From assembly GCA_022835495.1 (NCBI GenBank), contig BQOK01000001.1:682001-746000 (forward strand): a stretch of DNA of 64,000 bases. Direction: 5' to 3'. This document shows, one piece after another, positions 1 to 64,000 of the stretch (its first letter is position 1; every line of letters starts with the position of its first letter). The notes below the pieces were generated by a model. It searched no databases. It saw nothing but the letters and a program-made list of their open reading frames with translations, and was not told where the DNA came from. The DNA comes from Oscillospiraceae bacterium (GTDB taxonomy: Bacteria > Bacillota > Clostridia > Oscillospirales > Ruminococcaceae). The translations under genes and the position numbers were made by a program.

Positions 1-1053
1 GAGCTTTGCGCCCTGGGCCAGCACGGCGGCGCGCGCTTCGGGGGCCAGCGCGGCCAGATAGCGCCGGGCAATGGCGTATTCCTCTTCGCCGAAGTCCGGC
101 CCGCCCAAGGCGGTGAAGGAATCGGACAGGAGCTTGGAGAGGGTGGGGTTCGGCACGGTGTCGCTCAAACCGCCCAGCACGGTGGCCGTGACCTCGGTCT
201 CGGTCATCAGGGCCGCGCCTTGGGCGATCTTTTTGATGCGCTCGAGAATGGCCGCGCTGTCGGTGAGTTTGGGGGCGCGGACGAAGTACAGCAGCGAGGC
301 GCACTCCTGCACCACGTTGGGGGCGTCGCCGCCGCAATCCAGATACGCATAGTGCACCCGCGCCTGGCTGATGATGTGTTCGCGCAGGTAGTTGACCCCT
401 ACGTTCATGAGCTCGCAGGCGTCCAGCGCGCTGCGGCCCTGCTCCGGGCAGGCCCCCGCGTGGGCGGTGCGGCCCTTGAAGTCGAACCTGACCTTATAGT
501 AGGCCACCGTGCGCACGGCCATGGCGGCGTTCATGTCCATGGGGTGCCAGGTAAGGGCGGCGTCCAGCCCCGCAAAGCAGCCGGCCTTAGCCATGAAAGC
601 CTTGCCAAAGCCGGTCTCCTCGGCCGGGCAGCCGAAAAATTTTACCGTGCCGGCCGTGCCGGTGGCCTGGAGCCATTCTTTCAGGATCAGCGCCGCGCCC
701 GCCGCCCCGGCGCCCAGGGCGCTGTGGCCGCAGCCGTGCCCGCATTTTTGGCCCGGGATGGGCCGGGGCTCGGCCACGCCGGCCTCCTGGCTGAGGTTCG
801 GCAGGGCGTCGTACTCGCCCAGAATGCCGATGACCGGGGCGCCCTGGCCCCAGGTTGCCTCGAGCGCGGTGGGCAGGCCGCCCGTGCCGGTCTGGACCGC
901 AAAGCCCTCGCCGCGCAGCACCTGCGCGATCAGGGCGCTGCTCTCGGTTTCGCTGTAGCCGAATTCGGCGCTCTGCCACACCCCGCGGTTGACCTGCGAG
1001 ATGAGGGCCGCTTTTTCGGCGGCTGTTTGCCGGATGAACTGTAAAGTATCCAT
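1..1053 (-). CDS. M20 family amidohydrolase, AbgB-like (partial, 3' end outside window)
   Basis: This frame is open to the left edge, so at least 351 codons are visible and the C-terminus is missing. It starts at ATG 1053 behind GGAGG. The protein matches the zinc-dependent M20 amidohydrolases related to p-aminobenzoyl-glutamate hydrolase subunit B and indole-acetyl-amino-acid hydrolases. Metal-site segments are visible in order: GEYDALP, GHGCGHSALG, PAEETGFGK and TWHPMD. These enzymes cleave amide bonds of N-acylated amino acids in the cytoplasm. The gene is divergent from a LysR regulator, which is the usual arrangement for a regulator and its target. The exact substrate cannot be read from the sequence. 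Confidence 0.88.
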   Translation of the reverse strand, partial: MDTLQFIRQTAAEKAALISQVNRGVWQSAEFGYSETESSALIAQVLRGEGFAVQTGTGGLPTALEATWGQGAPVIGILGEYDALPNLSQEAGVAEPRPIPGQKCGHGCGHSALGAGAAGAALILKEWLQATGTAGTVKFFGCPAEETGFGKAFMAKAGCFAGLDAALTWHPMDMNAAMAVRTVAYYKVRFDFKGRTAHAGACPEQGRSALDACELMNVGVNYLREHIISQARVHYAYLDCGGDAPNVVQECASLLYFVRAPKLTDSAAILERIKKIAQGAALMTETEVTATVLGGLSDTVPNPTLSKLLSDSFTALGGPDFGEEEYAIARRYLAALAPEARAAVLAQGAKL

Positions 1054-1202
1054 TGTTTCCTCCTTGCTTTGTGTAGCGCCGCATTTCCCGGGATGCGCTG
1101 GCCGACAAACAAAGAATAGCACCGGGGAAAATTTTTGGGAAATATGGATTCCCGATAGGGGGTATTTTTTGTGAGTATATCCACAAAATTTGGCCGGGAA
1201 TT

Positions 1203-1231
1203 TTGCAAATTCAGCCAAAGGAAGGTATACT
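1203..1231 (+). promoter_or_regulatory. Promoter of the LysR gene
   Basis: TTGCAA at 1203-1208 and TATACT at 1226-1231 are separated by 17 bp and lie just upstream of the LysR gene. The surrounding 1054-1261 interval is AT-rich with several AAATT/AATTTT and TTCCC/GGGAA arms, a plausible setting for LysR binding, but I cannot define one operator. Confidence 0.6.
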
Positions 1232-1261
1232 GGAAAAAAGCGCTTTGAGGGGGAGAACGCG

Positions 1262-2158
1262 GTGACCATTCAGCAGCTGCAGTACGTTTTGGAGATCGCC
1301 CGCACGGGGTCGGTGTCGCAGACCGCCCGCAACCTGTTTTTATCGCAGCCAAACATCAGCAACGCGGTGAAAAACCTGGAGGCCGAGCTGGGTGTGGCTG
1401 TGTTCCAGCGCACCGCCACCGGTATGGCGCTGACCCCCGAGGGCAGGCGCCTGGTGCGCCGGGCAGGGGGGATCATTCAGGAGCTGAACGCGCTGCTGGA
1501 GGACGTGAAGGGCCAGCCGGACTGTTGTTTCAGGCTGAACAGCTCGCGCTATATCCCGGCCTTTGAGGCCTTTGCCGACCTGTGCCAGAAATACCAGCAC
1601 CAGCCGCAGCTGCATTTTTCCTGCTTTTCGGACCAGGCGAGCGACCCCGTGCGCGCGGCGGCGGAGGGCCAATACGACGTGTTTGTGTTTGTGCTGCCGG
1701 CGGCGTATGATTTAACCGAGCGCTGCGGTGCAGCCCGGCTGCGGTGCGAGGTGCTGCTGGAGGCGCCCATGTTCGTGCAGCTTGCAAAGGATCACCCGCT
1801 GGCAAAGCCGGGGGCGTTTTCGTTTGAGGCGCTGCACAATTACCCCTATGTGGACTTTACCGTGGCGGAGGGCGAGGGCACTTACAGCATGCCGTTTTTG
1901 AAATTTTTGGACCCAGACCGGTTGATCCGGGTGCAATCGATCACCAGCCGGCGGGACATTGTGGCCCACACCCTTGCCTTCAGCGCGGTGCTGCCCCATT
2001 CGCAGGAATACAACGACCGGTACGGCCTGGTGAATATCCCCATTCCGGGCACCCAGCTGAACATCGGTTACCTGTGCCCGGCAGAGCGGCCCCTTTCGCC
2101 CATTGCGCAGGAATATACGGACTTTTTTCGGCGGCGGCTCGCCCAGGCGGCGGAGTAA
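1262..2158 (+). CDS. LysR family transcriptional regulator
   Basis: This 298-residue protein has the N-terminal winged helix-turn-helix of LysR regulators (residues about 1-60, with the SQPNISNAVKNLEAELG recognition segment), followed by a periplasmic-binding-like effector domain. I chose GTG 1262 because AGGGGGAG lies just upstream and the translation then begins with the typical TIQQLQYVLEIA. An in-frame upstream extension exists but has no family resemblance. It is divergent from the AbgB-like amidohydrolase, so it probably controls that gene and itself, perhaps in response to an acylated amino acid. The effector is unknown. Confidence 0.9.
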   Translation: MTIQQLQYVLEIARTGSVSQTARNLFLSQPNISNAVKNLEAELGVAVFQRTATGMALTPEGRRLVRRAGGIIQELNALLEDVKGQPDCCFRLNSSRYIPAFEAFADLCQKYQHQPQLHFSCFSDQASDPVRAAAEGQYDVFVFVLPAAYDLTERCGAARLRCEVLLEAPMFVQLAKDHPLAKPGAFSFEALHNYPYVDFTVAEGEGTYSMPFLKFLDPDRLIRVQSITSRRDIVAHTLAFSAVLPHSQEYNDRYGLVNIPIPGTQLNIGYLCPAERPLSPIAQEYTDFFRRRLAQAAE

Positions 2159-2306
2159 AACGGCCCCGAGCGGAACAAATTCTGGAAAATTTTTGAAGAA
2201 AGTTTAAGAGTCCGATTTATGGTACCTGAAACCGCCTATAATAAAGGCATAGGGCAGGGGCGCAGGGCCCCGCCGGAATGCAAACAAGGAAAGGCGGTTT
2301 TGGAAG

Positions 2307-2426
2307 ATGGAAATGGATTACGTGATCAAATACGTCGGCTCCCATGTGGAGGTATACACCCAAAGCGGCAGCTTTCTGTTTTCTGCCGATACCACCCGCG
2401 AGGCCATGGAGGAGCTGGCGGGCTGA
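2307..2426 (+). CDS. Small protein of 39 residues, unknown function
   Basis: An ATG at 2307 follows AAGGAAAGGCGG and opens a 39-codon frame ending TGA 2424-2426. The product begins MEMDYVIKYVGSHVEVY and ends TREAMEELAG; it is acidic, soluble and looks like a short beta-hairpin plus helix. A TATAAT-like box (2235-2240 region) precedes it and a strong terminator hairpin follows at 2501, so it sits in its own transcription unit. That supports a real gene, but I recognise no family. Confidence 0.5.
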   Translation: MEMDYVIKYVGSHVEVYTQSGSFLFSADTTREAMEELAG

Positions 2427-2500
2427 CCGCGCGGGGAAGAACGCCGCGCGCATAAAAAACAGATCTTTGTATATTCTTTTAAGGCCATTTTGCAGGGCAA

Positions 2501-2545
2501 AAAGGCACAGCGGCGGGCAAGCCTGCCCGCCGCTGTGCCTTTTGT
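2501..2545 (+). terminator. Rho-independent terminator
   Basis: A perfect 19-bp stem (2501-2519 with 2524-2542) and a 4-nt loop end in TTT. It would end the transcript carrying the 39-residue ORF. Confidence 0.75.
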
Positions 2546-2610
2546 GCAAAAGTGGCAGAAAATTGTGGATTAATCGTGAAAAGCGACTGGATGCCTTTCG
2601 CACGCTACTG

Positions 2611-2619
2611 TGCTATAAT
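2611..2619 (+). promoter_or_regulatory. Extended -10 promoter upstream of the diguanylate cyclase
   Basis: TG-C-TATAAT at 2611-2619 is an extended -10 element; the -35 region at 2591-2596 is weak. The 2427-2743 stretch otherwise holds only the terminator at 2501-2545 and a leader of about 115 nt in which I see no riboswitch fold. Confidence 0.5.
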
Positions 2620-2743
2620 AATTACAATTGGTTCCAGGCTGTTTTCGGGGCCATGCGTTTTGCACGCCCCGCCGCGGTGAAAAAGCCGCGCAGGCGCGCA
2701 GGCGGCGAAAACAAAGACTTTTCCCCGGAATGAGGAGTGCGGA

Positions 2744-3931
2744 ATGAAGGAAGAGAACAGGCACCGGCCCATCCGGCGGAGAATCCGGCGGGTGGACATA
2801 CAGGTGTCGCTTTTTATGGCTGTGATGGTGCTTGTGACCACACTTTTTACCTTTGGCCTGAGCTATGAAATCACCTATGCGGACATGATCACCTCGCTGC
2901 GGGAGCGGGTGCAGGCGATCTACACGCTGCTGGACGGCAGGCTGGACGAAAGCACCTTCCGGGGCATCGACGCGCCGGAGGACATGGCCAGCACCACCTA
3001 CCGCCAGACCCAGCAGCTGCTGCGCTTTGTGCGGGAATCCACAGGCGTGCTGTACCTGTACACGGCCAAGCAGAACGAGCGGGGCGAACTGGTGTATGTG
3101 GTGGACGGGCTGAGCGAGGAAGAGGACTTCCGCTACCCCGGCGACCGGCTGGAGCCGGAGATCGAGCCGGCCATGCGGCGCGCGCTGGCGGGCGAAAACG
3201 TTCTGCCCGACCACATTCAAAAGACCGACTGGGGCAAGATTTTTATCACCTACCTGCCCATCCACGGCGAGGGAGACAGCGTGCTGGGGGTGGTGGGCAT
3301 TGAATTTGACGCCGAGCACCAGTACAACACCTATCTGGTGTTGCGCCGGGCGGCGCCCGGCTGCATCGTGCTGCTGTGCCTGGTTTCGGTGGCGTTTGCC
3401 GTGCTGTTTTTCCGCCGGGTGTCCAACCCCACCTACCAGGATATGGCCAACACCGATCAGCTGACTGGCCTGAAAAGCCGAAACGCATTTGAGGTGGATC
3501 TGAAAAATGCGATCTCGGGCGGCGCGGGCCGGGGCAGCGGGCTGCTGGTGGCGGACCTGGACCACCTGAAGCAGGTGAACGACACCCTGGGCCACGCGGT
3601 AGGGGACCGGTACATCCAGCGGGCCGCCGAGGCGCTGCGCCAGGCGCTGGGGAGCCGGGCGATCCTGTACCGGGTGGGGGGCGACGAATTCGTCGCTTTT
3701 TACGCACAGGCCTCTGCGGAGCAGCTGGAACGGGACGAAGAGGCTATCAAGTGGTATTTTGAAGAACTGCGGGAGGACTGGCCGGTGGAGACTTCGCTCT
3801 CGATCGGCGGGGCGATGTTCGACCCGGAGCAGGAGGATGATCTGCACGGCACCTACCGGCGGGCAGACGCCGGCATGTACGAGCAAAAACGCGAGAGCCA
3901 CCGCCGGGAGGAGCGCCGGGCGCAGGCGTGA
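2744..3931 (+). CDS. Membrane-bound diguanylate cyclase (GGDEF)
   Basis: The 395-residue protein has an N-terminal membrane helix (about 24-45), an extracellular sensor region of about 160 residues, a second helix (about 205-225) and a C-terminal GGDEF domain. The catalytic motif GGDEF is intact at residues 312-316 (RVGGDEFVAF), so cyclic di-GMP synthesis from two GTP is expected. No RxxD inhibitory site is seen at the usual position before GGDEF (SRAILYRVGG). The start ATG 2744 follows GAGGAGTGCGGA. A second cyclic di-GMP protein lies at 40710. The signal it senses is unknown. Confidence 0.92.
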   Translation: MKEENRHRPIRRRIRRVDIQVSLFMAVMVLVTTLFTFGLSYEITYADMITSLRERVQAIYTLLDGRLDESTFRGIDAPEDMASTTYRQTQQLLRFVRESTGVLYLYTAKQNERGELVYVVDGLSEEEDFRYPGDRLEPEIEPAMRRALAGENVLPDHIQKTDWGKIFITYLPIHGEGDSVLGVVGIEFDAEHQYNTYLVLRRAAPGCIVLLCLVSVAFAVLFFRRVSNPTYQDMANTDQLTGLKSRNAFEVDLKNAISGGAGRGSGLLVADLDHLKQVNDTLGHAVGDRYIQRAAEALRQALGSRAILYRVGGDEFVAFYAQASAEQLERDEEAIKWYFEELREDWPVETSLSIGGAMFDPEQEDDLHGTYRRADAGMYEQKRESHRREERRAQA

Positions 3932-3942
3932 AGAATAAAAAA

Positions 3943-3978
3943 GCAGGGCCGCCGGGATGAATTTCCCGGCGGCCCTGC
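3943..3978. terminator. Bidirectional terminator between convergent genes
   Basis: A perfect 15-bp stem (3943-3957 with 3964-3978) and a 6-nt loop lie between the ends of the diguanylate cyclase and the XRE gene. Confidence 0.7.
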
Positions 3979-3994
3979 CGCGCAAAGAGTGGGC

Positions 3995-5095
3995 TCAGGG
4001 CTGCTGCTGTGGTTTTGGCTGCTGCGGGCGATGCCGCAGGAGCAGGGCGCGGAATTCGGCGTTCTGCCGCAAAAAATCGTAGCGGGGGTTGGTTTCCAGT
4101 TCGGCCAAAAGGCCGGGCAGAAGCGAGGCGGCGGCCTTCGCCGGGGTGAGAGTTTCGAAACGGGCCTGGTATTCGGGCGAGAGATGGTAATACAAAGGGC
4201 CCGCCGGGGGCTGGAAGAGCGAGGGGATGGAGGCGAACAGCTTTTTCAGCAGATCAAGGCTTGCAGGCTGGTCCTGCCGCTTGACCGCGAGCTCGAACCG
4301 GGGAAGCAGGGCGGAAAATTCGGCCTGGCCCAGCAGCCCGGCCAGCTGGCCGGAGAGCGCCGCCAGAGAGGCGGCGTGCCCGGTGCGGCCTTCGTCCAGC
4401 GCGATGCCCAGCAGGTTCAGCAGGACCCCCTGCAGCTCGCCGGTGAGGGCCAGCAGCTTGCGCTCATAGATACCGGCGGCCCCGGCGGTGTTGCCCTGCT
4501 GCAGCAGCAGCTGCGCCTCGAGTTGGCGCTTATCGGGCTGATCGTGCTCGGGCAGGGAGGCCAAAAGTTCCTGGGCTTTGCCGAACTCGCCGCGGTTAAG
4601 GTATTTGCCGGCCAGCAAAAAGCGCGAGCGGTCGCGCAGCGTGCCGCCGCCGCAGCGCACGGCCTGCTCGTACAGGGCGATGACCTGATCGGAATATTCC
4701 TGTTTTTGGGAAGCGCTTGCCCCAAGCATCAGCAGCGCGCCGTCCAGCGTCATGGCCACGGTGTGCAGCAGCGGCGCGCAGTTGGGGTATTTCCGCGTTT
4801 CGGCCAGGGCTTTGGCAAACCCCGCCTCCAGGCCGCCCTTGTGGAAGGTATCGCCTAGGGCGGCCGCGAACCGGTCGATCTCCTGCTTTGAGGGCCCTTC
4901 GAAAAAGCAGAACAGCGCGTTCAGGTCTACCCCCAGCAGGCGCGCCAGCGGGGGCAAAAGCGCGATGTCGGGCGCGGTGGCGCCCTTTTCCCATTTGTTT
5001 ACGGCGGGCGCGGTGACCCCCAGAGCGTCGGCAACTTCTTCCTGGGTGAGGCCCAGCGCCTTGCGCTTTTCCCGGATGATGGCATTCATGGGCAT
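3995..5095 (-). CDS. XRE family regulator with long helical C-terminal domain
   Basis: A 366-residue protein with an N-terminal XRE helix-turn-helix (about residues 5-60; LTQEEVADALGVTAPAVNKWEKG) and a long alpha-helical remainder that reads like degenerate TPR repeats (for example AQELLASLPEHDQPDKRQLEAQ is avoided here; the region spans about 90-350). ATG 5095 was chosen because GGAG lies upstream; the in-frame extension further upstream is not protein-like. The class is common in Clostridia as a DNA-binding protein with a protein- or peptide-sensing helical domain. Target genes are unknown. The C-terminus is rich in Gln, Pro and Lys. Confidence 0.8.
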   Translation of the reverse strand: MPMNAIIREKRKALGLTQEEVADALGVTAPAVNKWEKGATAPDIALLPPLARLLGVDLNALFCFFEGPSKQEIDRFAAALGDTFHKGGLEAGFAKALAETRKYPNCAPLLHTVAMTLDGALLMLGASASQKQEYSDQVIALYEQAVRCGGGTLRDRSRFLLAGKYLNRGEFGKAQELLASLPEHDQPDKRQLEAQLLLQQGNTAGAAGIYERKLLALTGELQGVLLNLLGIALDEGRTGHAASLAALSGQLAGLLGQAEFSALLPRFELAVKRQDQPASLDLLKKLFASIPSLFQPPAGPLYYHLSPEYQARFETLTPAKAAASLLPGLLAELETNPRYDFLRQNAEFRALLLRHRPQQPKPQQQP

Positions 5096-5236
5096 GGTAT
5101 CAACTCCAAGTCTGTTTTTTGAGAAGGCCCTTCCCTTGCTTTTATTGTACCAGAGCGGGGCGGCAGGCACAATTGAACGGTTCTTTCATAAAAGGCAAAA
5201 AACATGAGCGCGGTTCATGTTTTTGCACCGGAACGC

Positions 5237-5284
5237 AAAAACGCCGGCGGGCCCCCAGGCACGAGGGGGCCGCTGGCGTTTTTT
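5237..5284 (-). terminator. Terminator of the P-type ATPase gene
   Basis: A hairpin with arms at 5237-5256 and about 5265-5284 carries a run of T on the minus strand, immediately after the P-type ATPase stop. Confidence 0.7.
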
Positions 5285-5294
5285 CAGTACTTTT

Positions 5295-7733
5295 TCAGGC
5301 CGCGTCCTTTTTGCTGTGGCGGGCGGGCGCGGCCACCGAAGGGCGGGTGCGGCGTTCCCGCGCGGCGAGCCGCCGTTTGACGAGGAAGGCTGTGCCCTGG
5401 CAAAGGGCCATCACCGCCGGCAGGGCCACGGCAAAGAGAAGCAGCAGCCGCCCGGCAGCGGGGGTGAGGGCCTCAAGGCGGAACAGGGGCGCCAGAAGGA
5501 ACGCGGCGCCGTAGTAGCCGAAGCCCATCAGGGCCACCAGGGTGGCGCGCCAGCCGGTGAGGGGCCAGCACACCACCAGCAGCTGGCCCAGGCCCACCAC
5601 GCCGAGAAGCAGGCAGCACAGGGTGGATACCTGCCCCGAAGCCAGGCCCAGCGCCCCGCCGGCCCAGCTTACCCCCACGAGGCAGACCGCGCCGGTGATG
5701 CCGCCGGGCAAAGCGTTCAACAGGGCGGTGCGCATAAAATGACCGCCCGCTTTTTTAAAGGAGGGCTCGAAGGTGAGCAGGAACGAGGGCGCGCCGATCA
5801 TCAGGCCCCCGAACAGGCTGATCTGGATGGGGGTAAGGGGGTAGGCAAAGGGCAGCCAGAGCAAAAACAGCACGGCCAAAAAGGAGAAGATGTTTTTCAC
5901 CAGGAACAGCGAGGCGGCGCGCTGGATGTTGCCCATCACACGCCTGCCCTCGGCCACGATGTGGGGCATGGCGGAGAAATCGGAATCCAGCAGAACGATC
6001 TGAGCCACCTGCTGGGCGGTTTCGCTGCCCGCAGCCATGGCCACGCTGCAGTCCGCATCCTTGAGGGCCAGCACGTCGTTCACGCCGTCGCCGATCATGG
6101 CGACCGTGTGCCCCTTGGCTTTGAGGCCCTGAATGAGCTGCCGTTTCTGCTGGGGGCTCACCCGGCCAAAGCAGGTGTGGCTCTCGGCGATCTGGCCCCA
6201 ATCGGCATCTTCGGGGAGGGCGCGGGTATCGGCCCAGAGGTCCGCGCCCTCCACCCCGGCCTGCTGGGCGATGCGCGCCACGGCCACCGGGTTGTCGCCG
6301 CTGATGACCTTTACGGTCACGCCCTGCTGGCGGAAATAGCGCAGGGTTTCGGCCGCGCCGGGGCGCAGCTCATCCTGCAGAAACACCAGCCCCAGGGGGC
6401 GCAGGCCGCCCGGCAGCGCGGCTGTGGCGGGCAGCGCGCCGCCTGCGGCCAAAAGCAGGGCGCGGCGGCCCTGCCGGAGTTCAGCATCCAGCTGGGCCTG
6501 GCAGAACAGCGGCCCGGGCAGAACCATTTCAGGCGCGCCCAGCACTAGGCTTTGACCGGCGCCGCTCTCCAGCGCGGCCCACTTGCGCTCGGAGGAGAAG
6601 GGGATTTCCCGCACTTGGCCCAGGGGCGCGCCGGGCGCTGCAAAGCGGGCCTGCAGAGCCAGGGAGGTGGGGTTCTGGCTGGAGGCGGCGTGGGCGAAAA
6701 GGCCCAGGGCCGCTTCCAGCGCGGCGGCGCCCACCCCGGGGGCGGCGCACAGGCCGGTGACAGCCAGGGTGCCCGCGGTGATGGTGCCGGTTTTATCAAG
6801 ACACAGGGTATCGACCCGGGCCAGGTTTTCGATGCAGGCCAGTTCGTGCACCAGCACCCGGCGGCGGGCAAGGCCCATGAGGCTGACCGCCAGCGCCACG
6901 CTGACCAGAAGGTACAGCCCCTCGGGGATCATGCCCACCACCGCACCGATGGTGGTGCTGACCGCCGCGGGAAGAGCGGCGCCGGGCAGGGCGAGCTGGC
7001 GGGTGAGCAAAAACATGCCCAGGGGCACGATGATAAAGCTTAAAAGGCGCAGCCAGCGGTCCAGCGCGCGCATCATCTCGGAGCGGTGGCGCTTGTGCTT
7101 GCGGGCGGCCTGGGCAATGCGGGCGGCCCAGCAGCTTTCGCCCACCTGCTCCAGCCGGGCGCGGCCGGCGCCCGCCACCACAAAGCTGCCGGAGAGCAGC
7201 TTTGCGCCGGGCAGCTTTTCGATGATCCGGCTCTCGCCGGTGAGCAGGGCCTCGTTCACTTCCAGCCGGCCGGAGGCCAGGATGGCATCGGCACAGATCT
7301 GGCTGCCGGGACCAAACTCGACGATATCGTCCAGCACCAGCTGATCCGGGGGCAAAAGCACGGATTCGCCCTGGCGGATCACCGTGACCGGCCGCTGGGC
7401 CAGAAGGCTGACCCGGTCCAGCACCTTTTTGACCCGAAGCTCCTGCACGATGCCCACCAGCAGGTTGCAGGCCACCACCGCGAGAAAGGTGACGTCGGTC
7501 CAGTCGCCCACTGCAATGAGGCAGGCGGCCAGGGCCAGGAACAAAAAGTTGAAAAAGGTGAACAGGTTGTCCCACAGAATTTGGCCGGTGGTTTTGGACA
7601 GGGGCTTTGCCGCGGTGTTGGCAAGGCCCTCGGCCGCGCGCTGCGCGGCCTGGGCGTGGGTGAGGCCGGCGTTGGGGGAGGGGTCCCACCGCTGGCAGGG
7701 CGTTGGGGGCTGGGGCTGTTTTGCGTGCTTCAT
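5295..7733 (-). CDS. Cation-translocating P-type ATPase, CtpE-like
   Basis: An 812-residue P-type ATPase. In order: N-terminal cytoplasmic part, two membrane helices (about 55-95), actuator domain with LLTGES, two helices with IPEGLYLL (the PEGL motif of P2-type pumps), phosphorylation site DKTGT with Asp313, nucleotide-binding domain, hinge GDGVNDVLALKDADCS, and six more helices. The PEGLxLL and VxELxxIExLARVD-like context resembles mycobacterial CtpE, for which calcium transport has been reported, rather than heavy-metal CPx pumps; no metal-binding N-terminal domain or CPC motif is present. ATG 7733 is chosen behind AAGGGA. Substrate ion is inferred, not shown. Confidence 0.85.
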   Translation of the reverse strand: MKHAKQPQPPTPCQRWDPSPNAGLTHAQAAQRAAEGLANTAAKPLSKTTGQILWDNLFTFFNFLFLALAACLIAVGDWTDVTFLAVVACNLLVGIVQELRVKKVLDRVSLLAQRPVTVIRQGESVLLPPDQLVLDDIVEFGPGSQICADAILASGRLEVNEALLTGESRIIEKLPGAKLLSGSFVVAGAGRARLEQVGESCWAARIAQAARKHKRHRSEMMRALDRWLRLLSFIIVPLGMFLLTRQLALPGAALPAAVSTTIGAVVGMIPEGLYLLVSVALAVSLMGLARRRVLVHELACIENLARVDTLCLDKTGTITAGTLAVTGLCAAPGVGAAALEAALGLFAHAASSQNPTSLALQARFAAPGAPLGQVREIPFSSERKWAALESGAGQSLVLGAPEMVLPGPLFCQAQLDAELRQGRRALLLAAGGALPATAALPGGLRPLGLVFLQDELRPGAAETLRYFRQQGVTVKVISGDNPVAVARIAQQAGVEGADLWADTRALPEDADWGQIAESHTCFGRVSPQQKRQLIQGLKAKGHTVAMIGDGVNDVLALKDADCSVAMAAGSETAQQVAQIVLLDSDFSAMPHIVAEGRRVMGNIQRAASLFLVKNIFSFLAVLFLLWLPFAYPLTPIQISLFGGLMIGAPSFLLTFEPSFKKAGGHFMRTALLNALPGGITGAVCLVGVSWAGGALGLASGQVSTLCCLLLGVVGLGQLLVVCWPLTGWRATLVALMGFGYYGAAFLLAPLFRLEALTPAAGRLLLLFAVALPAVMALCQGTAFLVKRRLAARERRTRPSVAAPARHSKKDAA

Positions 7734-7854
7734 GGCATTATCCCTTGAGCGCCGCAGGGCAGGGTCCCGGGCGCATTCCTTTCGTTCAGAGCGTTTGGCT
7801 TTGTATATAGAGTGAACGAGAAAGGACAAATTATTTCTTCAAAACGCGAAATTT

Positions 7855-7887
7855 ATAGAAAAAGGGCGGGCCCGGTCCGGCCCGCCC
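7855..7887 (-). terminator. Terminator of glutamine synthetase gene
   Basis: A 9-bp GC stem (7864-7872 with 7879-7887) is followed on the minus strand by TTTTTCT, directly after the stop of the glutamine synthetase gene. Confidence 0.75.
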
Positions 7888-7895
7888 ACACGGCG

Positions 7896-9992
7896 TTATA
7901 CATAATAAAGCATGGAACTGTAGCTGGGCAGGGGCCAATACTCCTGCCCGCAGATGGCCTCGGCCGCGTCGGCCGCGGCGCGCAGGGCGTTCATGGCGGG
8001 CAGCACCTGGTCGTGATAAGCGCGGGCGCGGCCCTGGGCCTGGGCCGTGGGCACGGCCTCGGCGGCCTCCACCTGGGCCTCCAAACGGTCGGCGGCGTCG
8101 CTCATGGCGTCGGTGTAGTTGGTGAGCTGGCGCAGGGCCTTTTCCTCGGCCTTGCAGGAGATGCCCGGGCAGGCCGCCTGCTTTGCGGCGATGCCGTTTG
8201 CCAGGGCGGTCATGTAAGCCAGGGTGGCGGGCACCAGCTGGCGGCGGGTGATCTCCATCATGGTGACGGCCTCGATGTGGCGGAGCTTTGCGTAATGCTC
8301 CAGCTTGACCTCGTAGCGGCTGCGGGCCTCGGTTTCGCTGAGCACGCCCATTTTGGCGAACAGTTCCAGGTTTTTGGGGGCGATCATGGCGGCCAGCGCG
8401 TCCGACGCGGCGGGCTCGCAGGCCAGGCCCCGGCGGGCGGCCTCGGCCTCCCACTCTTTGGTGTAGCCGTTGCCGTTGAAGATGACCCGCTTGTGGTCCC
8501 GGATGGTGCGCTTGACCAGCGCGATGACCGCGCTGTCGAAATCCTGCGCCCGCTCCAGCTCGTCGGCATAGCCCATGAGCTCTTTGGCTACGGCGGTGTT
8601 CAGCACGGTGTTCGCGTCTGAGATGTTGGAGGAGGAGCCGGGCATGCGGAACTCGAACTTGTTGCCGGTGAAGGCAAAGGGGCTGGTGCGGTTGCGGTCG
8701 GTGTTGTCCTTGGCGAACTTGGGCAGCACGTCCACCCCTAGGTCGATCTTGACCGCCTGGGGGGCCACATACTCGCTGTCGGAGGCGATGGCGTCCAGGA
8801 TGGCGTTCAGCTCGTCGCCCACGAACACGCTCACGATGGCCGGGGGCGCCTCGTTGCCGCCCAGGCGGTGCTCGTTGCCCGCCGAGGCGATGCTCATGCG
8901 CAGAAGGTCCTGGTATTCGTCCACCGCTTTGATGACGGCGGCGAAAAAGATGAGGAACTGGAGGTTGTCGCGCGGGGTGTCGCCGGGGTCCAGTAGGTTG
9001 AGCCCGGGGGCCGAGAGGGACCAGTTGTCGTGCTTGCCGCTGCCGTTCACCCCCTCGAAGGGCTTTTCATGCAAAAGGCAGACCAGGCCGTGCTGGGGGG
9101 CCAGCTTTTTCATGAGCTCCATGGTGAGCAGGTTGTGATCCACCGCCACATTGCAGCGGTCGAAGATGGGGGCCAGCTCGTGCTGGCAGGGAGCGACCTC
9201 GTTGTGTTTGGTCTTGGCGGCCACGCCCAGCTTCCACAGCTCCTCGTCCAGGTGCTTCATAAAGGCCGACACCTCGGGCCGCAGGGCGCCGAAATAGTGT
9301 TCCTCCAGCTCCTGGCCCTTGGCGGGCATGGCGCCGAACAGGGTGCGCCCGGTGAGGATCAGGTCCTCGCGGCGCTCATAATCCTCTTTTTTAATGAGAA
9401 AGTATTCCTGCTCGGGGCCCACGGTTACGTCCACATGGGCGATGTCCTTGCCGAACAGGCGCAGGATGCGGCAGGCCTGGTCGCTGACCACCTTCATGCT
9501 GCGCAGAAGCGGGGTCTTTTTGTCCAGCGCCTCGCCGTTCCAGCTGCAGAAGGCGGTAGGCACACAGAGCGTGCCGTCCTTTACAAAGGCGTAGCTGCTG
9601 GGGTCCCAGGTGGTGTAGCCCCGGGCCTCGGCCACGGCGCGCAGGCCGCCGGAGGGGAAGCTGGAGGCGTCCGGCTCGCCCCGCACCAGCTCTTTGCCGG
9701 AAAACTCCATGATGGCGGTGCCGTCCTTCATGGGGCTCACAAAGCTGTCGTGCTTTTCGCTGGTGATGCCGGTGAGGGGCTGGAACCAGTGGGTATAGTG
9801 GGTGGCGCCCTTTTCCATGGCCCAGTCACGCATGACGCTGGCCACCACGTTGGCCAGCTCGATGTCCAGCGGCTGGCCCTTCTGCACGGTGGCCTTGAGG
9901 CTGCGGTAGGTGGCTGCGGGCAGGCGCTCTTTCATCACGTGCTCGTTGAACACCAGCGAGCCATAGATCTCTTTTGTGTTGGCAGGTGCCAT
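7896..9992 (-). CDS. glnN: Type III glutamine synthetase
   Basis: The 698-residue length and the sequence identify the large GSIII form found in Bacteroidetes, cyanobacteria and Clostridia, not the 450-residue GlnA. Diagnostic stretches include THWFQPLTG, EKHDSFV, FSGKELVRGEPDASSFPSGG, VGPEQEYFL, KHNEVAPCQHELAP and GSSSNISDAN. It makes glutamine from glutamate, ammonia and ATP in the cytoplasm and forms large oligomers. The start ATG 9992 follows GGGAGG. A near-consensus promoter lies 60 bp upstream and a terminator directly after it, so it is a single-gene unit. I see no adjacent nitrogen regulator. Confidence 0.96.
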   Translation of the reverse strand: MAPANTKEIYGSLVFNEHVMKERLPAATYRSLKATVQKGQPLDIELANVVASVMRDWAMEKGATHYTHWFQPLTGITSEKHDSFVSPMKDGTAIMEFSGKELVRGEPDASSFPSGGLRAVAEARGYTTWDPSSYAFVKDGTLCVPTAFCSWNGEALDKKTPLLRSMKVVSDQACRILRLFGKDIAHVDVTVGPEQEYFLIKKEDYERREDLILTGRTLFGAMPAKGQELEEHYFGALRPEVSAFMKHLDEELWKLGVAAKTKHNEVAPCQHELAPIFDRCNVAVDHNLLTMELMKKLAPQHGLVCLLHEKPFEGVNGSGKHDNWSLSAPGLNLLDPGDTPRDNLQFLIFFAAVIKAVDEYQDLLRMSIASAGNEHRLGGNEAPPAIVSVFVGDELNAILDAIASDSEYVAPQAVKIDLGVDVLPKFAKDNTDRNRTSPFAFTGNKFEFRMPGSSSNISDANTVLNTAVAKELMGYADELERAQDFDSAVIALVKRTIRDHKRVIFNGNGYTKEWEAEAARRGLACEPAASDALAAMIAPKNLELFAKMGVLSETEARSRYEVKLEHYAKLRHIEAVTMMEITRRQLVPATLAYMTALANGIAAKQAACPGISCKAEEKALRQLTNYTDAMSDAADRLEAQVEAAEAVPTAQAQGRARAYHDQVLPAMNALRAAADAAEAICGQEYWPLPSYSSMLYYV

Positions 9993-10059
9993 TGGTTCTC
10001 TTCCTCCCTTAGATGCGCGGCCTTAGGGGGCCGTGGAGCCGGCGTTTGTCCATAAGCAG

Positions 10060-10089
10060 ATTATACGGTTGCACGGTGGGCGGTGTCAA
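10060..10089 (-). promoter_or_regulatory. Near-consensus sigma-A promoter of glnN
   Basis: On the minus strand TTGACA (10084-10089) and TATAAT (10060-10065) are separated by 18 bp. The expected start point is near 10053, giving a leader of about 60 nt. Confidence 0.85.
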
Positions 10090-10112
10090 CAAAATTTGGA
10101 GTGCTTGTTTGT

Positions 10113-10180
10113 AAAAAACGCCGTTTTTTGCGCGCGCCCGGGCTTCAAGGACCCGGGGCAGGGCAAACGCGGCGTTTTGC
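10113..10180 (-). terminator. Probable terminator of the RlmI-like gene
   Basis: Outer arms CGGCGTTTT/AAAACGCCG and an inner CCCGGG palindrome pair form an imperfect hairpin that ends in a T run on the minus strand, just after the methyltransferase stop. Confidence 0.5.
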
Positions 10181-10185
10181 GGCGG

Positions 10186-11415
10186 TCAAATGACCTGAAA
10201 CAGGAAAAATTTGAGATAATTTGTTTCGTCCACGCCCCACAGGATGGGGTGATCCGGCGCCTGCTGGCGCACCTCGATCTGGCGCAGCTGGCGGTGCGCG
10301 TCCGCCGCGGCGCTTTGGAGCATCTTCACAAACATGGCCTCGGTGGCAAAATGGCTGCAGCTGGCGGTGGCCAGATACCCGCCCCGGGGCAGCAGCTTCA
10401 TGGCCCGGTAATTGATCTCTTTATAGCCGCGCATGGCGTTTTCGGCGGTGCGGCGGGCCTTGGTGAAGGCGGGAGGGTCCAGGATGATGAAATCGTAGCC
10501 GCTTTTGCCCTCGAGTGAGGGCAGAAGGTCGAACACATCGGCGCAGACAAAGTCCATAACCCCCGCAAGGCCGTTGCGCACCGCGTTGGCCCGGGCCAGC
10601 TCCACCGCCGCTTCGCTCACGTCCACCGCGGTCACATGGGCGGCGCCGCCCATGGCGGCGTTCAGCGCAAAGCTGCCGGTGTGGGTGAAGCAGTCCAGCA
10701 CGTGCTTGCCCCGGGCGAGCTTTGCCACCTGGCGGCGGTTGTATTTTTGGTCCAGGAAAAAACCGGTCTTCTGGCCGTTCTCAAAGTCCACTTCGTATTG
10801 CACGCCGTTCTCGGTGATGAGGGTGCGGGTGCAGGCGGGCGCGGCCTCGCCGGCGAGGGCGAACCAGCCCTTGCCCTGGGCAAGGCCCTCGCGCTCGCGC
10901 AGGGGCGCGTCGTTGCGCTCGTAAATGCCGCGGATGGCCTGCCCGTCGGCCCGAAGCACCTCGGCCAGCAGGGGGAAGATGAGGCCCTTGCGCTGTTCCA
11001 TGCCGTAGGAGAGGGTCTGGGTGACCAGGATATCGCCGAAGCGGTCCACCGTGAGGCCGGGGAACTGGTCGGCCTCGCCGAAGATCACCCGGCAGGCACA
11101 GAGGTCCTCGGGGGCCAGCACGGTTTTGCGGTAGGCCCAGGCGTACTCTGCCCGGCGGCGCCAGAAGGCCGCGTCGAACCGGTCGTTGGGGCTGCGGGAC
11201 AAAAGCCGCACCCGGATCTTGCTGGCCTCGCTTAAAAAGCCGGTGCCGAGGTAACGGCCCTTGGCGCTGAGTACATCCACCAGGGCGCCGTTGGCGGGCG
11301 CGGGGAGCGGGGGAGCGGTGATCTCGTCGGCATAGACCCAGGGGTGGCCGCCGAGGATGGCGGCCTCGGCCTTTTTGGTGACGGTGCAGGCGGGGTAGGG
11401 GCGGACGGTCTTCAT
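10186..11415 (-). CDS. RlmI-like 23S rRNA (cytosine-5)-methyltransferase
   Basis: A 409-residue SAM-dependent methyltransferase. The N-terminal part (about 1-75) is a PUA-like RNA-binding domain (GHPWVYADEI), followed by a small linker domain with a beta-hairpin and a Rossmann-fold methyltransferase domain. Visible motifs are DCFTHTGSFAL (SAM binding), the acidic strand end VTAVDVSE, and the catalytic LDPPAFTK. E. coli RlmI methylates C1962 of 23S rRNA; the RlmK relative is bifunctional. ATG 11415 follows AAGGGAGC with good spacing. It stands alone between terminators. The precise rRNA target is inferred from the family. Confidence 0.88.
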   Translation of the reverse strand: MKTVRPYPACTVTKKAEAAILGGHPWVYADEITAPPLPAPANGALVDVLSAKGRYLGTGFLSEASKIRVRLLSRSPNDRFDAAFWRRRAEYAWAYRKTVLAPEDLCACRVIFGEADQFPGLTVDRFGDILVTQTLSYGMEQRKGLIFPLLAEVLRADGQAIRGIYERNDAPLREREGLAQGKGWFALAGEAAPACTRTLITENGVQYEVDFENGQKTGFFLDQKYNRRQVAKLARGKHVLDCFTHTGSFALNAAMGGAAHVTAVDVSEAAVELARANAVRNGLAGVMDFVCADVFDLLPSLEGKSGYDFIILDPPAFTKARRTAENAMRGYKEINYRAMKLLPRGGYLATASCSHFATEAMFVKMLQSAAADAHRQLRQIEVRQQAPDHPILWGVDETNYLKFFLFQVI

Positions 11416-11551
11416 GGGCAAAGCTCCCTTTTCGTTTTTTAAGGTCTGTTACAGCGCGCTGTAAAAAGAACAATGATGAACACAATGTGGTTATTATAGC
11501 ACGGGGCGGCGGGGCATGCTATAATGGATTTTACAGAAAGGTGTGTTTTGT

Positions 11552-12043
11552 ATGGAGATCGAGCGCAAATGGCTGGTGCACGGCTGGCCCGAGCGGCTGG
11601 GCGCGGCGCGGGTGCTGCACATGCGGCAGGGGTACATCAGCCTGCGGCCGACCGTGCGCATCCGGGAGGAAAAGCAGGAGAGCGGCACCGCGTGGGTGCT
11701 GTGTTTCAAGGGCCCGGCGGGAAAAGACGGGCTTTCCCGGGAGGAAATTGAGACCGAAATCGACCCCCGGCTGTTCGGGCGGCTGGAGGCGCTGATCGGA
11801 AAGCCCCTGATTGAAAAGGAGCAGCGGCGGTACGCCCTGCCGGACAGGCTGGAGCTGGAAGTGAACCATGTGGATCCGGGGGGAACGGAAGAATTCTGGT
11901 ACGCGGAGGTGGAATTTGCCACCGAGGCGGCGGCCCGCGCCTGGAAGCCGGGCGAGCTGGCGGCCTATCTGTTTGACGAGGTGACCGCGAAGCCGGGCCA
12001 GAGCATGGCGGCCTACTGGGCCCGCACCCGGGGCGGGGAATGA
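11552..12043 (+). CDS. CYTH domain protein
   Basis: A 163-residue protein starting MEIERKWLV, which carries the CYTH signature ExExK at its first strand. The rest shows alternating charged strands typical of the triphosphate tunnel metalloenzyme fold (VRIREEK, WVLCFKGPAGKDG, LSREEIETEID, LEVNHV, WYAEVEF, GQSMAAYW). Members act on triphosphates: adenylate cyclase IV, thiamine triphosphatase or inorganic triphosphatase. The class in Firmicutes is mostly uncharacterised. ATG 11552 has AAAGGTG upstream. It is divergent from the rRNA methyltransferase, from which it is separated by about 135 bp. Confidence 0.85.
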   Translation: MEIERKWLVHGWPERLGAARVLHMRQGYISLRPTVRIREEKQESGTAWVLCFKGPAGKDGLSREEIETEIDPRLFGRLEALIGKPLIEKEQRRYALPDRLELEVNHVDPGGTEEFWYAEVEFATEAAARAWKPGELAAYLFDEVTAKPGQSMAAYWARTRGGE

Positions 12044-12133
12044 GCGCTGAGAGATAACGGGCTGCTGCAAAATGAATTTGCGATGGCAAATTGCGCAAAG
12101 AACCAGTTCCAGAACGCCGAAACGCAAAGAAAA

Positions 12134-12174
12134 CGCCTTAACAAGCTTTCTCAGCTGTGTTAAGGCGCTTTTTT
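12134..12174 (+). terminator. Terminator after the CYTH gene
   Basis: A 10-bp stem (12134-12143 with 12158-12167) is followed by CTTTTTT. The 12044-12133 stretch before it is AT-rich and holds no gene I can support. Confidence 0.75.
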
Positions 12175-12214
12175 ATGTGCTGTTTTTTGCCGGGTGATGT
12201 TGCGGCAGCCGCTT

Positions 12215-12409
12215 TTATCCGGCCCGCCGCAAGGCCTTTTTTGCGCGCTTGAGGCTTTGGTAGAGCGGCTGGGGCAGGATGCCGATCACATCCAGGCAGA
12301 GGGCGAGCGCCGAGGCCGCGCCCAGGACCAGCTCGGGCAGCGGCACAAAGCAGTTGAGGCCGAAGGCCGCCGCGTATACCAACAGGCCGAGCTTAAGTTC
12401 TGTTCTCAT
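12215..12409 (-). CDS. Small membrane protein, 64 residues
   Basis: Begins MRTELKLGLLVYAA at ATG 12409 behind GAGGAAAACG and has two hydrophobic segments (about 5-25 and 28-46) with a basic tail (KRAKKALRRAG). It overlaps the end of the preceding gene (12393-12599) by 17 bases, so the two are translationally coupled. It is the last gene of the XRE-led operon read from 13346. Function unknown; the operon type resembles small membrane proteins with an autoregulating XRE repressor. Confidence 0.7.
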   Translation of the reverse strand: MRTELKLGLLVYAAAFGLNCFVPLPELVLGAASALALCLDVIGILPQPLYQSLKRAKKALRRAG

Positions 12410-12599
12410 CGTTTTCCTCCGGTTTTGGCTGGCTGCGCATTCTGGCGGTGGTGAAGGCCAGAACAAACATAGCCGCCAGGGTAAGCACCCCCGCGGTGCG
12501 GACCGCCCAATCCGCCATGGGGACGGCCAGCCAGCGGGAGAGCAGCACGACGGCCCCGAAGGCCCCGATCACGGCACTGATGCGCCTCGTCAATTTCAT
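12393..12599 (-). CDS. Small membrane protein, 68 residues
   Basis: Starts at ATG 12599 behind AGAGGTGGATC. Two hydrophobic segments (about 8-26 and 34-52) are followed by a polar tail ending ENDENRT. Its last codons contain the ribosome binding site and start of the next gene. It is third in the XRE-led operon. No family recognised. Confidence 0.7.
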   Translation of the reverse strand: MKLTRRISAVIGAFGAVVLLSRWLAVPMADWAVRTAGVLTLAAMFVLAFTTARMRSQPKPEENDENRT

Positions 12600-12647
12600 T
12601 TTGATCCACCTCTTATAAATTGTTGCAGGGCTTGCGCTGCGGGGGGC

Positions 12648-13139
12648 TTACATGCTGCGGGAGCAGATCGCGCGGAAAATGGCCAGCAGCACGAACGCGC
12701 TCACCGCACAGTAGAACAGGGTGTAGAACACGGTCATGTTGAAAAAGCTGGACACCAGCATGGCGACATACAGCCCGAACAGCAGGGTGAAGGCCGTGAG
12801 GTTCAGCGCCCGGGCAAACACAGCCTGGTTGCGCTCGTCCTGCTCTTCCAGGCGGGTGCGGCGCAGCTTTTCCTCGTTGTTCAAAAGGGCGCGGGTGCGC
12901 GCGGCCAGCACCGCCCCCGCCAGCGTGAGCCCGACGCCGATGCCGCACCAGATCCCCTCCAGGTGGGCGGTATCGTGAGCCTCGGCGATCCGGCCGCCCA
13001 TCAGCAGCAGGGTGACGGCCAGGGTGAGCACACCCAGGACCGAGAGGCCGCAGAACAGCCGGACACGGCGGCGCAGGGCGGCTTTGTATTCCTCCAAAGT
13101 GGCGTTCTTTGCAGGGCAGCTGAACAATTTGATCAACAT
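12648..13139 (-). CDS. Four-helix membrane protein of the XRE-led operon
   Basis: A 163-residue protein with a short cytoplasmic N-terminus and four predicted membrane helices (about 30-48, 63-82, 112-130, 135-155); the loop between helices 2 and 3 is charged (NNEEKLRRTRLEEQDERNQ). ATG 13139 follows GGAGGAATAACTT, which begins inside the stop region of the XRE gene, leaving only three bases between them. Such small XRE-membrane protein pairs are common in Clostridia, where the membrane protein has been proposed to sense envelope conditions; no function is proven here. Confidence 0.75.
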   Translation of the reverse strand: MLIKLFSCPAKNATLEEYKAALRRRVRLFCGLSVLGVLTLAVTLLLMGGRIAEAHDTAHLEGIWCGIGVGLTLAGAVLAARTRALLNNEEKLRRTRLEEQDERNQAVFARALNLTAFTLLFGLYVAMLVSSFFNMTVFYTLFYCAVSAFVLLAIFRAICSRSM

Positions 13140-13142
13140 AAG

Positions 13143-13346
13143 TTATTCCTCCACTTCACTGAAATCGAATACCTGTTCGATGGGAAGCCCGAAATACCGG
13201 GCGAGCTTGTAGGCCAGCACCAGGCTGGCGGTGTATTTTCCAACCTCGAGGCTGGTGATGGTCTGCCGCGTTACGCCCACCGCGTCGGCCAGCTCCTGCT
13301 GGCTGAGCCTGCGGGCCTTGCGCAGCTCCGGGATTCTTGTATCCAA
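13143..13346 (-). CDS. Short XRE repressor (67 residues)
   Basis: A single helix-turn-helix domain (LSQQELADAVGVTRQTITSLEVGK) with almost nothing else, the minimal XRE type. The frame has a stop just upstream (TGA five codons before), so the start must be TTG 13346; AGGAG lies 12 nt upstream. It heads an operon with three membrane-protein genes. The promoter at 13410-13438 is covered by three copies of a TGCAAAG/CTTTGCA operator, so autorepression by this protein is likely. Confidence 0.88.
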   Translation of the reverse strand: MDTRIPELRKARRLSQQELADAVGVTRQTITSLEVGKYTASLVLAYKLARYFGLPIEQVFDFSEVEE

Positions 13347-13386
13347 ACCGCATCACAACTCCTGTCTTGTTATTCTGCGCAGATGA

Positions 13387-13450
13387 TGCAAAGCGTCCTT
13401 TGCAAAATTAGTATAGCTTGCTTTGCAATAAATGTCAAGCGCGCTTTGCA
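13387..13450 (-). promoter_or_regulatory. XRE operon promoter with three phased operators
   Basis: The minus-strand promoter is TTGACA (13433-13438), 17 bp, TATACT (13410-13415). CTTTGCA occurs at 13398-13404, 13421-13427 and 13444-13450, exactly 23 bp apart. The first is half of the perfect palindrome TGCAAAGCGTCCTTTGCA (13387-13404) at the start point; the second lies in the spacer with a weak partner over the -10 box; the third pairs with TGTCAAG over the -35 box. This is a textbook repressor layout. Confidence 0.85.
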
Positions 13451-13536
13451 AAAAAATTAAAACAAGATTTTGCCAGGTCAAAACCGCACCCTTTTTGCCC
13501 CGCGTGGATAAAGTGATGAAAAGGGGGTAGAGGGAA

Positions 13537-14289
13537 TTGAACCAGGTGATCGCAGCGATATCCATGGACCTGTTTCCCACCATCTGCACGGCTGTGGGGG
13601 CAGGGTTCGTTTTTTTTGTGGGCAACAAGGACACGCCGGAGGCGCGGCGCAGCATGCTGGGGCTGGCCGCGGGGGTGATGCTGGCCGCCAGCGTGTTCAG
13701 CCTGCTGCAGCCGGCTATTGAGCAGGCCAGCGCCCAGGGCAAAAGCGGCTGGCTGGCGGCCAGCGCCGGGCTGGTGCTGGGCGCGGCGGGGCTTTTGCTG
13801 ATGGAACAGTGGGCCGGCCGGCTGCTGGCGGGCGGCAAAGGGCACAGCGGGCGGGTGATCTTTGCCATTGCGCTGCACAACCTGCCCCAGGGCATGGCGG
13901 TGGGCCTGACCGGGGCGCTGGCCCTGACGGGGGATCCCAACACGGTGGCGGGCGCTGTGGCGCTGAGTTTAGGCATTGGGCTGCAGAACATCCCGGAGGG
14001 GGTGGCTGTGGCCTTTCCGGTGCGCCAGGCCGGGGCCAGCAAGGCCAAGGCGTTTGCGGTGGGCACGGCCAGCGGCCTGGTGGAGCCCTTGGGGGCGGCG
14101 CTGGGCGGCGCGCTGGCGGGCAGCCTTTTGGGAGCGATGCCCTGGCTGCTGAGCCTGGCGGCGGGCACCATGGTGTGCGTGACCGCGCAGGAGCTGATCC
14201 CCCAGGCGGCGGAGGACGGCAAAGCCGGCATCTTTTGTGTGGTGCTGGGGTTCGCCATTATGATGGCGCTGGACGTGGCGCTGGGATAA
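13537..14289 (+). CDS. ZIP family metal transporter (GufA-like)
   Basis: A 250-residue protein with about eight membrane helices of the ZIP family, which moves Zn, Fe or Mn into the cytoplasm. The two metal-site helices are visible: HNLPQGMAVG in helix 4 and LQNIPEGVAVAFP in helix 5. The usual helix-4 motif is HNxPEG, so the Glu is replaced by Gln here. The start is TTG 13537 behind AGGGGG; an in-frame ATG occurs nine codons later. It is divergent from the XRE operon, 90 bp from the operator array. Whether it shares that control is not clear. Confidence 0.85.
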   Translation: MNQVIAAISMDLFPTICTAVGAGFVFFVGNKDTPEARRSMLGLAAGVMLAASVFSLLQPAIEQASAQGKSGWLAASAGLVLGAAGLLLMEQWAGRLLAGGKGHSGRVIFAIALHNLPQGMAVGLTGALALTGDPNTVAGAVALSLGIGLQNIPEGVAVAFPVRQAGASKAKAFAVGTASGLVEPLGAALGGALAGSLLGAMPWLLSLAAGTMVCVTAQELIPQAAEDGKAGIFCVVLGFAIMMALDVALG

Positions 14290-14386
14290 GAGGGCGCTTG
14301 TGCAAGGGGGCGCTCCATGGTAAAATAGCCGCAGGAATGGAAGAAAACGCGGCCCCCAGGGGCCGCAGAAAAGGACGGGAAACGAA

Positions 14387-15556
14387 ATGGAACACACCGC
14401 GCTTTTGATCGTGGACGTGCAGGAGGGGCTGGTGCGGCAGGGCCCGTACCGTTGGGAAGAGATGTGCGCCGGGCTGCGGCGCCTTTTGGCCTGCGCGCGC
14501 CGGGCCGGGCTGCCGGTGGCCTATGTGCAGCACGACGGCGGCCCCGGCGACGCGCTGGAACACGGCGGCACGGGCTGGCAGATCGCCGCGGCGGTTGCGC
14601 CGCGGGAGGGCGAGCCCGTGTTTGAAAAGCGCCGCAACAGCGCGTTTTACGAGACCGGGCTGGACGGCTACCTGAAAAAGGAGGGGGTGAAAACCCTGAT
14701 CCTGGCGGGAATGCAGAGCGAATTCTGCATCGACGCCACCTGTAAGGCGGCCTTTGAGCGGGGCTATTCGGTGCTGGTGCCCGAGGGCTGCACTACCACG
14801 CTGGAGGGCGGGCGCTTTGCGGCGGCTGAGACGGCGGCCTACTTTGAGCGGGATATCTGGAACGGGCGCTATGCCCGGGTGCTGCCGCTGGCCGAGGTGC
14901 TGGAGCAGATCGGCGGGGCGGGCCTGGAAAGAGCGCAGGTGCCGGCCGCCTGCCTGGAAGATTATAACAAGATGCTCAGCGGCGAGCTGTACGACTGCAA
15001 CAACCCCGCGCTGGTGGAGTTTCAGCTTTCCTGCCTGGAAAAGCTGTACGATTACAACGCCACCCGCCCTTCCGAGGTGGAAAAGCGGGCGGCGATGCTG
15101 AAAGAAATGTTTGCCGAGGTGGGCGAAAACTGCTTTGTGCTGGCGCCCTTCCAGGCGAACTGGGGCGGCCGGCATGTGCACTTTGGGAAGGGCGTGTACG
15201 CAAACTACAACCTGACCCTGGTGGACGACGCGGACATTTACGTGGGCGACTGCACCATGATCGGCCCCAACGTGACGATTGTGACCGCAGGGCACCCCAT
15301 CCAGCCCGGGCTGCGGGAGAAGGTGTACGAGTTCAACATCCCGGTGCGCATCGGCCGCAATGTGTGGGTGGGCGCGGGGGCCGTGCTGCTGCCCGGCGTG
15401 AGCGTGGGCGACAACAGCGTGATCGGCGCGGGCAGCGTGGTGACCAAGGACATCCCGGCGAACGTGGTGGCGGCGGGCGTGCCGTGCAGGGTGCTGCGCC
15501 CCATCGGCGAGCGGGACGACGAGTATTATTACAAGGATCGCAGGATCGAGCTGTGA
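14387..15556 (+). CDS. Cysteine hydrolase - maltose/galactoside O-acetyltransferase fusion
   Basis: One uninterrupted 389-residue frame carries two enzymes. Residues 1 to about 175 are an isochorismatase-like cysteine hydrolase (LLIVDVQEG with Asp; FEKRRNSAFYET with Lys; AGMQSEFCIDAT with Cys), so the Asp-Lys-Cys triad is complete. Residues about 186-389 are a left-handed beta-helix sugar O-acetyltransferase (NKMLSGELYDCNNP start of the family; catalytic His in TAGHPI; hexapeptide repeats to AAGVPCRVLR). Both normally occur as separate proteins of about 180 and 200 residues. No good ribosome binding site precedes the second domain. ATG 14387 follows AAGGACGGG. A 17-bp terminator stem follows. 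Confidence 0.9.
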   Translation: MEHTALLIVDVQEGLVRQGPYRWEEMCAGLRRLLACARRAGLPVAYVQHDGGPGDALEHGGTGWQIAAAVAPREGEPVFEKRRNSAFYETGLDGYLKKEGVKTLILAGMQSEFCIDATCKAAFERGYSVLVPEGCTTTLEGGRFAAAETAAYFERDIWNGRYARVLPLAEVLEQIGGAGLERAQVPAACLEDYNKMLSGELYDCNNPALVEFQLSCLEKLYDYNATRPSEVEKRAAMLKEMFAEVGENCFVLAPFQANWGGRHVHFGKGVYANYNLTLVDDADIYVGDCTMIGPNVTIVTAGHPIQPGLREKVYEFNIPVRIGRNVWVGAGAVLLPGVSVGDNSVIGAGSVVTKDIPANVVAAGVPCRVLRPIGERDDEYYYKDRRIEL

Positions 15557-15591
15557 GCGCGGGTATTCAGGGCTGCCGCGGATATACTGTA

Positions 15592-15637
15592 CAAGGCCCC
15601 GGGCGGCTGAGAGCCGCCCGGGGCCTTGCTCTTTTTT
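15592..15637. terminator. Strong bidirectional terminator
   Basis: A perfect 17-bp stem (15592-15608 with 15612-15628), 3-nt loop, then CTCTTTTTT on the plus strand, between the fusion gene and ogt, which converge. Confidence 0.85.
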
Positions 15638-15640
15638 GGA

Positions 15641-16111
15641 TCAGGGCGCGCTGTGCGCGGCCTCCAGGGCCAAGAGCTGCTCCTTGACGGGTAGCCCGCC
15701 GGCAAAACCGGTGAGGGACCCGGTGGAGCCAACCACCCGGTGACAGGGCAGAAGGATGGCGATGGGGTTTGCGTGGCAGGCCCCGCCCACGGCCCGGGCC
15801 GCGCGGGGGCTGCCCACGGCGGCGGCAAGCTGGCCGTAGGTGGCGGTCTGCCCATAGGGGATGCGGGCCATGGCCGCCCACACCGCCCGGCGGAAGGGCG
15901 TGCCGGCCGGGGCGAGGGGCAGATCAAATTCAGTGCGCTTGCCCTCGAAATATTCCCACAGCTGCCGGCGCGCGCGGCTGAGCAGCGGGGTTTCGGCCGC
16001 GCGGCAGCCCGCGGGCAGCGGGGCGCGGCCAAACTGCACCCCGGTGAGGGCGCCGTTTTCCTCGATCAGCGTGAGGGGGCCGACGGGGCTCTGGTAATAC
16101 ACTGCGTTCAT
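15641..16111 (-). CDS. ogt: Methylated-DNA-protein cysteine methyltransferase
   Basis: A 156-residue protein with the active-site motif PCHRVVG (acceptor Cys123) and the DNA-binding segment FRRAVWAAMARIPYGQTATYGQLAAAVGSPRAARAVG. It repairs O6-alkylguanine by transferring the alkyl group to its own cysteine. No Ada-type N-terminal domain is present, so it is the Ogt/MGMT form. ATG 16111 follows GGAGG that overlaps the end of the hydrate dehydratase gene; the two are cotranscribed. Confidence 0.95.
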   Translation of the reverse strand: MNAVYYQSPVGPLTLIEENGALTGVQFGRAPLPAGCRAAETPLLSRARRQLWEYFEGKRTEFDLPLAPAGTPFRRAVWAAMARIPYGQTATYGQLAAAVGSPRAARAVGGACHANPIAILLPCHRVVGSTGSLTGFAGGLPVKEQLLALEAAHSAP

Positions 16112-16115
16112 GGCG

Positions 16116-16994
16116 TTACCTCCCATATTCCGCAAACAGACGGCCAAGATCGCCGAAAAGATCGTGGGGCAGCATGCCCAGCTGCCCCAGCCGGGCCGCG
16201 CACCGGTCGGCTGCCGCGCCGTGCAGCCAGACCGCGCACACCGCGGCCATGAGGGGCGGAAGGCCCTGGGCCAGCAGCGCGGCGGTCATGCCGGCCAGGA
16301 TATCGCCGCTGCCGCCCCGGGCAAGGCCGGGGTTGCCGGTGGTGTTCTGGTATACCTCGCCCTCCGGACCCGCCACGATGGTGCGGTGGCCCTTGAGCAC
16401 AACCACGCAGGCCTGCGCCCGGGCATAGCTGGCGGCAATGCCCTCGCGGGAGGCCTGGATCTCGGCAATGGCAAGGCCGCACAGGCGCGCCATTTCGCCC
16501 GGGTGGGGGGTGAGGATCAGGGGCAGCCCGGCGGCGGGGCGGGGCAGCTCGGGCAGGGCGGCGGCCGCGTTCAGGCCGTCGGCGTCCAGCACCAGAGGGC
16601 AGCCGCCCCCCGGGCCCAATAATTCCAGCAGGGCGGCGGTGTCGGCTGTGCTGCCGAGGCCCGGCCCGAACAGCAGAGCGCCCGCGCCCCGCGCCTGCTC
16701 CAGGATCGCCCGGCCGCTCTGGGCGCTCACCCCGCCCTCGGTGCTCTGGCGGCAGGGCAGGAAGGTGCACTCGGGGCAGCGGGCGCTCACTGCGGCGATC
16801 ACCGGCTCGGTGGAGGCGAGGGTCACAAGGCCCGCCCCCGCGCGCAGCGCGCCCTCCACCGCCAGCGCGGCGGCGCCCCGGAAACGGGTGCTGCCGCACA
16901 CGCACAGCAGCCTGCCGTAGCTGCCCTTGTGGCTGTCCGGCCTGCGGGGGACCAGCTGGTCGAACACCAGCCGGGCGTCGATCTCTTTTGCCAT
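16116..16994 (-). CDS. nnrD: ADP/ATP-dependent NAD(P)H-hydrate dehydratase
   Basis: A 292-residue ribokinase-fold protein of the YjeF C-terminal family. Visible motifs are GSYGRLLCVCGS (nucleotide site), LTPHPGEMARL, and GNPGLARGGSGDILAGM with the catalytic Asp. It dehydrates the damaged S-form of NADHX and NADPHX back to NADH and NADPH. The N-terminal epimerase domain (NnrE) that is often fused is absent here, and I see no separate epimerase in the window. It forms an operon with ogt (4 bp between the genes). Its start ATG 16994 is divergent from the sirtuin gene, with overlapping -10 boxes between. Confidence 0.9.
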   Translation of the reverse strand: MAKEIDARLVFDQLVPRRPDSHKGSYGRLLCVCGSTRFRGAAALAVEGALRAGAGLVTLASTEPVIAAVSARCPECTFLPCRQSTEGGVSAQSGRAILEQARGAGALLFGPGLGSTADTAALLELLGPGGGCPLVLDADGLNAAAALPELPRPAAGLPLILTPHPGEMARLCGLAIAEIQASREGIAASYARAQACVVVLKGHRTIVAGPEGEVYQNTTGNPGLARGGSGDILAGMTAALLAQGLPPLMAAVCAVWLHGAAADRCAARLGQLGMLPHDLFGDLGRLFAEYGR

Positions 16995-17014
16995 TGTGCC
17001 TGCCGCCCTTTCTC

Positions 17015-17043
17015 TTTGGAATGGTTCGTAGTATCATTATACT
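17015..17043. promoter_or_regulatory. Overlapping divergent promoters of nnrD and sirtuin
   Basis: Plus strand: TTTGGA (17015-17020), 17 bp, TATACT (17038-17043). Minus strand: TATAAT (17036-17041). The two -10 boxes overlap, so the two directions probably compete for RNA polymerase. Confidence 0.55.
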
Positions 17044-17078
17044 ATACAGGACCGGCACAAAAAAGGGGGAAGCGAAAA

Positions 17079-17786
17079 ATGGACCAGCGGCTGGAACGGC
17101 TGATTGCACAGAGCAAAAGCATGGTGTTTTTTGGGGGCGCGGGGGTGAGCACCGAGAGCGGCATCCCGGATTTCCGCAGCCAGGACGGGCTGTACCGCCA
17201 GCAGTGGAGCTGCCCGCCGGAGCAGATCATCAGCCGCAGCTTTTTTGAGCGGGACCCGGAGGAGTTTTTCCGGTTTTACCGGGCAAAGCTGATTGTGAAG
17301 GGAGCCGCGCCCAACGCGGCGCACCGGCGGCTGGCCGCGCTGGAGGCTGAAGGAAAGCTGCGGGCGGTGGTGACCCAGAACATCGACGGGCTGCACCAGG
17401 CAGCGGGCAGCAAAGCGGTGTGGGAGCTGCACGGCAGCGTGCTGCGCAATTACTGCATGGGGTGCGGCCGGTTTTACCCGGCGGAGTATATAGAGCACAG
17501 CGCGGGCGTGCCCCGGTGCGAAGCGTGCGGCGGGATCGTGAAGCCGGACGTGGTGCTGTATGAGGAGGCGCTGGACGAGCGGGTGCTGGAGGGGGCAGTG
17601 CGGGCCATTGCGGCGGCCGACCTTTTGATCGTGGGAGGGACCAGCCTTGCGGTATACCCGGCGGCGGGGCTGCTGCGGTATTTTGGGGGCAGCGAGCTGG
17701 TGGTCATCAACGCCACGCCCACCCCTGCGGACGCCGGGGCAAGCCTGGTGCTGCAAGGAAAAATCGGTCGTATTTTGGGCGAATGA
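17079..17786 (+). CDS. NAD-dependent protein deacylase, sirtuin (Sir2/CobB family)
   Basis: A 235-residue sirtuin. NAD-binding GAGVSTESGIPDFRS, the TQNIDGLHQ segment, catalytic His in ELHGS, and a zinc site of four cysteines (CMGC and CEAC, about 18 residues apart) are all present. Sirtuins remove acetyl or other acyl groups from lysine with NAD as co-substrate. ATG 17079 follows AAAGGGGGAAG. Lying next to an NADHX-repair gene is suggestive of NAD metabolism but may be chance. Confidence 0.95.
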   Translation: MDQRLERLIAQSKSMVFFGGAGVSTESGIPDFRSQDGLYRQQWSCPPEQIISRSFFERDPEEFFRFYRAKLIVKGAAPNAAHRRLAALEAEGKLRAVVTQNIDGLHQAAGSKAVWELHGSVLRNYCMGCGRFYPAEYIEHSAGVPRCEACGGIVKPDVVLYEEALDERVLEGAVRAIAAADLLIVGGTSLAVYPAAGLLRYFGGSELVVINATPTPADAGASLVLQGKIGRILGE

Positions 17787-17839
17787 CCAAAGCTTGGAGT
17801 GGGAGAACAAAAAAACCATAAAAATAGCACAAAAAACAG

Positions 17840-17869
17840 TTGCCTTTTACCCCCAAAAGCTGGTATGCT
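17840..17869 (+). promoter_or_regulatory. Promoter of the HAD-like/DUF805 pair
   Basis: TTGCCT (17840-17845), 18 bp, TATGCT (17864-17869), about 90 bp before the HAD-like gene. Confidence 0.5.
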
Positions 17870-17958
17870 GTAGATAGTCGAAAAAGGCCGGGCCGGCGGC
17901 GAGCCGCAGGCGCCCGGAATTTTGTGATGCCAGCTTGCAAGCGGAAGGGGGCGGCCCA

Positions 17959-18480
17959 ATGGAAGGGGCGCAGCAGATCGAGAAAAGGAAAGGGTTCCTT
18001 ATCTGCCTTTCCGGGCCGGGGTGCGCCCTGGACCAGAGCCGGGGCCGCGCCTTTGCAGGGGTGCGGGAATGCCTGGAGCAGCTGTGCCGCGTGGCCGATG
18101 TGGTGGAGCTGACCGCAACCAGCACCCGGGCGGCCCACAGCGAGTGGAGCTGCCACGGCCTGCCGCCCTGCGGGGCGCTGGCCACCAAAAAGCGGGACGG
18201 CGCGGCCTGCCTGGCCGAGCTGCTGGCCCGGGGATACGACCGGCGAAAAACCCTGTATGTGGGCTGCGGCCCGCGGGACCTTGCGGCGGCACAGACCATG
18301 GGGGTGCTGTTTTACCCCATTCTGCCCGGGCGCGAGGCGGCCTGCTGGCAGGAGCTGGGCGAAGAGGCGCTGCCGAAATTATTGCATGGGATTTTTGCGG
18401 GGCCCTACCAGCAAAGGCTGCTGGCCCGGCACAATTCCCTTGTAAAACAATGGGCGGAGAGTGAATATGAAGAAATTTAA
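17959..18480 (+). CDS. HAD superfamily-like protein, degenerate motif I
   Basis: A 173-residue protein. The segment YVGCGPRDLAAAQTMGVLFYPI matches HAD motif IV and its surroundings (usually GDxxxD), and the C-terminal pattern of a Trp-containing helix followed by FAGPYQQRLL is typical of a Clostridial HAD family. However motif I (DxDGT) is not recognisable: the first strand reads FLICLSGPGCALDQ. It may therefore be a non-catalytic or altered member. ATG 17959 follows GGAAGGGGGCGG. The DUF805 gene starts inside its last codons, so the two are coupled. Confidence 0.65.
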   Translation: MEGAQQIEKRKGFLICLSGPGCALDQSRGRAFAGVRECLEQLCRVADVVELTATSTRAAHSEWSCHGLPPCGALATKKRDGAACLAELLARGYDRRKTLYVGCGPRDLAAAQTMGVLFYPILPGREAACWQELGEEALPKLLHGIFAGPYQQRLLARHNSLVKQWAESEYEEI

Positions 18481-18805
18481 AAGGGCGTATCTGCGCCAGT
18501 GGCTGGGGTACACCGATTTTATGGGCGAGACCGGCCGGGGGGATTTTTGGCGGGCGATTGCGGTGAATGCCGTGATCCTTGCGGCGCTGGCGCTGCTGGT
18601 GCGGCTGTGGCCCACCCAGTTTTTGAACTTTTTGGGCTGGGGTTACTCGGTGATCATGCTGCTGCCCACCGTGGCTATGCTGGCGCGGCGCCTGCATGCG
18701 GCGGGCCGCGGGACCATCTGGCTGTTTTTGCTGCTGGTGCCGGCGGTGGGGCCGGCGGTGCTGCTGGGAATGGCCTGCATGAAGGACAAATGCTATGTGG
18801 AGTGA
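18467..18805 (+). CDS. DUF805 family membrane protein
   Basis: A 112-residue membrane protein with three to four hydrophobic helices and the DUF805 hallmark ARRLHAAGRGTIWLFLLLVP (in this family RRLHDxGRSGWW). The N-terminus contains the family's GRGDFWRA stretch. ATG 18467 has GGAGAG upstream and overlaps the HAD-like gene by 14 bases. Function of the family is unknown. Confidence 0.85.
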   Translation: MKKFKRAYLRQWLGYTDFMGETGRGDFWRAIAVNAVILAALALLVRLWPTQFLNFLGWGYSVIMLLPTVAMLARRLHAAGRGTIWLFLLLVPAVGPAVLLGMACMKDKCYVE

Positions 18806-18820
18806 ATTTTAAAGCCGCAA

Positions 18821-18868
18821 AAAGCGCGCCGCCCGGGTCACAGCCTGACCCGGGCGGCGCGCTTTTTG
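18821..18868. terminator. Strong bidirectional terminator
   Basis: A perfect 20-bp stem (18821-18840 with 18846-18865) with a 5-nt loop and T run sits between convergent genes. Confidence 0.85.
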
Positions 18869-18874
18869 TGATTT

Positions 18875-19387
18875 TTAAAGACCGGCGTTCTGAATTTGCA
18901 CCGTGAAGAAGTAGATGATGGAACCGCGCCAGCCAAAATCCGCCTCGACCCGGTACATGTAAAGACCGGTGGCGGCCGGGGTGATGATGGGGCCGCTGCC
19001 AACGTCGATCAGTTCCATGAACGCTTCGAGCTTTTCGTCGTCGGCCCGGCTGATGACCACGCTTTTGGGCTTGATGGAGAAATCCAGGTCAAGGTAGGTG
19101 CGGGAGGGCATGGGCACCGGAGGGGTGACCTGCCGCAGGTCGGCGGAGCTGTAGACCGGGGTGCTTTTTTCGGTGGTGGTCAAAAAATTCCATTCGTACC
19201 CCGCCCGGAACACGCTTCCGGGCGCCATGGCCGCAGAACCGTTCATGGTGACGGTGAGGGTGGGCAGGGCGCTTTCGGGATCCTTTACATCCATGTTCTC
19301 GCGGATGAAAATGGTGATGCAGATCGCCACGGCCAGCGCAACGGCGCCGATGACGAGCTTGCGCACGATCTGCCTGGTGGTATACAT
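18875..19387 (-). CDS. Membrane-anchored extracytoplasmic protein, unknown
   Basis: A 170-residue protein with one N-terminal membrane helix (about 9-28) and an exported part of about 140 residues rich in beta-strand-like sequence (TLTVTMNGSAAM, GYEWNFLT, YLDLDFSIKPKSVVISR, GLYMYRVEADFGWRGSIIYFFTVQI). The end looks like an immunoglobulin-like strand pair. ATG 19387 follows AAGGGGGG. No catalytic motif or named family is recognised. Confidence 0.75.
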   Translation of the reverse strand: MYTTRQIVRKLVIGAVALAVAICITIFIRENMDVKDPESALPTLTVTMNGSAAMAPGSVFRAGYEWNFLTTTEKSTPVYSSADLRQVTPPVPMPSRTYLDLDFSIKPKSVVISRADDEKLEAFMELIDVGSGPIITPAATGLYMYRVEADFGWRGSIIYFFTVQIQNAGL

Positions 19388-19475
19388 GGGCAGCGCCCCC
19401 CTTGCGGTTTAAAATGGATAACCTCATTATATACGAAACCGGGGCAAAAATCCAGACGGGGAGGGGCCGGAACTG

Positions 19476-19513
19476 AAAAAAGGGAGCGCCTGTGACCCGG
19501 GCGCTCCTTTTTG
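19476..19513 (-). terminator. Terminator of the alpha-galactosidase gene
   Basis: Stem GGAGCGCC (19483-19490) with GGCGCTCC (19500-19507), followed by TTTTTT on the minus strand. Confidence 0.75.
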
Positions 19514-19528
19514 CGTGGAAACTGCCGG

Positions 19529-21697
19529 TCACTGGGCCTGAAAATGCAGCAGGGTGGTGACGCAGTCGCCGGGGTGAGGGGGGAGCGCGATACCCGCATA
19601 CCGCAGGGTCGTGCCCTGGAAACAGCAGCCGCTGGAGGTTTCGCGGTAGCGCAGCCCGGGGGCGGCAAAGGGCAGCTTGAGCAGCCGCACGGGGGCGTTT
19701 GCCTGGGCTGCCGGGGCCATGTGGAACACAAAGATCTGGCGCTGGTCGGCCGAGAGCACGCCCCAGGCGAGTTGCCCCGGCGCGCCGGGAAGGGGCAGGC
19801 GGTAAAAGGCGCCTGCGTGGAGCACGGGGGCGAAGCGCTTGTAGAATTCGCACTGGCGGCGCACCTGCGCCTTTTCCTCTTCGGTGAGAAGGGCCAGATC
19901 CATCTCGTACCCAAGCTGCCCCCACAGGGCGGTATCGCCCCGGGCCTTGAGGGAGGTGACGCGCCCGGTCTGGTGGTTGGGAACGGCGGATACATGGCAG
20001 CCCATGCAGCTGAGGGGGTAACAGTAGGAGGTGCCGTACTGGATCTTTGCGCGCTCCAAAGCGTCGGTGTCGTCGCTGGCCCAGATCTGGGGGGAATAGT
20101 GCAGCATGCCGAGATCGAAGCGGCCGCCCCCGCCCGAGCAGTTTTCCACAAGGACCTGCGGGTAATGTTTGAAAAGCCGCTCCATCAATTCGTATACGCC
20201 CAGCATATAGCGGTGGGCTGCCTCGCCCTGGCGCTCCGGCGGCAGCAGGGCGGAGCCCACCTCGGTGAGGTGGCGGTTCATATCCCACTTCAGGTAGGAG
20301 ATGGGCGCCTTTTGGAGCAGCGAGTCGATTTGCTGCCAGACATGGTCCCGCACATCCTTCCGCGAAAGGTCCAGCACCAGCTGGTCGCGGCCGGTGGTGG
20401 CGGGGCGGCCGGGCTGATGCAGGCACCAGTCCGGGTGCCTGCGGTACAGTTCGCTGGCGGGCGAAACCATTTCCGGCTCGATCCACAGGCCCAGGGCAAG
20501 GCCGGTCTCCGCCAGCGCTTCGGCAAGGCCCGCCAGCCCCCGGGGCAGCTTTGCGGGATCCTCGGACCAGTCGCCCAGGGAGGAGGTATCGCTGCTGCGG
20601 CCCACGAACCAGCCGTCGTCCACCACCAGCAGTTCCACCCCGAGCTCCGCGGCCCGGCGGGCGAGGGCGAGCAGCTTTTGTTCATCGAAATCAAAATAGG
20701 TGGCCTCCCAGTTGTTCACCAGGATCGGGCGGCGGCGGTGCGCCCACGGCCCGCGGCAGAGATGGGTGCGCACGGCGCGGTGGAAGATCTGGCTCATGCC
20801 GTTCAGCCCCTGCCGGGAAAAAGCAAGCACGGCCTCGGGGGTGTAAAAGGCCTCGCCGGGGCCGAGAGACCAGGAAAAGCCCTCGGGCTGGATGCCCATG
20901 ACGCAGCGGACGGTATCGAACTGATCCTGCTCCACCAGGCAGGCGTAGCTGCCGCTGTAGACCAGGCCAAAGCCGTAAGCCGGGCCCGAATGCTCGGTGG
21001 TGTGGGGGGCGCACAGCGCAAAAAAGGGGTTGTGCTGGTGGCTGGAAGCCCCCCGCTTGCTGCCAAAGCCCTGAACACCGTGGCGTAAGGGCTGGCGCTC
21101 GGGCTGGCGCTCGCGGGCCCAGGCGCCCGGCAGCCCCAGCAGCTGCCAGGGTTCTGCCGGAAGATCCAGACAAAAGCTCATGGCCCGGTGCAGGGTGAGG
21201 GGGGCGGCGCCTCGGTTTACGATCACCGCGCTGCGGGTGAAAAAATCGTCCGCCTCGTACACGCCGTACAGCAGCCTGACGCACAGCCCGGACACCGGGT
21301 CTTCCAGCTCGAGCTCCAGAGTTTCCACCCCCCCGGGGGCCGCGCAGCAGGAGGGCAGGCCCGCAAGCGCCGGCTTGCCCCCGACAATGCGGTGCCGGAC
21401 ATAGTGCAGATCCACCGCGCCGTGCCCGGCGGCCAGGCTGGAAAGGCGAAAATCGCCCGCGCCGCTGCCCGAATACTCCTGCGGGAGGGTATCCAGCGAA
21501 AAATCCCGCCCGGGGTACCCCGCGGGGTTGGGCGAAAAAGAGCGCTCGGCGCGGGGGAAAAGGCAGCTCACGTCCGCATCGCCGATTTTGGCGCCATAAT
21601 ACAGATGCATGAGGTACGCCTGGTCGGTGATCTTGATGTGGTAGGAGGTGGAGCGCGTTTCCAGCTTGAACACGCCCCCCTGGAATTGGATGGACAT
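19529..21697 (-). CDS. GH36 alpha-galactosidase
   Basis: A 722-residue cytoplasmic enzyme (no signal peptide) of glycoside hydrolase family 36. The N-terminal beta-sandwich is followed by a TIM barrel with the nucleophile motif LKWDMNR (Asp472) and the acid/base region WASDDTDA (Asp542-Asp543), and a C-terminal beta domain. The conserved ENCSGGGGRFDLGML and ATYFDFDE stretches match well. It releases terminal alpha-1,6/1,3-linked galactose. ATG 21697 follows GAAAGGAACGG. The gene is divergent from the sulfatase-led operon and is likely part of the same glycan locus. The upstream alternative starts lack a ribosome binding site. Confidence 0.96.
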   Translation of the reverse strand: MSIQFQGGVFKLETRSTSYHIKITDQAYLMHLYYGAKIGDADVSCLFPRAERSFSPNPAGYPGRDFSLDTLPQEYSGSGAGDFRLSSLAAGHGAVDLHYVRHRIVGGKPALAGLPSCCAAPGGVETLELELEDPVSGLCVRLLYGVYEADDFFTRSAVIVNRGAAPLTLHRAMSFCLDLPAEPWQLLGLPGAWARERQPERQPLRHGVQGFGSKRGASSHQHNPFFALCAPHTTEHSGPAYGFGLVYSGSYACLVEQDQFDTVRCVMGIQPEGFSWSLGPGEAFYTPEAVLAFSRQGLNGMSQIFHRAVRTHLCRGPWAHRRRPILVNNWEATYFDFDEQKLLALARRAAELGVELLVVDDGWFVGRSSDTSSLGDWSEDPAKLPRGLAGLAEALAETGLALGLWIEPEMVSPASELYRRHPDWCLHQPGRPATTGRDQLVLDLSRKDVRDHVWQQIDSLLQKAPISYLKWDMNRHLTEVGSALLPPERQGEAAHRYMLGVYELMERLFKHYPQVLVENCSGGGGRFDLGMLHYSPQIWASDDTDALERAKIQYGTSYCYPLSCMGCHVSAVPNHQTGRVTSLKARGDTALWGQLGYEMDLALLTEEEKAQVRRQCEFYKRFAPVLHAGAFYRLPLPGAPGQLAWGVLSADQRQIFVFHMAPAAQANAPVRLLKLPFAAPGLRYRETSSGCCFQGTTLRYAGIALPPHPGDCVTTLLHFQAQ

Positions 21698-21770
21698 AGC
21701 GGCACCGTTCCTTTCTGGCACTGTTTTCTCTATCGTATAGAAACAGGGGCGCGCCGTCAATACGGCAGGG

Positions 21771-21841
21771 AAAAAACAAAAAATAATTCGCCCCGAACCA
21801 AAAAAGTTCGAGTTGCCGGCGCACCGCGGCGCTTTTACAAT
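21771..21841 (+). promoter_or_regulatory. Sulfatase promoter with shared locus element (site A)
   Basis: ACAAAAAATAATTCGCCCC begins at 21776; TTGCCG (21813-21818), 17 bp, TACAAT (21836-21841) forms the core. CGAAC/GTTCG arms at 21794-21798 and 21806-21810 make a further small palindrome. The distance from the element's ACAAAAA to the -10 box is 60 bp, as at the two other sites (23331 and 29970). Confidence 0.7.
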
Positions 21842-21861
21842 GGGAACAGGAGGGACCAGAT

Positions 21862-23322
21862 ATGAAAAAGAGGCCGAATATTTTATTGATCATGACCGAC
21901 GAGCAGCGGTTTGACGCGGTGGGATACCGCAACCCGGAGGTGCACACCCCGAACCTGGACCGCCTGGCGCAGGAAAGCGTGCGGTTTACAAACGCCTACG
22001 CCACCAACCCCTCCTGCATCCCGGCCCGGGCCGCCATTTTTACGGGACGATACCCCTCGCAGTGCGGCGCGCCCACCTATATGACCCCCCTGCCGAAAAA
22101 CGAGGTGACCTTTATGAGCCTTTTGCGGGCCGGGGGCTACCACACGGCGGTGGTGGGCAAGCAGCACTTCTGGAGGTACGAGGGGGACAAGGGCTACGAC
22201 TGGGCAGACATCATCGACGAGCATTTCCCGCCCGAGGTGATCAGCAAAGAGCTGGACGAGAGCGAGTTCGGCCTGCCGCAGAACCTGACGGTCTCGGACC
22301 GGGTGTCGAGCTATGTGGAATTTTTGGCGGACAGCGGCTTTACAAGGGGCGACCAGCTGTACCGCAGGCTCAGCGACAAGGGAATCTACGAGTTTTTTGC
22401 AGACGAACGATATTATGTGGACGGTTATGTGGGGGACCGGGGGCTGCAGTGGCTGCGGCAGGACTGCCCGAAGAACACCCCCTGGTTTTTGACCCTTTCC
22501 TTCCCGGGGCCGCACATGCCCTTCGACGGCATCGGCCTGCCCGACGCCGCGCAGTACCGCGGGGAGGAGTTGGCGCTGCCGGACAGCAGCGCCGCGGACC
22601 TTTTGGGAAAACCGCCCCATTACCTGGACATCCTGAAAAAATTCGGGCAGGTGAAGCTTGGCGACCCGCGCCGGCCCGGAGGGCTTGCCCCGCAGGAGAT
22701 CCGCAGTATGAAGCTTGCTTACTATGCGGATATCACCCTGATCGACCGCAAGATCGGCGCAGTGCTGGAGCTGCTGAAGGAAAAGGGCCTGTACGACGAC
22801 ACCCTGATCCTTTTTACCTCGGACCACGGGGATTTTATGGGGGATTTTGGGGTGGCCACCAAGGCGCAGTACCTTGCGGAGGCGCTGGTGCGCATCCCGT
22901 TTTTGCTGAAACCGCCGGTGGCGGGCTACCCGGGCCGCACCGAGGCTTCCTTTGTGAGCTCGGTGGAGATCGCGGCCACCTGCCTGACCGCGGCGGGGCT
23001 GGCCGTGCCCGCGAACATGCAGCAGCGCAGCCTGACGGATTTTTATACCCACCCCCGCCCGGAGCGGTGGAGCGAGGTGTATTTTGAGGCGCGGGATCTG
23101 CGGGGCCTGCGGGGAGAGCGCTACAAGCTGGTATATTACGCGGGGCGGCAGTACGGGGAGTTTTACGATCTGCAGGCGGATCCCGGGGAAAGGTACAACC
23201 TGTGGGAGGCCCCGCAGGTACAGGCGGAAAAGCGGCGGCTGCTGGACCGGCTGCTGGACAGGATGATCTCGCTGGGGGAATATGTGCAGACCGAGTGGCA
23301 CCCCACAGCCCCCCCGATCTGA
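21862..23322 (+). CDS. Cys-type sulfatase
   Basis: A 486-residue alkaline-phosphatase-fold sulfatase. The motif CIPARAAIFTGRYPSQ places the residue to be converted to formylglycine at Cys52, so it needs an anaerobic sulfatase-maturing enzyme, which is not in this window. Metal-binding residues are in LLIMTDEQRFD near the N-terminus and FTSDHGDFMGDFG near residue 315. No signal peptide is visible, so it should act in the cytoplasm on imported sulfated sugars. ATG 21862 follows CAGGAGGG. It precedes the ABC sugar importer genes. The sulfate position and sugar cannot be told. Confidence 0.93.
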   Translation: MKKRPNILLIMTDEQRFDAVGYRNPEVHTPNLDRLAQESVRFTNAYATNPSCIPARAAIFTGRYPSQCGAPTYMTPLPKNEVTFMSLLRAGGYHTAVVGKQHFWRYEGDKGYDWADIIDEHFPPEVISKELDESEFGLPQNLTVSDRVSSYVEFLADSGFTRGDQLYRRLSDKGIYEFFADERYYVDGYVGDRGLQWLRQDCPKNTPWFLTLSFPGPHMPFDGIGLPDAAQYRGEELALPDSSAADLLGKPPHYLDILKKFGQVKLGDPRRPGGLAPQEIRSMKLAYYADITLIDRKIGAVLELLKEKGLYDDTLILFTSDHGDFMGDFGVATKAQYLAEALVRIPFLLKPPVAGYPGRTEASFVSSVEIAATCLTAAGLAVPANMQQRSLTDFYTHPRPERWSEVYFEARDLRGLRGERYKLVYYAGRQYGEFYDLQADPGERYNLWEAPQVQAEKRRLLDRLLDRMISLGEYVQTEWHPTAPPI

Positions 23323-23330
23323 GGTGAAAA

Positions 23331-23395
23331 ACAAAAATTATCCCCCCGTTTGCAAAAATCCTTGCGTTTTTAGGGGCGGCATGGGCTGCTATACT
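23331..23395 (+). promoter_or_regulatory. ABC-importer promoter with shared locus element (site B)
   Basis: ACAAAAATTATCCCCCC begins at 23331, CTTGC follows at 23361-23365, and an extended -10 TGCTATACT ends at 23395. The -10 hexamer lies 59 bp after the element start. TTGCGT to TATACT is 22 bp, too long for a normal -35, pointing to an activator-dependent promoter. Confidence 0.7.
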
Positions 23396-23416
23396 TGAGG
23401 TAAAGAAGGTGCACAG

Positions 23417-24289
23417 ATGAAGAAGAGCAAGCTTACTTACAACAACTTTTACTATTACCTGCTGCTCGTGCTGCCGCTTTTGGTCATTTATGTGATGTTT
23501 TTTGTGATCCCAGTGCTTCAGAGCATGTTTTACAGCTTTACAAACTTTAACGGGCTGAACCCCAGCGTGAAATTTGTGGGGCTGAATAATTACAGCGTGG
23601 CGTTCACCGACAAATCGTTTTTGAAAGCGACGGTCAACACCGTGGCATTTGCCCTGGGCGTGACCGTGTTCCAGAACCTGTTCGCCATTTTGCTGGCCCT
23701 GGGGCTGAACCGGCGGTTCAGGGGCCGGGATATCATGCGCACGCTGGTGTTCGCACCCTGCATGCTCTCGCCCATTGTGGTGGCCTTTTTGTGGGAGTTC
23801 ATCTACAAACCGGATGGGCTGATCAACACACTGTTCGGCAGTTCGGTGATCTGGCTGGGCAACCAGGCCACGGCGCTTTGGGCGGTGATGTTCGCCCATG
23901 TGTGGATGTGGATGGGATATTCGGCCACGATCTACCTGTCGAACCTGCAGAACATTTCGGAGGACGTGCTGGAGGCGGCCGCAATGGATGGGTGCGGCGG
24001 CTGGAAACGGTTTTGGAGGATCATCTTTCCCATGCTGGCCCCCTCGACCACCATTAATGTGAGCCTGGCTTTTACCCAGAGCCTGAAAATTTTTGATATT
24101 GTTTACGCCATGACGAACGGCGGGCCGCAGGGCGCCACCGAGACCATGGGTACCTATGTGATGAAGCAGATGAACAACAATCTGCACGGGTACGCTTCGG
24201 CCCTGACCGTTGTGATGATGGTGCTGATTGTTGTTTCAGGGCAGTTTTTGATCCGAAACCTGAAACGCAGGGAGGAGGCGCTTTACTGA
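23417..24289 (+). CDS. Sugar ABC transporter permease (MalF type)
   Basis: A 290-residue inner membrane protein with six helices and the EAA loop (ISEDVLEAAAMDGCGGWKRFWRIIFPML) of binding-protein-dependent sugar importers (CUT1 family). It forms a heterodimer channel with the next gene's product. ATG 23417 follows AAGAAGGTG. No ATPase is encoded nearby; CUT1 importers in Firmicutes often share an MsmX-type ATPase encoded elsewhere. Confidence 0.94.
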   Translation: MKKSKLTYNNFYYYLLLVLPLLVIYVMFFVIPVLQSMFYSFTNFNGLNPSVKFVGLNNYSVAFTDKSFLKATVNTVAFALGVTVFQNLFAILLALGLNRRFRGRDIMRTLVFAPCMLSPIVVAFLWEFIYKPDGLINTLFGSSVIWLGNQATALWAVMFAHVWMWMGYSATIYLSNLQNISEDVLEAAAMDGCGGWKRFWRIIFPMLAPSTTINVSLAFTQSLKIFDIVYAMTNGGPQGATETMGTYVMKQMNNNLHGYASALTVVMMVLIVVSGQFLIRNLKRREEALY

Positions 24290-25131
24290 TGGGGCAAAGA
24301 CATGCGCGCCGCTGGAAAGGGCGGCTGCTGGCCGCGGCGGTGATCCTGGTCGCCCTGCTGGTGTTCTACCCCCTGGTGATGATGGCGATGGTTTCGCTGA
24401 AAACCAACCTGGAATTGACCACCGCGCCCTTTGGGCTGCCCCGGGAATTCCAGTGGCAGAACTACGCAGACGCCTTTTGGGGCATGGATTACCCCACGGC
24501 GTTCCGCAACTCGGCAGTGCTCACCGCGATCTCGGCGGCGGGGTGCACGCTGCTGGCGGCGGTGGGGGCGTACGCCATTGTGCGGGTGACCCACGGCAGG
24601 AAGCTGTTCGTGTTTTTCAACGCGTTTTTTCTGCTGGGCCTGGCGCTGCCCCAGCAGGTAGCCATGGTACCCATGGTGCTGTGGCTGCAGAAGCTGGGGC
24701 TGGGAGGCAGCCTTTTGGGGGTGTGCCTGGTGTACATTGCCGCAAACGCCGCGTACGGCGTGTTCTTTTTCAGCGGTTTTGTGGCCACCGTGCCCATTAC
24801 CCTGGAGGAGGCGGCCATGATCGACGGCGCCTCGCCTTTTACCGCCTTCCGGCGGATCGTGTTCCCGCTGCTCAAGCCCCCCATGGTGACCCTCCTGATC
24901 ATTATGATCCTGCGGGTGTGGAACGATTTTATGTACCCGCTGATCCTTTTGCAGGGCAAGACTTCGCGCACCCTGCCGCTCACGATCTACCTGTTTAAGG
25001 GCGATTATTCGACCCAATGGAATGTGATGTTCGCCGCCACCACCCTGGCCATCCTGCCGCTGATGATTGTGTATTTCATCTTTCAGAAACAGATCATTTC
25101 CGGCATGCTGAGCGGGTCGGTAAAACAATAG
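24289..25131 (+). CDS. Sugar ABC transporter permease (MalG type)
   Basis: A 280-residue CUT1 permease with six helices and the EAA loop ITLEEAAMIDGASPFTAFRRIVFPL. Its ATG shares the A of the TGA stop of the previous gene (24287-24289), so translation is coupled. It ends QKQIISGMLSGSVKQ, typical of MalG-type subunits. Works with the 23417 permease and the binding lipoprotein that follows. Confidence 0.95.
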   Translation: MGQRHARRWKGRLLAAAVILVALLVFYPLVMMAMVSLKTNLELTTAPFGLPREFQWQNYADAFWGMDYPTAFRNSAVLTAISAAGCTLLAAVGAYAIVRVTHGRKLFVFFNAFFLLGLALPQQVAMVPMVLWLQKLGLGGSLLGVCLVYIAANAAYGVFFFSGFVATVPITLEEAAMIDGASPFTAFRRIVFPLLKPPMVTLLIIMILRVWNDFMYPLILLQGKTSRTLPLTIYLFKGDYSTQWNVMFAATTLAILPLMIVYFIFQKQIISGMLSGSVKQ

Positions 25132-25190
25132 GCGCTTCATGGAACGACCATGACGGAATAAAAGGCACCTACATAAAGGAGGAACTACTG

Positions 25191-26501
25191 ATGAAAAAGA
25201 CACTTGGCATTCTGCTGGCCGCCGCGATGCTGGCCGCCGCACTGGCGGGCTGCGGGGGCGGCGCGGCCTCCGCTTCCGTGCCGGCAGGCAACCCCGGCCC
25301 GGCCCCGGCCTCCACGCCCGCCGCGGACCCGGTGCAGCTTTCGTTCTTCGGGTTCAAGACCGGCGGGGAGATCGGCGCGCTGGAAGAGCTGATCGCAAAA
25401 TTCAACGCGGAGAACCCGGATATCGTGGTGAGCTATGAGGGGCTTTCCAACGGCGGCGGCTACCAGGACGTGCTCACCACCCGCCTGGCGTCGGGCCAGG
25501 GCGACGACGTGTTTTTGGCAAACCCCAACTACCTGGGCAAGCTGCAGGAGGCCGGGTATGTGGAGGATCTGGCCGGCATGGCCGTGGTATCCAATTACAG
25601 CGATCTGGTGAAGGACCTGATGACCATTGACGGCAAGGTGCCGGGTCTGGCGATGGAGCTGGCCGTTTTTGGCATGTACACCAACAATGACGTGCTGAAG
25701 GCCCATGGCATCGGCGCCCCCACCAATTATGCCGAGTTCATGGCCGCCTGTGAAACGCTGAAGGCGGCCGGCGTGACGCCGGTGGTGGCCAGCGCCAAGG
25801 ACGGCACGGGCATTGGGGTGTTCAGCTCCACCAAAGGGCTGGACGGCCTGTATTCCGCCCCCGACAAGGCAGCGCAGATCGCGGCCATCAACGAGGGCAC
25901 CCAGTCTTTGGCGGAAACCATGATCGACGGCCTGGAGCTGGTCAGCGAGCTGAAGGCCAAGGGATACATCAACGCCGAGCAGGCGATGGTCATGGCCCCC
26001 GCACAGGACGACATCACCGAGTTTGTGAAGGGCAACACCGCCTTTATGACCGGCGGCGGCTGGAGCCTGGCCGCCATTCAGGAGGCCGCGCCCGGCGCGG
26101 ACATCACCCTGGGCGGCGTGCCCGTGCAGGAAAAGGACGCCCTTGTGATGGTGAACGCCGGCGTGCGGGTATGCATCAACAAGAGCTGCGAGAACAAAGA
26201 GGCGGCACAGCGCTTTGTGGAGTTTTTGACCAAGACCGAAAACCTGGATGAGTATGTTGCCAGCCAGAATGCGTTCACCCCGCTGAAGGACGGCACCAGC
26301 ACCTCGAACCCCGCCATGGCGGCCGCGGCCGAGCGCATCAGCGCCGGGCGCATGATCACCTGGGTGGACCCTGCGTTCAGCAAGCTGGACCCGTGGGCCC
26401 TCTCGAAGGAATATGCGGCCAACATCCTGGGCGGCTCCTCGGTGGAGACGGCCGTGAAGGACATGAACACCGCCGTTGCAAACGCGATTAAGCTGGCCTG
26501 A
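25191..26501 (+). CDS. Sugar-binding lipoprotein of the ABC importer
   Basis: A 436-residue extracellular solute-binding protein of family 1. The signal peptide ends in the lipobox LAGC with the lipidated Cys21, followed by a Gly/Ala/Pro/Ser linker. The mature part has the typical bilobal pattern (TGGEIGALEELIAKFNAENPDI near the start). ATG 25191 follows AAAGGAGGAACTACTG. It delivers an oligosaccharide to the two permeases upstream. A hairpin terminator follows the stop. Substrate inferred only from the neighbouring GH36, sulfatase and GH16 genes. Confidence 0.94.
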   Translation: MKKTLGILLAAAMLAAALAGCGGGAASASVPAGNPGPAPASTPAADPVQLSFFGFKTGGEIGALEELIAKFNAENPDIVVSYEGLSNGGGYQDVLTTRLASGQGDDVFLANPNYLGKLQEAGYVEDLAGMAVVSNYSDLVKDLMTIDGKVPGLAMELAVFGMYTNNDVLKAHGIGAPTNYAEFMAACETLKAAGVTPVVASAKDGTGIGVFSSTKGLDGLYSAPDKAAQIAAINEGTQSLAETMIDGLELVSELKAKGYINAEQAMVMAPAQDDITEFVKGNTAFMTGGGWSLAAIQEAAPGADITLGGVPVQEKDALVMVNAGVRVCINKSCENKEAAQRFVEFLTKTENLDEYVASQNAFTPLKDGTSTSNPAMAAAAERISAGRMITWVDPAFSKLDPWALSKEYAANILGGSSVETAVKDMNTAVANAIKLA

Positions 26502-26522
26502 CCGGCACGGCAGGTCCGCACA

Positions 26523-26556
26523 CCGCCCGCAGCATTGCCGCTGCGGGCGGCTTTTG
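26523..26556 (+). terminator. Terminator after the sugar-binding protein gene
   Basis: An 11-bp stem (26523-26533 with 26540-26550) with a 6-nt loop followed by CTTTT. Confidence 0.75.
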
Positions 26557-26561
26557 GTTGA

Positions 26562-26590
26562 TTGCATTCGGGGAGAGAGTTCGGTACAAT
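26562..26590 (+). promoter_or_regulatory. Promoter of the YesN/YesM-type pair
   Basis: TTGCAT (26562-26567), 17 bp, TACAAT (26585-26590). It lacks the A-rich/CCCC element seen at the three target promoters of the locus. Confidence 0.65.
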
Positions 26591-26621
26591 GGTAAAAAGC
26601 AAGGCCGCGAGGGGGGCAAGC

Positions 26622-28148
26622 ATGTATAAGGTATTGGCGGCGGACGACGAGGTGTGGATCCGCAGGTGGCTGGAAAAAACCATTCCCGAGGTCATGCCGG
26701 ACTGCCGGGTGGCGGCGGTGGCGGAGGACGGCGAGGCGGCGCTGCGCGCCCTGCGGGAAGAGGAAATCGACATTGTGGTGTCGGACATCCGCATGCCCAT
26801 GGCCACCGGCCTGGAGATCGCCCTGGCCGCCGGGAAAGGCGAAAAGCGGCCCAAGGTGATCCTGGTGAGCGGCTACGACGAGTTTGGGTATGCAAAGCAG
26901 GCGATCGACCTGAACGTGGTGAGCTACCTGCTGAAGCCCATCGACAAGCAGGAGCTGCAGCAGGCGCTGCAAAGGGCGGCGGCCGAGATCCGGCAGGAGG
27001 AGGCCCAGGCAGGCAGCGCGGAGCTGGTACAGGCGGCGATCCTGAAATATCTGCAGAACTATTTGCAGCAGCCGGAGGAATATACCTTTCAGGAGCTGGC
27101 GCGGGCGGTGAAGAGTGCGGGCAAGCGGTACGAGGCCGTTTACGCGGGCGTGTTCCAGTGTGACATATCGCTGGAAAAGGGGGCCACCCCGGCCCAGGTG
27201 ATCGACCGGCTGCTGGAGCGCCATTTTGCGGCCTGCGACCGCTTTGTGGTGCTGGAAGACAACATGAACTACGTGTTTTTTGCCCTGGGCGAGGAGGGCA
27301 AAAAGGTGGTGGGCCCGGACCCCAGGCTGCTGCGGGCGGAGGCGCAGCAGGCTTCGCCCAAATGCCGGCTGGAGCTGAGCGGGCGGTACGGGCGGCTGGC
27401 GGACCTGCCCGCCGCCGTTGCCCAGGCGCGGGGCCGGCTGATCGAGAGCTATGCCGGCGAAAAGTCGGCCGCGGTGGTGGACACCAGCCGGGGGCGGATC
27501 CTGGCGATCCGTTCCAGTATCCTGCTGGCGGTGAAGGCCCACAACCCCGGGGAGGCGGAGCACGGCGTGCAGCTGCTGCGGGAGATGTTTTCGGGCCGGA
27601 ACAGCCATTTTGACGACTGCCGCTACATCCTGTTCAGCCTGATCAGCGAGATGATCCGACTGATCGCGGATGCGGACGGCTCGTTTATGAACCAGTACAT
27701 CGGGCGGGGGTACGAGTTTTGTGTGAAGATCAATCACTACCACAATGTGCCCGCCATGCTGGACTGGTTTGCGGGCTATGTGCGCCAGGTGGCGGAATAT
27801 CTGGAAAAAAACCAGAGCTTTAATGTGTCGCACATTGCGGTGCGGGTGCGCAATTACATGCTGGAGCATTACGCCGAGGACATCAGCCTGGCTGATATCT
27901 GCGATAAGTTCGGCATCAACGCGAGTTACTTCAGCAAAAAATTCAAGGAAGAGATCGGCATGAATTTTGTGGACCTGCTCACCAGCATCCGCCTGGACGC
28001 CGCCGCGCAGCTGCTCTTGAACACCAGAAATTCCGTGGCGCAGATCAGCAAAAGCGTGGGCATCAACGACGCAAAATATTTCAGCAAGCTGTTCCACAAC
28101 AGCTATGGGATGAACCCCACACAGTACCGGGAACGGGGCGCGGGGTAA
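26622..28148 (+). CDS. AraC-type response regulator (YesN-like)
   Basis: A 508-residue regulator with an N-terminal receiver domain (phosphoacceptor Asp55 in VVSDIRMPM, acidic pair DDE at 8-10), a central linker of about 270 residues, and a C-terminal AraC helix-turn-helix pair (about 405-505; ISLADICDKFGINASYFSKKFKEEIG and ISKSVGINDAKYFSKLFHNSYGMNP). ATG 26622 follows GAGGGGGG. It is cotranscribed with the histidine kinase. In family members this pair controls adjacent carbohydrate import genes; here the shared promoter element is the likely binding site. Confidence 0.93.
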   Translation: MYKVLAADDEVWIRRWLEKTIPEVMPDCRVAAVAEDGEAALRALREEEIDIVVSDIRMPMATGLEIALAAGKGEKRPKVILVSGYDEFGYAKQAIDLNVVSYLLKPIDKQELQQALQRAAAEIRQEEAQAGSAELVQAAILKYLQNYLQQPEEYTFQELARAVKSAGKRYEAVYAGVFQCDISLEKGATPAQVIDRLLERHFAACDRFVVLEDNMNYVFFALGEEGKKVVGPDPRLLRAEAQQASPKCRLELSGRYGRLADLPAAVAQARGRLIESYAGEKSAAVVDTSRGRILAIRSSILLAVKAHNPGEAEHGVQLLREMFSGRNSHFDDCRYILFSLISEMIRLIADADGSFMNQYIGRGYEFCVKINHYHNVPAMLDWFAGYVRQVAEYLEKNQSFNVSHIAVRVRNYMLEHYAEDISLADICDKFGINASYFSKKFKEEIGMNFVDLLTSIRLDAAAQLLLNTRNSVAQISKSVGINDAKYFSKLFHNSYGMNPTQYRERGAG

Positions 28149-28165
28149 AAAAAGGAGGAGGGACC

Positions 28166-29938
28166 GTGAAACAGAAGATCAGCACCCGCATCCTGCTGTC
28201 CATGCTGGCGGTGGCGCTGGTGCCGCTTGTGACCATCTTTTTTTACATCACGTCCCGTTATTCGCAGGACCTGAAGCGCAGCACGCTTGAGCAAAAGGAG
28301 GCGGCGCAGCAGAGCAGCGTGAACGAACTGGTGGACTACCTGACCAAGATCGAGTTTATCTCGAACATCTGCTTTGACCCCAATGTGCAGCAGATCATAC
28401 GGCAGGAGGCGAACGACACGCTGCAGCGCTACAACAACCAAAACCAGATCGAGCGCAACATCCGGGTGAGCCTGGATTTGTTTGATATTCTGGAAACGGT
28501 GGATCTTGTTTCCATCTCGAACACCAAGGGCATCACATATAACATAGGGCAGGCCCAGTGGGCCCCTTATGCCCAGCAGGTGATACAGCAGCAGAAGGAT
28601 ACCCTGGCAGCCGCATACAAGCTGCAGGAGCTGGCGGCAATGGAGTGGTACCTGCCGGGGCAGGCGCCTGTGAGGGACAAGCTGATCTACACCCGCAGCA
28701 TCAACGACATCTCGGTGACAGAGAAAAACATCGGCACAATCTGGATCGTGTTCGACAAAGCGCAGTTCGGGCGGCTACTGGCCAAATACAGCGAGGCGGA
28801 AGGATCGGCGGTGGCGGTGCGCGACAAAACAGGGCGGCTGCTGTACACAAATTTTGAGGGCGCCGCCGGCGAGCTGGCGCAGCTGGAGGCCGGGGCGGAG
28901 GAACTGCGGGGGACAAAAGGGAGCGTGGGGACCATCAAGGCGGCGTATCCGGCAAGCTCGCTGGGGCTGACCGTGACCTTTTACGACGATCTGGCGGTGG
29001 TGCTTGCGCCGCTGACCGCTTTGCGGCGCATTACCCTGTGCGTGATCGGGGGCACGGTTGTGCTGATCTTCGCGCTGGCGATGTTCCTTTCGCGCGGGCT
29101 GGTGCGCCCGATCCGCCAGCTGCAGAAGGGGGTGGACAAGGTGCGCGAGGGGGATTTTGCGATCCATCTGCCGGTGCAGAGCAGGGACGAGTTGGGGGCG
29201 CTTTGCAATACGTTCAACCTGATGGCGGAGAAGATTGACTTTTTGGTGAATGAGGTGTACGCCACACAGCTGAGTGAAAAGGAGGCGGTGATCGCCTCGC
29301 TCACCTCGCAGATCAACCCGCACTTTTTGTATAATACCCTGGACATGGTCAAGAGCATGGCGGAGCTGGAGGACGTGGAGGAGATCGGGGAAATTGCAAA
29401 GGCGCTTTCGGGCCTGTTCCGCTACAGCACCAGAAATGACAGGCTGCTGGTGCCGGTGCGGGAGGAGCTGGAAAACCTGAACAACTACACCCGCATTTTG
29501 CAGGCCCGGTTCGGCGGCAAGATCTGGTTTGAGATCGACGCCGCGCCGGACACTCTTTCCTGCGAGATTATTAAGGTTTGCCTGCAGCCCCTGATTGAAA
29601 ACTCGGTGAGCCACGGGCTGGTGCAAAAGGGCGGCCGGGGCCGCATTTCCATTCGCATCCGGCGCGGGGAGGGGCTGCTGGAGATCGTGGAGGAGGACGA
29701 CGGCGCCGGGATGGACGGCGCTACCCTGGCCCGGGTGCAGGCGCTTTTGCGGCAGGAAGCCGGGCTGCAGGCAGGCGCGGCGCGCCCGCCCGCCGATAGG
29801 CCGCACGGCGGGGTGGGGCTGCAGAACATCAACCAGCGCATCCGCCTGTATTACGGCCCGGAATACGGCATTCTTTTGAGCAGCGAGCCGGGCAAAGGTA
29901 CCCGCGTGACCATTACGGTGCCGGCGATTGAGGTGTGA
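28166..29938 (+). CDS. Sensor histidine kinase (YesM-like)
   Basis: A 590-residue membrane kinase: helix at about 10-30, extracellular sensor of about 255 residues, second helix at about 290-310, HAMP domain (RPIRQLQKGVDKVREGDF), then His_kinase domain with QINPHFLYNTLD (His386) and an ATPase domain (ENSVSHGL, DDGAGMD, GVGLQNINQRI). The start is GTG 28166 behind AAAGGAGGAGGGACC. It should phosphorylate the regulator encoded 17 bp upstream in response to an extracellular signal, possibly the loaded sugar-binding protein or a glycan fragment. Confidence 0.94.
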   Translation: MKQKISTRILLSMLAVALVPLVTIFFYITSRYSQDLKRSTLEQKEAAQQSSVNELVDYLTKIEFISNICFDPNVQQIIRQEANDTLQRYNNQNQIERNIRVSLDLFDILETVDLVSISNTKGITYNIGQAQWAPYAQQVIQQQKDTLAAAYKLQELAAMEWYLPGQAPVRDKLIYTRSINDISVTEKNIGTIWIVFDKAQFGRLLAKYSEAEGSAVAVRDKTGRLLYTNFEGAAGELAQLEAGAEELRGTKGSVGTIKAAYPASSLGLTVTFYDDLAVVLAPLTALRRITLCVIGGTVVLIFALAMFLSRGLVRPIRQLQKGVDKVREGDFAIHLPVQSRDELGALCNTFNLMAEKIDFLVNEVYATQLSEKEAVIASLTSQINPHFLYNTLDMVKSMAELEDVEEIGEIAKALSGLFRYSTRNDRLLVPVREELENLNNYTRILQARFGGKIWFEIDAAPDTLSCEIIKVCLQPLIENSVSHGLVQKGGRGRISIRIRRGEGLLEIVEEDDGAGMDGATLARVQALLRQEAGLQAGAARPPADRPHGGVGLQNINQRIRLYYGPEYGILLSSEPGKGTRVTITVPAIEV

Positions 29939-29963
29939 AAAGCGCGGCGGCGCCGAACAAGCG

Positions 29964-30034
29964 CGAAAAACAAAAAATATCGCCCCTGAAACAAAGAACC
30001 TTGCCTTGAGGCAGAGGAAAAAATCTCCTATCTT
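29964..30034 (+). promoter_or_regulatory. GH16 gene promoter with shared locus element (site C)
   Basis: GAAAAACAAAAAATATCGCC starts at 29965, CTTGCC follows at 30000-30005, and a -10-like TATCTT lies at 30029-30034. The ACAAAAA-to--10 distance is 59 bp and the TTGCC-to--10 spacing 22 bp, both identical to site B. Confidence 0.65.
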
Positions 30035-30079
30035 TAGGTTGTACCTTCCCCGTACGACAACAAGACAGGAGGTTTTTTT

Positions 30080-33000
30080 GTGAAACGAAAATGGAACGTT
30101 TGCGGCCGGGCTGTGCTGGCGCTGGCCATTGCGGCTGTGGTGGCAGTGCAGACAGCGCCCCGGGGCTTTGCGCTGGCGGGACGGCAGGAGGAGAGCGGGG
30201 CGCCGCTGCCGCTCTCGGACCCGGAGAACAGCAAGCACTGGAAATTCGACGAAACCCTTTCGGATGAATTTGACGGCGAAGCGCTGGACGAGCAAAAATG
30301 GCAGCCCATCCCCTTTACCTGGGCCGGCAAGTGGCGCTGGGAGGACGACCAGGTGGCGGTGGGCGGGGGCAGCCTGCACCTGACGGCCCGGCATGCCAGA
30401 AATTCTACCCTGGACCAGAGCCCCAACGGGTGGAACACGCATATCATGTACGACGGTGATTCGGAGAATGGGGAGTTTGTGTCCACACAGTACGGCTCCC
30501 GCTCGGGGGAGGCCGCGCTGGTATACGCGAACTTTTTCCCCATTTGGGTGCGCACCGACGCCACCATCGCCGGCCTGGACCCGGCGAAGAGCTACACCTT
30601 TTCGGTGTGGGTAAAGCGCGCCGGGCACAGCAGCATTGCCCAGATGTACGCCTGTGACCCGGCGGTGAAAAGCATTCCGCTGGCGCCCGCAGAGATCCGG
30701 GAATTTGGGCAGAGCGAGGATTTTGTACAGTATTCGATCACCGGCATCACCCCCAACGCGGCGGGCCAGTGCAAGATCGGCTTTGAGATAAAGGCAGACC
30801 CTTACGCGGTGACCGTGCTGGACGACGTGAGCTTTGCCGCGGAGGGGGAAGGGGGCGTGAACCTGGCCCCCAACCCCGGCTTTGAAGATATCACACCCAT
30901 GAACTATGCCTCGGGCGGGATCATAAGCCGGAACACCATGAAATACGGCTACATGGAAACCCGGGCCAAGGGGGCCCCGGCGCTGCCCGGCGCGTGCAGC
31001 GCGATCTGGCTGCTGGGACGCACAGACGACTGGGGCACCGAGATCGACGTGCTGGAGATCGGGCAGACCTCCACTGTGAACGAGCTGGATTTTGCGGTGC
31101 ACACCTTCAAGACCCGGGATTCGGTGAAAACGCCCCGGCAGGACGTGAACCCCCACGGGAGCGCCGGTATTTGGGGAAACCGCAATTCCTTTAACCCCAG
31201 CGAAGCCTACCATGTGTACGGGCTGGAATGGGGCCCGGGCTACCAAAAATTTTATGTGGACGGGACCCTGATGGGGGAATTTTACGGCTCCACCAAGGCG
31301 CCGGAAAGCGGCGGGCCCGCGGCGCAGTGGCAGACCAGCAGCACCGGCCACGCGAACAATATGAACGCGATCCCCCAGAGCCTGCTGCTGTCTTTGGGGC
31401 TGCGGCCGCCGTACCGGGACGGCAACGACCCCAGCCTGAACACCACCTTTGACGTGGATTACATCCGCGTGTGGCGGGCCGATAACCAGGAGGCCAAAGG
31501 CGACATCCGCGAGGTGGTGACGAACGAGGGCAACCTGGTGGTGCCCTATGGCACAAGCGAGGCCGAGCTGCTGGCCCGGCTGCCCGCCACGGTGCCGGTG
31601 CTGGTGGGCACGCCCGCACAAAAGCTGAGCCTGCTGAACCAGCGGGATGTGCCGGTGAACTGGGAGGTGAGCGGCTTTTCCGGCGAGGCGGCCGGGGTGA
31701 CCACGGTGCTTCGGGGCACCCTGGGGGAGCTGCCGCAGGGGGTGGCAAACCCTGCAGGGCTGGCGGCCAGCCTGAACATTTACGTGCAGAATGGAGAACG
31801 CGGGGTGGACAAGACCGCGCTGCAGGCCCTGGCGGACCGGCCGTACACCGAGGCCGAGTATACCGCCACATCCTGGAACAGCTACCTCGCAGCGAGAGCG
31901 GCTGCCCGGGCCGTGCTGGCAGACGAGGAAGCCACGGCCGGGGAGGTTCTGGCGGCGTACGAAGCGCTGAACGAGGCGATCAAGGCCCTGAAGCCCGCGC
32001 CCAATCTGGATGCGCTGCTGGCAAGGCGGCTGGACGCGGGGAAATACACCGCGCCGACCTGGTGGGAATACACGACGGCCCGCAGCGCCGCGCAGGCGGT
32101 GCAGGCAGGCGGCAGCGCCGCCGGGGAGACCGAAGCCGCATATGAACGCCTTTGGACGGCCATTCAGCAGCTGGAGGAGCTGCCGGAGGGCGAAAATGTT
32201 TTGCAGGGGAAAATGCCTGCGGCGGACGTGAGCGTGCAGAACGCTGCTGCCGCCACGGATGGGGTCATTCCCGATACGGGCTGGGGCCCGGATACCGACA
32301 AGACGGTTTACACCACCCTTTTGGCAGGGGCCGAAGGGGGAGCGGACAACGGCTACGCCGGGTGGCCCGGCGCTTACCTGGAATACGACCTGGGCGAGGA
32401 ACAGCCGATCCAGCGGCTGGAAATTTACCGCTCGTGGTACGCCACGGATCTGCGGTCGGTCACCTGGAAGGACTGCCGGGTGGAGCTGTGCGCCACGCCA
32501 GACTTTGCGCCGGAGGCTACGGTGAGCGCAGGCCCCGCGGACTATGTGCTGAATTCCGACACGGACGTTTCGCAGCTGGGACGCAGACAGCCGCAGATCG
32601 TGGAGCTGGAACAGCCCGCCCGCGCCCGATACATCCGGGTATACGGCAGGGGGCATCTTGGCGGCTGGGGGAACTACAGCGCCCGGATGAGCTACGGAGA
32701 GATCCGGGCCCTGAAAGCGCCCGCCCCCCAGTGGGACAAGCTGAACGGCCTGGTTGCGCAGGCGAGGCAGGCCGCCGGGGGCGAGCTTGACCCGGAGCCG
32801 GCCGGGCGGCTGCAGGCGGCGCTGGACGCCGCGCAGGCACTGCCCGCGGATGCGGATGCGGCGGCGGTGAATGAAGCGTACGCTCTGCTGAAAACGGCGC
32901 TGAAAGCCGCCGGGCCGGCCCCGGAAACGCTGGAAAGCCTTGTGGCCCGCGCGGAAGCACTGCAGGGGGGCGAATACCTGCCCAGCAGCTGGGCGGTGTT

Positions 33001-33463
33001 TGCCCAGGCGCTGGACACGGCCCAGGCGGCGCTGGAGAGGCCGGAGGAGCGGGACGCGGCGCGGGCGGCCCTGCGCGCGGCAATGGATGCGCTGGTACCG
33101 GCAGAAAACGTTCTGCTGGGCTTGCTTCCCGATTCGGACGCGGAGATCGAAAACCCCGCGGCCACCACGGACGGCAGCGCCGCGGCGGCCGGATGGAGTG
33201 CCGACTCGGACAAGAGCGGCTACACCACGATTTTTGCCGGGCAGGAGGGCGGCGAGGAAAATGGCTATGGAAGCTGGCCCGGGGCGTATCTGCAATACGA
33301 CCTAGGGCGGGAGAGAAGTATTGCGGAGCTGGTGATCCATCGCTCGTGGTATGCGGCGGATCTGCGGCCGGTCACCTGGAAGGACTGCATGATCCAGCTT
33401 TCGACCGAGGCGGACTTTGCACCGGAGCACACCGTTACCGCCGGCCCCGGGGACCTGGCCTAG
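30080..33463 (+). CDS. Secreted multidomain GH16 glycoside hydrolase, ends at an in-frame TAG
   Basis: A 1127-residue protein starting at GTG 30080 behind AGGAGG. Order: signal peptide (1-33); GH16 beta-jelly-roll (about 55-125 and 275-465) with catalytic EIDVLE (Glu321, Glu326); within it, at about 130-270, an inserted carbohydrate-binding-like beta-sandwich; an Ig-like domain (about 480-575); two FIVAR repeats; an F5/8C module; two more FIVAR repeats; and a second F5/8C module that is cut by TAG at 33461. GH16 enzymes cut beta-1,3 or beta-1,4 glucans and galactans, including agar-type and mucin glycans. No LPXTG or SLH anchor is seen. The same frame continues to 33637. Confidence 0.9.
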   Translation: MKRKWNVCGRAVLALAIAAVVAVQTAPRGFALAGRQEESGAPLPLSDPENSKHWKFDETLSDEFDGEALDEQKWQPIPFTWAGKWRWEDDQVAVGGGSLHLTARHARNSTLDQSPNGWNTHIMYDGDSENGEFVSTQYGSRSGEAALVYANFFPIWVRTDATIAGLDPAKSYTFSVWVKRAGHSSIAQMYACDPAVKSIPLAPAEIREFGQSEDFVQYSITGITPNAAGQCKIGFEIKADPYAVTVLDDVSFAAEGEGGVNLAPNPGFEDITPMNYASGGIISRNTMKYGYMETRAKGAPALPGACSAIWLLGRTDDWGTEIDVLEIGQTSTVNELDFAVHTFKTRDSVKTPRQDVNPHGSAGIWGNRNSFNPSEAYHVYGLEWGPGYQKFYVDGTLMGEFYGSTKAPESGGPAAQWQTSSTGHANNMNAIPQSLLLSLGLRPPYRDGNDPSLNTTFDVDYIRVWRADNQEAKGDIREVVTNEGNLVVPYGTSEAELLARLPATVPVLVGTPAQKLSLLNQRDVPVNWEVSGFSGEAAGVTTVLRGTLGELPQGVANPAGLAASLNIYVQNGERGVDKTALQALADRPYTEAEYTATSWNSYLAARAAARAVLADEEATAGEVLAAYEALNEAIKALKPAPNLDALLARRLDAGKYTAPTWWEYTTARSAAQAVQAGGSAAGETEAAYERLWTAIQQLEELPEGENVLQGKMPAADVSVQNAAAATDGVIPDTGWGPDTDKTVYTTLLAGAEGGADNGYAGWPGAYLEYDLGEEQPIQRLEIYRSWYATDLRSVTWKDCRVELCATPDFAPEATVSAGPADYVLNSDTDVSQLGRRQPQIVELEQPARARYIRVYGRGHLGGWGNYSARMSYGEIRALKAPAPQWDKLNGLVAQARQAAGGELDPEPAGRLQAALDAAQALPADADAAAVNEAYALLKTALKAAGPAPETLESLVARAEALQGGEYLPSSWAVFAQALDTAQAALERPEERDAARAALRAAMDALVPAENVLLGLLPDSDAEIENPAATTDGSAAAAGWSADSDKSGYTTIFAGQEGGEENGYGSWPGAYLQYDLGRERSIAELVIHRSWYAADLRPVTWKDCMIQLSTEADFAPEHTVTAGPGDLA

Positions 33464-33637
33464 CCGGGCGATACCGAGGCGGCGGGTACGGCCCGCGCCG
33501 GAGCGCAGCTGGTGCGCCTGGATGCCCCGGCGGCGGCCCGCTATATACGGGTGTACGGCAGGGGGCACCTGGGCGGCTGGGGAAATTACAGCGCCCGCAT
33601 GAGCTATGCCGAGATCCTGGCCTTTTCAACGGATTGA
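33464..33637 (+). pseudogene. Remainder of the last F5/8C module beyond the TAG
   Basis: After TAG 33461-33463 the same frame stays open for 57 codons to TGA 33635-33637. It encodes the rest of the F5/8C module, ending ARYIRVYGRGHLGGWGNYSA and MSYAEILAF, nearly identical to the end of the first copy (about 32620-32710). So the full gene was 30080-33637, about 1185 residues. Either the tail is lost, or the stop is read through, or the stop is a sequence error. Confidence 0.8.
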
Positions 33638-33705
33638 GGCGGTGAATGCGGGAACGGCGGCGCCCTTGAAAGCGCGGGGAAACGCCCCCTGAAACACAGC
33701 AAAGA

Positions 33706-33746
33706 CCCCGGGCGGGCCGTGCGCAGCGGCCAGCCCGGGGATTTTT
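33706..33746 (+). terminator. Terminator after the GH16 gene
   Basis: CCCCGGGC (33706-33713) pairs with GCCCGGGG (33733-33740), with an inner GGCC/GGCC stem, followed by ATTTTTG. Confidence 0.7.
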
Positions 33747-33769
33747 GCAAAAAAGAGGGGGCGGCGGGT

Positions 33770-33798
33770 TTGCCCTGGGGAGCAAAAATGGCTATAAT
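33770..33798 (+). promoter_or_regulatory. Promoter of the 2-hydroxyacid dehydrogenase gene
   Basis: TTGCCC (33770-33775), 17 bp, TATAAT (33793-33798). The start point would be near 33805, which rules out the in-frame ATG at 33808 and supports GTG 33832. Confidence 0.75.
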
Positions 33799-33831
33799 AG
33801 TAAAAGTATGAAACAAGAGAGGGGCCGGGCC

Positions 33832-34782
33832 GTGGAGATCGTTGTGCTGGACAGTTATTGCGTGCGGGAGGGGGACCTGGACTGGTCGCCGCTTTACGCG
33901 CTTGCCGACCGTGTGACGCTGTGGCCCCGCACGCCGCGGGGGGAGCTGGCGCGGCGCATCGGCGGGGCCGAGTGCGTGATCTCGAACCACTGCCGCATCG
34001 ACGGGGAGGTGCTGGACGCCTGCCCCGGGCTGCGGTGGATCGGCCTGACCTCCACCGGGACCGACAGCCTGGACCTGGCCGCCTGTGCGCGCCGTGGGGT
34101 GAAGGTGGCGAACGTGCCCGGATATTCCACCGAGAGCGTGGCCCAGCACACCTTTGCGCTGCTGCTGGAAGCAGCAAACGGCGTGGCCCGGCGGGCCTGG
34201 AGCCTGCGGGAGGGCTGGTGGCAGGCGGGTGTGCCCGAACGCTACGGCCTGCGGCCCCCGTTTGAACTGGCGGGCAGGACCTTTGGCGCGGTGGGCTACG
34301 GGGCCATTGGGGCGGCGGCGGTGCGCATTGCCCGGGGCTTTGGCATGCGGGCGGCCGCCTGCACGCGCACGCCGCGCGCGGCCGAGCCGGGGGTGGAGTT
34401 TATGAGCCTGGACGAACTGCTGGCCGCCAGCGACGTGGTGAGCCTGCACTGCCCGGCCACCCCCGCCACAAGGGGGATGATCGGCCCGGCACAGCTGGAG
34501 CGGATGAAGCCGGGCACTGTTTTGATCAACACGGCGCGCGGCAGCCTGATCGACGAGGCCGCGGTGGCCGCCGCAGCGCAGGCTGGCCGCATTTTTTACG
34601 CGGCGGACGTGGCGGCCCGGGAACCCATCCGGCCCGAGAACCCGCTGCTGGCGGCGGACAACGTGCTGCTGACGCCCCACGTGGCCTGGGCCACCGGCGA
34701 GGCGCTGGAACGCCTTGCCGCCGAGGTGTGCGAGAACCTGCGGGCGTATCTTGCGGGGCGGCCCCACAACCTTGTGAATTAA
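33832..34782 (+). CDS. D-2-hydroxyacid dehydrogenase, NAD-binding
   Basis: A 316-residue protein of the D-isomer-specific 2-hydroxyacid dehydrogenase family, which reduces 2-oxoacids with NAD(P)H (glycerate, lactate or related substrates). The Rossmann fingerprint GAVGYGAIGAAAVRIA, the NTARGSLID segment with catalytic Arg, and LTPHVAW with catalytic His are visible. GTG 33832 follows AGAGGGG and gives the typical start EIVVLDSY. It is followed 34 bp later by a MATE transporter, probably in one transcript. The substrate cannot be assigned. Confidence 0.9.
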   Translation: MEIVVLDSYCVREGDLDWSPLYALADRVTLWPRTPRGELARRIGGAECVISNHCRIDGEVLDACPGLRWIGLTSTGTDSLDLAACARRGVKVANVPGYSTESVAQHTFALLLEAANGVARRAWSLREGWWQAGVPERYGLRPPFELAGRTFGAVGYGAIGAAAVRIARGFGMRAAACTRTPRAAEPGVEFMSLDELLAASDVVSLHCPATPATRGMIGPAQLERMKPGTVLINTARGSLIDEAAVAAAAQAGRIFYAADVAAREPIRPENPLLAADNVLLTPHVAWATGEALERLAAEVCENLRAYLAGRPHNLVN

Positions 34783-34816
34783 ACGGCCCGGCGGCGCGCC
34801 GGGCAGAGGAGGAGCC

Positions 34817-36154
34817 ATGACCGGCGGAAAACCCATCACCGGGCAATTCTGGCGCTATGCGCTGCCCAGCATGTTCAGCCAGCTGCTGAACAGCTTTTTT
34901 ATCATTGTGGACGGCTTTTTTGTGGGCCAGAACCTGGGAGACGCGGGGCTGGCGGCCATCAACGTGGCCTGGCCCCTGGTGGCGGTGATCCAGGCGGCGA
35001 GCCTGGCCATCGGCACCGGCGGCGCAGTGCGCCTTGCCACGGCCCTTGGCCGGGGCGAGGAGGAGGAAGCCCTGCGGGTGCGGGGCAACACCCTGGTGCT
35101 GCTGGGCCTGGCGGCGGCCCTGCTGGGAGGCGGGCTGTACCTGGGCTACCCCTACCTGCTGCCCCTGATGGGGGCCAATGCGGAATTGTACCCGCTGGCG
35201 GCGGAATACTGCCGGGTGGTGTGCGTTCTGGCGGCCTGCCAGGTGGCCACCACCGGCATGCTGCCCCTGGTGCGGGGTTCGGGGCGGGCGGTGGCGGCCA
35301 TGTGGGTGATGGTGCTGGGCCTTTTGGGGAACATCGGCCTGGACTGGCTGTTCATCCATCAGTTCCAATGGGGGCTGGCAGGCGCGGCGTTTGCCACGGC
35401 GCTGGCCCAGGGCCTGTGCGCGGCTGCTGCGGCGCCGGTGCTGCTGTGCCACAGGGGGCGGCCGGTGCGGGCCGCACAGTTCCGCATACAGTGGGGGCGG
35501 GTGCGGGGAATCCTGCACTATGGGATTTCCCCCTTTGGGCTCTCGCTCTCCACCAGCGTGATCCTGCTGATCACCAACCTGCGGGCGCTGCGCTACGGCG
35601 GCACCCGGGGCGTGGCGGTGTATGCGGTGCTGAGCTATGTGCTGGGCAGCGTGATCCCGCTGGTGTCGGGCGTGGGGGACGGGATCCAGCCGCTTTTGAG
35701 CTATGCCCGGGGCGCCGGGGACCAGCATGCGCTGGCCGGGCTGCGCCGCAAAGGGCTGGGCCTGGCGCTGGGGGCGGCGGCGGTGTGCAGCGCGGTGTGC
35801 TTTGCGCTGCGCGCTACCTTGCCCCTGGTCTTCGGGGCGAGCCCTGCGGCGACGGCCGAGGGGGCGGCGGCCATGTGGACCCTGGCCGCGGCCTACCCGT
35901 TTATGGCGGTGCTGCGGTTTTATTGCAGCTATTTTTGCGCGGTGGGCGAGCCCAAGGCCAGCAGCATTCTGGCGTACGGCGAGCCGCTGGCCGCGCAGCC
36001 GGTTTTTTTGTTCACCCTGCCCCTTTTGTGGGGGCTGGAGGGCGTTTGGATCGCCTACCCGGCGGCGGTGGCAGTGATGGCGGCGACGGCCCTGTGGCTG
36101 CTGCGCCGCCACCTGGCGCTGCGGCCACAGGCGGGCGGCGAGGGCGCAGCATAA
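34817..36154 (+). CDS. MATE family efflux transporter
   Basis: A 445-residue, twelve-helix membrane protein of the MOP superfamily. The start FWRYALPSMFSQLLNSFFII and the NVAWPLVA and AIGTGGAV-like stretches mark the DinF/NorM type. It exports cationic drugs or metabolites with Na or H antiport. ATG 34817 follows GAGGAGCC. Next to it are a dehydrogenase upstream and a small membrane protein 18 bp downstream, likely one operon. Confidence 0.93.
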   Translation: MTGGKPITGQFWRYALPSMFSQLLNSFFIIVDGFFVGQNLGDAGLAAINVAWPLVAVIQAASLAIGTGGAVRLATALGRGEEEEALRVRGNTLVLLGLAAALLGGGLYLGYPYLLPLMGANAELYPLAAEYCRVVCVLAACQVATTGMLPLVRGSGRAVAAMWVMVLGLLGNIGLDWLFIHQFQWGLAGAAFATALAQGLCAAAAAPVLLCHRGRPVRAAQFRIQWGRVRGILHYGISPFGLSLSTSVILLITNLRALRYGGTRGVAVYAVLSYVLGSVIPLVSGVGDGIQPLLSYARGAGDQHALAGLRRKGLGLALGAAAVCSAVCFALRATLPLVFGASPAATAEGAAAMWTLAAAYPFMAVLRFYCSYFCAVGEPKASSILAYGEPLAAQPVFLFTLPLLWGLEGVWIAYPAAVAVMAATALWLLRRHLALRPQAGGEGAA

Positions 36155-36172
36155 AGGAAAGGAACCAGGATC

Positions 36173-36616
36173 ATGCAGAAATTTGTTTACAAAAGCCAGC
36201 GCAACAAGTTTGAGCTGTGCGACGGTTTTGCCGCGCACAAGGAGGCGCAGCTGCCGGGGGGCTGGCGGGTGAGGTGCGACACCGAGCCCTACCACAAAAA
36301 AGAGCGCCCGGTGCTGCTGACCCTGCAAAAGGGGGCGGGCCCGCTGGCCTATAAGCCGTGCTTTACCGTGCTGTGCGAGGACGGCAAGGTGCACCTGGGC
36401 TTTCAGGAATGCTGGCCCGCGCGGGCGGCGGCCTGGGCGGCGGCGGTGCTGGCGCTGGCGCTGATGCTGGCGAGCGCGCTGCTGCCGGCACCCTGGAACC
36501 GGGCGCTGTATGCGGTGCTGGGGGCGGCGGCGCTGGCGATTTTGTTTGTGGATTTTACCCGCGCGAACCGGGCGGTCAAAAGGATCGGCCAGTACTTAAA
36601 AGAGAACGTGCTGTAA
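36173..36616 (+). CDS. Membrane protein of 147 residues, unknown
   Basis: The first 85 residues are soluble and basic (MQKFVYKSQRNKFELCDGF, beta-rich, Cys residues at CDGF, CDTEP, CFTVLCE), followed by two membrane helices (about 83-102 and 106-124) and a basic tail. ATG 36173 follows AAAGGAAAGGAACC. It is probably the last gene of the MATE operon. No family recognised. Confidence 0.75.
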   Translation: MQKFVYKSQRNKFELCDGFAAHKEAQLPGGWRVRCDTEPYHKKERPVLLTLQKGAGPLAYKPCFTVLCEDGKVHLGFQECWPARAAAWAAAVLALALMLASALLPAPWNRALYAVLGAAALAILFVDFTRANRAVKRIGQYLKENVL

Positions 36617-36641
36617 AAAGGGCCCGGCTTCGGGGCCTTTT
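36616..36641 (+). terminator. Possible terminator
   Basis: AAAAGGGCCC (36616-36625) and GGGGCCTTTT (36632-36641) form an imperfect hairpin with a T run after the 147-residue membrane protein gene. Confidence 0.45.
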
Positions 36642-36722
36642 GGGCGCGGCGCGCTGCGGCCTGCGGGGCGGCGCGCACGGCCTGTTTTAAAGTGCACCTT
36701 TAAAAGAAGGGGGGCGCGAAGC

Positions 36723-37448
36723 GTGAAGCGCAATTTGATCCGGGCGGGGCTGTTCCTGACAATGCTGGGGCTGGCGGCGCTGCTGGTGTACGGCTGCTTT
36801 GTGACCGTGCTGCCGGACCTGTGGCCGGTGGTGAAAAGCGGCGACGAGGCGGCCATTGAGGAATACCTGCGCTCGGCCAGCCAGGTGAAGGGCCTTGTTT
36901 GCCTGGGGCTTTTGCAGTTTGTGCAGGTGGTGAGCGTGGTACTGCCCGGCGCGCCCATTCAGATCGCGGGGGGCGTGGTGTTCGGCACCCTGCGCAGCTT
37001 TGCGGTGTGCCATTTGTGCTTTGTGGCGGCCAACGCCTTTGTGTTTTGGCTGGCGCGCCGCCTGGGCTCCCGGCTGGAACAGCTGCTGGGGCTGGAGGAG
37101 GCGGGCGGGGGCAAAGCCGCAGAATTTTTAAACTCCAACGACCCGGGGTTTATGGCGGCCCTGGCCTGCCTGATGCCGGGCATTCCCAACGGGATCGTGC
37201 CCTACGCGGCCGCCCGCACGGCCCTGACCCTGCGGCGCTTTGCGGGCGCGGTATACCTGGCGAGCCTTGCGCCCATTCTGGTGATGTGCGCGGTGGGGCG
37301 GCGGCTGCTCTCGGGCGATTACCTGCCCGCGGCCGCCATGATCGCGGTGCTGCTGGCGGCCATTTTTTTGCTGTGGCGGTACCGGGTGAAGGTGTGGCGG
37401 CTGGAGCAAAAGCTGCGCGCCGGGCTGCGGGGCCGCAAAAGAGGCTGA
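36723..37448 (+). CDS. TVP38/TMEM64 (VTT domain) membrane protein
   Basis: A 241-residue membrane protein with an N-terminal helix and the VTT/SNARE-associated core: PGAPIQIAGGVVFGT, FVFWLARRLGSRLE, and MAALACLMPGIPNGIVPYAA, which is the conserved PGIPxxxxxYxAG-type segment. DedA/TVP38 proteins are half-transporter-like and some act as lipid flippases or scramblases. GTG 36723 follows GAAGGGGGG. It stands alone upstream of the TPR/SUFU gene. Confidence 0.88.
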   Translation: MKRNLIRAGLFLTMLGLAALLVYGCFVTVLPDLWPVVKSGDEAAIEEYLRSASQVKGLVCLGLLQFVQVVSVVLPGAPIQIAGGVVFGTLRSFAVCHLCFVAANAFVFWLARRLGSRLEQLLGLEEAGGGKAAEFLNSNDPGFMAALACLMPGIPNGIVPYAAARTALTLRRFAGAVYLASLAPILVMCAVGRRLLSGDYLPAAAMIAVLLAAIFLLWRYRVKVWRLEQKLRAGLRGRKRG

Positions 37449-37499
37449 CCCGGCGCGGCGCCGGGGGGCAAGAACCGACCGGCCTGCGGGCCGCCGGTA

Positions 37500-37508
37500 T
37501 GCTATAAT
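37500..37508 (+). promoter_or_regulatory. Extended -10 promoter of the TPR/SUFU gene
   Basis: TG-C-TATAAT with the hexamer at 37503-37508; the -35 region is not recognisable. Confidence 0.5.
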
Positions 37509-37562
37509 GAAGCATGAAAAACAAAACAGCGGGCGCCGGCCCGCGGGGGAGGGGTGCAGACC

Positions 37563-40460
37563 ATGGACACCGTGCTGAGCCGCGAACTGTTGGAGGAACT
37601 GGAAGCGCTGGGGGACCAGGGGCTTTTTTACAAAATGCTGGACGTTCTGCAGGACTATGTGGAGGACGGCGAGGACCAGGGGCGCTTTACCCGCGAGGCG
37701 GCCGAGGGCGATTTGGAGCTGGCGCTGTGGGTGGCCTATGCCGACCTGAACATTGACGAATACGAGAGCTACTACCAGGCCATCCGCTGGCTGGAACGGG
37801 TGCGGGGCGCGGCGTTCGGCAGCGGGGTGTGGTATTACCGGCTGGCCTCGGCCTACATTTACACCGGCCAGCTGCAAAAGGCGCGGGAGACCGCGGAGCA
37901 GGGCGCGCAGGTGGCGCCGGATTATGCCTGGGGGTGGCTGAACACCGCCAAGCTGCGGGCGCACTTCGGCGACCGGGAGGGGGCGCTGGCCGCCGTGGAG
38001 CGGGGCCTTGCGCTGGAACCCGGGGATTACGAGTTCACCCGCACCCGCGCCGAGATCGAGGCGGGCGCGGCGCTGGACGAGATGGAGTGCCACTACATTG
38101 ACCCGGAGGCGGACCGGCAGCTGCAGACCGACCCGGAGCTGCTGGCGGAAAAGCGCCAGTCGGTGCGGTGCATCCTGTGCGACGAGGAGAACCTGGCGGC
38201 GGTGAAGGCCGCCCTGGGCGCGCAAACGTGGGAGTTTGAAGCCCCGTATTGCTACTGCACCCTGCCGTACCAGGGCGGGGAACTGAGCGCCCGGTTCGAT
38301 ATGAACGAGGCGGGAGTTTCAAAATTTACCGCGGCCTGGGCCGCGCAGCTGGCGGCGCGCCTGGCGGAGCTGGACGGCATGGCCGCGGCGCTGGTGGCCG
38401 AAAAGCACCCGGGCGCGCGGCTGGAGCTGGGGCATGTGGTGTTCCAGCGCTCGGGCGGGGTGCTGCTGGGCTACCATGTGGGCAAGAGCCGGGAGGAACG
38501 GCTGTATGCCTATGCGGGGTTTGGGGCAGACCTTGCCCCCGTGGGAGGCGTTACTTACCGGGACTACACCGGCGATGAGAACGAGGAAGAGGGCGATTGG
38601 GCCGACGGCAGCGGCCAGGGGGACGAGTGGCAGCCGCCCGAGGTGTACGGCGAGCGGGAGCTCGGCCTGCTGGAGGCGCACATTGAAAAATATTTCGGCA
38701 GGTTCGACGAGGTGTTCCACGAGCTGGTCAGCCCGGACATCCACGTGGATGTGTATGTGATCGCGCCCACCCCCCAGCGGAATTACTACACGCTTGTGAC
38801 CGGGGGCATGGGCGCCCACCGCATGAACATCCCCCCCGAGCTTGCGCGGTACAATGTGGACCGGGCCGAGATGCTGCTGCGCCTGCCGCCGGACTGGCAA
38901 TTCCGGGAGAAGGACGAAAAGTGGTACTGGCCCATCCGCTGGCTGAAATTGCTGGCGCGCCTGCCCCTGGAGCAGGATACCTGGCTTGGCTGGGGGCACA
39001 CGGTGCCGAACGGCCGGCCCTTTGCGGCCAACACCCTGCTTTCGGGGGTGCTGCTCACCGCGCCGGAGGGGGTGCCCAAGGAGGGCTCGGCCTGCCCCAT
39101 GCCGGACGGCAGCGAGGTGAACTTTTACCAGGTGCTGCCCCTTTACGACGAGGAGATGGACTACAAGCTGGACCACGACGCGGCCGCCCTGCTGGAACGC
39201 ATGGAGGCAAAGGGCGCGCTGGCCTGCCCGTATATCCGGCTGGAACGGCCCAACGCCTGTGCCGACGAGCAGCCGGACCCGCCGGTGGACCCCGCTTTTT
39301 TGGAGCAGCTGGCCGCCTGGCACGAGGACTGCGAGTACGAAAAGATTGTGGAGGCCATTGAGGCGGTCCCCCCGCAGGAGCGCGGGTATGTGCCGACCGG
39401 GCAGCTGGCCCGGGCGCTGAACAACCTGGAGCGCTATGCGGAGGCGGCGGAGCTGCTGCTGGCCACTAAAAAGCGCGGCCGCTCGGACCCGCTGTGGCAT
39501 TTCCGGCTGGGCTACGCCTATTATTACATGGATCAGGAGGTAAAGGCGCTGCCTGAATTTGAGCGGGCGGATGAGCTTTCGCCCGGGGACGAGGACACCG
39601 AGACCTTTCTGCGGTGGTGCCGCTCGGCCATTGCGCTGCCGGTGAGCGTGAAGCCGTTCAAGGCGCGGGTGGAACAGTTCTGGACGGCCTTTGCAAAAAA
39701 AGAGGCGGCGCTGCGGGAGCTGTGGCGGGCGGAGGGCCCGGACGCTGCGGCAAAGGAGCTGGCGGGGCTGCTGAAGATCGCCTTTTCGGCCATGCCGTTT
39801 TCGCTGGCCGCGCTTTCGGACGGGCGGCAATGCGTGCTGCTCTCGGCCGAGGGGCGGGCGAACCGGCTGTTCCGGCTGCTGTTCTGGCGGGACGCGGCCC
39901 CGGCGGAGCTGGCGGAGCACTGGGAATTCAAGGTGGAATGCCCGCCCTGCGAGGGGGACGGCGAGGAAGCGCCCCAGGAGGCGGACGAGCGGGCGATCTT
40001 TTACACCAACTACCGCTGCACCCCCGCCGAGGGTGAGGACTGGCTGCTGCGCCAGGACGTGATCGCCGGCAACAGCTGCTGCCAGAGCCTGGTGCGGGCC
40101 TACTACCAGGGCGACGACTCCATTATGGACGAGGAGCTGGCCGACGGGGCGGTGTGCGGCTTTTTGTTCTACGCAAGCGGCAGCCTGCCCGAGGCGGAGC
40201 TGGTGGAGTTCCGGGGGCGCATCGAGGAGGAGCTGGCCGGGCGCGGCGCGGCGTTTTTGCAGGTGCTGGGCGGCGCCGTGGGCTTTCAGTATTCCTACAT
40301 CGACTGCATTGCCTTTGACCTGAAGGAGTTTTTGGATCTGGCGGGAGAGATCCTGAACCGGTTCGAGCTGCCGGAGATCGGTTTTCACGTGTTCCGGGTG
40401 GAGTGCGGGGGCGTGAATATGAAGGCGGAGCCGGAGGACGGGGAGCCGGAGGAGGACTGA
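37563..40460 (+). CDS. Large TPR and Suppressor-of-fused (SUFU) domain protein
   Basis: A 965-residue, acidic, soluble protein. Residues about 60-175 are TPR-like (YRLASAYIYTGQLQKARETA, GWLNTAKLRAHFGDREGALA). Residues about 360-500 resemble the SUFU domain (HIEKYFGRFDEVFHELVSPD, IPPELARYNVDRAEMLLRLP, TWLGWGHTVPNG). More TPR-like sequence follows (about 570-690), and the C-terminal part (about 700-950) contains a repeated alpha/beta unit I do not recognise. Bacterial SUFU proteins often occur as immunity proteins of polymorphic toxins, but no toxin gene is adjacent. ATG 37563 follows GGGGGAGG. It ends in a run of Glu, Asp and Pro. Confidence 0.78.
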   Translation: MDTVLSRELLEELEALGDQGLFYKMLDVLQDYVEDGEDQGRFTREAAEGDLELALWVAYADLNIDEYESYYQAIRWLERVRGAAFGSGVWYYRLASAYIYTGQLQKARETAEQGAQVAPDYAWGWLNTAKLRAHFGDREGALAAVERGLALEPGDYEFTRTRAEIEAGAALDEMECHYIDPEADRQLQTDPELLAEKRQSVRCILCDEENLAAVKAALGAQTWEFEAPYCYCTLPYQGGELSARFDMNEAGVSKFTAAWAAQLAARLAELDGMAAALVAEKHPGARLELGHVVFQRSGGVLLGYHVGKSREERLYAYAGFGADLAPVGGVTYRDYTGDENEEEGDWADGSGQGDEWQPPEVYGERELGLLEAHIEKYFGRFDEVFHELVSPDIHVDVYVIAPTPQRNYYTLVTGGMGAHRMNIPPELARYNVDRAEMLLRLPPDWQFREKDEKWYWPIRWLKLLARLPLEQDTWLGWGHTVPNGRPFAANTLLSGVLLTAPEGVPKEGSACPMPDGSEVNFYQVLPLYDEEMDYKLDHDAAALLERMEAKGALACPYIRLERPNACADEQPDPPVDPAFLEQLAAWHEDCEYEKIVEAIEAVPPQERGYVPTGQLARALNNLERYAEAAELLLATKKRGRSDPLWHFRLGYAYYYMDQEVKALPEFERADELSPGDEDTETFLRWCRSAIALPVSVKPFKARVEQFWTAFAKKEAALRELWRAEGPDAAAKELAGLLKIAFSAMPFSLAALSDGRQCVLLSAEGRANRLFRLLFWRDAAPAELAEHWEFKVECPPCEGDGEEAPQEADERAIFYTNYRCTPAEGEDWLLRQDVIAGNSCCQSLVRAYYQGDDSIMDEELADGAVCGFLFYASGSLPEAELVEFRGRIEEELAGRGAAFLQVLGGAVGFQYSYIDCIAFDLKEFLDLAGEILNRFELPEIGFHVFRVECGGVNMKAEPEDGEPEED

Positions 40461-40492
40461 GCCCTTTGGGGCTTTGCAGGGCGCAGAGAAAA

Positions 40493-40541
40493 GACAAAAG
40501 CCGGGAGGCGGAGCCAACAGGGGCCGCCCCCGGCTTTGTTC
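40493..40541 (+). terminator. Terminator after the TPR/SUFU gene
   Basis: Arms ACAAAAGCCGGG (about 40494) and CCCGGCTTTGT (about 40529) form a long imperfect hairpin ending in a T run. Confidence 0.65.
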
Positions 40542-40609
40542 ATTGTGCGGCGTGACCGGCCAATTTAACACTCTGCACAAAAAACAGCTGAAAACAGCGC
40601 GAAAAACAG

Positions 40610-40638
40610 TGGCCTTTTTGACCGCCCGGCGCTATAAT
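40610..40638 (+). promoter_or_regulatory. Promoter of the EAL gene
   Basis: TGGCCT (40610-40615), 17 bp, TATAAT (40633-40638). Confidence 0.5.
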
Positions 40639-40709
40639 GGAAAAAGTATGATCAAAAATACCGCGCTTTTCCGCGCTGCGGAGAAAAAACGGGGGCGGAG
40701 TCGTTTTTC

Positions 40710-42515
40710 ATGAGAAAAAAGCATGAACTATTGGGCTATACCAGCATGTGGCTTGTGGCGGTGCTGGTGCTGATCGCGCTGCTGGCGCAGAGCGTGGGCG
40801 ACGCCCGGATCGTGAACTACAGCGGCATTGTGCGGGGGGCGACCCAGAAGCTGGTGAAGGAAGAACTGAACGGCCAGCGGGACGACGCGCTTATTTTGAG
40901 GCTGGACGGCATCATTGACAATTTGCAGACCGGGCGGGGGGAATACCAGCTCAACAAGAGTTACAGCGGCGCGTTTCAGACCGAGCTGGCCGAGCTGAAA
41001 AGCCTGTGGAGCGACATGAAGACCGAGATCGACCGGGTGCGGGTGGGGGAAGCCGGTGGGCAGGTGCTGTTTGAGATGAGCCAGCGGCACTTTGAACTGG
41101 CCGACCGGATGGTGATGAGCGCGGAGGAATACGCGGACACAAAACTGATCGTGTCGATTTCTTTTTACCTGGCGGTGCTGCTGTTCTCGGTGGTGATCTA
41201 CCTGACGGTGGGCCGCCGGGGCCGCGCCGCGGTGGAAAAGAGCCTTTACAGCGACCATCTGACCGGCATTTTGAACCGGGCCGGGTTTGAGGCCGCCGCG
41301 GACGAGCTGCTGCGCCGGCAGCCGGGCGGGGAATACTGCCTGCTGGAATTCGACGTGGACGACTTTAAGTTTTTGAACAGCACCTATGGCTACGAGCTGG
41401 GCAACGAGCTGCTGTGCGCGCTGGCCGGGGCGCTGAGCGCGGCGTATCACGGCGCCGAGCTGTGCGCGAGGCTGGACGCGGATGATTTTGTGGTGCTGGC
41501 AAAGCGCACCGGCCGCGAACAGAAAACGCTGCTGGAGCTGCTGGCCCAGGCCCTGCGCACGCCGCAGCTTGCTGGCGTGGGGGAATTTGTGAGCTTTACC
41601 ACGGGCGGCTACGAGGCGCCCGCCGGCGAGCGGGTGCAGACCATGATGGACAAGGTGAGCCTGGCCCACACCAGCGCCAAGGCGGCGGGCCGGGGCTGCA
41701 CGGCCTGGTACGACGCGCGGCTTTTGGAGCGCATCCAGCAGGAGAGCCAGATGAACAACCGGATGGCCCGCGCGCTGGAGGGGGGCGAATTCCGGCTGTA
41801 TCTGCAGCCCAAGTACCGGCTGGACAACCTGGAAATGTATGGCGCGGAGGCGCTGGTGCGATGGGATTATCCGGGCCGGGGCCTGGTGTATCCGGACGAA
41901 TTTATCCCCCTGTTCGAGGGCAGCGGTTCGATTGTGAAGCTGGATTTTTACATGCTGGAACAGGCCTGCATTTACCTGCGCCAGCACATTGACAGCGGCG
42001 GCGCGGATTTTGTGGTCTCGGTGAATTTTTCCAGGGTGACCCTTTACACGCAGGGCTTTTTTGCCGCGGTGCTGGACATTGTGGACAAATACCGCCTGCC
42101 CCACCGGTGCGTGGAGCTGGAGGTGACCGAGAGCGCGTTCAACGGCATTGTGGAGCCGGTGGTGGACAAGCTGACCGCCTTGCAGCAAAAGGGGTTCAGC
42201 GTGTCGATGGACGACTTCGGCGCGGGGTATTCCAGCCTGAACCTGCTGGATAAGCTGCCCATCCAGGTACTGAAGCTGGACAAGGAGTTTTTGAGGGAAA
42301 ACAGCCGGGAGGAGCGGGTGAAGCACGTGATCGCCCATGTGGTGGAGCTGGCCCACGATTTGGGAATCGCGGTGGTGTGCGAGGGCGTGGAGACCCGGGA
42401 ACAGATGGAGTTTTTGCGCGCCGCGGGCTGCGACCGGGCCCAGGGGTATTATTTTTCACGCCCCGTGCCCAGCGAAGCGCTGCAGGTGCCCAAAAAGCAG
42501 GCGGAGAAGGTGTGA
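40710..42515 (+). CDS. Cyclic di-GMP phosphodiesterase with degenerate GGDEF (GGDEF-EAL)
   Basis: A 601-residue membrane protein: helix (about 8-25), extracellular sensor of about 115 residues, helix (about 145-165), GGDEF-like domain and EAL domain. The GGDEF site reads DADDF (residues 256-260), so cyclase activity is unlikely. The EAL domain is intact: EALVRW (Glu380), EVTESAF, DDFGAGYSSL, KLDKEFL and EGVET. It should hydrolyse cyclic di-GMP to pGpG, opposing the enzyme at 2744. The dead GGDEF domain may bind GTP as a regulatory module. ATG 40710 follows GGAG. Confidence 0.93.
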   Translation: MRKKHELLGYTSMWLVAVLVLIALLAQSVGDARIVNYSGIVRGATQKLVKEELNGQRDDALILRLDGIIDNLQTGRGEYQLNKSYSGAFQTELAELKSLWSDMKTEIDRVRVGEAGGQVLFEMSQRHFELADRMVMSAEEYADTKLIVSISFYLAVLLFSVVIYLTVGRRGRAAVEKSLYSDHLTGILNRAGFEAAADELLRRQPGGEYCLLEFDVDDFKFLNSTYGYELGNELLCALAGALSAAYHGAELCARLDADDFVVLAKRTGREQKTLLELLAQALRTPQLAGVGEFVSFTTGGYEAPAGERVQTMMDKVSLAHTSAKAAGRGCTAWYDARLLERIQQESQMNNRMARALEGGEFRLYLQPKYRLDNLEMYGAEALVRWDYPGRGLVYPDEFIPLFEGSGSIVKLDFYMLEQACIYLRQHIDSGGADFVVSVNFSRVTLYTQGFFAAVLDIVDKYRLPHRCVELEVTESAFNGIVEPVVDKLTALQQKGFSVSMDDFGAGYSSLNLLDKLPIQVLKLDKEFLRENSREERVKHVIAHVVELAHDLGIAVVCEGVETREQMEFLRAAGCDRAQGYYFSRPVPSEALQVPKKQAEKV

Positions 42516-42534
42516 CAGCAAAATGCAAAGAGAG

Positions 42535-42560
42535 GGCCGCCCGAAAGGGCGGCCTTTTTG
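42535..42560. terminator. Bidirectional terminator
   Basis: GGCCGCCC (42535-42542), GAAA loop, GGGCGGCC (42547-42554), then TTTTT; outer AAATGCAAA/TTTGCATTT arms extend it. It separates the convergent EAL and exported-protein genes. Confidence 0.85.
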
Positions 42561-42564
42561 CATT

Positions 42565-43152
42565 TCAGGCGGGGGCGTAGAGGATGGTGAGGGCGCGCGG
42601 GCGGGCGGCATAGGAAAATTGGTAATCGCCCCGGGCAAGGCCCGGGCCGGGGCGCAGGGCCAGCAGCTCGCGGGAGGCGGCGTCGAACAGAAGGGCCGCG
42701 CCCGGGCCGCTTTTGGGCAGCAGGGCCGCCATGGCGGCGGCGCAGGCCGGGCAGAAACGGGGGCTTTGCCCGGCGTTTGCCGGGGCGGCCGGGGAAAAAT
42801 GCCAGCGGGCGGAGCCCGCGTTATAATCGACCACGCAATCGGCCAGATCCCCCGTTTCGGCGCTGCCCGCCGTGTGGAACATGGAATAGCTGTAATGGCG
42901 GCCGGGCGGCAGGTCCGGGCCGTAAATGTCCAGCGAGCAGACCTGGCCGGAACAGGGCAGCACCAAGTAAAACCGGCCCGGCGTTTCGGCCGCGGGCCGC
43001 CCCAGCAGGCAATCGCCGGTGTGGACGGCGACCGGCCGCGAGGGCCAGGGGAGAAAGGCAAACAGGCAAACTGCGCCGAGAGCGGCGCTTAACAGGCAGA
43101 AACACAAGAAAAACACCCGGCATTTTGAGGAAGTACGTATTTTCGCTTTCAT
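42565..43152 (-). CDS. Exported or membrane-anchored protein, unknown
   Basis: A 195-residue protein with an N-terminal membrane helix or signal (about 12-34) and an exterior part with paired cysteines (CSGQVC, CPAC, and CVVDY). No catalytic motif is recognised. ATG 43152 follows AAGGGAAC. It is divergent from a small XRE regulator, and a promoter with an inverted repeat lies between them, so it is likely the regulator's target. Confidence 0.7.
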   Translation of the reverse strand: MKAKIRTSSKCRVFFLCFCLLSAALGAVCLFAFLPWPSRPVAVHTGDCLLGRPAAETPGRFYLVLPCSGQVCSLDIYGPDLPPGRHYSYSMFHTAGSAETGDLADCVVDYNAGSARWHFSPAAPANAGQSPRFCPACAAAMAALLPKSGPGAALLFDAASRELLALRPGPGLARGDYQFSYAARPRALTILYAPA

Positions 43153-43200
43153 GGTGAGTTCCCTTTCCGAAAATCAAATATAAGAATAAGTTTCTGAATT

Positions 43201-43259
43201 GAGTACAATGACTATTATAGAGTACTCGGTTTGGAAACGTCAATCGCCTAAAATATATA
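43201..43259. promoter_or_regulatory. Divergent promoters with GAGTAC operator
   Basis: Minus strand: TTGACG (43238-43243), 18 bp, TATAAT (43214-43219) for the exported protein. Plus strand: TTGGAA (43231-43236), 17 bp, TATATA (43254-43259) for the XRE gene. GAGTAC (43201-43206) and GTACTC (43222-43227) form an inverted repeat around the minus-strand -10 box. Confidence 0.7.
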
Positions 43260-43293
43260 CAAAATGAAAACTTTGGGCGAAAGAAGGGAAATA

Positions 43294-43656
43294 ATGTTTG
43301 ATTTCGGACTGCGCTTACGGGAATTGAGAAATCAGCGCGGATATTCTCAGGAAGCGCTGGGAAAGAAGATAAACAAAAGCAAATCCGTGGTGAGCAGTTA
43401 CGAAAACAATCTGAAAACGCCGCCCCTGGACGTGCTTTTGTCTTTCGCGGCGATCTTTAACGTGTCGCTTGATTATCTGGTGGGGATCGAGAAAAGCGAG
43501 ATGGTTTCCATTGAAGCGCTCGGCCCAAAGCAGCGGGAGCTGATCCGCTCGATTGTGACGGAGCTGAAGCACAAATCGACCCCCGCCCGGGGCGGGCTTT
43601 CGCCCCGGCAGAGCGAGATCCTGAGCGGGCTGATGCAGGAATTTGCCAAAAAGTAA
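43294..43656 (+). CDS. XRE family transcriptional regulator
   Basis: A 120-residue protein with an N-terminal helix-turn-helix (YSQEALGKKINKSKSVVSSYEN, about residues 5-62) and a helical C-terminus. ATG 43294 follows AGAAGGG. The family includes SinR-like and phage-type repressors. It is divergent from the 42565-43152 gene and probably represses it and itself through the GAGTAC repeat. Its AT-richer 5' region differs from the surroundings. Confidence 0.88.
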   Translation: MFDFGLRLRELRNQRGYSQEALGKKINKSKSVVSSYENNLKTPPLDVLLSFAAIFNVSLDYLVGIEKSEMVSIEALGPKQRELIRSIVTELKHKSTPARGGLSPRQSEILSGLMQEFAKK

Positions 43657-43688
43657 CGCCCCATCGCCTGAAAAACACATTGCGCAGA

Positions 43689-43737
43689 AAAACGGCGCTT
43701 TCCCGAGGCCATGCAGGCCGGGAAAGCGCCGTTTTGT
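43689..43737. terminator. Bidirectional terminator
   Basis: A perfect 16-bp stem (43689-43704 with 43720-43735) with an inner GGCC hairpin in the loop lies between the convergent XRE and adenine deaminase genes. Confidence 0.85.
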
Positions 43738-43771
43738 GATGAAGAAAGTTTGGCGGAGCCGCCGCGCCGGG

Positions 43772-45478
43772 TTATTGCGGCGGCTGCAGCAACTGGAACC
43801 GCTCCACATCGAACAGGCCCCGGTCGGTAAGCCGCAGCGAGGGGATCACCGGCAGCGCTATAAAGGACAGGGTGATGAAGGGGTCCACCTGGGGCGGGAT
43901 GCCCATGGAGCGGGCTTTGGCCAGGATCGCCGCGGTCTGCTGCTGCACTTCGCGCCAGGGCGCGGGGGAGAGCAACCCCGCCACGGGCAGCGGCACGGCG
44001 CCCAGAAGCCTGCCGCCGCCGGCCAGCGCGTAGCCGCCGCCGGTCTGCCGCAGATGCTCAACAGCCAGCAGGATGTCGCGGTCGTTGTCGCCGGCGGCGA
44101 TGATGTTGTGGCTGTCGTGCGCAACGGTGGTGGCCACGGCGCCGCCCCGGATGCCGTAGCCCTTGAGGGGGCAAACGGCCACGTTGCCGTTCCTGCCGTG
44201 CCGCTCGATGACGCAGAGCTTGCTGTACACGGCATCGGGAACAAACCAGCCGCCCCGGCTGGGCACCGGCTCGCAGATGTGTTTGGTTTCGATCTGGCCG
44301 GGCACCAGCCCGATGCAGTGCAGGGGCCCGGGGGCGGGCAGGGCCAGCCGCGCGGGGGAGAGGGGGGCGAACCGGACGGTATGCAGCAATTCCTTGGGCA
44401 CCGGGGCCGCCGTGCGGCCGGCAAAGCACTCGCCGGCCGGAACACCGGCTTTGTATACCTCGCGGATGTGCACATCGGCCAGGTCGTCCAGCAGGACCAG
44501 GTCGGCCAGGCGGCCGGGGGCCACAGCCCCCAGCTCGGCGCCCAGGCCGTACAGGCAGGCCGCGTTCCAGCTGGCCATGCACAGCGCTTCTTCGGGGGGC
44601 ATGCCCAGCCCGATGGCAAGGCGCACGTTCCAGCGAATGCTGCCCTCGCGGGCGATGTCGTCGAGGTGCTTGTCGTCGGTGCAGAAGGCGCAGCGCCCGG
44701 TGGGCAGGCCGCTTTGCAGCAGGCCGGTGACCAGGGCGGGCAGGTTGTGGGCGGCGCTGCCCTCGCGGATGAGAAGGGCGAGCCCGGCCTCGAGCTTTTC
44801 ACGCGCCTCGGCAAAGCCGGTGCACTCGTGCTCGGTGGAAATGCCCGCCGCGGCGTAGGCCTGAAGGGCGGCCCCACTGAGCTGGGGCGCGTGGCCGTCG
44901 GCCATTTTGCCCGCGGCGCGGGCGGCGGCCAGCTTTTCAAGAATGGCGCTTTCGCCCGCCACCACCGCGGGGTAGCACATCACCTCGCCCAGGCCCAGCA
45001 CCCGGGGATGGCCCAGGAAGGGGGCCATGTCGGCCGCGGTAAAGGCCGCGCCGCTCGTTTCGAAGGGGGTGGCGGGCACGCTGGAGGGGAGCATGACGTA
45101 CACGTTCAGGGGCAGGTCCCCGGTGGCGCGCAGCAGCCAGGACACGCCCGCCGCGCCGCACACGTTCACGATCTCGTGAGGGTCGGCCACAAGGGTGGTG
45201 GTGCCCCAGGGCAGCACGGCCTTGGCAAGCTCGAAGGGGGTGGCCATGCTGGACTCGATGTGCAGGTGTGCGTCCACAAAGCCGGGGCACACATACAGGC
45301 CGGTACAGTCCCGCTCGGCGGGGCCGCTGTAATGCCCCACGCCCGCAATGCGGCCGTGGGCGAGGGCGACGTCGGCCGGGATAAAGCGCCGGGTGAACAC
45401 GTTCAGCACCTGCGCGTTTTTTAAAACAAGGTCCGCCGCCGCCCGGCCGGCCGCCACGTCCAACAAATATCCGTCCAT
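43772..45478 (-). CDS. ade: Adenine deaminase
   Basis: A 568-residue amidohydrolase-superfamily enzyme converting adenine to hypoxanthine plus ammonia. The first metal site PGFVDAHLHIESS, the GTTTLVADPHEIVNVCG segment, CTDDKH and the C-terminal AHDSHNIIAAGDND are the classic signatures of the bacterial Ade family, distinct from adenosine deaminase. ATG 45478 follows GGGGAG. It acts in purine salvage in the cytoplasm. The gene appears to be alone between a terminator downstream and its own promoter upstream. Confidence 0.96.
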   Translation of the reverse strand: MDGYLLDVAAGRAAADLVLKNAQVLNVFTRRFIPADVALAHGRIAGVGHYSGPAERDCTGLYVCPGFVDAHLHIESSMATPFELAKAVLPWGTTTLVADPHEIVNVCGAAGVSWLLRATGDLPLNVYVMLPSSVPATPFETSGAAFTAADMAPFLGHPRVLGLGEVMCYPAVVAGESAILEKLAAARAAGKMADGHAPQLSGAALQAYAAAGISTEHECTGFAEAREKLEAGLALLIREGSAAHNLPALVTGLLQSGLPTGRCAFCTDDKHLDDIAREGSIRWNVRLAIGLGMPPEEALCMASWNAACLYGLGAELGAVAPGRLADLVLLDDLADVHIREVYKAGVPAGECFAGRTAAPVPKELLHTVRFAPLSPARLALPAPGPLHCIGLVPGQIETKHICEPVPSRGGWFVPDAVYSKLCVIERHGRNGNVAVCPLKGYGIRGGAVATTVAHDSHNIIAAGDNDRDILLAVEHLRQTGGGYALAGGGRLLGAVPLPVAGLLSPAPWREVQQQTAAILAKARSMGIPPQVDPFITLSFIALPVIPSLRLTDRGLFDVERFQLLQPPQ

Positions 45479-45509
45479 TTTGCTCCCCGCTTTCTTTTGC
45501 GTTTTTTTC

Positions 45510-45515
45510 ATTATA
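45510..45515 (-). promoter_or_regulatory. -10 box of the adenine deaminase gene
   Basis: TATAAT on the minus strand, about 32 bp before the start codon; no clear -35 box. I saw no purine riboswitch-like fold in the short leader. Confidence 0.5.
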
Positions 45516-45671
45516 ATCCCCCGCGGCCTTTGGCGGAGCGATTGACGAAAATTTGATTTTTACCGGCGGAAGGGAAGGCCAGGCCGGCGCAGGCCCCGGC
45601 GGGGGCGGGCTTTGCGGAACAAGGCGGCCGCGGCGCGGGAAAACCGCCGCCGCGGGGGTTTTGGACCCGGA

Positions 45672-45711
45672 AAAAGAGGCCGCCAGACCCCGGAAAGGGT
45701 TTGGCGGCCTG
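45672..45711 (-). terminator. Terminator of the peptidase/SpoIID operon
   Basis: Arms 45677-45690 and 45697-45710 (two G-T pairs) with a CTTTTTCC tail on the minus strand. Confidence 0.65.
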
Positions 45712-45756
45712 TGGCTTTTTTGCTTTGCGGCCGGGCTTTCGGCGCGGGAAAGAGGG

Positions 45757-46443
45757 TCAGTCGATGACTGTTTTGGTGCGGCCGATGCCCACCACGGCGG
45801 CGGTGATCTTTTTCCAGGTATTGCAGCCGCAGATGCCGTCGGCCGTGAGGCCGACCCGGCGCTGGTAGGCGCGCAGGGCGCTTTCGGTGTTGGCGCCGAA
45901 CTTGCCGTCCAGGGTTTTGGTGCTGTAGCCCAGGGCGTTCAGGGCGTCCTGCAGGATCAGCACGTAGGTGTTCACGCAGCCGCGGCGCACGGTGGGGTAG
46001 CCGGCGGTGGTGCCGCTGCAGGCGGGCTTGCCATAGCGGCGGTCGAAGTGCACCCAGGTGGGGGTCATGCTCTGGGGCTCCACATAGCCCCAGGCGCCGG
46101 TGGCCTTGGCCGCGTTCCAGATGGCGTTGCGGGCCGCAGAGCCCTGGCCCTGGCCCACATCGAAGGAAACGCCCGCGTAGTGCTGGCTGCGGGTGCCGTG
46201 GCCGCCCTCCCAGATGCGCTTGAAGGCGTAGCCCACATGGATGCCGCTGCCGTAGCGCCGCCGGGTGAGGTTCCAGGCCTCCATGGCGGCGGTGGTGGTC
46301 CACAGGGTGGGGCTGGCGCTGCTGCCCCGGAACTCTTTCACACGCAGGGTGCTGCCATAACTGTAGGGCATGGGGTCGTTCTCGGTGCGGTTATAAACCA
46401 TCATTTTGTTTGTGTACGCATCGTACACGAAAATCTTCGCCAT
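45757..46443 (-). CDS. M15-like peptidase with peptidoglycan-binding domain
   Basis: A 228-residue protein without a signal peptide. The N-terminal 145 residues show the zinc-peptidase pattern of family M15 (SQHYAGVSFDVG and PTWVHFD, giving His, Asp and His ligands). The C-terminal 75 residues are a PG_binding_1 domain (LGYSTKTLDGKFGANTESAL). M15 enzymes cut D-Ala-containing peptides of peptidoglycan. ATG 46443 follows GAGAGGAG. It is cotranscribed with the larger SpoIID-like gene 20 bp upstream. Lack of a signal peptide suggests action inside the cell, for example in a forespore or mother cell, or release by lysis. Confidence 0.75.
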   Translation of the reverse strand: MAKIFVYDAYTNKMMVYNRTENDPMPYSYGSTLRVKEFRGSSASPTLWTTTAAMEAWNLTRRRYGSGIHVGYAFKRIWEGGHGTRSQHYAGVSFDVGQGQGSAARNAIWNAAKATGAWGYVEPQSMTPTWVHFDRRYGKPACSGTTAGYPTVRRGCVNTYVLILQDALNALGYSTKTLDGKFGANTESALRAYQRRVGLTADGICGCNTWKKITAAVVGIGRTKTVID

Positions 46444-46463
46444 ACTAGCTTCTCTCCTCTCAA

Positions 46464-49115
46464 TTATTGGGTGATGATGCTGAACGCTTCCGGAAGGGGG
46501 TTGTCGAGCAGGGCCCAGATGCTGTCCCACGTGTCTTTATCCACGATGCCGGTGACGGGAAGGCCCAGGCCCTCCTGGAAGAGTTTGACCGCCTGCTCGG
46601 TGGAGGCGCCGAACACGCCGTCCACGGGCACGAAGTCGGCCACACAGTACAGCACCGCGATGGCGTTCATGGCCTGCTGCAGCTGCATGACCGCGCCGCC
46701 CGCGGAGCCCAGGGCCATCACGTAGCCGGGGTACTCCTCGGTGCCGGCCTGGGCGGAGGTTTCGCTGCCGCCCGCCGCCAGGCTGATGAAGGTGGAGGTG
46801 AGCGCGTTCCAGGTGAACTCGTCGGCCACGCCGGTCACGGGGAGGTTAAACTCCCGCTGGTAACTCTCCAGCGAGGCCTTGGTGAGCGGGCCGAACACGC
46901 CGTCGACCCCGCCGGGGTCCTGGACGGTGTCGTAGAAATAGCCGATGTATTGCAGCAGATACTGCACGTAGGCCACGTCGGTGCTTTGGTCGCCCTGCTG
47001 CACGTCCTTGCCGGGCCAGGGCAGCAGGTTGTAGGCAAGAAGAAGGCCGTCCTGGCTGCGGAGCTTCTGGCTCTGCTCGTACAGGGCCGCCCAGGTGGCC
47101 GGGCCGATCACGCCGTCGGCCGTGAGGCCGAACAGCTGCTGGAACGCCCGCACCGCGGCGGTGGTGGCGGGGCCGTACTCGCCGTCGATGTTGATGCGGG
47201 GAATGGAGGAGTAGTAGGCCGAGGCGAGCACCAGGTAATACTGGGCCTCGCGCACCGCGCGGCCGGTGCTGCCCTGCCGCAGCGGGCTGCCGGGGTAGAC
47301 CCCCGGGCGCTGGTTCGGGGCAAGCAGCTGGTTGGTCACGTCGCCGTAGATCTCGTACATCTTCTGCCAGGTGGCGGGGCCCACCACGCCGTCGGCCGTG
47401 AGGCCGAACTCCCGCTGGAAGGCGCGGACCGCGGCCTCGGTGCCGCTGCCGAATACGCCGTCCACCGTGGGGGCGGTGATGGAGGAGTAGTTGGAGGCGA
47501 TGATGCGCAGCCAGAACTGCACCTTGCGCACACTGTCGCCCCGGCTGCCGCTGCGCAGCGGGCTGCCCGGGTAGCCGTTGGTGGACTGGTTGATGTCGCT
47601 TTCCAGGCTTTGGTACTGGGCGTAAATGGCGTCCCAGGTGAGGCGGCCCACCACGCCGTCTTCCATGAGGCCGTACTTTCGCTGGAAGGCGCGGACCGCG
47701 GCCTCGGTGCCGCTGCCGAAGGTGCCGTCGACCGAGAGGTCGGGCAGGTCGGGATTGAACTCCGAGAGCTGCTGAAGCCAGAACTGAAGCTGCTGCACGC
47801 TGTTGCCGGTGGAGCCCCGGCGCAGGGGGCTGCCGGGATAGCCCGAGCCGGTGATGGAATCCTGGCTGCCGTCCGGCTTGATGCCCTCGCTGGTGAGCTG
47901 GGCAAGCTTTGTGACGCTGATGTAGATGTAGCTGATCTTATACCAGGTGGAGCGGCCCACCACGCCGTCCTGAGAAAGGCTGAACTGCTTTTGGAAGGCT
48001 TTGACCGCCTTTTCCGTGGCCTCGCCGAACACGCCGTCTGTGCCGGGGTTGCCGAAGAACGGGTAGTTTTTGGCGATGCGGGTGAGCTGGCGCTGGATGA
48101 TGCGCACGTACTTGCCGGTGGAACCCCTGCGCAGCGGGGTGCCCGGATAGCTTTGGGGCACGGCCTGGATGTTGTTGGTGCGCACGATCTCGATGTTGTT
48201 GCCGTAGTAGTAGCGCAGGATCTGCAGGGCATTCATGCCCGCGTTGGCCCGGTCCACCGTGCCCCACTGCTTCATGCCCTTGCAGGTCACGGTCTTGCCG
48301 TCGCAATACTCGGTGTAATAGGGGTCGATGGTGCCCACCCGGCGCACGTAAGTATTGAAGATATCGTCGGTAATGCGCTCCATCACCTCGAACACGTTGC
48401 GCTTGTGCACATAGTACTGGTCGAAGCTGGTGGAATTGGTGATGTCGAAGTTGTAGCCGCGGCTGGGGTACCACTCGGTGAAGATGCGGTTGAGGGCCAG
48501 GCTGATCTGGGCGTGGATGTTGGCCCGCAGCGCCTGCTCGGGCCAGGTGGGATACACCTCGCTGGAGGCGACATTTGCGATGTAGTGGCGGAAGGACACG
48601 GTGACGTTCTGGGCGCTGGAGGTGGGCCTGCCCAGGTGCACCGTGACGTTGGTGGGGATGATGGGGACCTCCAGCACCTGGGGCACGGGGCAGCGCTGCA
48701 CCGGCGCCTGGCTGGAAGGGCCCTCGGGCCGGTAGAGCGAGTGGGGAGGGACATCGAAGGTTTCGGGCAGGGGATTGGGCGCGCCCAGCCGCTGCATGGG
48801 CAGCATTTCCAGCTCGACCAGGGCGACCTCGCAGGCGAAGGCCTGGATGCCCTCGAGGTTTACGGTCTGGTAGCCCTCTTTTTCGGCGGTGAGGTTCCAC
48901 ACGCTGTAGGGGCGCTGGGTGTTGTTTTCGTCCAGGGAGAGGTCTTCGTCCGGTGTGGGCAGGCAGACGTCCTCGGCCATGCCCTCGTCGTCGGTGTAAA
49001 AGGTGTAGGGCCTGGGGGCAACGGCGTCGGCGTTCGTGAGGGTCACGAACACGCCGGGCACCGGCGCGCTCTGGCGCGCGGAGAAACTCTGCACCCGCAG
49101 TGTTCCAGTCATCAT
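46464..49115 (-). CDS. SpoIID-like protein with six peptidoglycan-binding repeats
   Basis: An 883-residue protein without a clear signal peptide. The first 130 residues are beta-rich (a carboxypeptidase-regulatory-like domain, VQSFSARQSAPVPGVFVTL). Residues about 165-325 match the SpoIID/LytB domain (RHYIANVASSEVYPTWPEQA and the C-terminal MKQWGTVDRANAGMNALQI). Six PG_binding_1 repeats of about 85-100 residues follow, four of them starting YPGxPLRxGS. SpoIID of Bacillus is a lytic transglycosylase in engulfment; this architecture is different. ATG 49115 follows AGGAG. It is cotranscribed with the M15-like gene. Confidence 0.82.
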   Translation of the reverse strand: MMTGTLRVQSFSARQSAPVPGVFVTLTNADAVAPRPYTFYTDDEGMAEDVCLPTPDEDLSLDENNTQRPYSVWNLTAEKEGYQTVNLEGIQAFACEVALVELEMLPMQRLGAPNPLPETFDVPPHSLYRPEGPSSQAPVQRCPVPQVLEVPIIPTNVTVHLGRPTSSAQNVTVSFRHYIANVASSEVYPTWPEQALRANIHAQISLALNRIFTEWYPSRGYNFDITNSTSFDQYYVHKRNVFEVMERITDDIFNTYVRRVGTIDPYYTEYCDGKTVTCKGMKQWGTVDRANAGMNALQILRYYYGNNIEIVRTNNIQAVPQSYPGTPLRRGSTGKYVRIIQRQLTRIAKNYPFFGNPGTDGVFGEATEKAVKAFQKQFSLSQDGVVGRSTWYKISYIYISVTKLAQLTSEGIKPDGSQDSITGSGYPGSPLRRGSTGNSVQQLQFWLQQLSEFNPDLPDLSVDGTFGSGTEAAVRAFQRKYGLMEDGVVGRLTWDAIYAQYQSLESDINQSTNGYPGSPLRSGSRGDSVRKVQFWLRIIASNYSSITAPTVDGVFGSGTEAAVRAFQREFGLTADGVVGPATWQKMYEIYGDVTNQLLAPNQRPGVYPGSPLRQGSTGRAVREAQYYLVLASAYYSSIPRINIDGEYGPATTAAVRAFQQLFGLTADGVIGPATWAALYEQSQKLRSQDGLLLAYNLLPWPGKDVQQGDQSTDVAYVQYLLQYIGYFYDTVQDPGGVDGVFGPLTKASLESYQREFNLPVTGVADEFTWNALTSTFISLAAGGSETSAQAGTEEYPGYVMALGSAGGAVMQLQQAMNAIAVLYCVADFVPVDGVFGASTEQAVKLFQEGLGLPVTGIVDKDTWDSIWALLDNPLPEAFSIITQ
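46510..48170 (-). repeat. Six tandem peptidoglycan-binding coding repeats
   Basis: Six PG_binding_1 units repeat at a spacing of roughly 250-300 bp inside the SpoIID-like gene. DGVFG and AVRAFQ-type blocks recur and are highly similar at DNA level in units 2-4, so recombination and copy-number change are possible. Confidence 0.85.
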
Positions 49116-49196
49116 TGGGCAAAACTCCTTTGCTTCAGATATGGGTAGAAAGGTGTGCTGCCCCACCTTATTCTGCGGCGTGCAAAGCTGTGCCCC

Positions 49197-49225
49197 TTGG
49201 CTTTTGGGGCAAATTGTACTATACT
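49197..49225 (+). promoter_or_regulatory. Promoter of the aldose-epimerase-like gene
   Basis: TTGGCT (49197-49202), 17 bp, TATACT (49220-49225). Confidence 0.65.
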
Positions 49226-49265
49226 GAAAATAACGATTTTTTTGTGCGGGAAAGGGGATACTTTT

Positions 49266-50159
49266 ATGAGATATACGCTGGAAAATGAATTTTTGACCGT
49301 TCAGGCCGAGAGCCTGGGCGCAGAGCTGGTGAGCGTTGTGGACAAGGCCACCGGCGCCGAGATGCTGTGGCACGGCGACCCGAAGGTCTGGCCCCGGCAG
49401 GCGCCCATTCTGTTCCCCTATTGCGGCAAGCTGCGCGGCGGGCGCTACACCCTGGACGGCGCGGAATACCAGTGCCCCCAGCACGGCATTGCGCGGGATT
49501 ACGAGCACGAATTTTTGGGCGTGTTCGGCAGCGAGATGCGCTTTTGCCTGCGCTCCAGCGCCGGCACGCTGGAGCGCTTCCCCCGCGAATTTGAGCTGAC
49601 CAGCAGCTTTGGTTTGTGCGGGCGCACCCTGCGCCACACCCTAACGGTAAAGAACACGGGCGAAAAGGAGCTGCGCTTTGGCATTGGGTACCACCCGGGA
49701 TTTGCCCTTCCCTTTGACGGGGCGCACACCACACAGGATTATGAGCTGCGGTTCGACACGCCCCAGGCCCCGGCGGTGATTGAGACCGGCGCCGGCGAGG
49801 ACGCGGGGCTTGTGACCGGCGAAACCCGCCTTTTGATGGAAAAGAGCGCGGTGATCCCGCTGGAGGACCGGATGTTCGACAGCGATTCCATCTGCATGGG
49901 CGCGCTCTCGGCCAAGACCCTGAGCATTGTGGAAAAGGACAGCGGCCGCGCGGTGCGGGTGGGCATTGAGGGGTACCCCTATGTGCTGATCTGGAGCATG
50001 CCCGGAGACCCGGCGCTGCAATTTATCTGCGTGGAGCCCTGGCACAGCCTGCCCGACCGGGTGGACGCCGCCGGAGACTGGAACGAAAAGCCCTGCGCCG
50101 CGGCCCTTGCGCCCGGCGGGGAATGGCACACCGACCTGAATATGACCTTTGACCGATAA
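49266..50159 (+). CDS. Aldose 1-epimerase family protein (LacX-like)
   Basis: A 297-residue beta-sandwich protein of the galactose mutarotase superfamily. HGIARDYEHEF (His), GIGYHPGFALPF (His) and the C-terminal ICVEPWHSLPD (Glu) supply the mutarotase active-site residues. The LacX/YeaD type acts on sugars or sugar phosphates of uncertain identity. ATG 49266 follows GGGAAAGGGGA. Upstream in-frame extension is not protein-like. It precedes tcdA by 50 bp and may be cotranscribed. Confidence 0.88.
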   Translation: MRYTLENEFLTVQAESLGAELVSVVDKATGAEMLWHGDPKVWPRQAPILFPYCGKLRGGRYTLDGAEYQCPQHGIARDYEHEFLGVFGSEMRFCLRSSAGTLERFPREFELTSSFGLCGRTLRHTLTVKNTGEKELRFGIGYHPGFALPFDGAHTTQDYELRFDTPQAPAVIETGAGEDAGLVTGETRLLMEKSAVIPLEDRMFDSDSICMGALSAKTLSIVEKDSGRAVRVGIEGYPYVLIWSMPGDPALQFICVEPWHSLPDRVDAAGDWNEKPCAAALAPGGEWHTDLNMTFDR

Positions 50160-50209
50160 AACCCGGCGCGGGGCCCGGCGGCCCCGCCCCCAATGAGGAG
50201 GAACCGCCC

Positions 50210-50959
50210 ATGCCCACCCCGTTTGAGAGCCGCACCGCCCTGGTTTTGGGGCAGGAGGGCGTGGAAAAGCTGCACGCCGCCCATGTGATCGTGTTCGGCC
50301 TGGGGGGCGTGGGCGGCTATGCGGCCGAGGCCCTGGCCCGGGCGGGGGTGGGCCGCCTGACCCTGGTGGACGACGACCGGGTGGCCGAGAGCAACCTGAA
50401 CCGGCAGATCCTTGCTTTGACGGGCACGGTGGGGCGGCCCAAGGCGGAGGTGGCGGCCGAGCGCATCCGGCAGATCAACCCCGCCTGCACGGTAAGGGCG
50501 GCGGCGCTGTTTTACACCCCGGAAACGGCGGACGCACTGCCCTTTGAGGGGGCGGATTACGTGGTGGACGCGGTGGACACCGTGACCGCAAAGCTGGAGA
50601 TCATCGGCCGGGCCCGGGCGGCGGGGGTGCCGGTGATCAGCTGCATGGGCACCGGCAACAAGCTGCACCCGGAGCTGCTGCGCCTTTCGGTGCTGGAAAA
50701 GACCGAGGGCTGCCCCCTGGCGCGGGTGATGCGCCGGGAGTGCAGGGCGCGGGGCTACAAAAACGTGCCGGTGGTCTTTTCGCCCGAGGAGCCGGTGAGG
50801 GCCAAAACCGCGGCGGACGAGGCGCTGGCGGGCGAAGCGCAGCCGGGCAGGCCCGGAAGCCCCAAACGGCAGACGCCGGGCAGCGTGAGCTTTGTGCCGG
50901 GCGCGGCGGGCCTTTTGCTTGCGGGCAAGGTGGTGCGGGATATCGCCGGTGTGGAATAA
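50210..50959 (+). CDS. tcdA: tRNA threonylcarbamoyladenosine dehydratase
   Basis: A 249-residue ThiF/E1-like enzyme. The ATP-binding Rossmann motif is VFGLGGVGGYAAEAL, followed by VDDDRVAESNLNRQI, KAEVAAERIRQINP and VVDAVDTVTAK. It converts t6A37 of ANN-decoding tRNAs into the cyclic form ct6A with ATP. ATG 50210 follows GAGGAGG. The length agrees with the family (about 250-270). It has no sulfur-relay partner nearby here. Confidence 0.93.
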   Translation: MPTPFESRTALVLGQEGVEKLHAAHVIVFGLGGVGGYAAEALARAGVGRLTLVDDDRVAESNLNRQILALTGTVGRPKAEVAAERIRQINPACTVRAAALFYTPETADALPFEGADYVVDAVDTVTAKLEIIGRARAAGVPVISCMGTGNKLHPELLRLSVLEKTEGCPLARVMRRECRARGYKNVPVVFSPEEPVRAKTAADEALAGEAQPGRPGSPKRQTPGSVSFVPGAAGLLLAGKVVRDIAGVE

Positions 50960-50973
50960 AGGGGAGAACGTGA

Positions 50974-51009
50974 AAAAAGCGCGGAAGCTGAATGCTTCCG
51001 CGCTTTTTG
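50974..51009. terminator. Bidirectional terminator
   Basis: A perfect 15-bp stem (50974-50988 with 50994-51008) with a 5-nt loop separates the convergent tcdA and histidine kinase genes. Confidence 0.85.
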
Positions 51010-51026
51010 CCGCTGTTTTTTACAGG

Positions 51027-51932
51027 TCACAGGAGGTCAGCCCCCGGGGCCGGGAAGCTCACACAGATGCTGAGGGTGTGCTCCTGGCAGCGGGCGGTGA
51101 TGGAACCGCCCAGCCGCTCGGTGAGGGCCCTTGCGATGGAGAGGCCGAGGCCGGTGGAGCTGTGGGCTGTTTCGACGGTGAAGAAGCGGTCGAACAGCCT
51201 GCCCACCTGGACTTCGTCCAAGCCGGGGGCGGTGTTGGAAAAGGTGACCTCGCCGGTGGCGGAGAGGGTGATTTCCAGATCGCCGCCGCTGTATTTGAGG
51301 GCGTTTGAGAGCAGGTTGCCGAAAATGCGGGCCACCGCCGCGGCGTTGAGGCGGCGGACCACCGGCTGCGCAGGCATGTGGATGACCGGCGCGACGCCCC
51401 GCGCTTTGAGGGGGGCGTAAAAGCCGGCGACGCTTTGCTCCAGCGCGCGGTTCAGGTCCACCGGTTCCAGGGGCAGGGGCTGCGCGGGCGAGGCGGCCAC
51501 CGAGTAGCGCAGAAGCTCCTCGGTGAGCTGCTTCATGGCCTGCGCCCGCTCCTGAATGCAGGCGAGATACCGCGCGGCCGCGGGGCTTTGGGGCTCTTGC
51601 TCCAGCAGCTCCAGGTAGCCGCAGATGGCGGTGAGCGGGGTGCGCAGGTCGTGGGAGATGTTGGTGACGGCCTCCTTGAGCTCCCGGTCGCCGCCCTGGT
51701 ACTGCCGGCGCTGGCGGCGCAGCAGGCGCAGCTGTTCATTGAGGCGTGCGGCCAGGCGGCGGGCGTGGCGGTCGCGGGAGGAGAGGGAGAGCAGGGTGTT
51801 GGTGTCGCAGGAGAGGCGGTCCTGCAGCTGGGCGGAGATTTCCCCCATGCTTTTGTGCAAAAGCCGAAGCTTTAAAAGGAGCAGCAGCACCGCGGCGGCC
51901 AGCGCGCCGCACAAAAGCCAGGGCACAAGCAT
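51027..51932 (-). CDS. Sensor histidine kinase
   Basis: A 301-residue kinase with one N-terminal helix (about 2-22), no real extracellular domain, a HisKA domain (NISHDLRTPLTAICGYLE, His94) and a HATPase domain (NLLSNALKYS, STGLGLSIARALTERLGG). This small design is typical of kinases that sense through an associated ABC transporter. It is the last gene of the operon that starts with the response regulator at 54443. ATG 51932 follows AAAGGCGGG. Confidence 0.92.
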   Translation of the reverse strand: MLVPWLLCGALAAAVLLLLLKLRLLHKSMGEISAQLQDRLSCDTNTLLSLSSRDRHARRLAARLNEQLRLLRRQRRQYQGGDRELKEAVTNISHDLRTPLTAICGYLELLEQEPQSPAAARYLACIQERAQAMKQLTEELLRYSVAASPAQPLPLEPVDLNRALEQSVAGFYAPLKARGVAPVIHMPAQPVVRRLNAAAVARIFGNLLSNALKYSGGDLEITLSATGEVTFSNTAPGLDEVQVGRLFDRFFTVETAHSSTGLGLSIARALTERLGGSITARCQEHTLSICVSFPAPGADLL

Positions 51933-51951
51933 GGGTTCGCCCGCCTTTCTT

Positions 51952-52785
51952 TTATTTCAGATCTTTTTTGCGGAAGGCCCACAGGCCGCCCAAAACGGCC
52001 GCGGCGGTGACAAAGACCGAGCACAGGGCCTCGCGCACCGGGTGCGCAAGCTCCAGGTTGGCCATGAGGATGCTCTGGCCGCTGGGGAGCAGATCTACCA
52101 GAAATTCATAGGCGCTGCGCAGGCCGCCGCTGATATAATCCGGGTTGGGGGTGGGCTCGCCCATGGTCATGCCCTCGGCGGTGATGACCACGCCGCTGAG
52201 CATTTCGGGCTCGCTGAGGCGGTTGTAAAGCATGCTGGCGCACACCAGCAGCCCCAAAAACAGCAGGAGGGAAACCACAGCCCCGGCCGCCTTGCTGGTG
52301 AACGCGGTGCCCACCCAGGTGAAGATGGCGGTGAAGGCGGCCAGAAACAAAATTGCGAGCAGCAGATAGAGCGCAAGCGCGGCGGCCCCGAGCTTCCAGC
52401 CGCCCAGGGCGGGAATGCCCACCAGCCCCCCGGCGAGCCAGGCTGCCATGAACAAAAGCGCGGCGGCAAAGCAGACCAGCAGGTCCGCCAGATAGACCGC
52501 GGCGCGGCTGTGGCCCACCACCAGCTTGTTGCGCACCGTGCCGTCGCTGTATTCGGTGCCGAGGAACAGGCTGGCGAAGACCGCGCAGAAAAGGCCCAGC
52601 AGGGGCGCAAGGTTGAAATAGAAGTGGTCGAGATAGTACGCAAAGCCGGAGCCCGCGTTCACGGCGGCCTGGCGGCAGCCGCCCAGCATGGAGCCGGCTG
52701 AACAGGCCAGCAGGGCGGCCAGGCACAGCCAAAAGACTTTGTCTTTCCACAGGCGGGCAAAATTGGCGCTTAAAAGGTTATTCAT
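51952..52785 (-). CDS. ABC-2 type transporter permease
   Basis: A 277-residue membrane protein with six helices and the ABC-2 pattern (LFLGTEYSDGTVRNKLVVGHSR near residue 80). ATG 52785 overlaps the ATPase gene by 8 bases, so the two are coupled. Proteins of this size paired with a BcrA-like ATPase and a two-component system often give resistance to bacitracin or lantibiotics; the exported or sensed compound is not known here. Confidence 0.88.
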   Translation of the reverse strand: MNNLLSANFARLWKDKVFWLCLAALLACSAGSMLGGCRQAAVNAGSGFAYYLDHFYFNLAPLLGLFCAVFASLFLGTEYSDGTVRNKLVVGHSRAAVYLADLLVCFAAALLFMAAWLAGGLVGIPALGGWKLGAAALALYLLLAILFLAAFTAIFTWVGTAFTSKAAGAVVSLLLFLGLLVCASMLYNRLSEPEMLSGVVITAEGMTMGEPTPNPDYISGGLRSAYEFLVDLLPSGQSILMANLELAHPVREALCSVFVTAAAVLGGLWAFRKKDLK

Positions 52786-53692
52786 GCCGGCCACCCCCCA
52801 CCAGGTTCATATAGTAGCTCTCGAGGCTCTCGTCCCGCTCGTGCAGGGAGAGCAGCTCGCACTGCTGCGCGGCCAGAGCCAGGGTGAGCCGGGAAACGTT
52901 CACCCGGGCGAACACGTCCGCCGTGTGGTCCGAGAGCAGGGTGTACTCCACGCCCATCTCGTCCAGCACGCGGGTCAGGGCTTTGGCGTCCGTGACCTCC
53001 ACGCGGGCGCATTTGCGGCAGGCGGCCTCCAGTTCGGGGGCGCTGATCTCTTTTACAATGCGGCCGCCGTCGATAAAGCCGTAATGGGTGGCCAGCTTTG
53101 CCAGCTCGTCGAGAATGTGGCTGGAAATAAACACGGTGATCTGCTGCTCGCGGTTGAGCTTTAAAATGAGCTCCCGCATTTCCACGATGCCCTGGGGGTC
53201 AAGGCCGTTTACCGGCTCGTCCAGCACCAGAAGGTCCGGGTCGCCGGCCAGCGCCACGGCGATGCCCAGCCGCTGCTTCATGCCCAGGGAGAAGTTGCGC
53301 ACCTTTTTGCGGCCGGCGCTTTGCAGCCCCACCAGGCCCAGCAGCTGGGGGATGCCATCAAAAGAGGGCAGGCCCAGGATGCGGTATTGCTGCTTTAGAT
53401 TTTCCTCGGCGGTGAGGTCGAGATAGATGGAGGGGGTTTCCACCACGGCCCCCATGCGGCGGCGGGCCGCCCGGATGCCGGGCTGCCGGTGGGATGAGCC
53501 GTACAGGGCGTATTCGCCCGAGGTGGGGCTTTGCAGCCCGCAGATGACGCGGATCAGGGTGGTTTTGCCCGCGCCGTTTTTGCCCACAAACCCGTAGATG
53601 GCCCCCTTGGGCACATGCAGGGTGAGCTGGTCCAGCGCTTTGAAATGGCCGTACTGCTTGCTTAAAGCGTCGGTCGTGAGAACGTATTCCAA
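52778..53692 (-). CDS. ABC transporter ATP-binding protein (BcrA-like)
   Basis: A 304-residue ATPase with Walker A GKNGAGKTT, signature FSLGMKQRLGIA, Walker B LLVLDEPVNGLDP and switch His in ISSHILDEL, and a C-terminal extension of about 85 residues as in the BcrA group. The start is TTG 53692 behind AAGGAGG with 8-nt spacing. It powers the permease encoded next. Confidence 0.92.
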   Translation of the reverse strand: MEYVLTTDALSKQYGHFKALDQLTLHVPKGAIYGFVGKNGAGKTTLIRVICGLQSPTSGEYALYGSSHRQPGIRAARRRMGAVVETPSIYLDLTAEENLKQQYRILGLPSFDGIPQLLGLVGLQSAGRKKVRNFSLGMKQRLGIAVALAGDPDLLVLDEPVNGLDPQGIVEMRELILKLNREQQITVFISSHILDELAKLATHYGFIDGGRIVKEISAPELEAACRKCARVEVTDAKALTRVLDEMGVEYTLLSDHTADVFARVNVSRLTLALAAQQCELLSLHERDESLESYYMNLVGGGRHE

Positions 53693-53722
53693 GTGTTCAG
53701 CCTCCTTTTGTTTTCTGCGGCC

Positions 53723-53768
53723 ATTCTACCGCGAAACAGTAAAGGAAGCGGTAAAGAAAAGGGTAAAG
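53723..53768 (-). promoter_or_regulatory. Promoter and triple GTAAAG operator of the ABC transporter genes
   Basis: GTAAAG occurs at 53739-53744, 53751-53756 and 53763-53768, exactly 12 bp apart (CTTTAC on the minus strand). The -10 box TAGAAT lies at 53723-53728; the repeats cover and flank the -35 position, which is otherwise poor. This layout fits activation by an OmpR-type regulator binding direct repeats. Confidence 0.7.
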
Positions 53769-53780
53769 AAATGGTATGGA

Positions 53781-54443
53781 TCAGGCCTCGATGAGCTTGA
53801 AGCCGATGCCCCACACCGCTTCGATATACTCCCTGCCGCCCGCCTGCCGCAGCTTTTTGCGCAGGTTGCTGACGTGCATTTTGAGGGAGGACTCGGTGCA
53901 GTCCGGCGTGTCTTCGGCAATGCGGTCCAGCAGCAGCGACTTTGTGACGACCTGGGAGGGGTTGTGCAGCAGCAGCTTTAAAATGGCGTACTCGGTGCGG
54001 GTGAGGCGGACCGAGACGCCGCCGGCCGAGACCTGGTGAGAGGCGGGGTCCAGCCGCAGATCGGAAAAGGCGAGGGGCGCGTTTTGAGGGGCCGCGGCGC
54101 CGCGCAGGGCGACCGCGACGCGGGCCAGAAGCTCCCGCAGCTCGAAGGGCTTGGTGACATAGTCCGCCGCGCCGCCCAGCAGCAGCTCCACCTTGCTGCT
54201 CACCGCGGCCTTGGCGCTGACCACGATCACGGGGATGCCCCGGAGCCGGGGCAGAAGCTCTTCGCCCGAAAGGCCGGGCAGCATGAGGTCCAGCAGAACA
54301 AGGTCCGGCCGGGCGGCGCCTACCAGCAGCAGCGCCTCGGTGCCGGAATAGGCCCGGGATACGCGGTAGCCCTGTTTTGTGAGCGCCTCCTGCAGCAGGT
54401 CGCCGATGTGCTGGTCGTCGTCGATGACCAAAATATGTTTCAT
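53781..54443 (-). CDS. OmpR family response regulator
   Basis: A 220-residue protein with a receiver domain (Asp52 in LLDLMLPG, acidic DDD at 8-10, Lys in VTKPF) and an OmpR/PhoB winged-helix domain (LTRTEYAILKLLLHNPSQVV, SLKMHVSNLRKKL, YIEAVWGIGFKL). It is encoded upstream of the ABC transporter and kinase genes. The direct repeats directly after its stop are the probable binding site. ATG 54443 has a weak ribosome binding site (GAGGCAAAAAACC). Confidence 0.93.
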   Translation of the reverse strand: MKHILVIDDDQHIGDLLQEALTKQGYRVSRAYSGTEALLLVGAARPDLVLLDLMLPGLSGEELLPRLRGIPVIVVSAKAAVSSKVELLLGGAADYVTKPFELRELLARVAVALRGAAAPQNAPLAFSDLRLDPASHQVSAGGVSVRLTRTEYAILKLLLHNPSQVVTKSLLLDRIAEDTPDCTESSLKMHVSNLRKKLRQAGGREYIEAVWGIGFKLIEA

Positions 54444-54687
54444 GGTTTTTTGCCTCGCAATGCTGTTTTATTGTTCCGCGGGGAAGGAGGGAACAAAAGG
54501 CACCTGCGCCCCGCCCTTTGCGGGCGCGCGCCGTGCTTTCTTTAGCTTAGCCCAAGGGGGGAGGGGCTGTCAAGAGCCGTGCGGTGGCGCGGGGGCGGCA
54601 AAAAATACCTGCATGGGATTTGAAACAGGACATGCAGCTGGCCTGTTTTGCGTGTTACAATGAAAAAAACAAGGGGAGGAACACAGT

Positions 54688-55329
54688 ATGGCCGCAGCGC
54701 TGGATTACAAAAAGACGCTCAGGGAATTGTATGGGCCGGGGACGACCCCCTCGATCCTGACCGTGCCGCCCGCGAATTACGCGGCAGTGCGGGGCAGGGG
54801 GGACCCAAACCGGGAGGATGGGGAGTATAAGCAGGCGGTGGGGCTTTTGTTCGCGGTGAGCTACACCATTAAAACAAGCCGCCTGGGCGCAGAGGTGCCG
54901 CCTGGATATTTTAATTATGTGGTGCCCCCGCTGGAAGGGCTTTGGTGGATGGAGGGCGGGCGCGCCGGGGTGGACTATGCCAACAAGGAAGGGTTCTGCT
55001 TTATCTCGATGATCCGGCTGCCGGAGTTTGCGACGCCCGGGGTACTGGAATGGGCCAAGGCGCGGGCGGCCGCCAAAAAGGGGCTGGACACCGGGAAGGT
55101 GGAGTTTTTGAGGCTGGAGGAGGGGGAGTGCTGCCAGTGCATGCACCTTGGCCCCTTTGACGACGAGCCCGCCACCATGGCGCGGATGGAGGCCTACGCG
55201 GCGGAACACGGCCGCCGCCCCGACCACAGCGAAGCGCGCCGCCACCATGAGATCTATCTGAGCGACCCGCGCAAATGCGCGCCGGAAAAGCTGCGCACGG
55301 TGCTGCGAGTGCCGGTGGCACCGCTGTAA
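54688..55329 (+). CDS. GyrI-like small-molecule binding domain protein
   Basis: A 213-residue protein with the GyrI-like/AraC effector-binding fold spread over the chain (LTVPPANYAAVRGRGDPN, then VEFLRLEEGECCQCMHLGPF, LYEIYLSDPRKCAPEKLRTVLRVPV-like end). No DNA-binding domain is present. Such stand-alone proteins bind drugs or other cyclic compounds, and some hydrolyse them. ATG 54688 follows GGGGAGGAAC. It is first of three plus-strand genes. Confidence 0.85.
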   Translation: MAAALDYKKTLRELYGPGTTPSILTVPPANYAAVRGRGDPNREDGEYKQAVGLLFAVSYTIKTSRLGAEVPPGYFNYVVPPLEGLWWMEGGRAGVDYANKEGFCFISMIRLPEFATPGVLEWAKARAAAKKGLDTGKVEFLRLEEGECCQCMHLGPFDDEPATMARMEAYAAEHGRRPDHSEARRHHEIYLSDPRKCAPEKLRTVLRVPVAPL

Positions 55330-55403
55330 AGACAAAGAATACGGGCCGGGAACGCCCGGCCGGACACGCTGACAAGCGAAAAAACAAAGGGAGGAACTGA
55401 AAA

Positions 55404-55871
55404 ATGAAGTTTGAAAGCCCGATGCTGGTGGTAAAGGATATTGAGGTCTCGAAGGCGTTTTACCGCCGGGTGCTGGGCCTGCACGTGACGGGGGACCTGG
55501 GTGCGAACGTGGAGCTGACCGGCGGCCTTTCGCTGCAGACGCTGGAGAGCTGGGCAGGGTTTATTGAGAAAGACCCCGCGGAGATCCGCTTTGGCGGCAA
55601 CGCGGAGGAACAGTATTTTGAGGAAGAGAATTTTGACGCCTTTTTGGAAAAGCTGGCGGGCATGCCGGAGATCCGGTATGTGCACGCGGTGAAGGAATTC
55701 CCCTGGGGCCAGCGCGTGGTGCGCTTTTACGACCCGGACGGGCACATCATTGAGGTGGGCGAGAGCATGAAGACCGTGTGCCGCCGCTTTTTGGACAGCG
55801 GCATGACCCTGGAACAGATCGCACAGCGCATGGACGTGCCGCTGCGCATGGTAAAGAACCTTGCGCGGTGA
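55404..55871 (+). CDS. VOC family protein (glyoxalase/bleomycin-resistance fold)
   Basis: A 155-residue protein; residues 1-115 form the VOC fold (LVVKDIEVSKAFYRRVLGLH at the start, VVRFYDPDGHIIEVGE at the end with Glu and His metal-type ligands). The C-terminal 40 residues (MTLEQIAQRMDVPLRMVKNL) look like a helix-turn-helix-like helix pair. The function ranges over lyases, dioxygenases and antibiotic binding; it cannot be narrowed. ATG 55404 follows GGGAGGAAC. Confidence 0.88.
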   Translation: MKFESPMLVVKDIEVSKAFYRRVLGLHVTGDLGANVELTGGLSLQTLESWAGFIEKDPAEIRFGGNAEEQYFEEENFDAFLEKLAGMPEIRYVHAVKEFPWGQRVVRFYDPDGHIIEVGESMKTVCRRFLDSGMTLEQIAQRMDVPLRMVKNLAR

Positions 55872-55932
55872 GCGGCAAACGATGCGGGGGCGCGAAGAGA
55901 AAATGACGAACGAAACAGAGGAGGAAGAAACC

Positions 55933-56850
55933 ATGGGAACATTTGAGAGAGCCGAGGCGTTTGTGTACCGCTTTGCCCGCCCGCTGGACCTTGCGCGATG
56001 GCAATACCACTTTGAAGGGGGGAGCAGCGAGGCGGTGCTGAAAGCGCTTGCCTGCTACCAAAACGGGGACGGGGGCTTTGGGCACGGGCTGGAGGCGGAC
56101 TGCTGGAACCCGGCTTCCGCGCCGATTCAGACCTGGGCGGCGGCCGAGACCCTGCGGGAGGTGGGCATCGCCGACCCCGCCCACCCTATGATCCGGGGCA
56201 TCCTGCGGTATCTGGCCGCGGGCACGGATTTTGACGGGCAGGTGTGGGGCAACACCGTGCCCGGAAACAACGAGCACCCCCATGCCCCCTGGTGGAGCTG
56301 GAACGCAGCGGCGGACGGCCCCCCGAACTACAACCCCACCGCTTATCTGGCAGGGTTCATTTTGCGGTTTGCGGACCCGCACAGCGAGCTTTACGAGCGG
56401 GGATGCCGCGCTGCACAGGAAGCCGTTGACGCTTATATGAAGGGCGGGCAGCCCATTGGCATGCACACTGCGCACTGTTATATCCGGCTGCTGGAATACT
56501 GCCGGGAGGCGGGTGTGCGGGACCTGCTGGACCTGCCCGCGCTGGAAGCGCGGCTGCAGGAGCAGGTGGAGGGGGACATCAGCCGGGATACCGGCTCGTG
56601 GGAGACTGAATATGTGTGCCGCCCCTCGCAGTACATCGACTCGCCGGCCAGCATTTTTTACCCGAGGAACCGTGAAACGGCGGAGTATGAGTGCGATTTT
56701 ATTGTGAGGACACAGGAGGAAGACGGGGCGTGGAGCCTTGCCTGGGAGTGGGGCGGTTACCCCGAAGAATGGGCGGTGAGCAAACACTGGTGGAGGGCGA
56801 GCCGCGCCCTTGCAAACCTGCTGTACCTGAAAGGGTTTTCCAGGCTGTGA
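55933..56850 (+). CDS. Alpha/alpha-toroid protein (prenyltransferase/squalene oxidase repeat-like)
   Basis: A 305-residue, all-helical protein. Repeats such as LACYQNGDGGFGHGLEAD resemble the QW-type repeats of terpene cyclases and prenyltransferase beta subunits, and ALANLLYLKGF-like ends recur. No DxDD motif of squalene-hopene cyclases is seen, so a cyclase reaction is not implied. ATG 55933 follows GAGGAGG. It is read with the VOC gene, 61 bp upstream. Function unknown. Confidence 0.7.
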   Translation: MGTFERAEAFVYRFARPLDLARWQYHFEGGSSEAVLKALACYQNGDGGFGHGLEADCWNPASAPIQTWAAAETLREVGIADPAHPMIRGILRYLAAGTDFDGQVWGNTVPGNNEHPHAPWWSWNAAADGPPNYNPTAYLAGFILRFADPHSELYERGCRAAQEAVDAYMKGGQPIGMHTAHCYIRLLEYCREAGVRDLLDLPALEARLQEQVEGDISRDTGSWETEYVCRPSQYIDSPASIFYPRNRETAEYECDFIVRTQEEDGAWSLAWEWGGYPEEWAVSKHWWRASRALANLLYLKGFSRL

Positions 56851-56897
56851 CGCCGCGCGCCGGCCAGCTGAAAGCAAAAGAGCGATAAAGCCGAAAG

Positions 56898-56930
56898 CGG
56901 GGGGCTGTGGAATCATTCCACAGCCCCCCG
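56898..56930. terminator. Hairpin between convergent genes
   Basis: A perfect 15-bp stem (56898-56912 with 56916-56930) with a 3-nt loop but no strong T run. Confidence 0.55.
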
Positions 56931-56946
56931 CCGGCGTGTGCGCGGT

Positions 56947-57531
56947 TTAGCCCTTTTGCAGGAACAATCCGTGGCCGGTACAGTAAAAGTACCAGTCGGC
57001 CCGGCGCACGGCGGGCAGGCGCGCCTCGGCCGCCTGCTCGGGCCAAAGGCGCACGAGTGTGACCCGGTCGTACTGCACACAGGCCAAAAACGAGATGAAA
57101 TGCCCCTTTTCCATGGGATGGGCCAGCTGGGCGAACAATTCGCCGTCCATCCCGGCCAGCTGCAGGGTATGCGCGCCCCCGGCCGGCGCTGGATCCAGCG
57201 GCGCCAGCGGCCTGCCGCAGCAGCTCACGGAGGCGTTGCCGGTGGAGTACACCACCTCGCCGCAGACGGGGCACACGTAAAATTTGATGCGTTTCATGTT
57301 TCCTCCTTCGCGGGGGCTTCGGCCCAGTTCGCCCGCCAGCAGGCAGCCGGGGTCGACCCCCAGCTCCCGCGCGAGGGCCCCCAGCAGCGACACGTCCGGG
57401 CAGCCGGCGCCCCGCTCCCATTTGGACACGGTGCGGTCGCTCAGATGCAGCCGGTCGGCCAGCTGTTTTTGGGTCAGGCCCTGCTCGGTGCGCAGCGCGC
57501 GGATCAGCGCGCCGGTTTTTTCGGCGTTCAT
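56947..57531 (-). CDS. XRE regulator fused to desulfoferrodoxin (superoxide reductase)
   Basis: A 194-residue fusion. Residues 1-65 are an XRE helix-turn-helix (LTQKQLADRLHLSDRTVSKW). Residues 80-194 are a complete desulfoferrodoxin: centre I FeCys4 with Cys87, Cys90, Cys104 and Cys105, and centre II ligands His121, His138 and His144 (HPMEKGHF), Cys184 and His187 (CTGHG). Superoxide reductases reduce superoxide to peroxide in anaerobes. An internal ATG at 57297 (Met79) has its own AAGGAGG, so the reductase part may also be made alone. The main start ATG 57531 follows AAAGGGGG. Confidence 0.88.
   Translation of the reverse strand: MNAEKTGALIRALRTEQGLTQKQLADRLHLSDRTVSKWERGAGCPDVSLLGALARELGVDPGCLLAGELGRSPREGGNMKRIKFYVCPVCGEVVYSTGNASVSCCGRPLAPLDPAPAGGAHTLQLAGMDGELFAQLAHPMEKGHFISFLACVQYDRVTLVRLWPEQAAEARLPAVRRADWYFYCTGHGLFLQKG
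57295..57308 (-). promoter_or_regulatory. Internal ribosome binding site and start within the XRE-reductase gene
   Basis: On the minus strand AAGGAGG (57302-57308) precedes ATG 57297-57295 by 4 nt, in frame with the reductase domain (MKRIKFYVC). This is the only strong internal signal of this kind I saw in the window. Confidence 0.7.
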
Positions 57532-57618
57532 GGCGGCGCCCCCTTTCTTTGAGTATCATACCCCGCGGGACGGGGTTTTTCAACCAACGCTGCGTGGAGT
57601 GGTGGAAAACAGGGGGCG

Positions 57619-57878
57619 TTACGGGGTGCGTGCGCCGGCCAGCTGCCGGGCGATGCCGATGAGATCGGTGGGGTATGGACGGCAGGTGGCGGCTAGATAG
57701 GTAAGCAGCGCGGGGGAAAGAGGGGCAGCGGACGGCAGCTTTGCCAGCAGTTTCCCGGCGGCGGGCCCGCCGCCTAAAGCGCGACAGAGGGGGCCCGCCG
57801 CCCTGGGCCGCAGACAGAAGGCCGACCCGCCCGGGCGCGTACTTTTGATTCTTTTCTTTGCGTAGGGCGGCCTTTTAC
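57619..57878 (-). other. GC-rich intergenic block with start-less ORF remnant
   Basis: The 57532-57878 interval holds no gene with a start and ribosome binding site. On the minus strand a frame is open for about 86 codons, from a TAA at the end of the permease gene to TAA 57619-57621, but has no ATG or good start. Its central part reads GGGPAAGKLLAKLPSAAPLS. A perfect palindrome GGCGGCGGGCCCGCCGCC lies near 57756-57773. It may be a dispersed repeat or gene remnant. Confidence 0.4.
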
Positions 57879-58706
57879 TCAGCCTTTAACTGCTCCGGCC
57901 AGGCCTTCCACAAAGTTTTTCTGGAACAGGAGATACAGCACCAGCATGGGTACCGCCGTGATGATGAGAGCTGCGAATAAAAGGTTATATTGTACGCTGA
58001 AAATACCTTTGAACGCCATCAGGCTGAGGGGAATGGTATTCAGCTTCTGGTCGGTCAGCAGCAGCAGGGGAAGGAGAAAATTATTCCAGCTTGTGACCAG
58101 GTTCAGAATAACAATGGTGGTGATGATGGGCTTGGAAAGCGGCACAAAAATGTATACGAGCGCCTTGAGATCGGTGCAGCCATCGATGATGGCCGCATCG
58201 GTCAGATCAGGGGGGAGGCTGCGAAAGTGCCCTACCATTAAAAAAGTGGAAAAGGGGATGGAATTGGAGGCCACGCACAGGATAACGCCCAGGAGAGTGT
58301 TGTAAAGGTGCAGGCTTTTATAGTGGAGGATCAGATTGATATACCCCACCGGTGCAATGACCAGGCCCAGCATAATAATGGTGTAAAAAACAAACCCTGC
58401 CCGCGTGTTGAACAGCTTGTAAAGGCCATAGGAAAGAAGAAGGGTCAGGACAAGAGAAACTGCGATGGTACAGGAGGTCACCAGGACGCTGTTGGAAAAG
58501 GCCGAAACCAAGCTGCCCTGAACGATTGCGTCATAAAAATTGCGGAACTGCGGCGCTGAAGGGAGACCGAGTGGGTTGAGAGATACCTCCCAGCCTTCTT
58601 TCAGCGAGGTGGAAATGACAAAATAAATGGGCATCAAAAGAAAAATGCTGTAAAGCGCCACCAGCAGCTTTCCGGCAATGCCGTGCAGGGTAATTCTTTT
58701 TTTCAT
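57879..58706 (-). CDS. Sugar ABC transporter permease (MalG type), second importer
   Basis: A 275-residue CUT1 permease with six helices and an EAA loop (DLTDAAIIDGCTDLKALVYIFVPL). It ends QKNFVEGLAGAVKG as is typical for MalG-type subunits. ATG 58706 follows GGAGGAG. It is the last gene of a five-gene minus-strand operon (flavoprotein, MFS, binding protein, MalF-type, MalG-type). Codon use is visibly less GC-biased than in genes before 57.5 kb. Confidence 0.94.
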   Translation of the reverse strand: MKKRITLHGIAGKLLVALYSIFLLMPIYFVISTSLKEGWEVSLNPLGLPSAPQFRNFYDAIVQGSLVSAFSNSVLVTSCTIAVSLVLTLLLSYGLYKLFNTRAGFVFYTIIMLGLVIAPVGYINLILHYKSLHLYNTLLGVILCVASNSIPFSTFLMVGHFRSLPPDLTDAAIIDGCTDLKALVYIFVPLSKPIITTIVILNLVTSWNNFLLPLLLLTDQKLNTIPLSLMAFKGIFSVQYNLLFAALIITAVPMLVLYLLFQKNFVEGLAGAVKG

Positions 58707-58741
58707 AGTGTGTTACTCCTCCAAAGGTCTTGAAATGGCGG

Positions 58742-59638
58742 CTACTGGATCCGGTCTTCCACGCGCCTTGTTACAAAGTACTGCACAAAGTAAACAAAGA
58801 ACAAAACCACCGAGAGCAGAACACCCAGGGCCGCCGGCTTGCCAATGTTGGACGTGGCCGTGAGATTTCGGTAAATATAAACGGAGAGCGTGTCGATGGG
58901 AGAACTGCCGGAATAACTGCCGCCCTGGCTGGTCAGTACGAAGATGTAATCGAAGGCCAGGGCACCCGTGGTAATGGTCAGCAGCATAATGCGCAGCAGC
59001 GTGGGCATGAGCAGCGGCAACGTGACGTGGCGGAAGGTTTGAAAGGGACCTGCCCCCTCTACCTGGGCCACTTCGTACAGGTTCTGGGGAATATTGTTAA
59101 TCCCGGCGAGCATCATGGTCAGCGGGTAGCCAAGGTTTTGCCAAATGTGTACCAGGACCACACAAAGCACCGACACACCAGCGAGACCCAGCCAATTTTG
59201 CTGAAAGTTTTGCAGCCCCATGGCGCCGAGCAGGCTATTGATCATGCCCAGGTTCGTGTCGTACATGTAGCCCCAAGTGAGGCCAACTACCGCGCCCGAC
59301 AGCACCAATGGCGAAAAGAACAGGGTACGGAAAAAATTGTTTGTCCGAGTGTTCTTGTGAAGCACCAGGGTAAGGCCCAGGGCTATTACTGTTTGAAGAA
59401 CCAGGAGGGCAAAAATATAAATAAAAGTATTCAGGATTACCATTTTCAAATGAGGATCCAAGAAGGCATCCCTGAAATTTTGCAGCCCCACGAAGGTCTT
59501 TTGGGGAGAGATCCCATTCCATTTGAAAAAACCAGTGATGAACATCAGAATATTTGGCCAAAGGCTGAACAGTACCCAAATCAGGGTGACCGGTATAACG
59601 TAGAGAAGGTATTTTACTTTCTTTTTGTCCCAACGCAT
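58742..59638 (-). CDS. Sugar ABC transporter permease (MalF type), second importer
   Basis: A 298-residue CUT1 permease with six helices and EAA loop (IPQNLYEVAQVEGAGPFQTF). ATG 59638 (MRWDKKKVKY) was chosen over an upstream in-frame TTG because the extension (AVAPIPGKGV) does not fit the family; AAAGGGGG lies 12 nt upstream. It pairs with the MalG-type subunit 35 bp downstream. Confidence 0.93.
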   Translation of the reverse strand: MRWDKKKVKYLLYVIPVTLIWVLFSLWPNILMFITGFFKWNGISPQKTFVGLQNFRDAFLDPHLKMVILNTFIYIFALLVLQTVIALGLTLVLHKNTRTNNFFRTLFFSPLVLSGAVVGLTWGYMYDTNLGMINSLLGAMGLQNFQQNWLGLAGVSVLCVVLVHIWQNLGYPLTMMLAGINNIPQNLYEVAQVEGAGPFQTFRHVTLPLLMPTLLRIMLLTITTGALAFDYIFVLTSQGGSYSGSSPIDTLSVYIYRNLTATSNIGKPAALGVLLSVVLFFVYFVQYFVTRRVEDRIQ

Positions 59639-59735
59639 TTTCGCTGAGACCCCCTTTCCCGGTATGGGGGCCACGGCAAAGCCCAAAGTTGAAAAAACGG
59701 TTTTCGGGTTTTAGCTTTGCCGCGGCCCTGGAACC

Positions 59736-61055
59736 TTACTTGCTTTTCAGGTCTGCTTTGATCAAAAAGCTCTCGAAGCCTGCCAGTTCTTTGTCCACGT
59801 CCGCACCGCTGAACAAAATGTTGGACAGGGCGTCGACCCAAGCGTTGTTCCAGATATCGGTCTTGCTGATCTGCGGGATGCCCATCATCTCCACCGCGCC
59901 GTTTTCAATATAGGGCGCCAGAGAGTCTGCGCCATCAAAGGCGACCTCCACGTTGTTGACACTGGGGCAGAATTTTACGCTGTTGATGTAGTCAGAACAA
60001 TGATTGCTCAGGAAGTTGAGCCAGACCTTTGCGGCCTCGATGTTTTTGGAGCTTTTGGGAATACAGGTGATCTGGGCGGGTTCCCCGTACACGACCCCCG
60101 GATTCGAAACCGCGGGAATGGGCACAAAACCATAATTGACGCCAGGCATGTCCTTATCCGCGGTGCCAAAGCACCAGGTGCCCATGCAGACCATCGGCGC
60201 ACGGCCTTGGGCAAACAGGGTGAGGGACTCGGCAAAGCCGATCGCCTCAGAATAATCGAACAGGACCTGATTGTGGTACATATCACTGAGCTGCTGAACC
60301 ACCGCGTAGGCGGCCGCGTTATCCTTCACATTGGTGAGGGTACCGTTGTCGATGCTCTCCATAAAAGCATTGTATCCCTCCATGCCGGCGGATTGCAGCA
60401 ACAGGCCCTTGAAAAGCCAGTCGGTGCGGACCTCTTTGCCGCAATAGGAAACGCCGTTCAGTCCGTTGGCACGGAAAGCGGCGATCGCAGTTTTAAGTTC
60501 GTCATAGGTTTCGGGTACCTTTACCGAGTATTGTTCGAACAAATCCTTATTGTAGACCAGACCGATCATATTATAGGCGTAGCTGAAGCCATAGGGCTTG
60601 CCCTGATAAGAAACGAGCTCTTTTGCACCTGAGGTCATGCTCTGCGCGCACGCGGTGTCTGACAGGTCAACCAGCATGCCCTCGGAGGCATATTTTAAGA
60701 ATTTGTCGGCAAAGGGGTGTGAGTCGAACAGGTCCATCCCTTCGCCCACCAGGAGGTTTGACTCCACCGTCATGTAATGGCTGCTGTTGTCCTTGGAATA
60801 GATGAACTCGATGTTGAGATCAGGATTCTCCTGATGGAATTCTTCGGCGAGCCGTTCCCAGACCTCTTTGTCTTCCAAGCGCCAGGTGACATATTTTATG
60901 GTGACAGGTTCCACGCCCGCCCCGGAAGGGGGAGCCGACGGAGAATCTGCGGGAGCGCTGCCCGCACCACCGCAGCCGCCCAGCAACAGGGAAACTACAA
61001 GGGAGGTCGACAGCAGGATACTGACAGCTTTGATGCGTTTGTGCCAAGTTTTCAT
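59736..61055 (-). CDS. Sugar-binding lipoprotein, second importer
   Basis: A 439-residue family-1 solute-binding protein. The signal peptide ends in the lipobox LLGGC (Cys28), followed by a Ser/Pro/Gly/Ala linker. The mature part has the expected WERLAEEFHQENPDLNIEF and GMWCFG-like segments (here MGTWCFGT). ATG 61055 follows AGAGGAG. It feeds the two permeases downstream. Like the first importer, no ATPase is encoded nearby. Confidence 0.93.
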   Translation of the reverse strand: MKTWHKRIKAVSILLSTSLVVSLLLGGCGGAGSAPADSPSAPPSGAGVEPVTIKYVTWRLEDKEVWERLAEEFHQENPDLNIEFIYSKDNSSHYMTVESNLLVGEGMDLFDSHPFADKFLKYASEGMLVDLSDTACAQSMTSGAKELVSYQGKPYGFSYAYNMIGLVYNKDLFEQYSVKVPETYDELKTAIAAFRANGLNGVSYCGKEVRTDWLFKGLLLQSAGMEGYNAFMESIDNGTLTNVKDNAAAYAVVQQLSDMYHNQVLFDYSEAIGFAESLTLFAQGRAPMVCMGTWCFGTADKDMPGVNYGFVPIPAVSNPGVVYGEPAQITCIPKSSKNIEAAKVWLNFLSNHCSDYINSVKFCPSVNNVEVAFDGADSLAPYIENGAVEMMGIPQISKTDIWNNAWVDALSNILFSGADVDKELAGFESFLIKADLKSK

Positions 61056-61104
61056 TTTTTCTCCTCTTTTCTTTGTTTTATGGCGTTGCTTAATGCAAAA
61101 CAAT

Positions 61105-62349
61105 TCAAGCGTTGCTTCCTGGATGGGGAGGGCCGCCGGCTTTTTTGGCGCTTTTTGCCAGAGGACCGGTTTCGCGGATGAAGAGGCAGGCCACAAGGCC
61201 TATGAGGCACGGGATGATGCAGATAAAGATTGCAAAACCATAGCTTGTGTGGGCGCTGAGGGTACCGGCAAGGACGGGAGCGGCCAGCCCGCCGGCAAAT
61301 CCGGAGGAAGTAATCAGCGAAAAGGCGGCGCCTACGCGCGCGGGAGTCATGCCCTCCAGTTCCATGGGAACAACGAACATGGGCGGGATCCAGATACAGT
61401 TGCCGACCCCTATAAGCACCATGCCCGTAAAGCCAAGGGGGCCCACTCCGCCTTGATAGATCAGCGCGATTCCGACCGCCTTCAGGGCTTGACCGCTCCA
61501 GAGAAGGGGTTTTCGCCTGCCAGTGCGTGACATGATTCGGTACGCTGCAAGACCGCCTGCCACGCCTGCGATGGGGAACAGGGTGGTGAGCTGATTGGCG
61601 GTCTCGATCGCCAGGCCACAGTCCCGTTGAAAATAAGTGGGCAGCAGAGAGGTGATGACGGAAAAGCTTACAAAATCGCAGACAAATGCGATCAACAGCA
61701 ACAGAATTTCCCTGCGCCGGAGCAGATCCCGGTAAAGGCGTTTTTCCGGCCTGTGCAGAGAGGGGCCTGCATACGGGGCATCGCCCGGTACCAGCAACAG
61801 CCAGAAAAGCAGGACCGCGAAACTAAAAAAGCCCCAAACAGCAAGAGCCATTTTCCAGGAGCCGGCAAAAACGGCGGTCAGGGGAAGAGTGAGTGCAAAT
61901 ACAAGAATGTTGCCCAGATATGGCAGCAGCGCATTAACCGTATCCATTCTGACCTGCTGCAAAGGGGTGTACCAGCGCATGATCGCCGCACCGATGAAGG
62001 GCGTGCTCAGCCCAAAGCCGGCCCCGTATACAACACGGCCCAGACAAAACATAAGAAAGCTGTTGGCAAACACATTGAAAGCGACGCCAAGCCCACCCAG
62101 CAGCAGCGCGAGTGCATACGTCCTTTTAAGGCCGATCCGGGCCTGCAGATAAGGGCCAGCCATGGAAAACAGGATTACGGGAAGAAAAATGACCGAGATC
62201 CCAAAGCTGCTTACAGTGGAATTGATCTGGTATTCCTGTTCAATCAAGGTTAAAACAGCAGAGGGGTTCATCTGAGCCACATAGAGGGAAAAGACACCCG
62301 AAATGATGAGTGCGGTAACAAGATTCAAGTGGGTCTTTTTGGAGAGCAT
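61105..62349 (-). CDS. MFS transporter
   Basis: A 414-residue, twelve-helix major facilitator protein. The loop 2-3 motif is weak (RIGLKRTYALALLLGG), and the loop 8-9 RTGRRKPLLWSG is clear. Substrate unknown; anion:cation symporters of organic acids and sugar phosphates have a similar look. ATG 62349 has AAAGGA 13 nt upstream. It lies between a flavoprotein gene and the binding protein of an ABC importer, an arrangement suggesting uptake of a compound that the flavoprotein reduces or oxidises. Confidence 0.9.
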   Translation of the reverse strand: MLSKKTHLNLVTALIISGVFSLYVAQMNPSAVLTLIEQEYQINSTVSSFGISVIFLPVILFSMAGPYLQARIGLKRTYALALLLGGLGVAFNVFANSFLMFCLGRVVYGAGFGLSTPFIGAAIMRWYTPLQQVRMDTVNALLPYLGNILVFALTLPLTAVFAGSWKMALAVWGFFSFAVLLFWLLLVPGDAPYAGPSLHRPEKRLYRDLLRRREILLLLIAFVCDFVSFSVITSLLPTYFQRDCGLAIETANQLTTLFPIAGVAGGLAAYRIMSRTGRRKPLLWSGQALKAVGIALIYQGGVGPLGFTGMVLIGVGNCIWIPPMFVVPMELEGMTPARVGAAFSLITSSGFAGGLAAPVLAGTLSAHTSYGFAIFICIIPCLIGLVACLFIRETGPLAKSAKKAGGPPHPGSNA

Positions 62350-62410
62350 TCTGTAATTTCGTGTCCTTTCTGGCCGCGGATTTTTTGCCCGTTGAAGGGC
62401 GGCAGGCTAT

Positions 62411-64000
62411 TCAAACGCCCTTTGCAGCGTTCATTCCCGCAATACGGCCGAAGGTGAGCGCCAGCGAGTGGCTGAATCCGGGAACGGTAAGGGGGTAGCC
62501 GACGGCGACACGGTTGCCCTGTACGTTGCCAGCTGCATAAAGGCCGGGGATGACCTTGCCGGCGGTGTCGTAAACGCGGGTTTCTTCGTCGCACTGGAGC
62601 CCGAACAACACGGCGAGAAGATTGGCCGGGGTAAATTTGGCTGCATAAAAAGGGCCTTTTTCCACAGGAAACATGCGTGTGGGATCTTTGCCGAAGTCTT
62701 GGTCGTTTTTGTTGCGGCAAAGGGCATTGTAGCGCTCGATGGAGGCCAGAGCGGTTTCCTGGGGCAGGCCGGTGCGCTCGATCAGGTCTTCCAGGGTGTT
62801 TGCCCGCAGCAGGCGACCACTTTCCCTCGCCGCTTCGATCAGGCGGGGAGATACGATATTGTCGGTGGTGTTCAGGCCCGCGAATACCTCGCCGGAATCG
62901 AATTTTTCGTCTTCAATGACGTAAGAAACAGTGCCGTGGCTCAGGTAGACATGGGGGATTTGCTGGCGCCAGTTGCTGTCTACAAACTGCCAGGCTGTTT
63001 TGTCCGGCAGGGTTTCGAGTTGCTCGTGAATCTGAAGCCCGGGAATATCCTCGTTTACAAAGCGCAGACCCCTGGAATCCAGCATCAAAAAATCCGAGCA
63101 GCCGAACACGCTGCCCATGTGGTGTGCCAGAGGCGCAGGCGGTTGATCCTGCAGTTTGGCGCCGGCCCACAGACCCATTTTATGTCCGTCCCCCGTGTTG
63201 GAGGGATTGTCGTTTTTGTCGTAGCTGTTCCAGTATTGAGGCGTGTTTGCGGAATAGGGCAAAAACCTCTGGAGCATTTTCTTATCGTTCATGAAATCGC
63301 CCGTGGCAAGGATCACGCCGCTTTTGGCAAGCGCCCGAATGTAACCGCCATCTTCGGCTTGGGCGATGATGCCCTGTACACGGCCCCCGTCCCGCCGGAG
63401 CAGTTTGAGCACGCGGGTGGAGTAGAACGCCTGCACGTTGCCTGTGCTTTCCGCAGCCGCCAAGTTTGCCTTTAAGACCGGAACATGCGTGGGGCGGATG
63501 AAAACGTTGTATTGATAACATTTGAACCGCTCGGGTTTATTTTCGTCGAAGGAATCCGGCACAGGGTACCGTTTGGGCTGCACCCAGCACTTACAACCCT
63601 GGGGCGGCGGCTCGGTGGAGCTCTGAAGGACCACAAGATCCGGGTAGGCGCCCACATACCAGTCGAATGCCTCACCCGCGTGCTGGGCCCATTTTTTCAG
63701 AACGGTTTGGCTGGCCTTATAGCCCATCTCCCGCATGAGGTCGTTGACCAAGCTTACCTTGTCGACCTGGCTTCTGCCCCAGGTTTGGGCGAGCTGGCTG
63801 TCGAAGGTCGTAAAGTCGCCGGTTCTGCCCTGTACGGTTTCGCATTTTTCAAACAGCAGTACGCTTGCACCGAGTTCTGCGGCCTGGCGTACGGCAGACA
63901 CCCCGGCAAGTCCACCGCCTACCACGATTACGTCGGCTTCCAACGTGGCCGTTATGGCCGTTTCTGGAATTTCGGGTTCCCTGCCAAGCCAGGATTCCGT
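62411..64000 (-). CDS. FAD-dependent oxidoreductase, fumarate reductase flavoprotein type (partial, 5' end outside window)
   Basis: This frame is open to the right edge (530 codons visible), so the N-terminus is missing. An internal TTG at 63943 could look like a start but is not one: upstream codons read ESWLGREPEIPETAIT, a linker typically found before the FAD domain in this family. Visible are the dinucleotide-binding VVVGGGLAGVSA, the GVILATGDF segment and the C-terminal GLYAAGNVQGNRVAVGYPL FAD contact. Family members include fumarate, urocanate and other enoate reductases and 3-ketosteroid dehydrogenases; the substrate here is not known. It heads the visible five-gene operon. Confidence 0.9.
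   Translation of the reverse strand, partial: TESWLGREPEIPETAITATLEADVIVVGGGLAGVSAVRQAAELGASVLLFEKCETVQGRTGDFTTFDSQLAQTWGRSQVDKVSLVNDLMREMGYKASQTVLKKWAQHAGEAFDWYVGAYPDLVVLQSSTEPPPQGCKCWVQPKRYPVPDSFDENKPERFKCYQYNVFIRPTHVPVLKANLAAAESTGNVQAFYSTRVLKLLRRDGGRVQGIIAQAEDGGYIRALAKSGVILATGDFMNDKKMLQRFLPYSANTPQYWNSYDKNDNPSNTGDGHKMGLWAGAKLQDQPPAPLAHHMGSVFGCSDFLMLDSRGLRFVNEDIPGLQIHEQLETLPDKTAWQFVDSNWRQQIPHVYLSHGTVSYVIEDEKFDSGEVFAGLNTTDNIVSPRLIEAARESGRLLRANTLEDLIERTGLPQETALASIERYNALCRNKNDQDFGKDPTRMFPVEKGPFYAAKFTPANLLAVLFGLQCDEETRVYDTAGKVIPGLYAAGNVQGNRVAVGYPLTVPGFSHSLALTFGRIAGMNAAKGV

Follow-up and report, generated by a model that had tools for sequence, protein, structure and literature searches.

Three copies of the heptamer CTTTGCA stand in front of a gene for a small XRE regulator in the genome of an Oscillospiraceae bacterium (contig BQOK01000001.1). 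They raise two questions: which protein would bind them, and why they are so regularly spaced. The window referred to below is the whole stretch of DNA analysed, 64,000 nucleotides in length. The initial annotation took the three copies to be operators for the XRE protein, lying over that protein's own promoter.

The array, its promoter and the operon

On the plus strand, CTTTGCA was found at 13398-13404, 13421-13427 and 13444-13450, in the 23-bp steps that the initial annotation had reported. The first copy is joined by TGCAAAG at 13387-13393 into the perfect palindrome TGCAAAG CGTC CTTTGCA. The opposite arms of the other two are weaker, as had also been noted: AGTATAG in O2 matches in 4 of 7 positions and TGTCAAG in O3 in 5 of 7, against 7 of 7 in O1. 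Along the minus strand, O3 comes first, followed by five bases, O2, a further five bases, O1 and, after 40 nt, the XRE gene with its TTG start (Table 1).

The array covers the start point, the -10 and the -35 of a TTGACA-17-TATACT promoter, again in agreement with the earlier description, and this promoter lies on the minus strand. It scored 11 of 12 matches and was the sole promoter-like pair that a consensus scan detected in 12000-13700, where shuffled sequences gave a mean of 0.4.

Table 1. Coordinates of the array, the promoter and the operon genes within the window.
Feature	Position	Strand	Description
Operator O1	13387..13404	-	gene strand TGCAAAG GACG CTTTGCA; perfect arms; at predicted transcription start
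Operator O2	13410..13427	-	gene strand TGCAAAG CAAG CTATACT; weak arm contains -10 hexamer
Operator O3	13433..13450	-	gene strand TGCAAAG CGCG CTTGACA; weak arm contains -35 hexamer
-35 hexamer TTGACA	13433..13438	-	consensus promoter scan
-10 hexamer TATACT	13410..13415	-	17 nt from -35; consensus promoter scan
67-aa XRE (HTH_3) regulator	13143..13346	-	TTG start; recognition helix TRQTITS with T31
163-aa predicted multi-helix membrane protein, QDER motif	12648..13139	-	second operon gene
68-aa predicted membrane protein (PMADWAVRTAG)	12393..12599	-	probable third operon gene

The gene that follows the array encodes a 67-residue XRE protein, as annotated. HTH_3 (Pfam PF01381) matched residues 7-57 with 56.6 bits against a cut-off of 23, which places the protein in the XRE/HTH_3 family. 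It consists almost entirely of the HTH domain, and its matches to CylR2 (1utx) and 9k3w span 56-58 residues.

Between the end of the XRE gene and the start of the second gene lie three bases. The assignment of the latter's product to the membrane rests on hydrophobic stretches and on a helical structure model (pLDDT 89.6). A fold search of the PDB with this model found nothing at or below E 0.001, the best match having E 2.4. The family to which the protein belongs has no Pfam family; DUF2178, DUF6442 and DUF7937 each matched one of 59 members at E 0.001 or better, and the window's own protein scored 30.4 against DUF7937, below the cut-off of 31. D101 and E102 were invariant in 59 homologues. 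A simple motif search detected proteins of 60-70 aa resembling the putative third gene product ('PDW-R--G') in four of the 80 related loci (L122, L124, L134 and L141). The divergent neighbour of the operon is a ZIP-type transporter gene (13537-14289).

Uniqueness of the array

Lone CTTTGCA heptamers are common in the window (22 instances, 14.2 expected), and the repeats might be supposed to have arisen by chance in an AT-rich intergenic stretch. However, the array was the only equal-step triple of 7-mers (step of 60 bp or less) in the 64 kb, two overlapping words reporting the same array, and none of 20 first-order Markov simulations of the window contained such a triple. An origin by chance is practically inconceivable, having already been refuted by the conservation of the array across the loci described below.

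Within the 3.76-Mb genome, a pair of CTTTGCA 23 bp apart occurred without mismatch only at this array, and the 18-bp perfect palindrome of O1 only at this locus. The search for this palindrome elsewhere in the genome, which the initial annotation had proposed, thus recovered no second exact copy. Two palindromes with one mismatch were considered as further targets and rejected, on their reading frames only; one of them sits within long open frames. The other, the near-perfect palindrome CTTTGCAGCTGCAAAG (G000:C1:1454567-1454593), belongs to a longer stem that immediately precedes a rimM-like frame, in a position unrelated to any promoter-operator array.

Conservation across relatives

Bacterial and archaeal genomes were scanned with the XRE protein, yielding 80 loci with 74-88% identity, chosen by XRE similarity. 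They came from Bacillota (Faecalibacterium, Gemmiger, Paenibacillus, Saccharibacillus, Clostridium, Acetobacterium, Blautia and others) and from Coriobacteriia (Olsenella, Enorma and Collinsella). Two were labelled Leptolinea or Chloroflexi, but these are metagenome bins and could be misbinned. A template of the array with 42 fixed positions, for which a fit was called at 32 or more, fitted 73 of the 80 loci and the window itself (74 of 81 rows), and all 74 sequences were distinct. The absence of the array from orthologous loci, which would have spoken against the operators, was therefore not what we found.

The sequence of L062 was masked and that of L095, L101 and L116 had O1 20 bp rather than 23 bp from O2; none of these four fitted the template. 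L063 had a single palindrome, L077 one extra base between the -35 and O2, and L093 had lost one repeat. In L093, L094 and L115, the stretch from the array to the XRE gene seemed to code for a short predicted membrane peptide.

A blind search with the DNA pattern was also made in 391 genomes of the class. It recovered the array, with at most one mismatch, in 11 genomes (the window's own included), and the reversed pattern gave no match in the same 391. All 11 arrays preceded an XRE homologue. The DNA pattern by itself locates the operon in unannotated genomes. A conserved operator in its own promoter, kept together with the gene, is one of the marks of an autoregulated small XRE repressor, and this one was observed. 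The second gene was detected by BLAST with the window's membrane protein at 7 of the 11 arrays; when no more than an open frame of 120-190 aa containing DER or DEL was required, all 80 related loci had it.

Among 50,697 phage records, 11 contained a relative (E 1e-8 or better), and among 72,556 plasmid records 143 were recovered, of which 142 had less than 60% identity. The best of the phage matches, L223 (MT837605.1), is an unannotated 6.5-kb faecal clone named 'Bacteriophage sp.' in which the array is complete and both the XRE gene and the membrane protein are present. We read it as either bacterial contamination or a mobile copy; a phage origin was rejected and nothing was drawn from this match.

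Origin of the 23-bp step

With a 17-nt spacer, the distance from the start of the -35 to the start of the -10 is itself 23 bp (6+17). In the array, C-TTGACA and C-TATACT stand as the downstream arms of O3 and O2, in place of the full arm CTTTGCA. The step is therefore best explained by the promoter, whose hexamers double as half-sites, and not by the face of the helix. The initial annotation was right to equate 23 bp with about 2.2 turns (2.19 at 10.5 bp per turn), but the dimers would not lie on nearly the same face, as it proposed: adjacent sites are about 69 degrees apart and the first and third about 137 degrees.

The relatives gave the same picture. O3 and O2 were 23 bp apart in 128 of 130 arrays (near-duplicates included in these and the following spacing counts). 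Of the two others, L188 had a distance of 22 bp and a promoter spacer of 16 nt, and L077 a distance of 24 bp and a spacer of 18 nt. A non-consensus C in the fifth place of the -10 (TATACT) was present in 126 of 127 promoters with O2, compared with 10 of 18 without it, and a C just before the -10 in 126 of 127 compared with 5 of 18. These -10 counts take in the window's own genome (L148) and duplicates. The search template favours CTATACT, a bias that runs against the reported contrast. L057 and L167 were left out of the spacing and -10 tables, and five more loci, whose helix fell outside the regular expression, out of the -10 counts.

The equal step between O2 and O1 is not forced by the promoter. 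Nevertheless, O3 and O1 were exactly 46 bp apart in 114 of 126 arrays with O2 (43 bp in 7), compared with 12 of 42 without O2, in which the distance ranged from 43 to 53 bp. The rigid step between O2 and O1 is a hint of contact between neighbouring dimers. A second discrete spacing, with O1 20 bp from O2 and 43 bp from O3, was seen in L049, L055, L095, L101, L116, L166 and L186.

Operator shape and symmetry

Among the 74 arrays the upstream arm was strong in all three operators, reading TGCAAAG in 69 (O3), 69 (O2) and 64 (O1). The downstream arm of O1 was perfect in only 22 and degenerate in the other relatives, with CTTAGCA, CTATGCA and CATTGCA as common variants. Both arms of O1 were perfect in 17 arrays, and the window belongs to this minority. 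The bases flanking the arms were Y and R in 73, 74 and 73 of the 74 for the three operators, and the operator is better written as TGCAAAGY-NN-RCTTTGCA. O1 of the window is an exception to the flanking rule, with G where Y is usual.

The decreasing symmetry had been taken by the initial annotation to predict graded affinity, similar in logic to phage operators. Carried further, this would give a lambda-like switch in which the perfect site is filled first and the others in order of symmetry, with stepwise control. The order within the window (O1 perfect, O3 with 5 of 7 and O2 with 4 of 7) fits such a switch, as does the contact between dimers that the O2-O1 step suggests. However, the symmetry of O1 is not conserved, and the arms of O2 and O3 are weak because they are the -10 and -35 hexamers. 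In addition, the XRE protein, being nearly all HTH, lacks the C-terminal domain through which phage repressors could cooperate, and the mechanism implied by the phage comparison is unavailable to it. We consider a graded switch rather unlikely. Affinity graded by symmetry may hold in the window, but it is not a conserved design.

O1 lies at the predicted start and in the window would pair as RNA, and it could instead be read as a 5'-terminal hairpin acting in mRNA stability or attenuation, the other sites being relics. The relatives argue against this. The arms of O1 pair perfectly in only 17 of 74 arrays; the left arm is near-constant, and pairs 4-6 depart from A-T in 16, 14 and 16 of the 74, mostly as A-A mismatches. 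The lack of compensating changes counts against a hairpin, and O2 and O3 carry the identical left arm upstream of the start. A hairpin as the main function of O1 is thus very improbable and was rejected.

Covariation of residue 31 with the half-site

Searches of genomes from the window's family and phylum, made with the membrane protein (76 of 396 genomes) and with a profile built from it (37 of 299), recovered loci that had the same operon with other half-sites. The covariation set comprised 187 loci, reduced to 177 unique loci by removal of 10 near-duplicates and to 162 by removal of 15 without a perfect arm. Residue 31 lies in the recognition helix TRQTI-x-S and corresponds to position 32 of the 434 repressor, an exposed position of that helix. 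It tracked base 3 of TGnAAAG in 154 of the 162 loci, as T/C, I/T and G/G. Threonine occurred with C in 106 of 106 loci, isoleucine with T in 19 of 19 and glycine with G in 29 of 30, the remaining one having T. Serine did not form a clean class (T in 6 of 7, C in 1). Base 3 was scored as the commonest base of a locus, and single arms deviate from it; for example, 13 of 315 arms from T31 loci had T. A broader table of arms, in which T31 occurred with 146 T arms, counts chance sites and -35 arms and was not used as evidence.

Column 31 carried 1.199 of the 1.263 bits available over the 162 loci, and the next best column 0.883. A tree for which residue 31 had been masked showed 10 base changes and 11 residue changes. 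Independent pairs numbered at most two on supported branches and at most six when every branch was counted; they were neutral or ran in the expected direction, and are not enough to reach significance. The covariation points to the XRE protein as the binder, though few of the changes are independent.

A small XRE gene can be under the control of some other protein, and the one here might be merely the target of another host regulator that binds the repeats. However, the array occurs without mismatch once in the genome, each of the 11 arrays found blindly precedes an XRE homologue, and the base in the half-site changes with residue 31 of that same XRE protein. Another regulator is accordingly improbable as the binder.

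The architecture also varied among relatives. Those with G31 had two operators, at the -35 and at the start, with O2 absent in 32 of 32. In a sister subfamily with the helix SxRTII (L061, L159, L168, L179 and L220), the half-site was shorter: two TGAAG-YNNR-CTTCA palindromes, spaced by 16 bp, directly followed the -10 ahead of the XRE gene, in the same kind of operon. Since both half-site and layout differ in this subfamily, the wider family does not share the three-operator architecture throughout.

Proposed circuit

The XRE protein is very probably a Cro/CylR2-like autorepressor of an operon comprising its own gene and that of the membrane protein, with the three sites as its operators. The conservation of the array and the covariation of residue 31 with base 3 both support this reading, which agrees with the initial annotation in placing an operator array for the XRE protein over its own promoter. 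A dimer would read the palindrome given above. Dimers on the three sites would cover the hexamers and the start point, so blocking the polymerase and keeping the operon low. Repressor and RNA polymerase would compete for the same bases, the hexamers being the weak half-sites of O3 and O2, and loss of occupancy would turn the operon on. The repressed genes would be those of the XRE protein, the QDER membrane protein and then the small membrane protein. Repression rather than activation is suggested by the position of the sites, and neighbouring dimers may cooperate. By analogy with CylR1, which is believed to act in this way on CylR2, the membrane protein might modulate the repressor.

As an XRE protein the regulator is ordinary, and so is self-repression among such proteins. 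What is unusual is that the hexamers serve as half-sites in register with the operator period, which is the same as the distance between the promoter's -35 and -10, and that this layout is kept nearly letter for letter across Bacillota, Coriobacteriia and records labelled Chloroflexi. We found no published description of such a promoter-operator layout in the open-access literature searched. In the same literature, no paper had 'tttgcaaag' together with 'operator' and 'repressor', or an XRE family together with a membrane protein and DUF2178, and 'tgcaaag' with 'xre family' gave nothing relevant by title.

More tentatively, the locus could represent an ancient, widespread and undescribed circuit. 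Promoter and operators would form one periodic 23-bp element, its second half-site turned into the -35 and -10 and its register kept across the family. Residue 31 would act as a natural specificity switch for C, T or G at base 3, and the repressor would be controlled by a new QDER/NDER family of membrane proteins, a CylR1/CylR2-like signalling pair across Bacillota and Coriobacteriia. We consider this broader picture possible, but somewhat doubtful as a whole. The arrays offer a natural series in which to test how repressor and polymerase share bases, and the covariation lets a switch in specificity be predicted for a single residue. The array is also a promoter-anchored handle on the unnamed membrane protein family.

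Comparison with known systems

CylR2 of Enterococcus faecalis (PDB 1utx) is an XRE protein of 66 aa with no extra domain, and it matched residues 6-61 of the window's protein with E 1.7e-10; the latter is thus CylR2-like also in its length of about 66 aa. CylR2 and CylR1 likewise pair an XRE regulator with a small membrane protein, a likeness of arrangement. CylR2 binds its own promoter region, and the portion of that report consulted does not describe a three-site array (PMC3709268). CylR1 and CylR2 control a divergent lantibiotic operon, whereas the divergent neighbour in the window is the ZIP-type transporter gene, and no adjacent lantibiotic or cytolysin operon was found there. The best sequence match in the PDB was 9k3w ('Transcriptional regulator, PbsX family'), an XRE protein of 65 aa (E 1.3e-14). 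Both CylR2 and 9k3w have N at the position that aligns with T31.

The right operator of phage lambda has three operators about 23-24 bp apart over the -35, the -10 and the start, bound by Cro and CI; the operators are asymmetric and Cro is a protein of 66 aa. The layout in the window resembles this operator with Cro. Unlike in lambda, there appears to be one promoter, with one regulator, and there is no sign of a phage locus. The 67-aa protein, HTH only, has no CI-type C-terminal oligomerisation domain. With respect to a divergent promoter, the consensus scan, which can miss promoters, gave the one minus-strand site in 12000-13700, and the ZIP gene is divergent. The array in the window differs from the lambda operator, finally, in that the half-sites themselves contain the promoter hexamers, in register.

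Follow-up and report, generated by a model that had tools for sequence, protein, structure and literature searches.

Three promoters in one gene cluster of the window (the whole stretch of 64,000 nucleotides that was analyzed), a putative cluster for the use of sulfated sugars, carry copies of the same element. It is very probably the operator of the response regulator encoded at 26622, an AraC-type protein of the YesN class that would bind in tandem and activate transcription. The copies, here called sites 1, 2, and 3, precede a sulfatase gene, the first of two ABC permease genes, and a GH16 gene (Table 1). A preliminary description had read the element as the binding site of this regulator and the three promoters as its local regulon, and this prediction is the reading best supported by our analysis. 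The element is confined to the cluster, contains a 21-bp direct repeat at a constant distance from the predicted -10 boxes, and has a counterpart in a second element linked to YesN-type regulators, while the regulator and its kinase are both intact.

Table 1. Genes, predicted promoters, and half-sites of the cluster, in window coordinates
Feature	Coordinates	Strand	Details
GH36 alpha-galactosidase-type gene	19529..21697	-	Divergent
GH36 promoter, predicted	21732..21760	-	Divergent; TTGACG-17-TACGAT; -35 end 15 bp from site 1
Site 1, upstream half-site	21776..21794	+	ACAAAAAATAATTCGCCCC; 2 bp longer than in sites 2 and 3
Site 1, downstream half-site	21798..21814	+	CCAAAAAAGTTCGAGTT
Sulfatase promoter, predicted	21813..21841	+	TTGCCG-17-TACAAT
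Sulfatase, S1 type	21862..23322	+	CxPxR motif (CIPAR) intact, residue 52
Site 2, upstream half-site	23331..23347	+	ACAAAAATTATCCCCCC
Site 2, downstream half-site	23352..23368	+	GCAAAAATCCTTGCGTT
Site 2, predicted -10	23390..23395	+	TATACT; extended -10 (TG one base upstream); -35 place occupied by TTTTTA
ABC sugar permease, CUT1 type	23417..24289	+	
Second ABC sugar permease, CUT1 type	24289..25131	+	
ABC solute-binding protein	25017..26501	+	As listed ORF; true start probably downstream of 25131
Regulator promoter, predicted sigma-A	26562..26590	+	TTGCAT-17-TACAAT; without element
YesN-class response regulator	26622..28148	+	Receiver and C-terminal AraC-type double HTH; presumed binder
YesM-class histidine kinase (His_kinase/HATPase)	28166..29938	+	Adjoins regulator; H-box QINPHFLY intact
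Site 3, upstream half-site	29970..29986	+	ACAAAAAATATCGCCCC
Site 3, downstream half-site	29991..30007	+	ACAAAGAACCTTGCCTT
GH16 promoter, predicted, weak	30006..30034	+	TTGAGG-17-TATCTT
GH16 enzyme	30080..33463	+	Catalytic EIDVLE intact

All three elements lie where they had been placed, beginning at 21776, 23331, and 29970. The preliminary description had also proposed a genome scan with a matrix from the three sites. We built such a sequence model from all three (R1) and searched the 3.76-Mb genome; only sites 1 to 3 scored strongly (42.6, 42.0, and 37.9 bits; next match, 13.8), all of them within 5 kb of the regulator gene and none scattered elsewhere. The pattern ACAAAAAWTAN{0,6}CCCC, which was fitted to the sites, has an expectation of 0.00 in window shuffles and occurs at four places in the genome, three of which are sites 1 to 3. 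The fourth exact match (window positions 1158-1172, minus strand) is missed by the full model and was set aside as chance. Because R1 was fitted to its own members, we also compared sites 2 and 3 directly: 32 of 42 bases are identical, and the best agreement in 60 simulated windows was 28-29. Further, a two-site model made from sites 2 and 3 only returned site 1 as its third and last genome match (E = 0.09), which marks site 1 as the weakest of the three. The likeness of the three elements is real. One internal distance had been given incorrectly: CCCC to TTGC measures 22, 18, and 18 bp, start to start, rather than 19-23 bp.

Each element is a direct repeat of RCAAARAW-type half-sites in the same orientation with a step of 21 bp, a structure that the preliminary description, correct as to the three sites, had overlooked. 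The upstream half-site reads ACAAAAAWTATCSCCCC, with two additional base pairs in the site 1 copy, and the downstream half-site reads RCAAARAWCCTTGCSTT except in site 1, where it reads CCAAAAAAGTTCGAGTT. Added up over the three elements, self-matches peak at 28 at a step of 21 bp (next step, 23), a value reached by about 2 in 20,000 shuffles and, for these n = 3 sites, contributed mainly by the A-rich boxes, the C-run being present in the upstream half only. The repeat of site 1 is less exact, with a best step of 20-22. If the -10 hexamer is set at -12 to -7, the upstream half-site spans about -71 to -55 and the downstream one about -50 to -34.

The close agreement of sites 2 and 3 might suggest a recent duplication of a promoter segment without function. 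However, the likeness centers on the half-sites and the -10 box, and the spacers between half-sites and from element to -10 differ in sequence and keep their length, a mark of selection on spacing. Coincidence, in turn, is rendered very unlikely by the shuffle expectation, the direct comparison of sites 2 and 3, and the two-site model. We consider it extremely unlikely that functionless duplication or coincidence accounts for the element.

The downstream half-site abuts or overlaps the -35 region, and its distance to the predicted -10 boxes is constant. With index 0 placed at the A of ACAAAAA, the boxes lie at 60 (TACAAT), 59 (TATACT), and 59 (TATCTT) in sites 1, 2, and 3, in agreement with the distances first given. 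The 22-bp interval from TTGC to -10 reported for sites 2 and 3 is likewise correct, but it is not that of a badly spaced -35, as this TTGC lies inside the downstream half-site. Nor is TTGC one feature common to the three promoters: in sites 2 and 3 it occurs at index 31, within the element, and in site 1 at index 37, the ordinary -35 place. The hexamers at that place, compared with a TTGACA-like -35 at 16-18 bp before the -10, are TTGCCG in site 1, TTGAGG in site 3 (4/6), and TTTTTA in site 2 (3/6), so that a normally spaced though weak -35 is predicted for two of the three promoters. With the 22-bp TTGC made part of the operator, the earlier argument from spacer length that these promoters need activation falls away. 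The claim itself is still plausible, and weak promoters dependent on help are still the likely case.

Only 15 bp separate site 1 from the -35 end of the predicted GH36 promoter, and site 1 may therefore serve both directions, acting on the divergent GH36 gene as well as on the sulfatase gene. The regulator gene, by comparison, has its own predicted promoter and no element before it, as had been noted. A hairpin where the GH16 transcript is presumed to begin was no more stable than those of shuffled sequences.

The regulator matches Pfam Response_reg and HTH_18 above cut-off, with D8, D9, D55, S83, and K105 intact, and the kinase weakly matches a Cache sensor domain. The GH16 enzyme comes closest to kappa-carrageenase, with a score under the NCBIfam cut-off, which makes a sulfated galactan a reasonable guess at the substrate.

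We looked for the element and its regulator in related bacteria. The genus is represented by one genome, and no orthologue of the regulator was found in 397 genomes of the family, in 100 relatives, or in a GTDB contig scan, which returned only distant homologues. The best full-length homologues in the 397 family genomes are 25-30% identical. No orthologous locus was thus found in which to trace the element's conservation. In other family genomes no R1 match exceeded 20.8 bits; the 55 weak R1 matches beyond the three own sites are mostly A-rich promoter-like or chance sequence. Among those whose surroundings were examined, a single match (locus L080) lies directly before an ABC permease gene at a YesN-type pair. 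The pair and the permease gene are divergent, the locus also holds a sulfatase gene, and the match has TATAAT at index 60. Chosen after the fact, this match is suggestive. The nearest paralogue of the regulator in the window's own genome (locus L058) sits beside two sulfatase genes, and no element was found before them.

A-rich stretches before promoters explain part of these weak matches in AT-rich relatives, and the A-blocks at about -49 to -44 resemble a proximal UP subsite. The A-rich blocks of sites 1 to 3 could accordingly stimulate RNA polymerase directly, as UP elements or curved A-tracts, with no dedicated regulator. This explanation would leave the C-run, the TTGC(C/G) step, the 21-bp step, and the second A-block at -69 unaccounted for. 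Moreover, UP elements, if general, would be expected at many promoters of the genome, whereas the element occurs at only three. We judge this origin of the A-rich blocks to be quite improbable.

A wider search identified a second element of the same layout. Simply counting 21-bp repeats over all intergenic stretches of homologous loci was abandoned, because codon periodicity confounded the count (peaks at multiples of 3). When a -10 box at matching distance was also required in the promoter regions of these loci, only a broad excess at 20-22 emerged, but inspection of the matches revealed AAGTTTTTTNATANAA...GAAGATTTTTCTATCGTTTTT, which precedes binding-protein genes in CUT2-type sugar-ABC loci. 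With a model of five copies (R2), it was found in 30 of the 397 family genomes, one copy each. In the 26 strongest copies, self-matches again peak at 21 bp, and TAMAAT stands at a fixed distance. A YesN-type regulator is encoded about 4 kb downstream on the same strand in 19 of these 26 aligned sites; of the other seven, two lie within 0.7 kb of such a regulator, and contig ends truncate two of the last five. The window's own genome contains one copy (locus L055, position 4440), with a paralogous YesN-type regulator at 8604. From the A-box of the second half-site to the -10 box, the distance is about 35 bp in the second element versus 36 bp in sites 1 to 3. The second element serves as an independent control: that two different sequences share one layout, both beside one regulator class, makes this class of mechanism likely.

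These data also bear on whether the operator belongs to a regulator encoded elsewhere, either another AraC-type protein or a catabolite regulator. The genome has 24 matches to regulators of the YesN class, any different one of which could bind in principle, and the adjacency of the gene at 26622 is circumstantial. Against this, all three copies of the element lie in one cluster, no regulator besides the 26622 product was recognized among the cluster genes scanned, and YesN-class operators in other loci adjoin their own regulator. Binding by a regulator from outside the cluster thus appears unlikely, and we retain the 26622 product as the presumed binder.

How the element would act can be outlined from the family to which the regulator belongs. 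The membrane kinase encoded at 28166 would sense an extracellular sugar, probably a sulfated-galactan oligosaccharide, and phosphorylate the regulator at D55. Two regulator molecules would then occupy the half-sites, 21 bp (two helix turns) apart, in head-to-tail order along the same face of the DNA. The downstream molecule, at about -50 to -34, would touch the -35 region and recruit RNA polymerase to promoters with a weak or missing -35. In this way the sulfatase, the ABC importer, and the secreted GH16 enzyme would be switched on jointly, perhaps together with the divergent GH36. We infer the steps from sensing to activation from the regulator family; the identity of the binder, its dependence on phosphorylation, the ligand, and the start sites are predictions as well. 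Two features of site 1, the 2-bp-longer upstream half and the presence of a usable -35, argue against the operator reading.

A more general proposal, which we offer tentatively and hold to be somewhat less than even in likelihood, is that the YesN-class regulators of this family use one rigid layout with regulator-specific sequence: half-sites 21 bp apart, the second 35-36 bp before the -10 box, and a weak or absent -35. As part of the same proposal, the operator at site 1 would drive the divergent GH36 and sulfatase promoters together. If true, the operators of many uncharacterized YesN-class pairs would be readable from single genomes.

YesN/YesM-type pairs are common sensors in gut Firmicutes, and few of their operators are described in the literature we searched. 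The three sites provide a precise, testable putative operator for one such pair and tie the sulfatase, the ABC importer, and the GH16 enzyme into one predicted regulon. The wide conservation of the second element suggests that a simple layout rule could reveal other operators. The literature search found no earlier description of this particular site; the kind of regulation is ordinary and already known, and the element adds another case.

At araI1-I2 of the Escherichia coli araBAD promoter, two direct AraC half-sites lie about 21 bp apart and the downstream one abuts the -35. The elements described here share both the spacing of about 21 bp between direct half-sites and the position of the downstream one at the -35. 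AraC itself is a one-component, sugar-binding regulator that acts with DNA looping.

Closer parallels come from two-component systems. In Caldicellulosiruptor, AraC-type two-component regulators such as AviRS and BxgRS, from CUT1 and CUT2 sugar-ABC loci, have tandem-repeat sites upstream of mapped promoters, which were interpreted as activator sites (PMC8579813). As here, a local two-component pair with an AraC-type DNA-binding domain is encoded beside an ABC importer and glycan enzymes; the bacteria and genes differ, the starts are mapped there and predicted here, and the comparison concerns the design (PMC8579813). For the hybrid two-component systems (HTCS) of Bacteroides polysaccharide utilization loci, direct-repeat motifs averaging 21 bp apart were predicted, with monomers on one side of the DNA (PMC3878776). 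These proteins have the same AraC-type response-regulator output domain, but they unite kinase and regulator in one polypeptide and work with SusC/SusD transport, whereas here the two are separate proteins and the transporter is an ABC importer (PMC3878776).

Among YesMN-type pairs, a candidate A/T-rich motif of pneumococcal RR07 (TCS07) lies 39-60 bp before the start site, and for YesN a clear repeat was not found; both are pairs of the present type, with a different sequence (PMC11034029). XydS/XydR of Clostridium cellulolyticum, a histidine kinase with an AraC-type response regulator of 532 aa, activates neighboring glycan-enzyme genes; the DNA-binding domain of XydR binds DNA upstream of these targets, and no site was identified ahead of the system's own genes (PMC3572039). 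Its targets are of the xylan type and have no defined operator consensus, unlike those described here, but the two systems agree in pairing a kinase with an AraC-type regulator, in the predicted or shown action on neighboring glycan-enzyme genes, and in that no site was found before the regulator gene itself (PMC3572039).

The element before the sulfatase gene, first of the three predicted operators of the YesN-class regulator, lies 15 bp from a promoter-like sequence of the divergent GH36 gene, and two-way control that includes the GH36 side is possible at this site. The ABC operon is probably set apart from the regulator gene, as a separate transcription unit, by a G+C-rich hairpin lying between them. 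The short pattern ACAAAAAWTAN{0,6}CCCC has a fourth exact match at window positions 1158-1172 (minus strand), which is missed by the full model built from the three sites and was regarded as a chance occurrence.

A second 21-bp direct-repeat element, with the core GAAGATTTTTCTATCGTTTTT and unrelated to the three-site element, occurs as a single copy in each of 30 genomes among the 397 of the family. It is positioned 5' of sugar-ABC binding-protein genes, usually with a YesN-type regulator about 4 kb downstream. Repeats also stand at other YesN-type loci: that of L125, from another genome, precedes a CUT2-type ABC operon adjoining a YesN-type pair, and that of L104 precedes a binding-protein gene from which the YesN-type pair diverges.

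Coordinates of features in the window and in fetched loci (L-numbers)
Feature	Position	Remarks
GH36 promoter-like TTGACG-17-TACGAT	window 21732-21760	
Hairpin, 11 pairs	window 26523-26550	between ABC operon and regulator gene
968-aa ORF	window 37554-40460	SUFU (Suppressor of fused) domain, TPR repeats
GAAGATTTTTCTATCGTTTTT-core element	L055 4440-4505 (window's own genome, C1:404439-404504)	copies also in L166-L195
C-rich 21-bp direct repeat AAAAGAAACCCCCTATAAGAC CAAACGCAGCCCCCTTATG, then TATAAT	L125, 5' of the ABC ATPase gene whose end is at 6397	minus strand
Strong 21-bp repeat GTAAAATAGCAATGGAAAATC/TAAAAATAGCAACAGGAAATG	L104 13414-13480	with TATAAT
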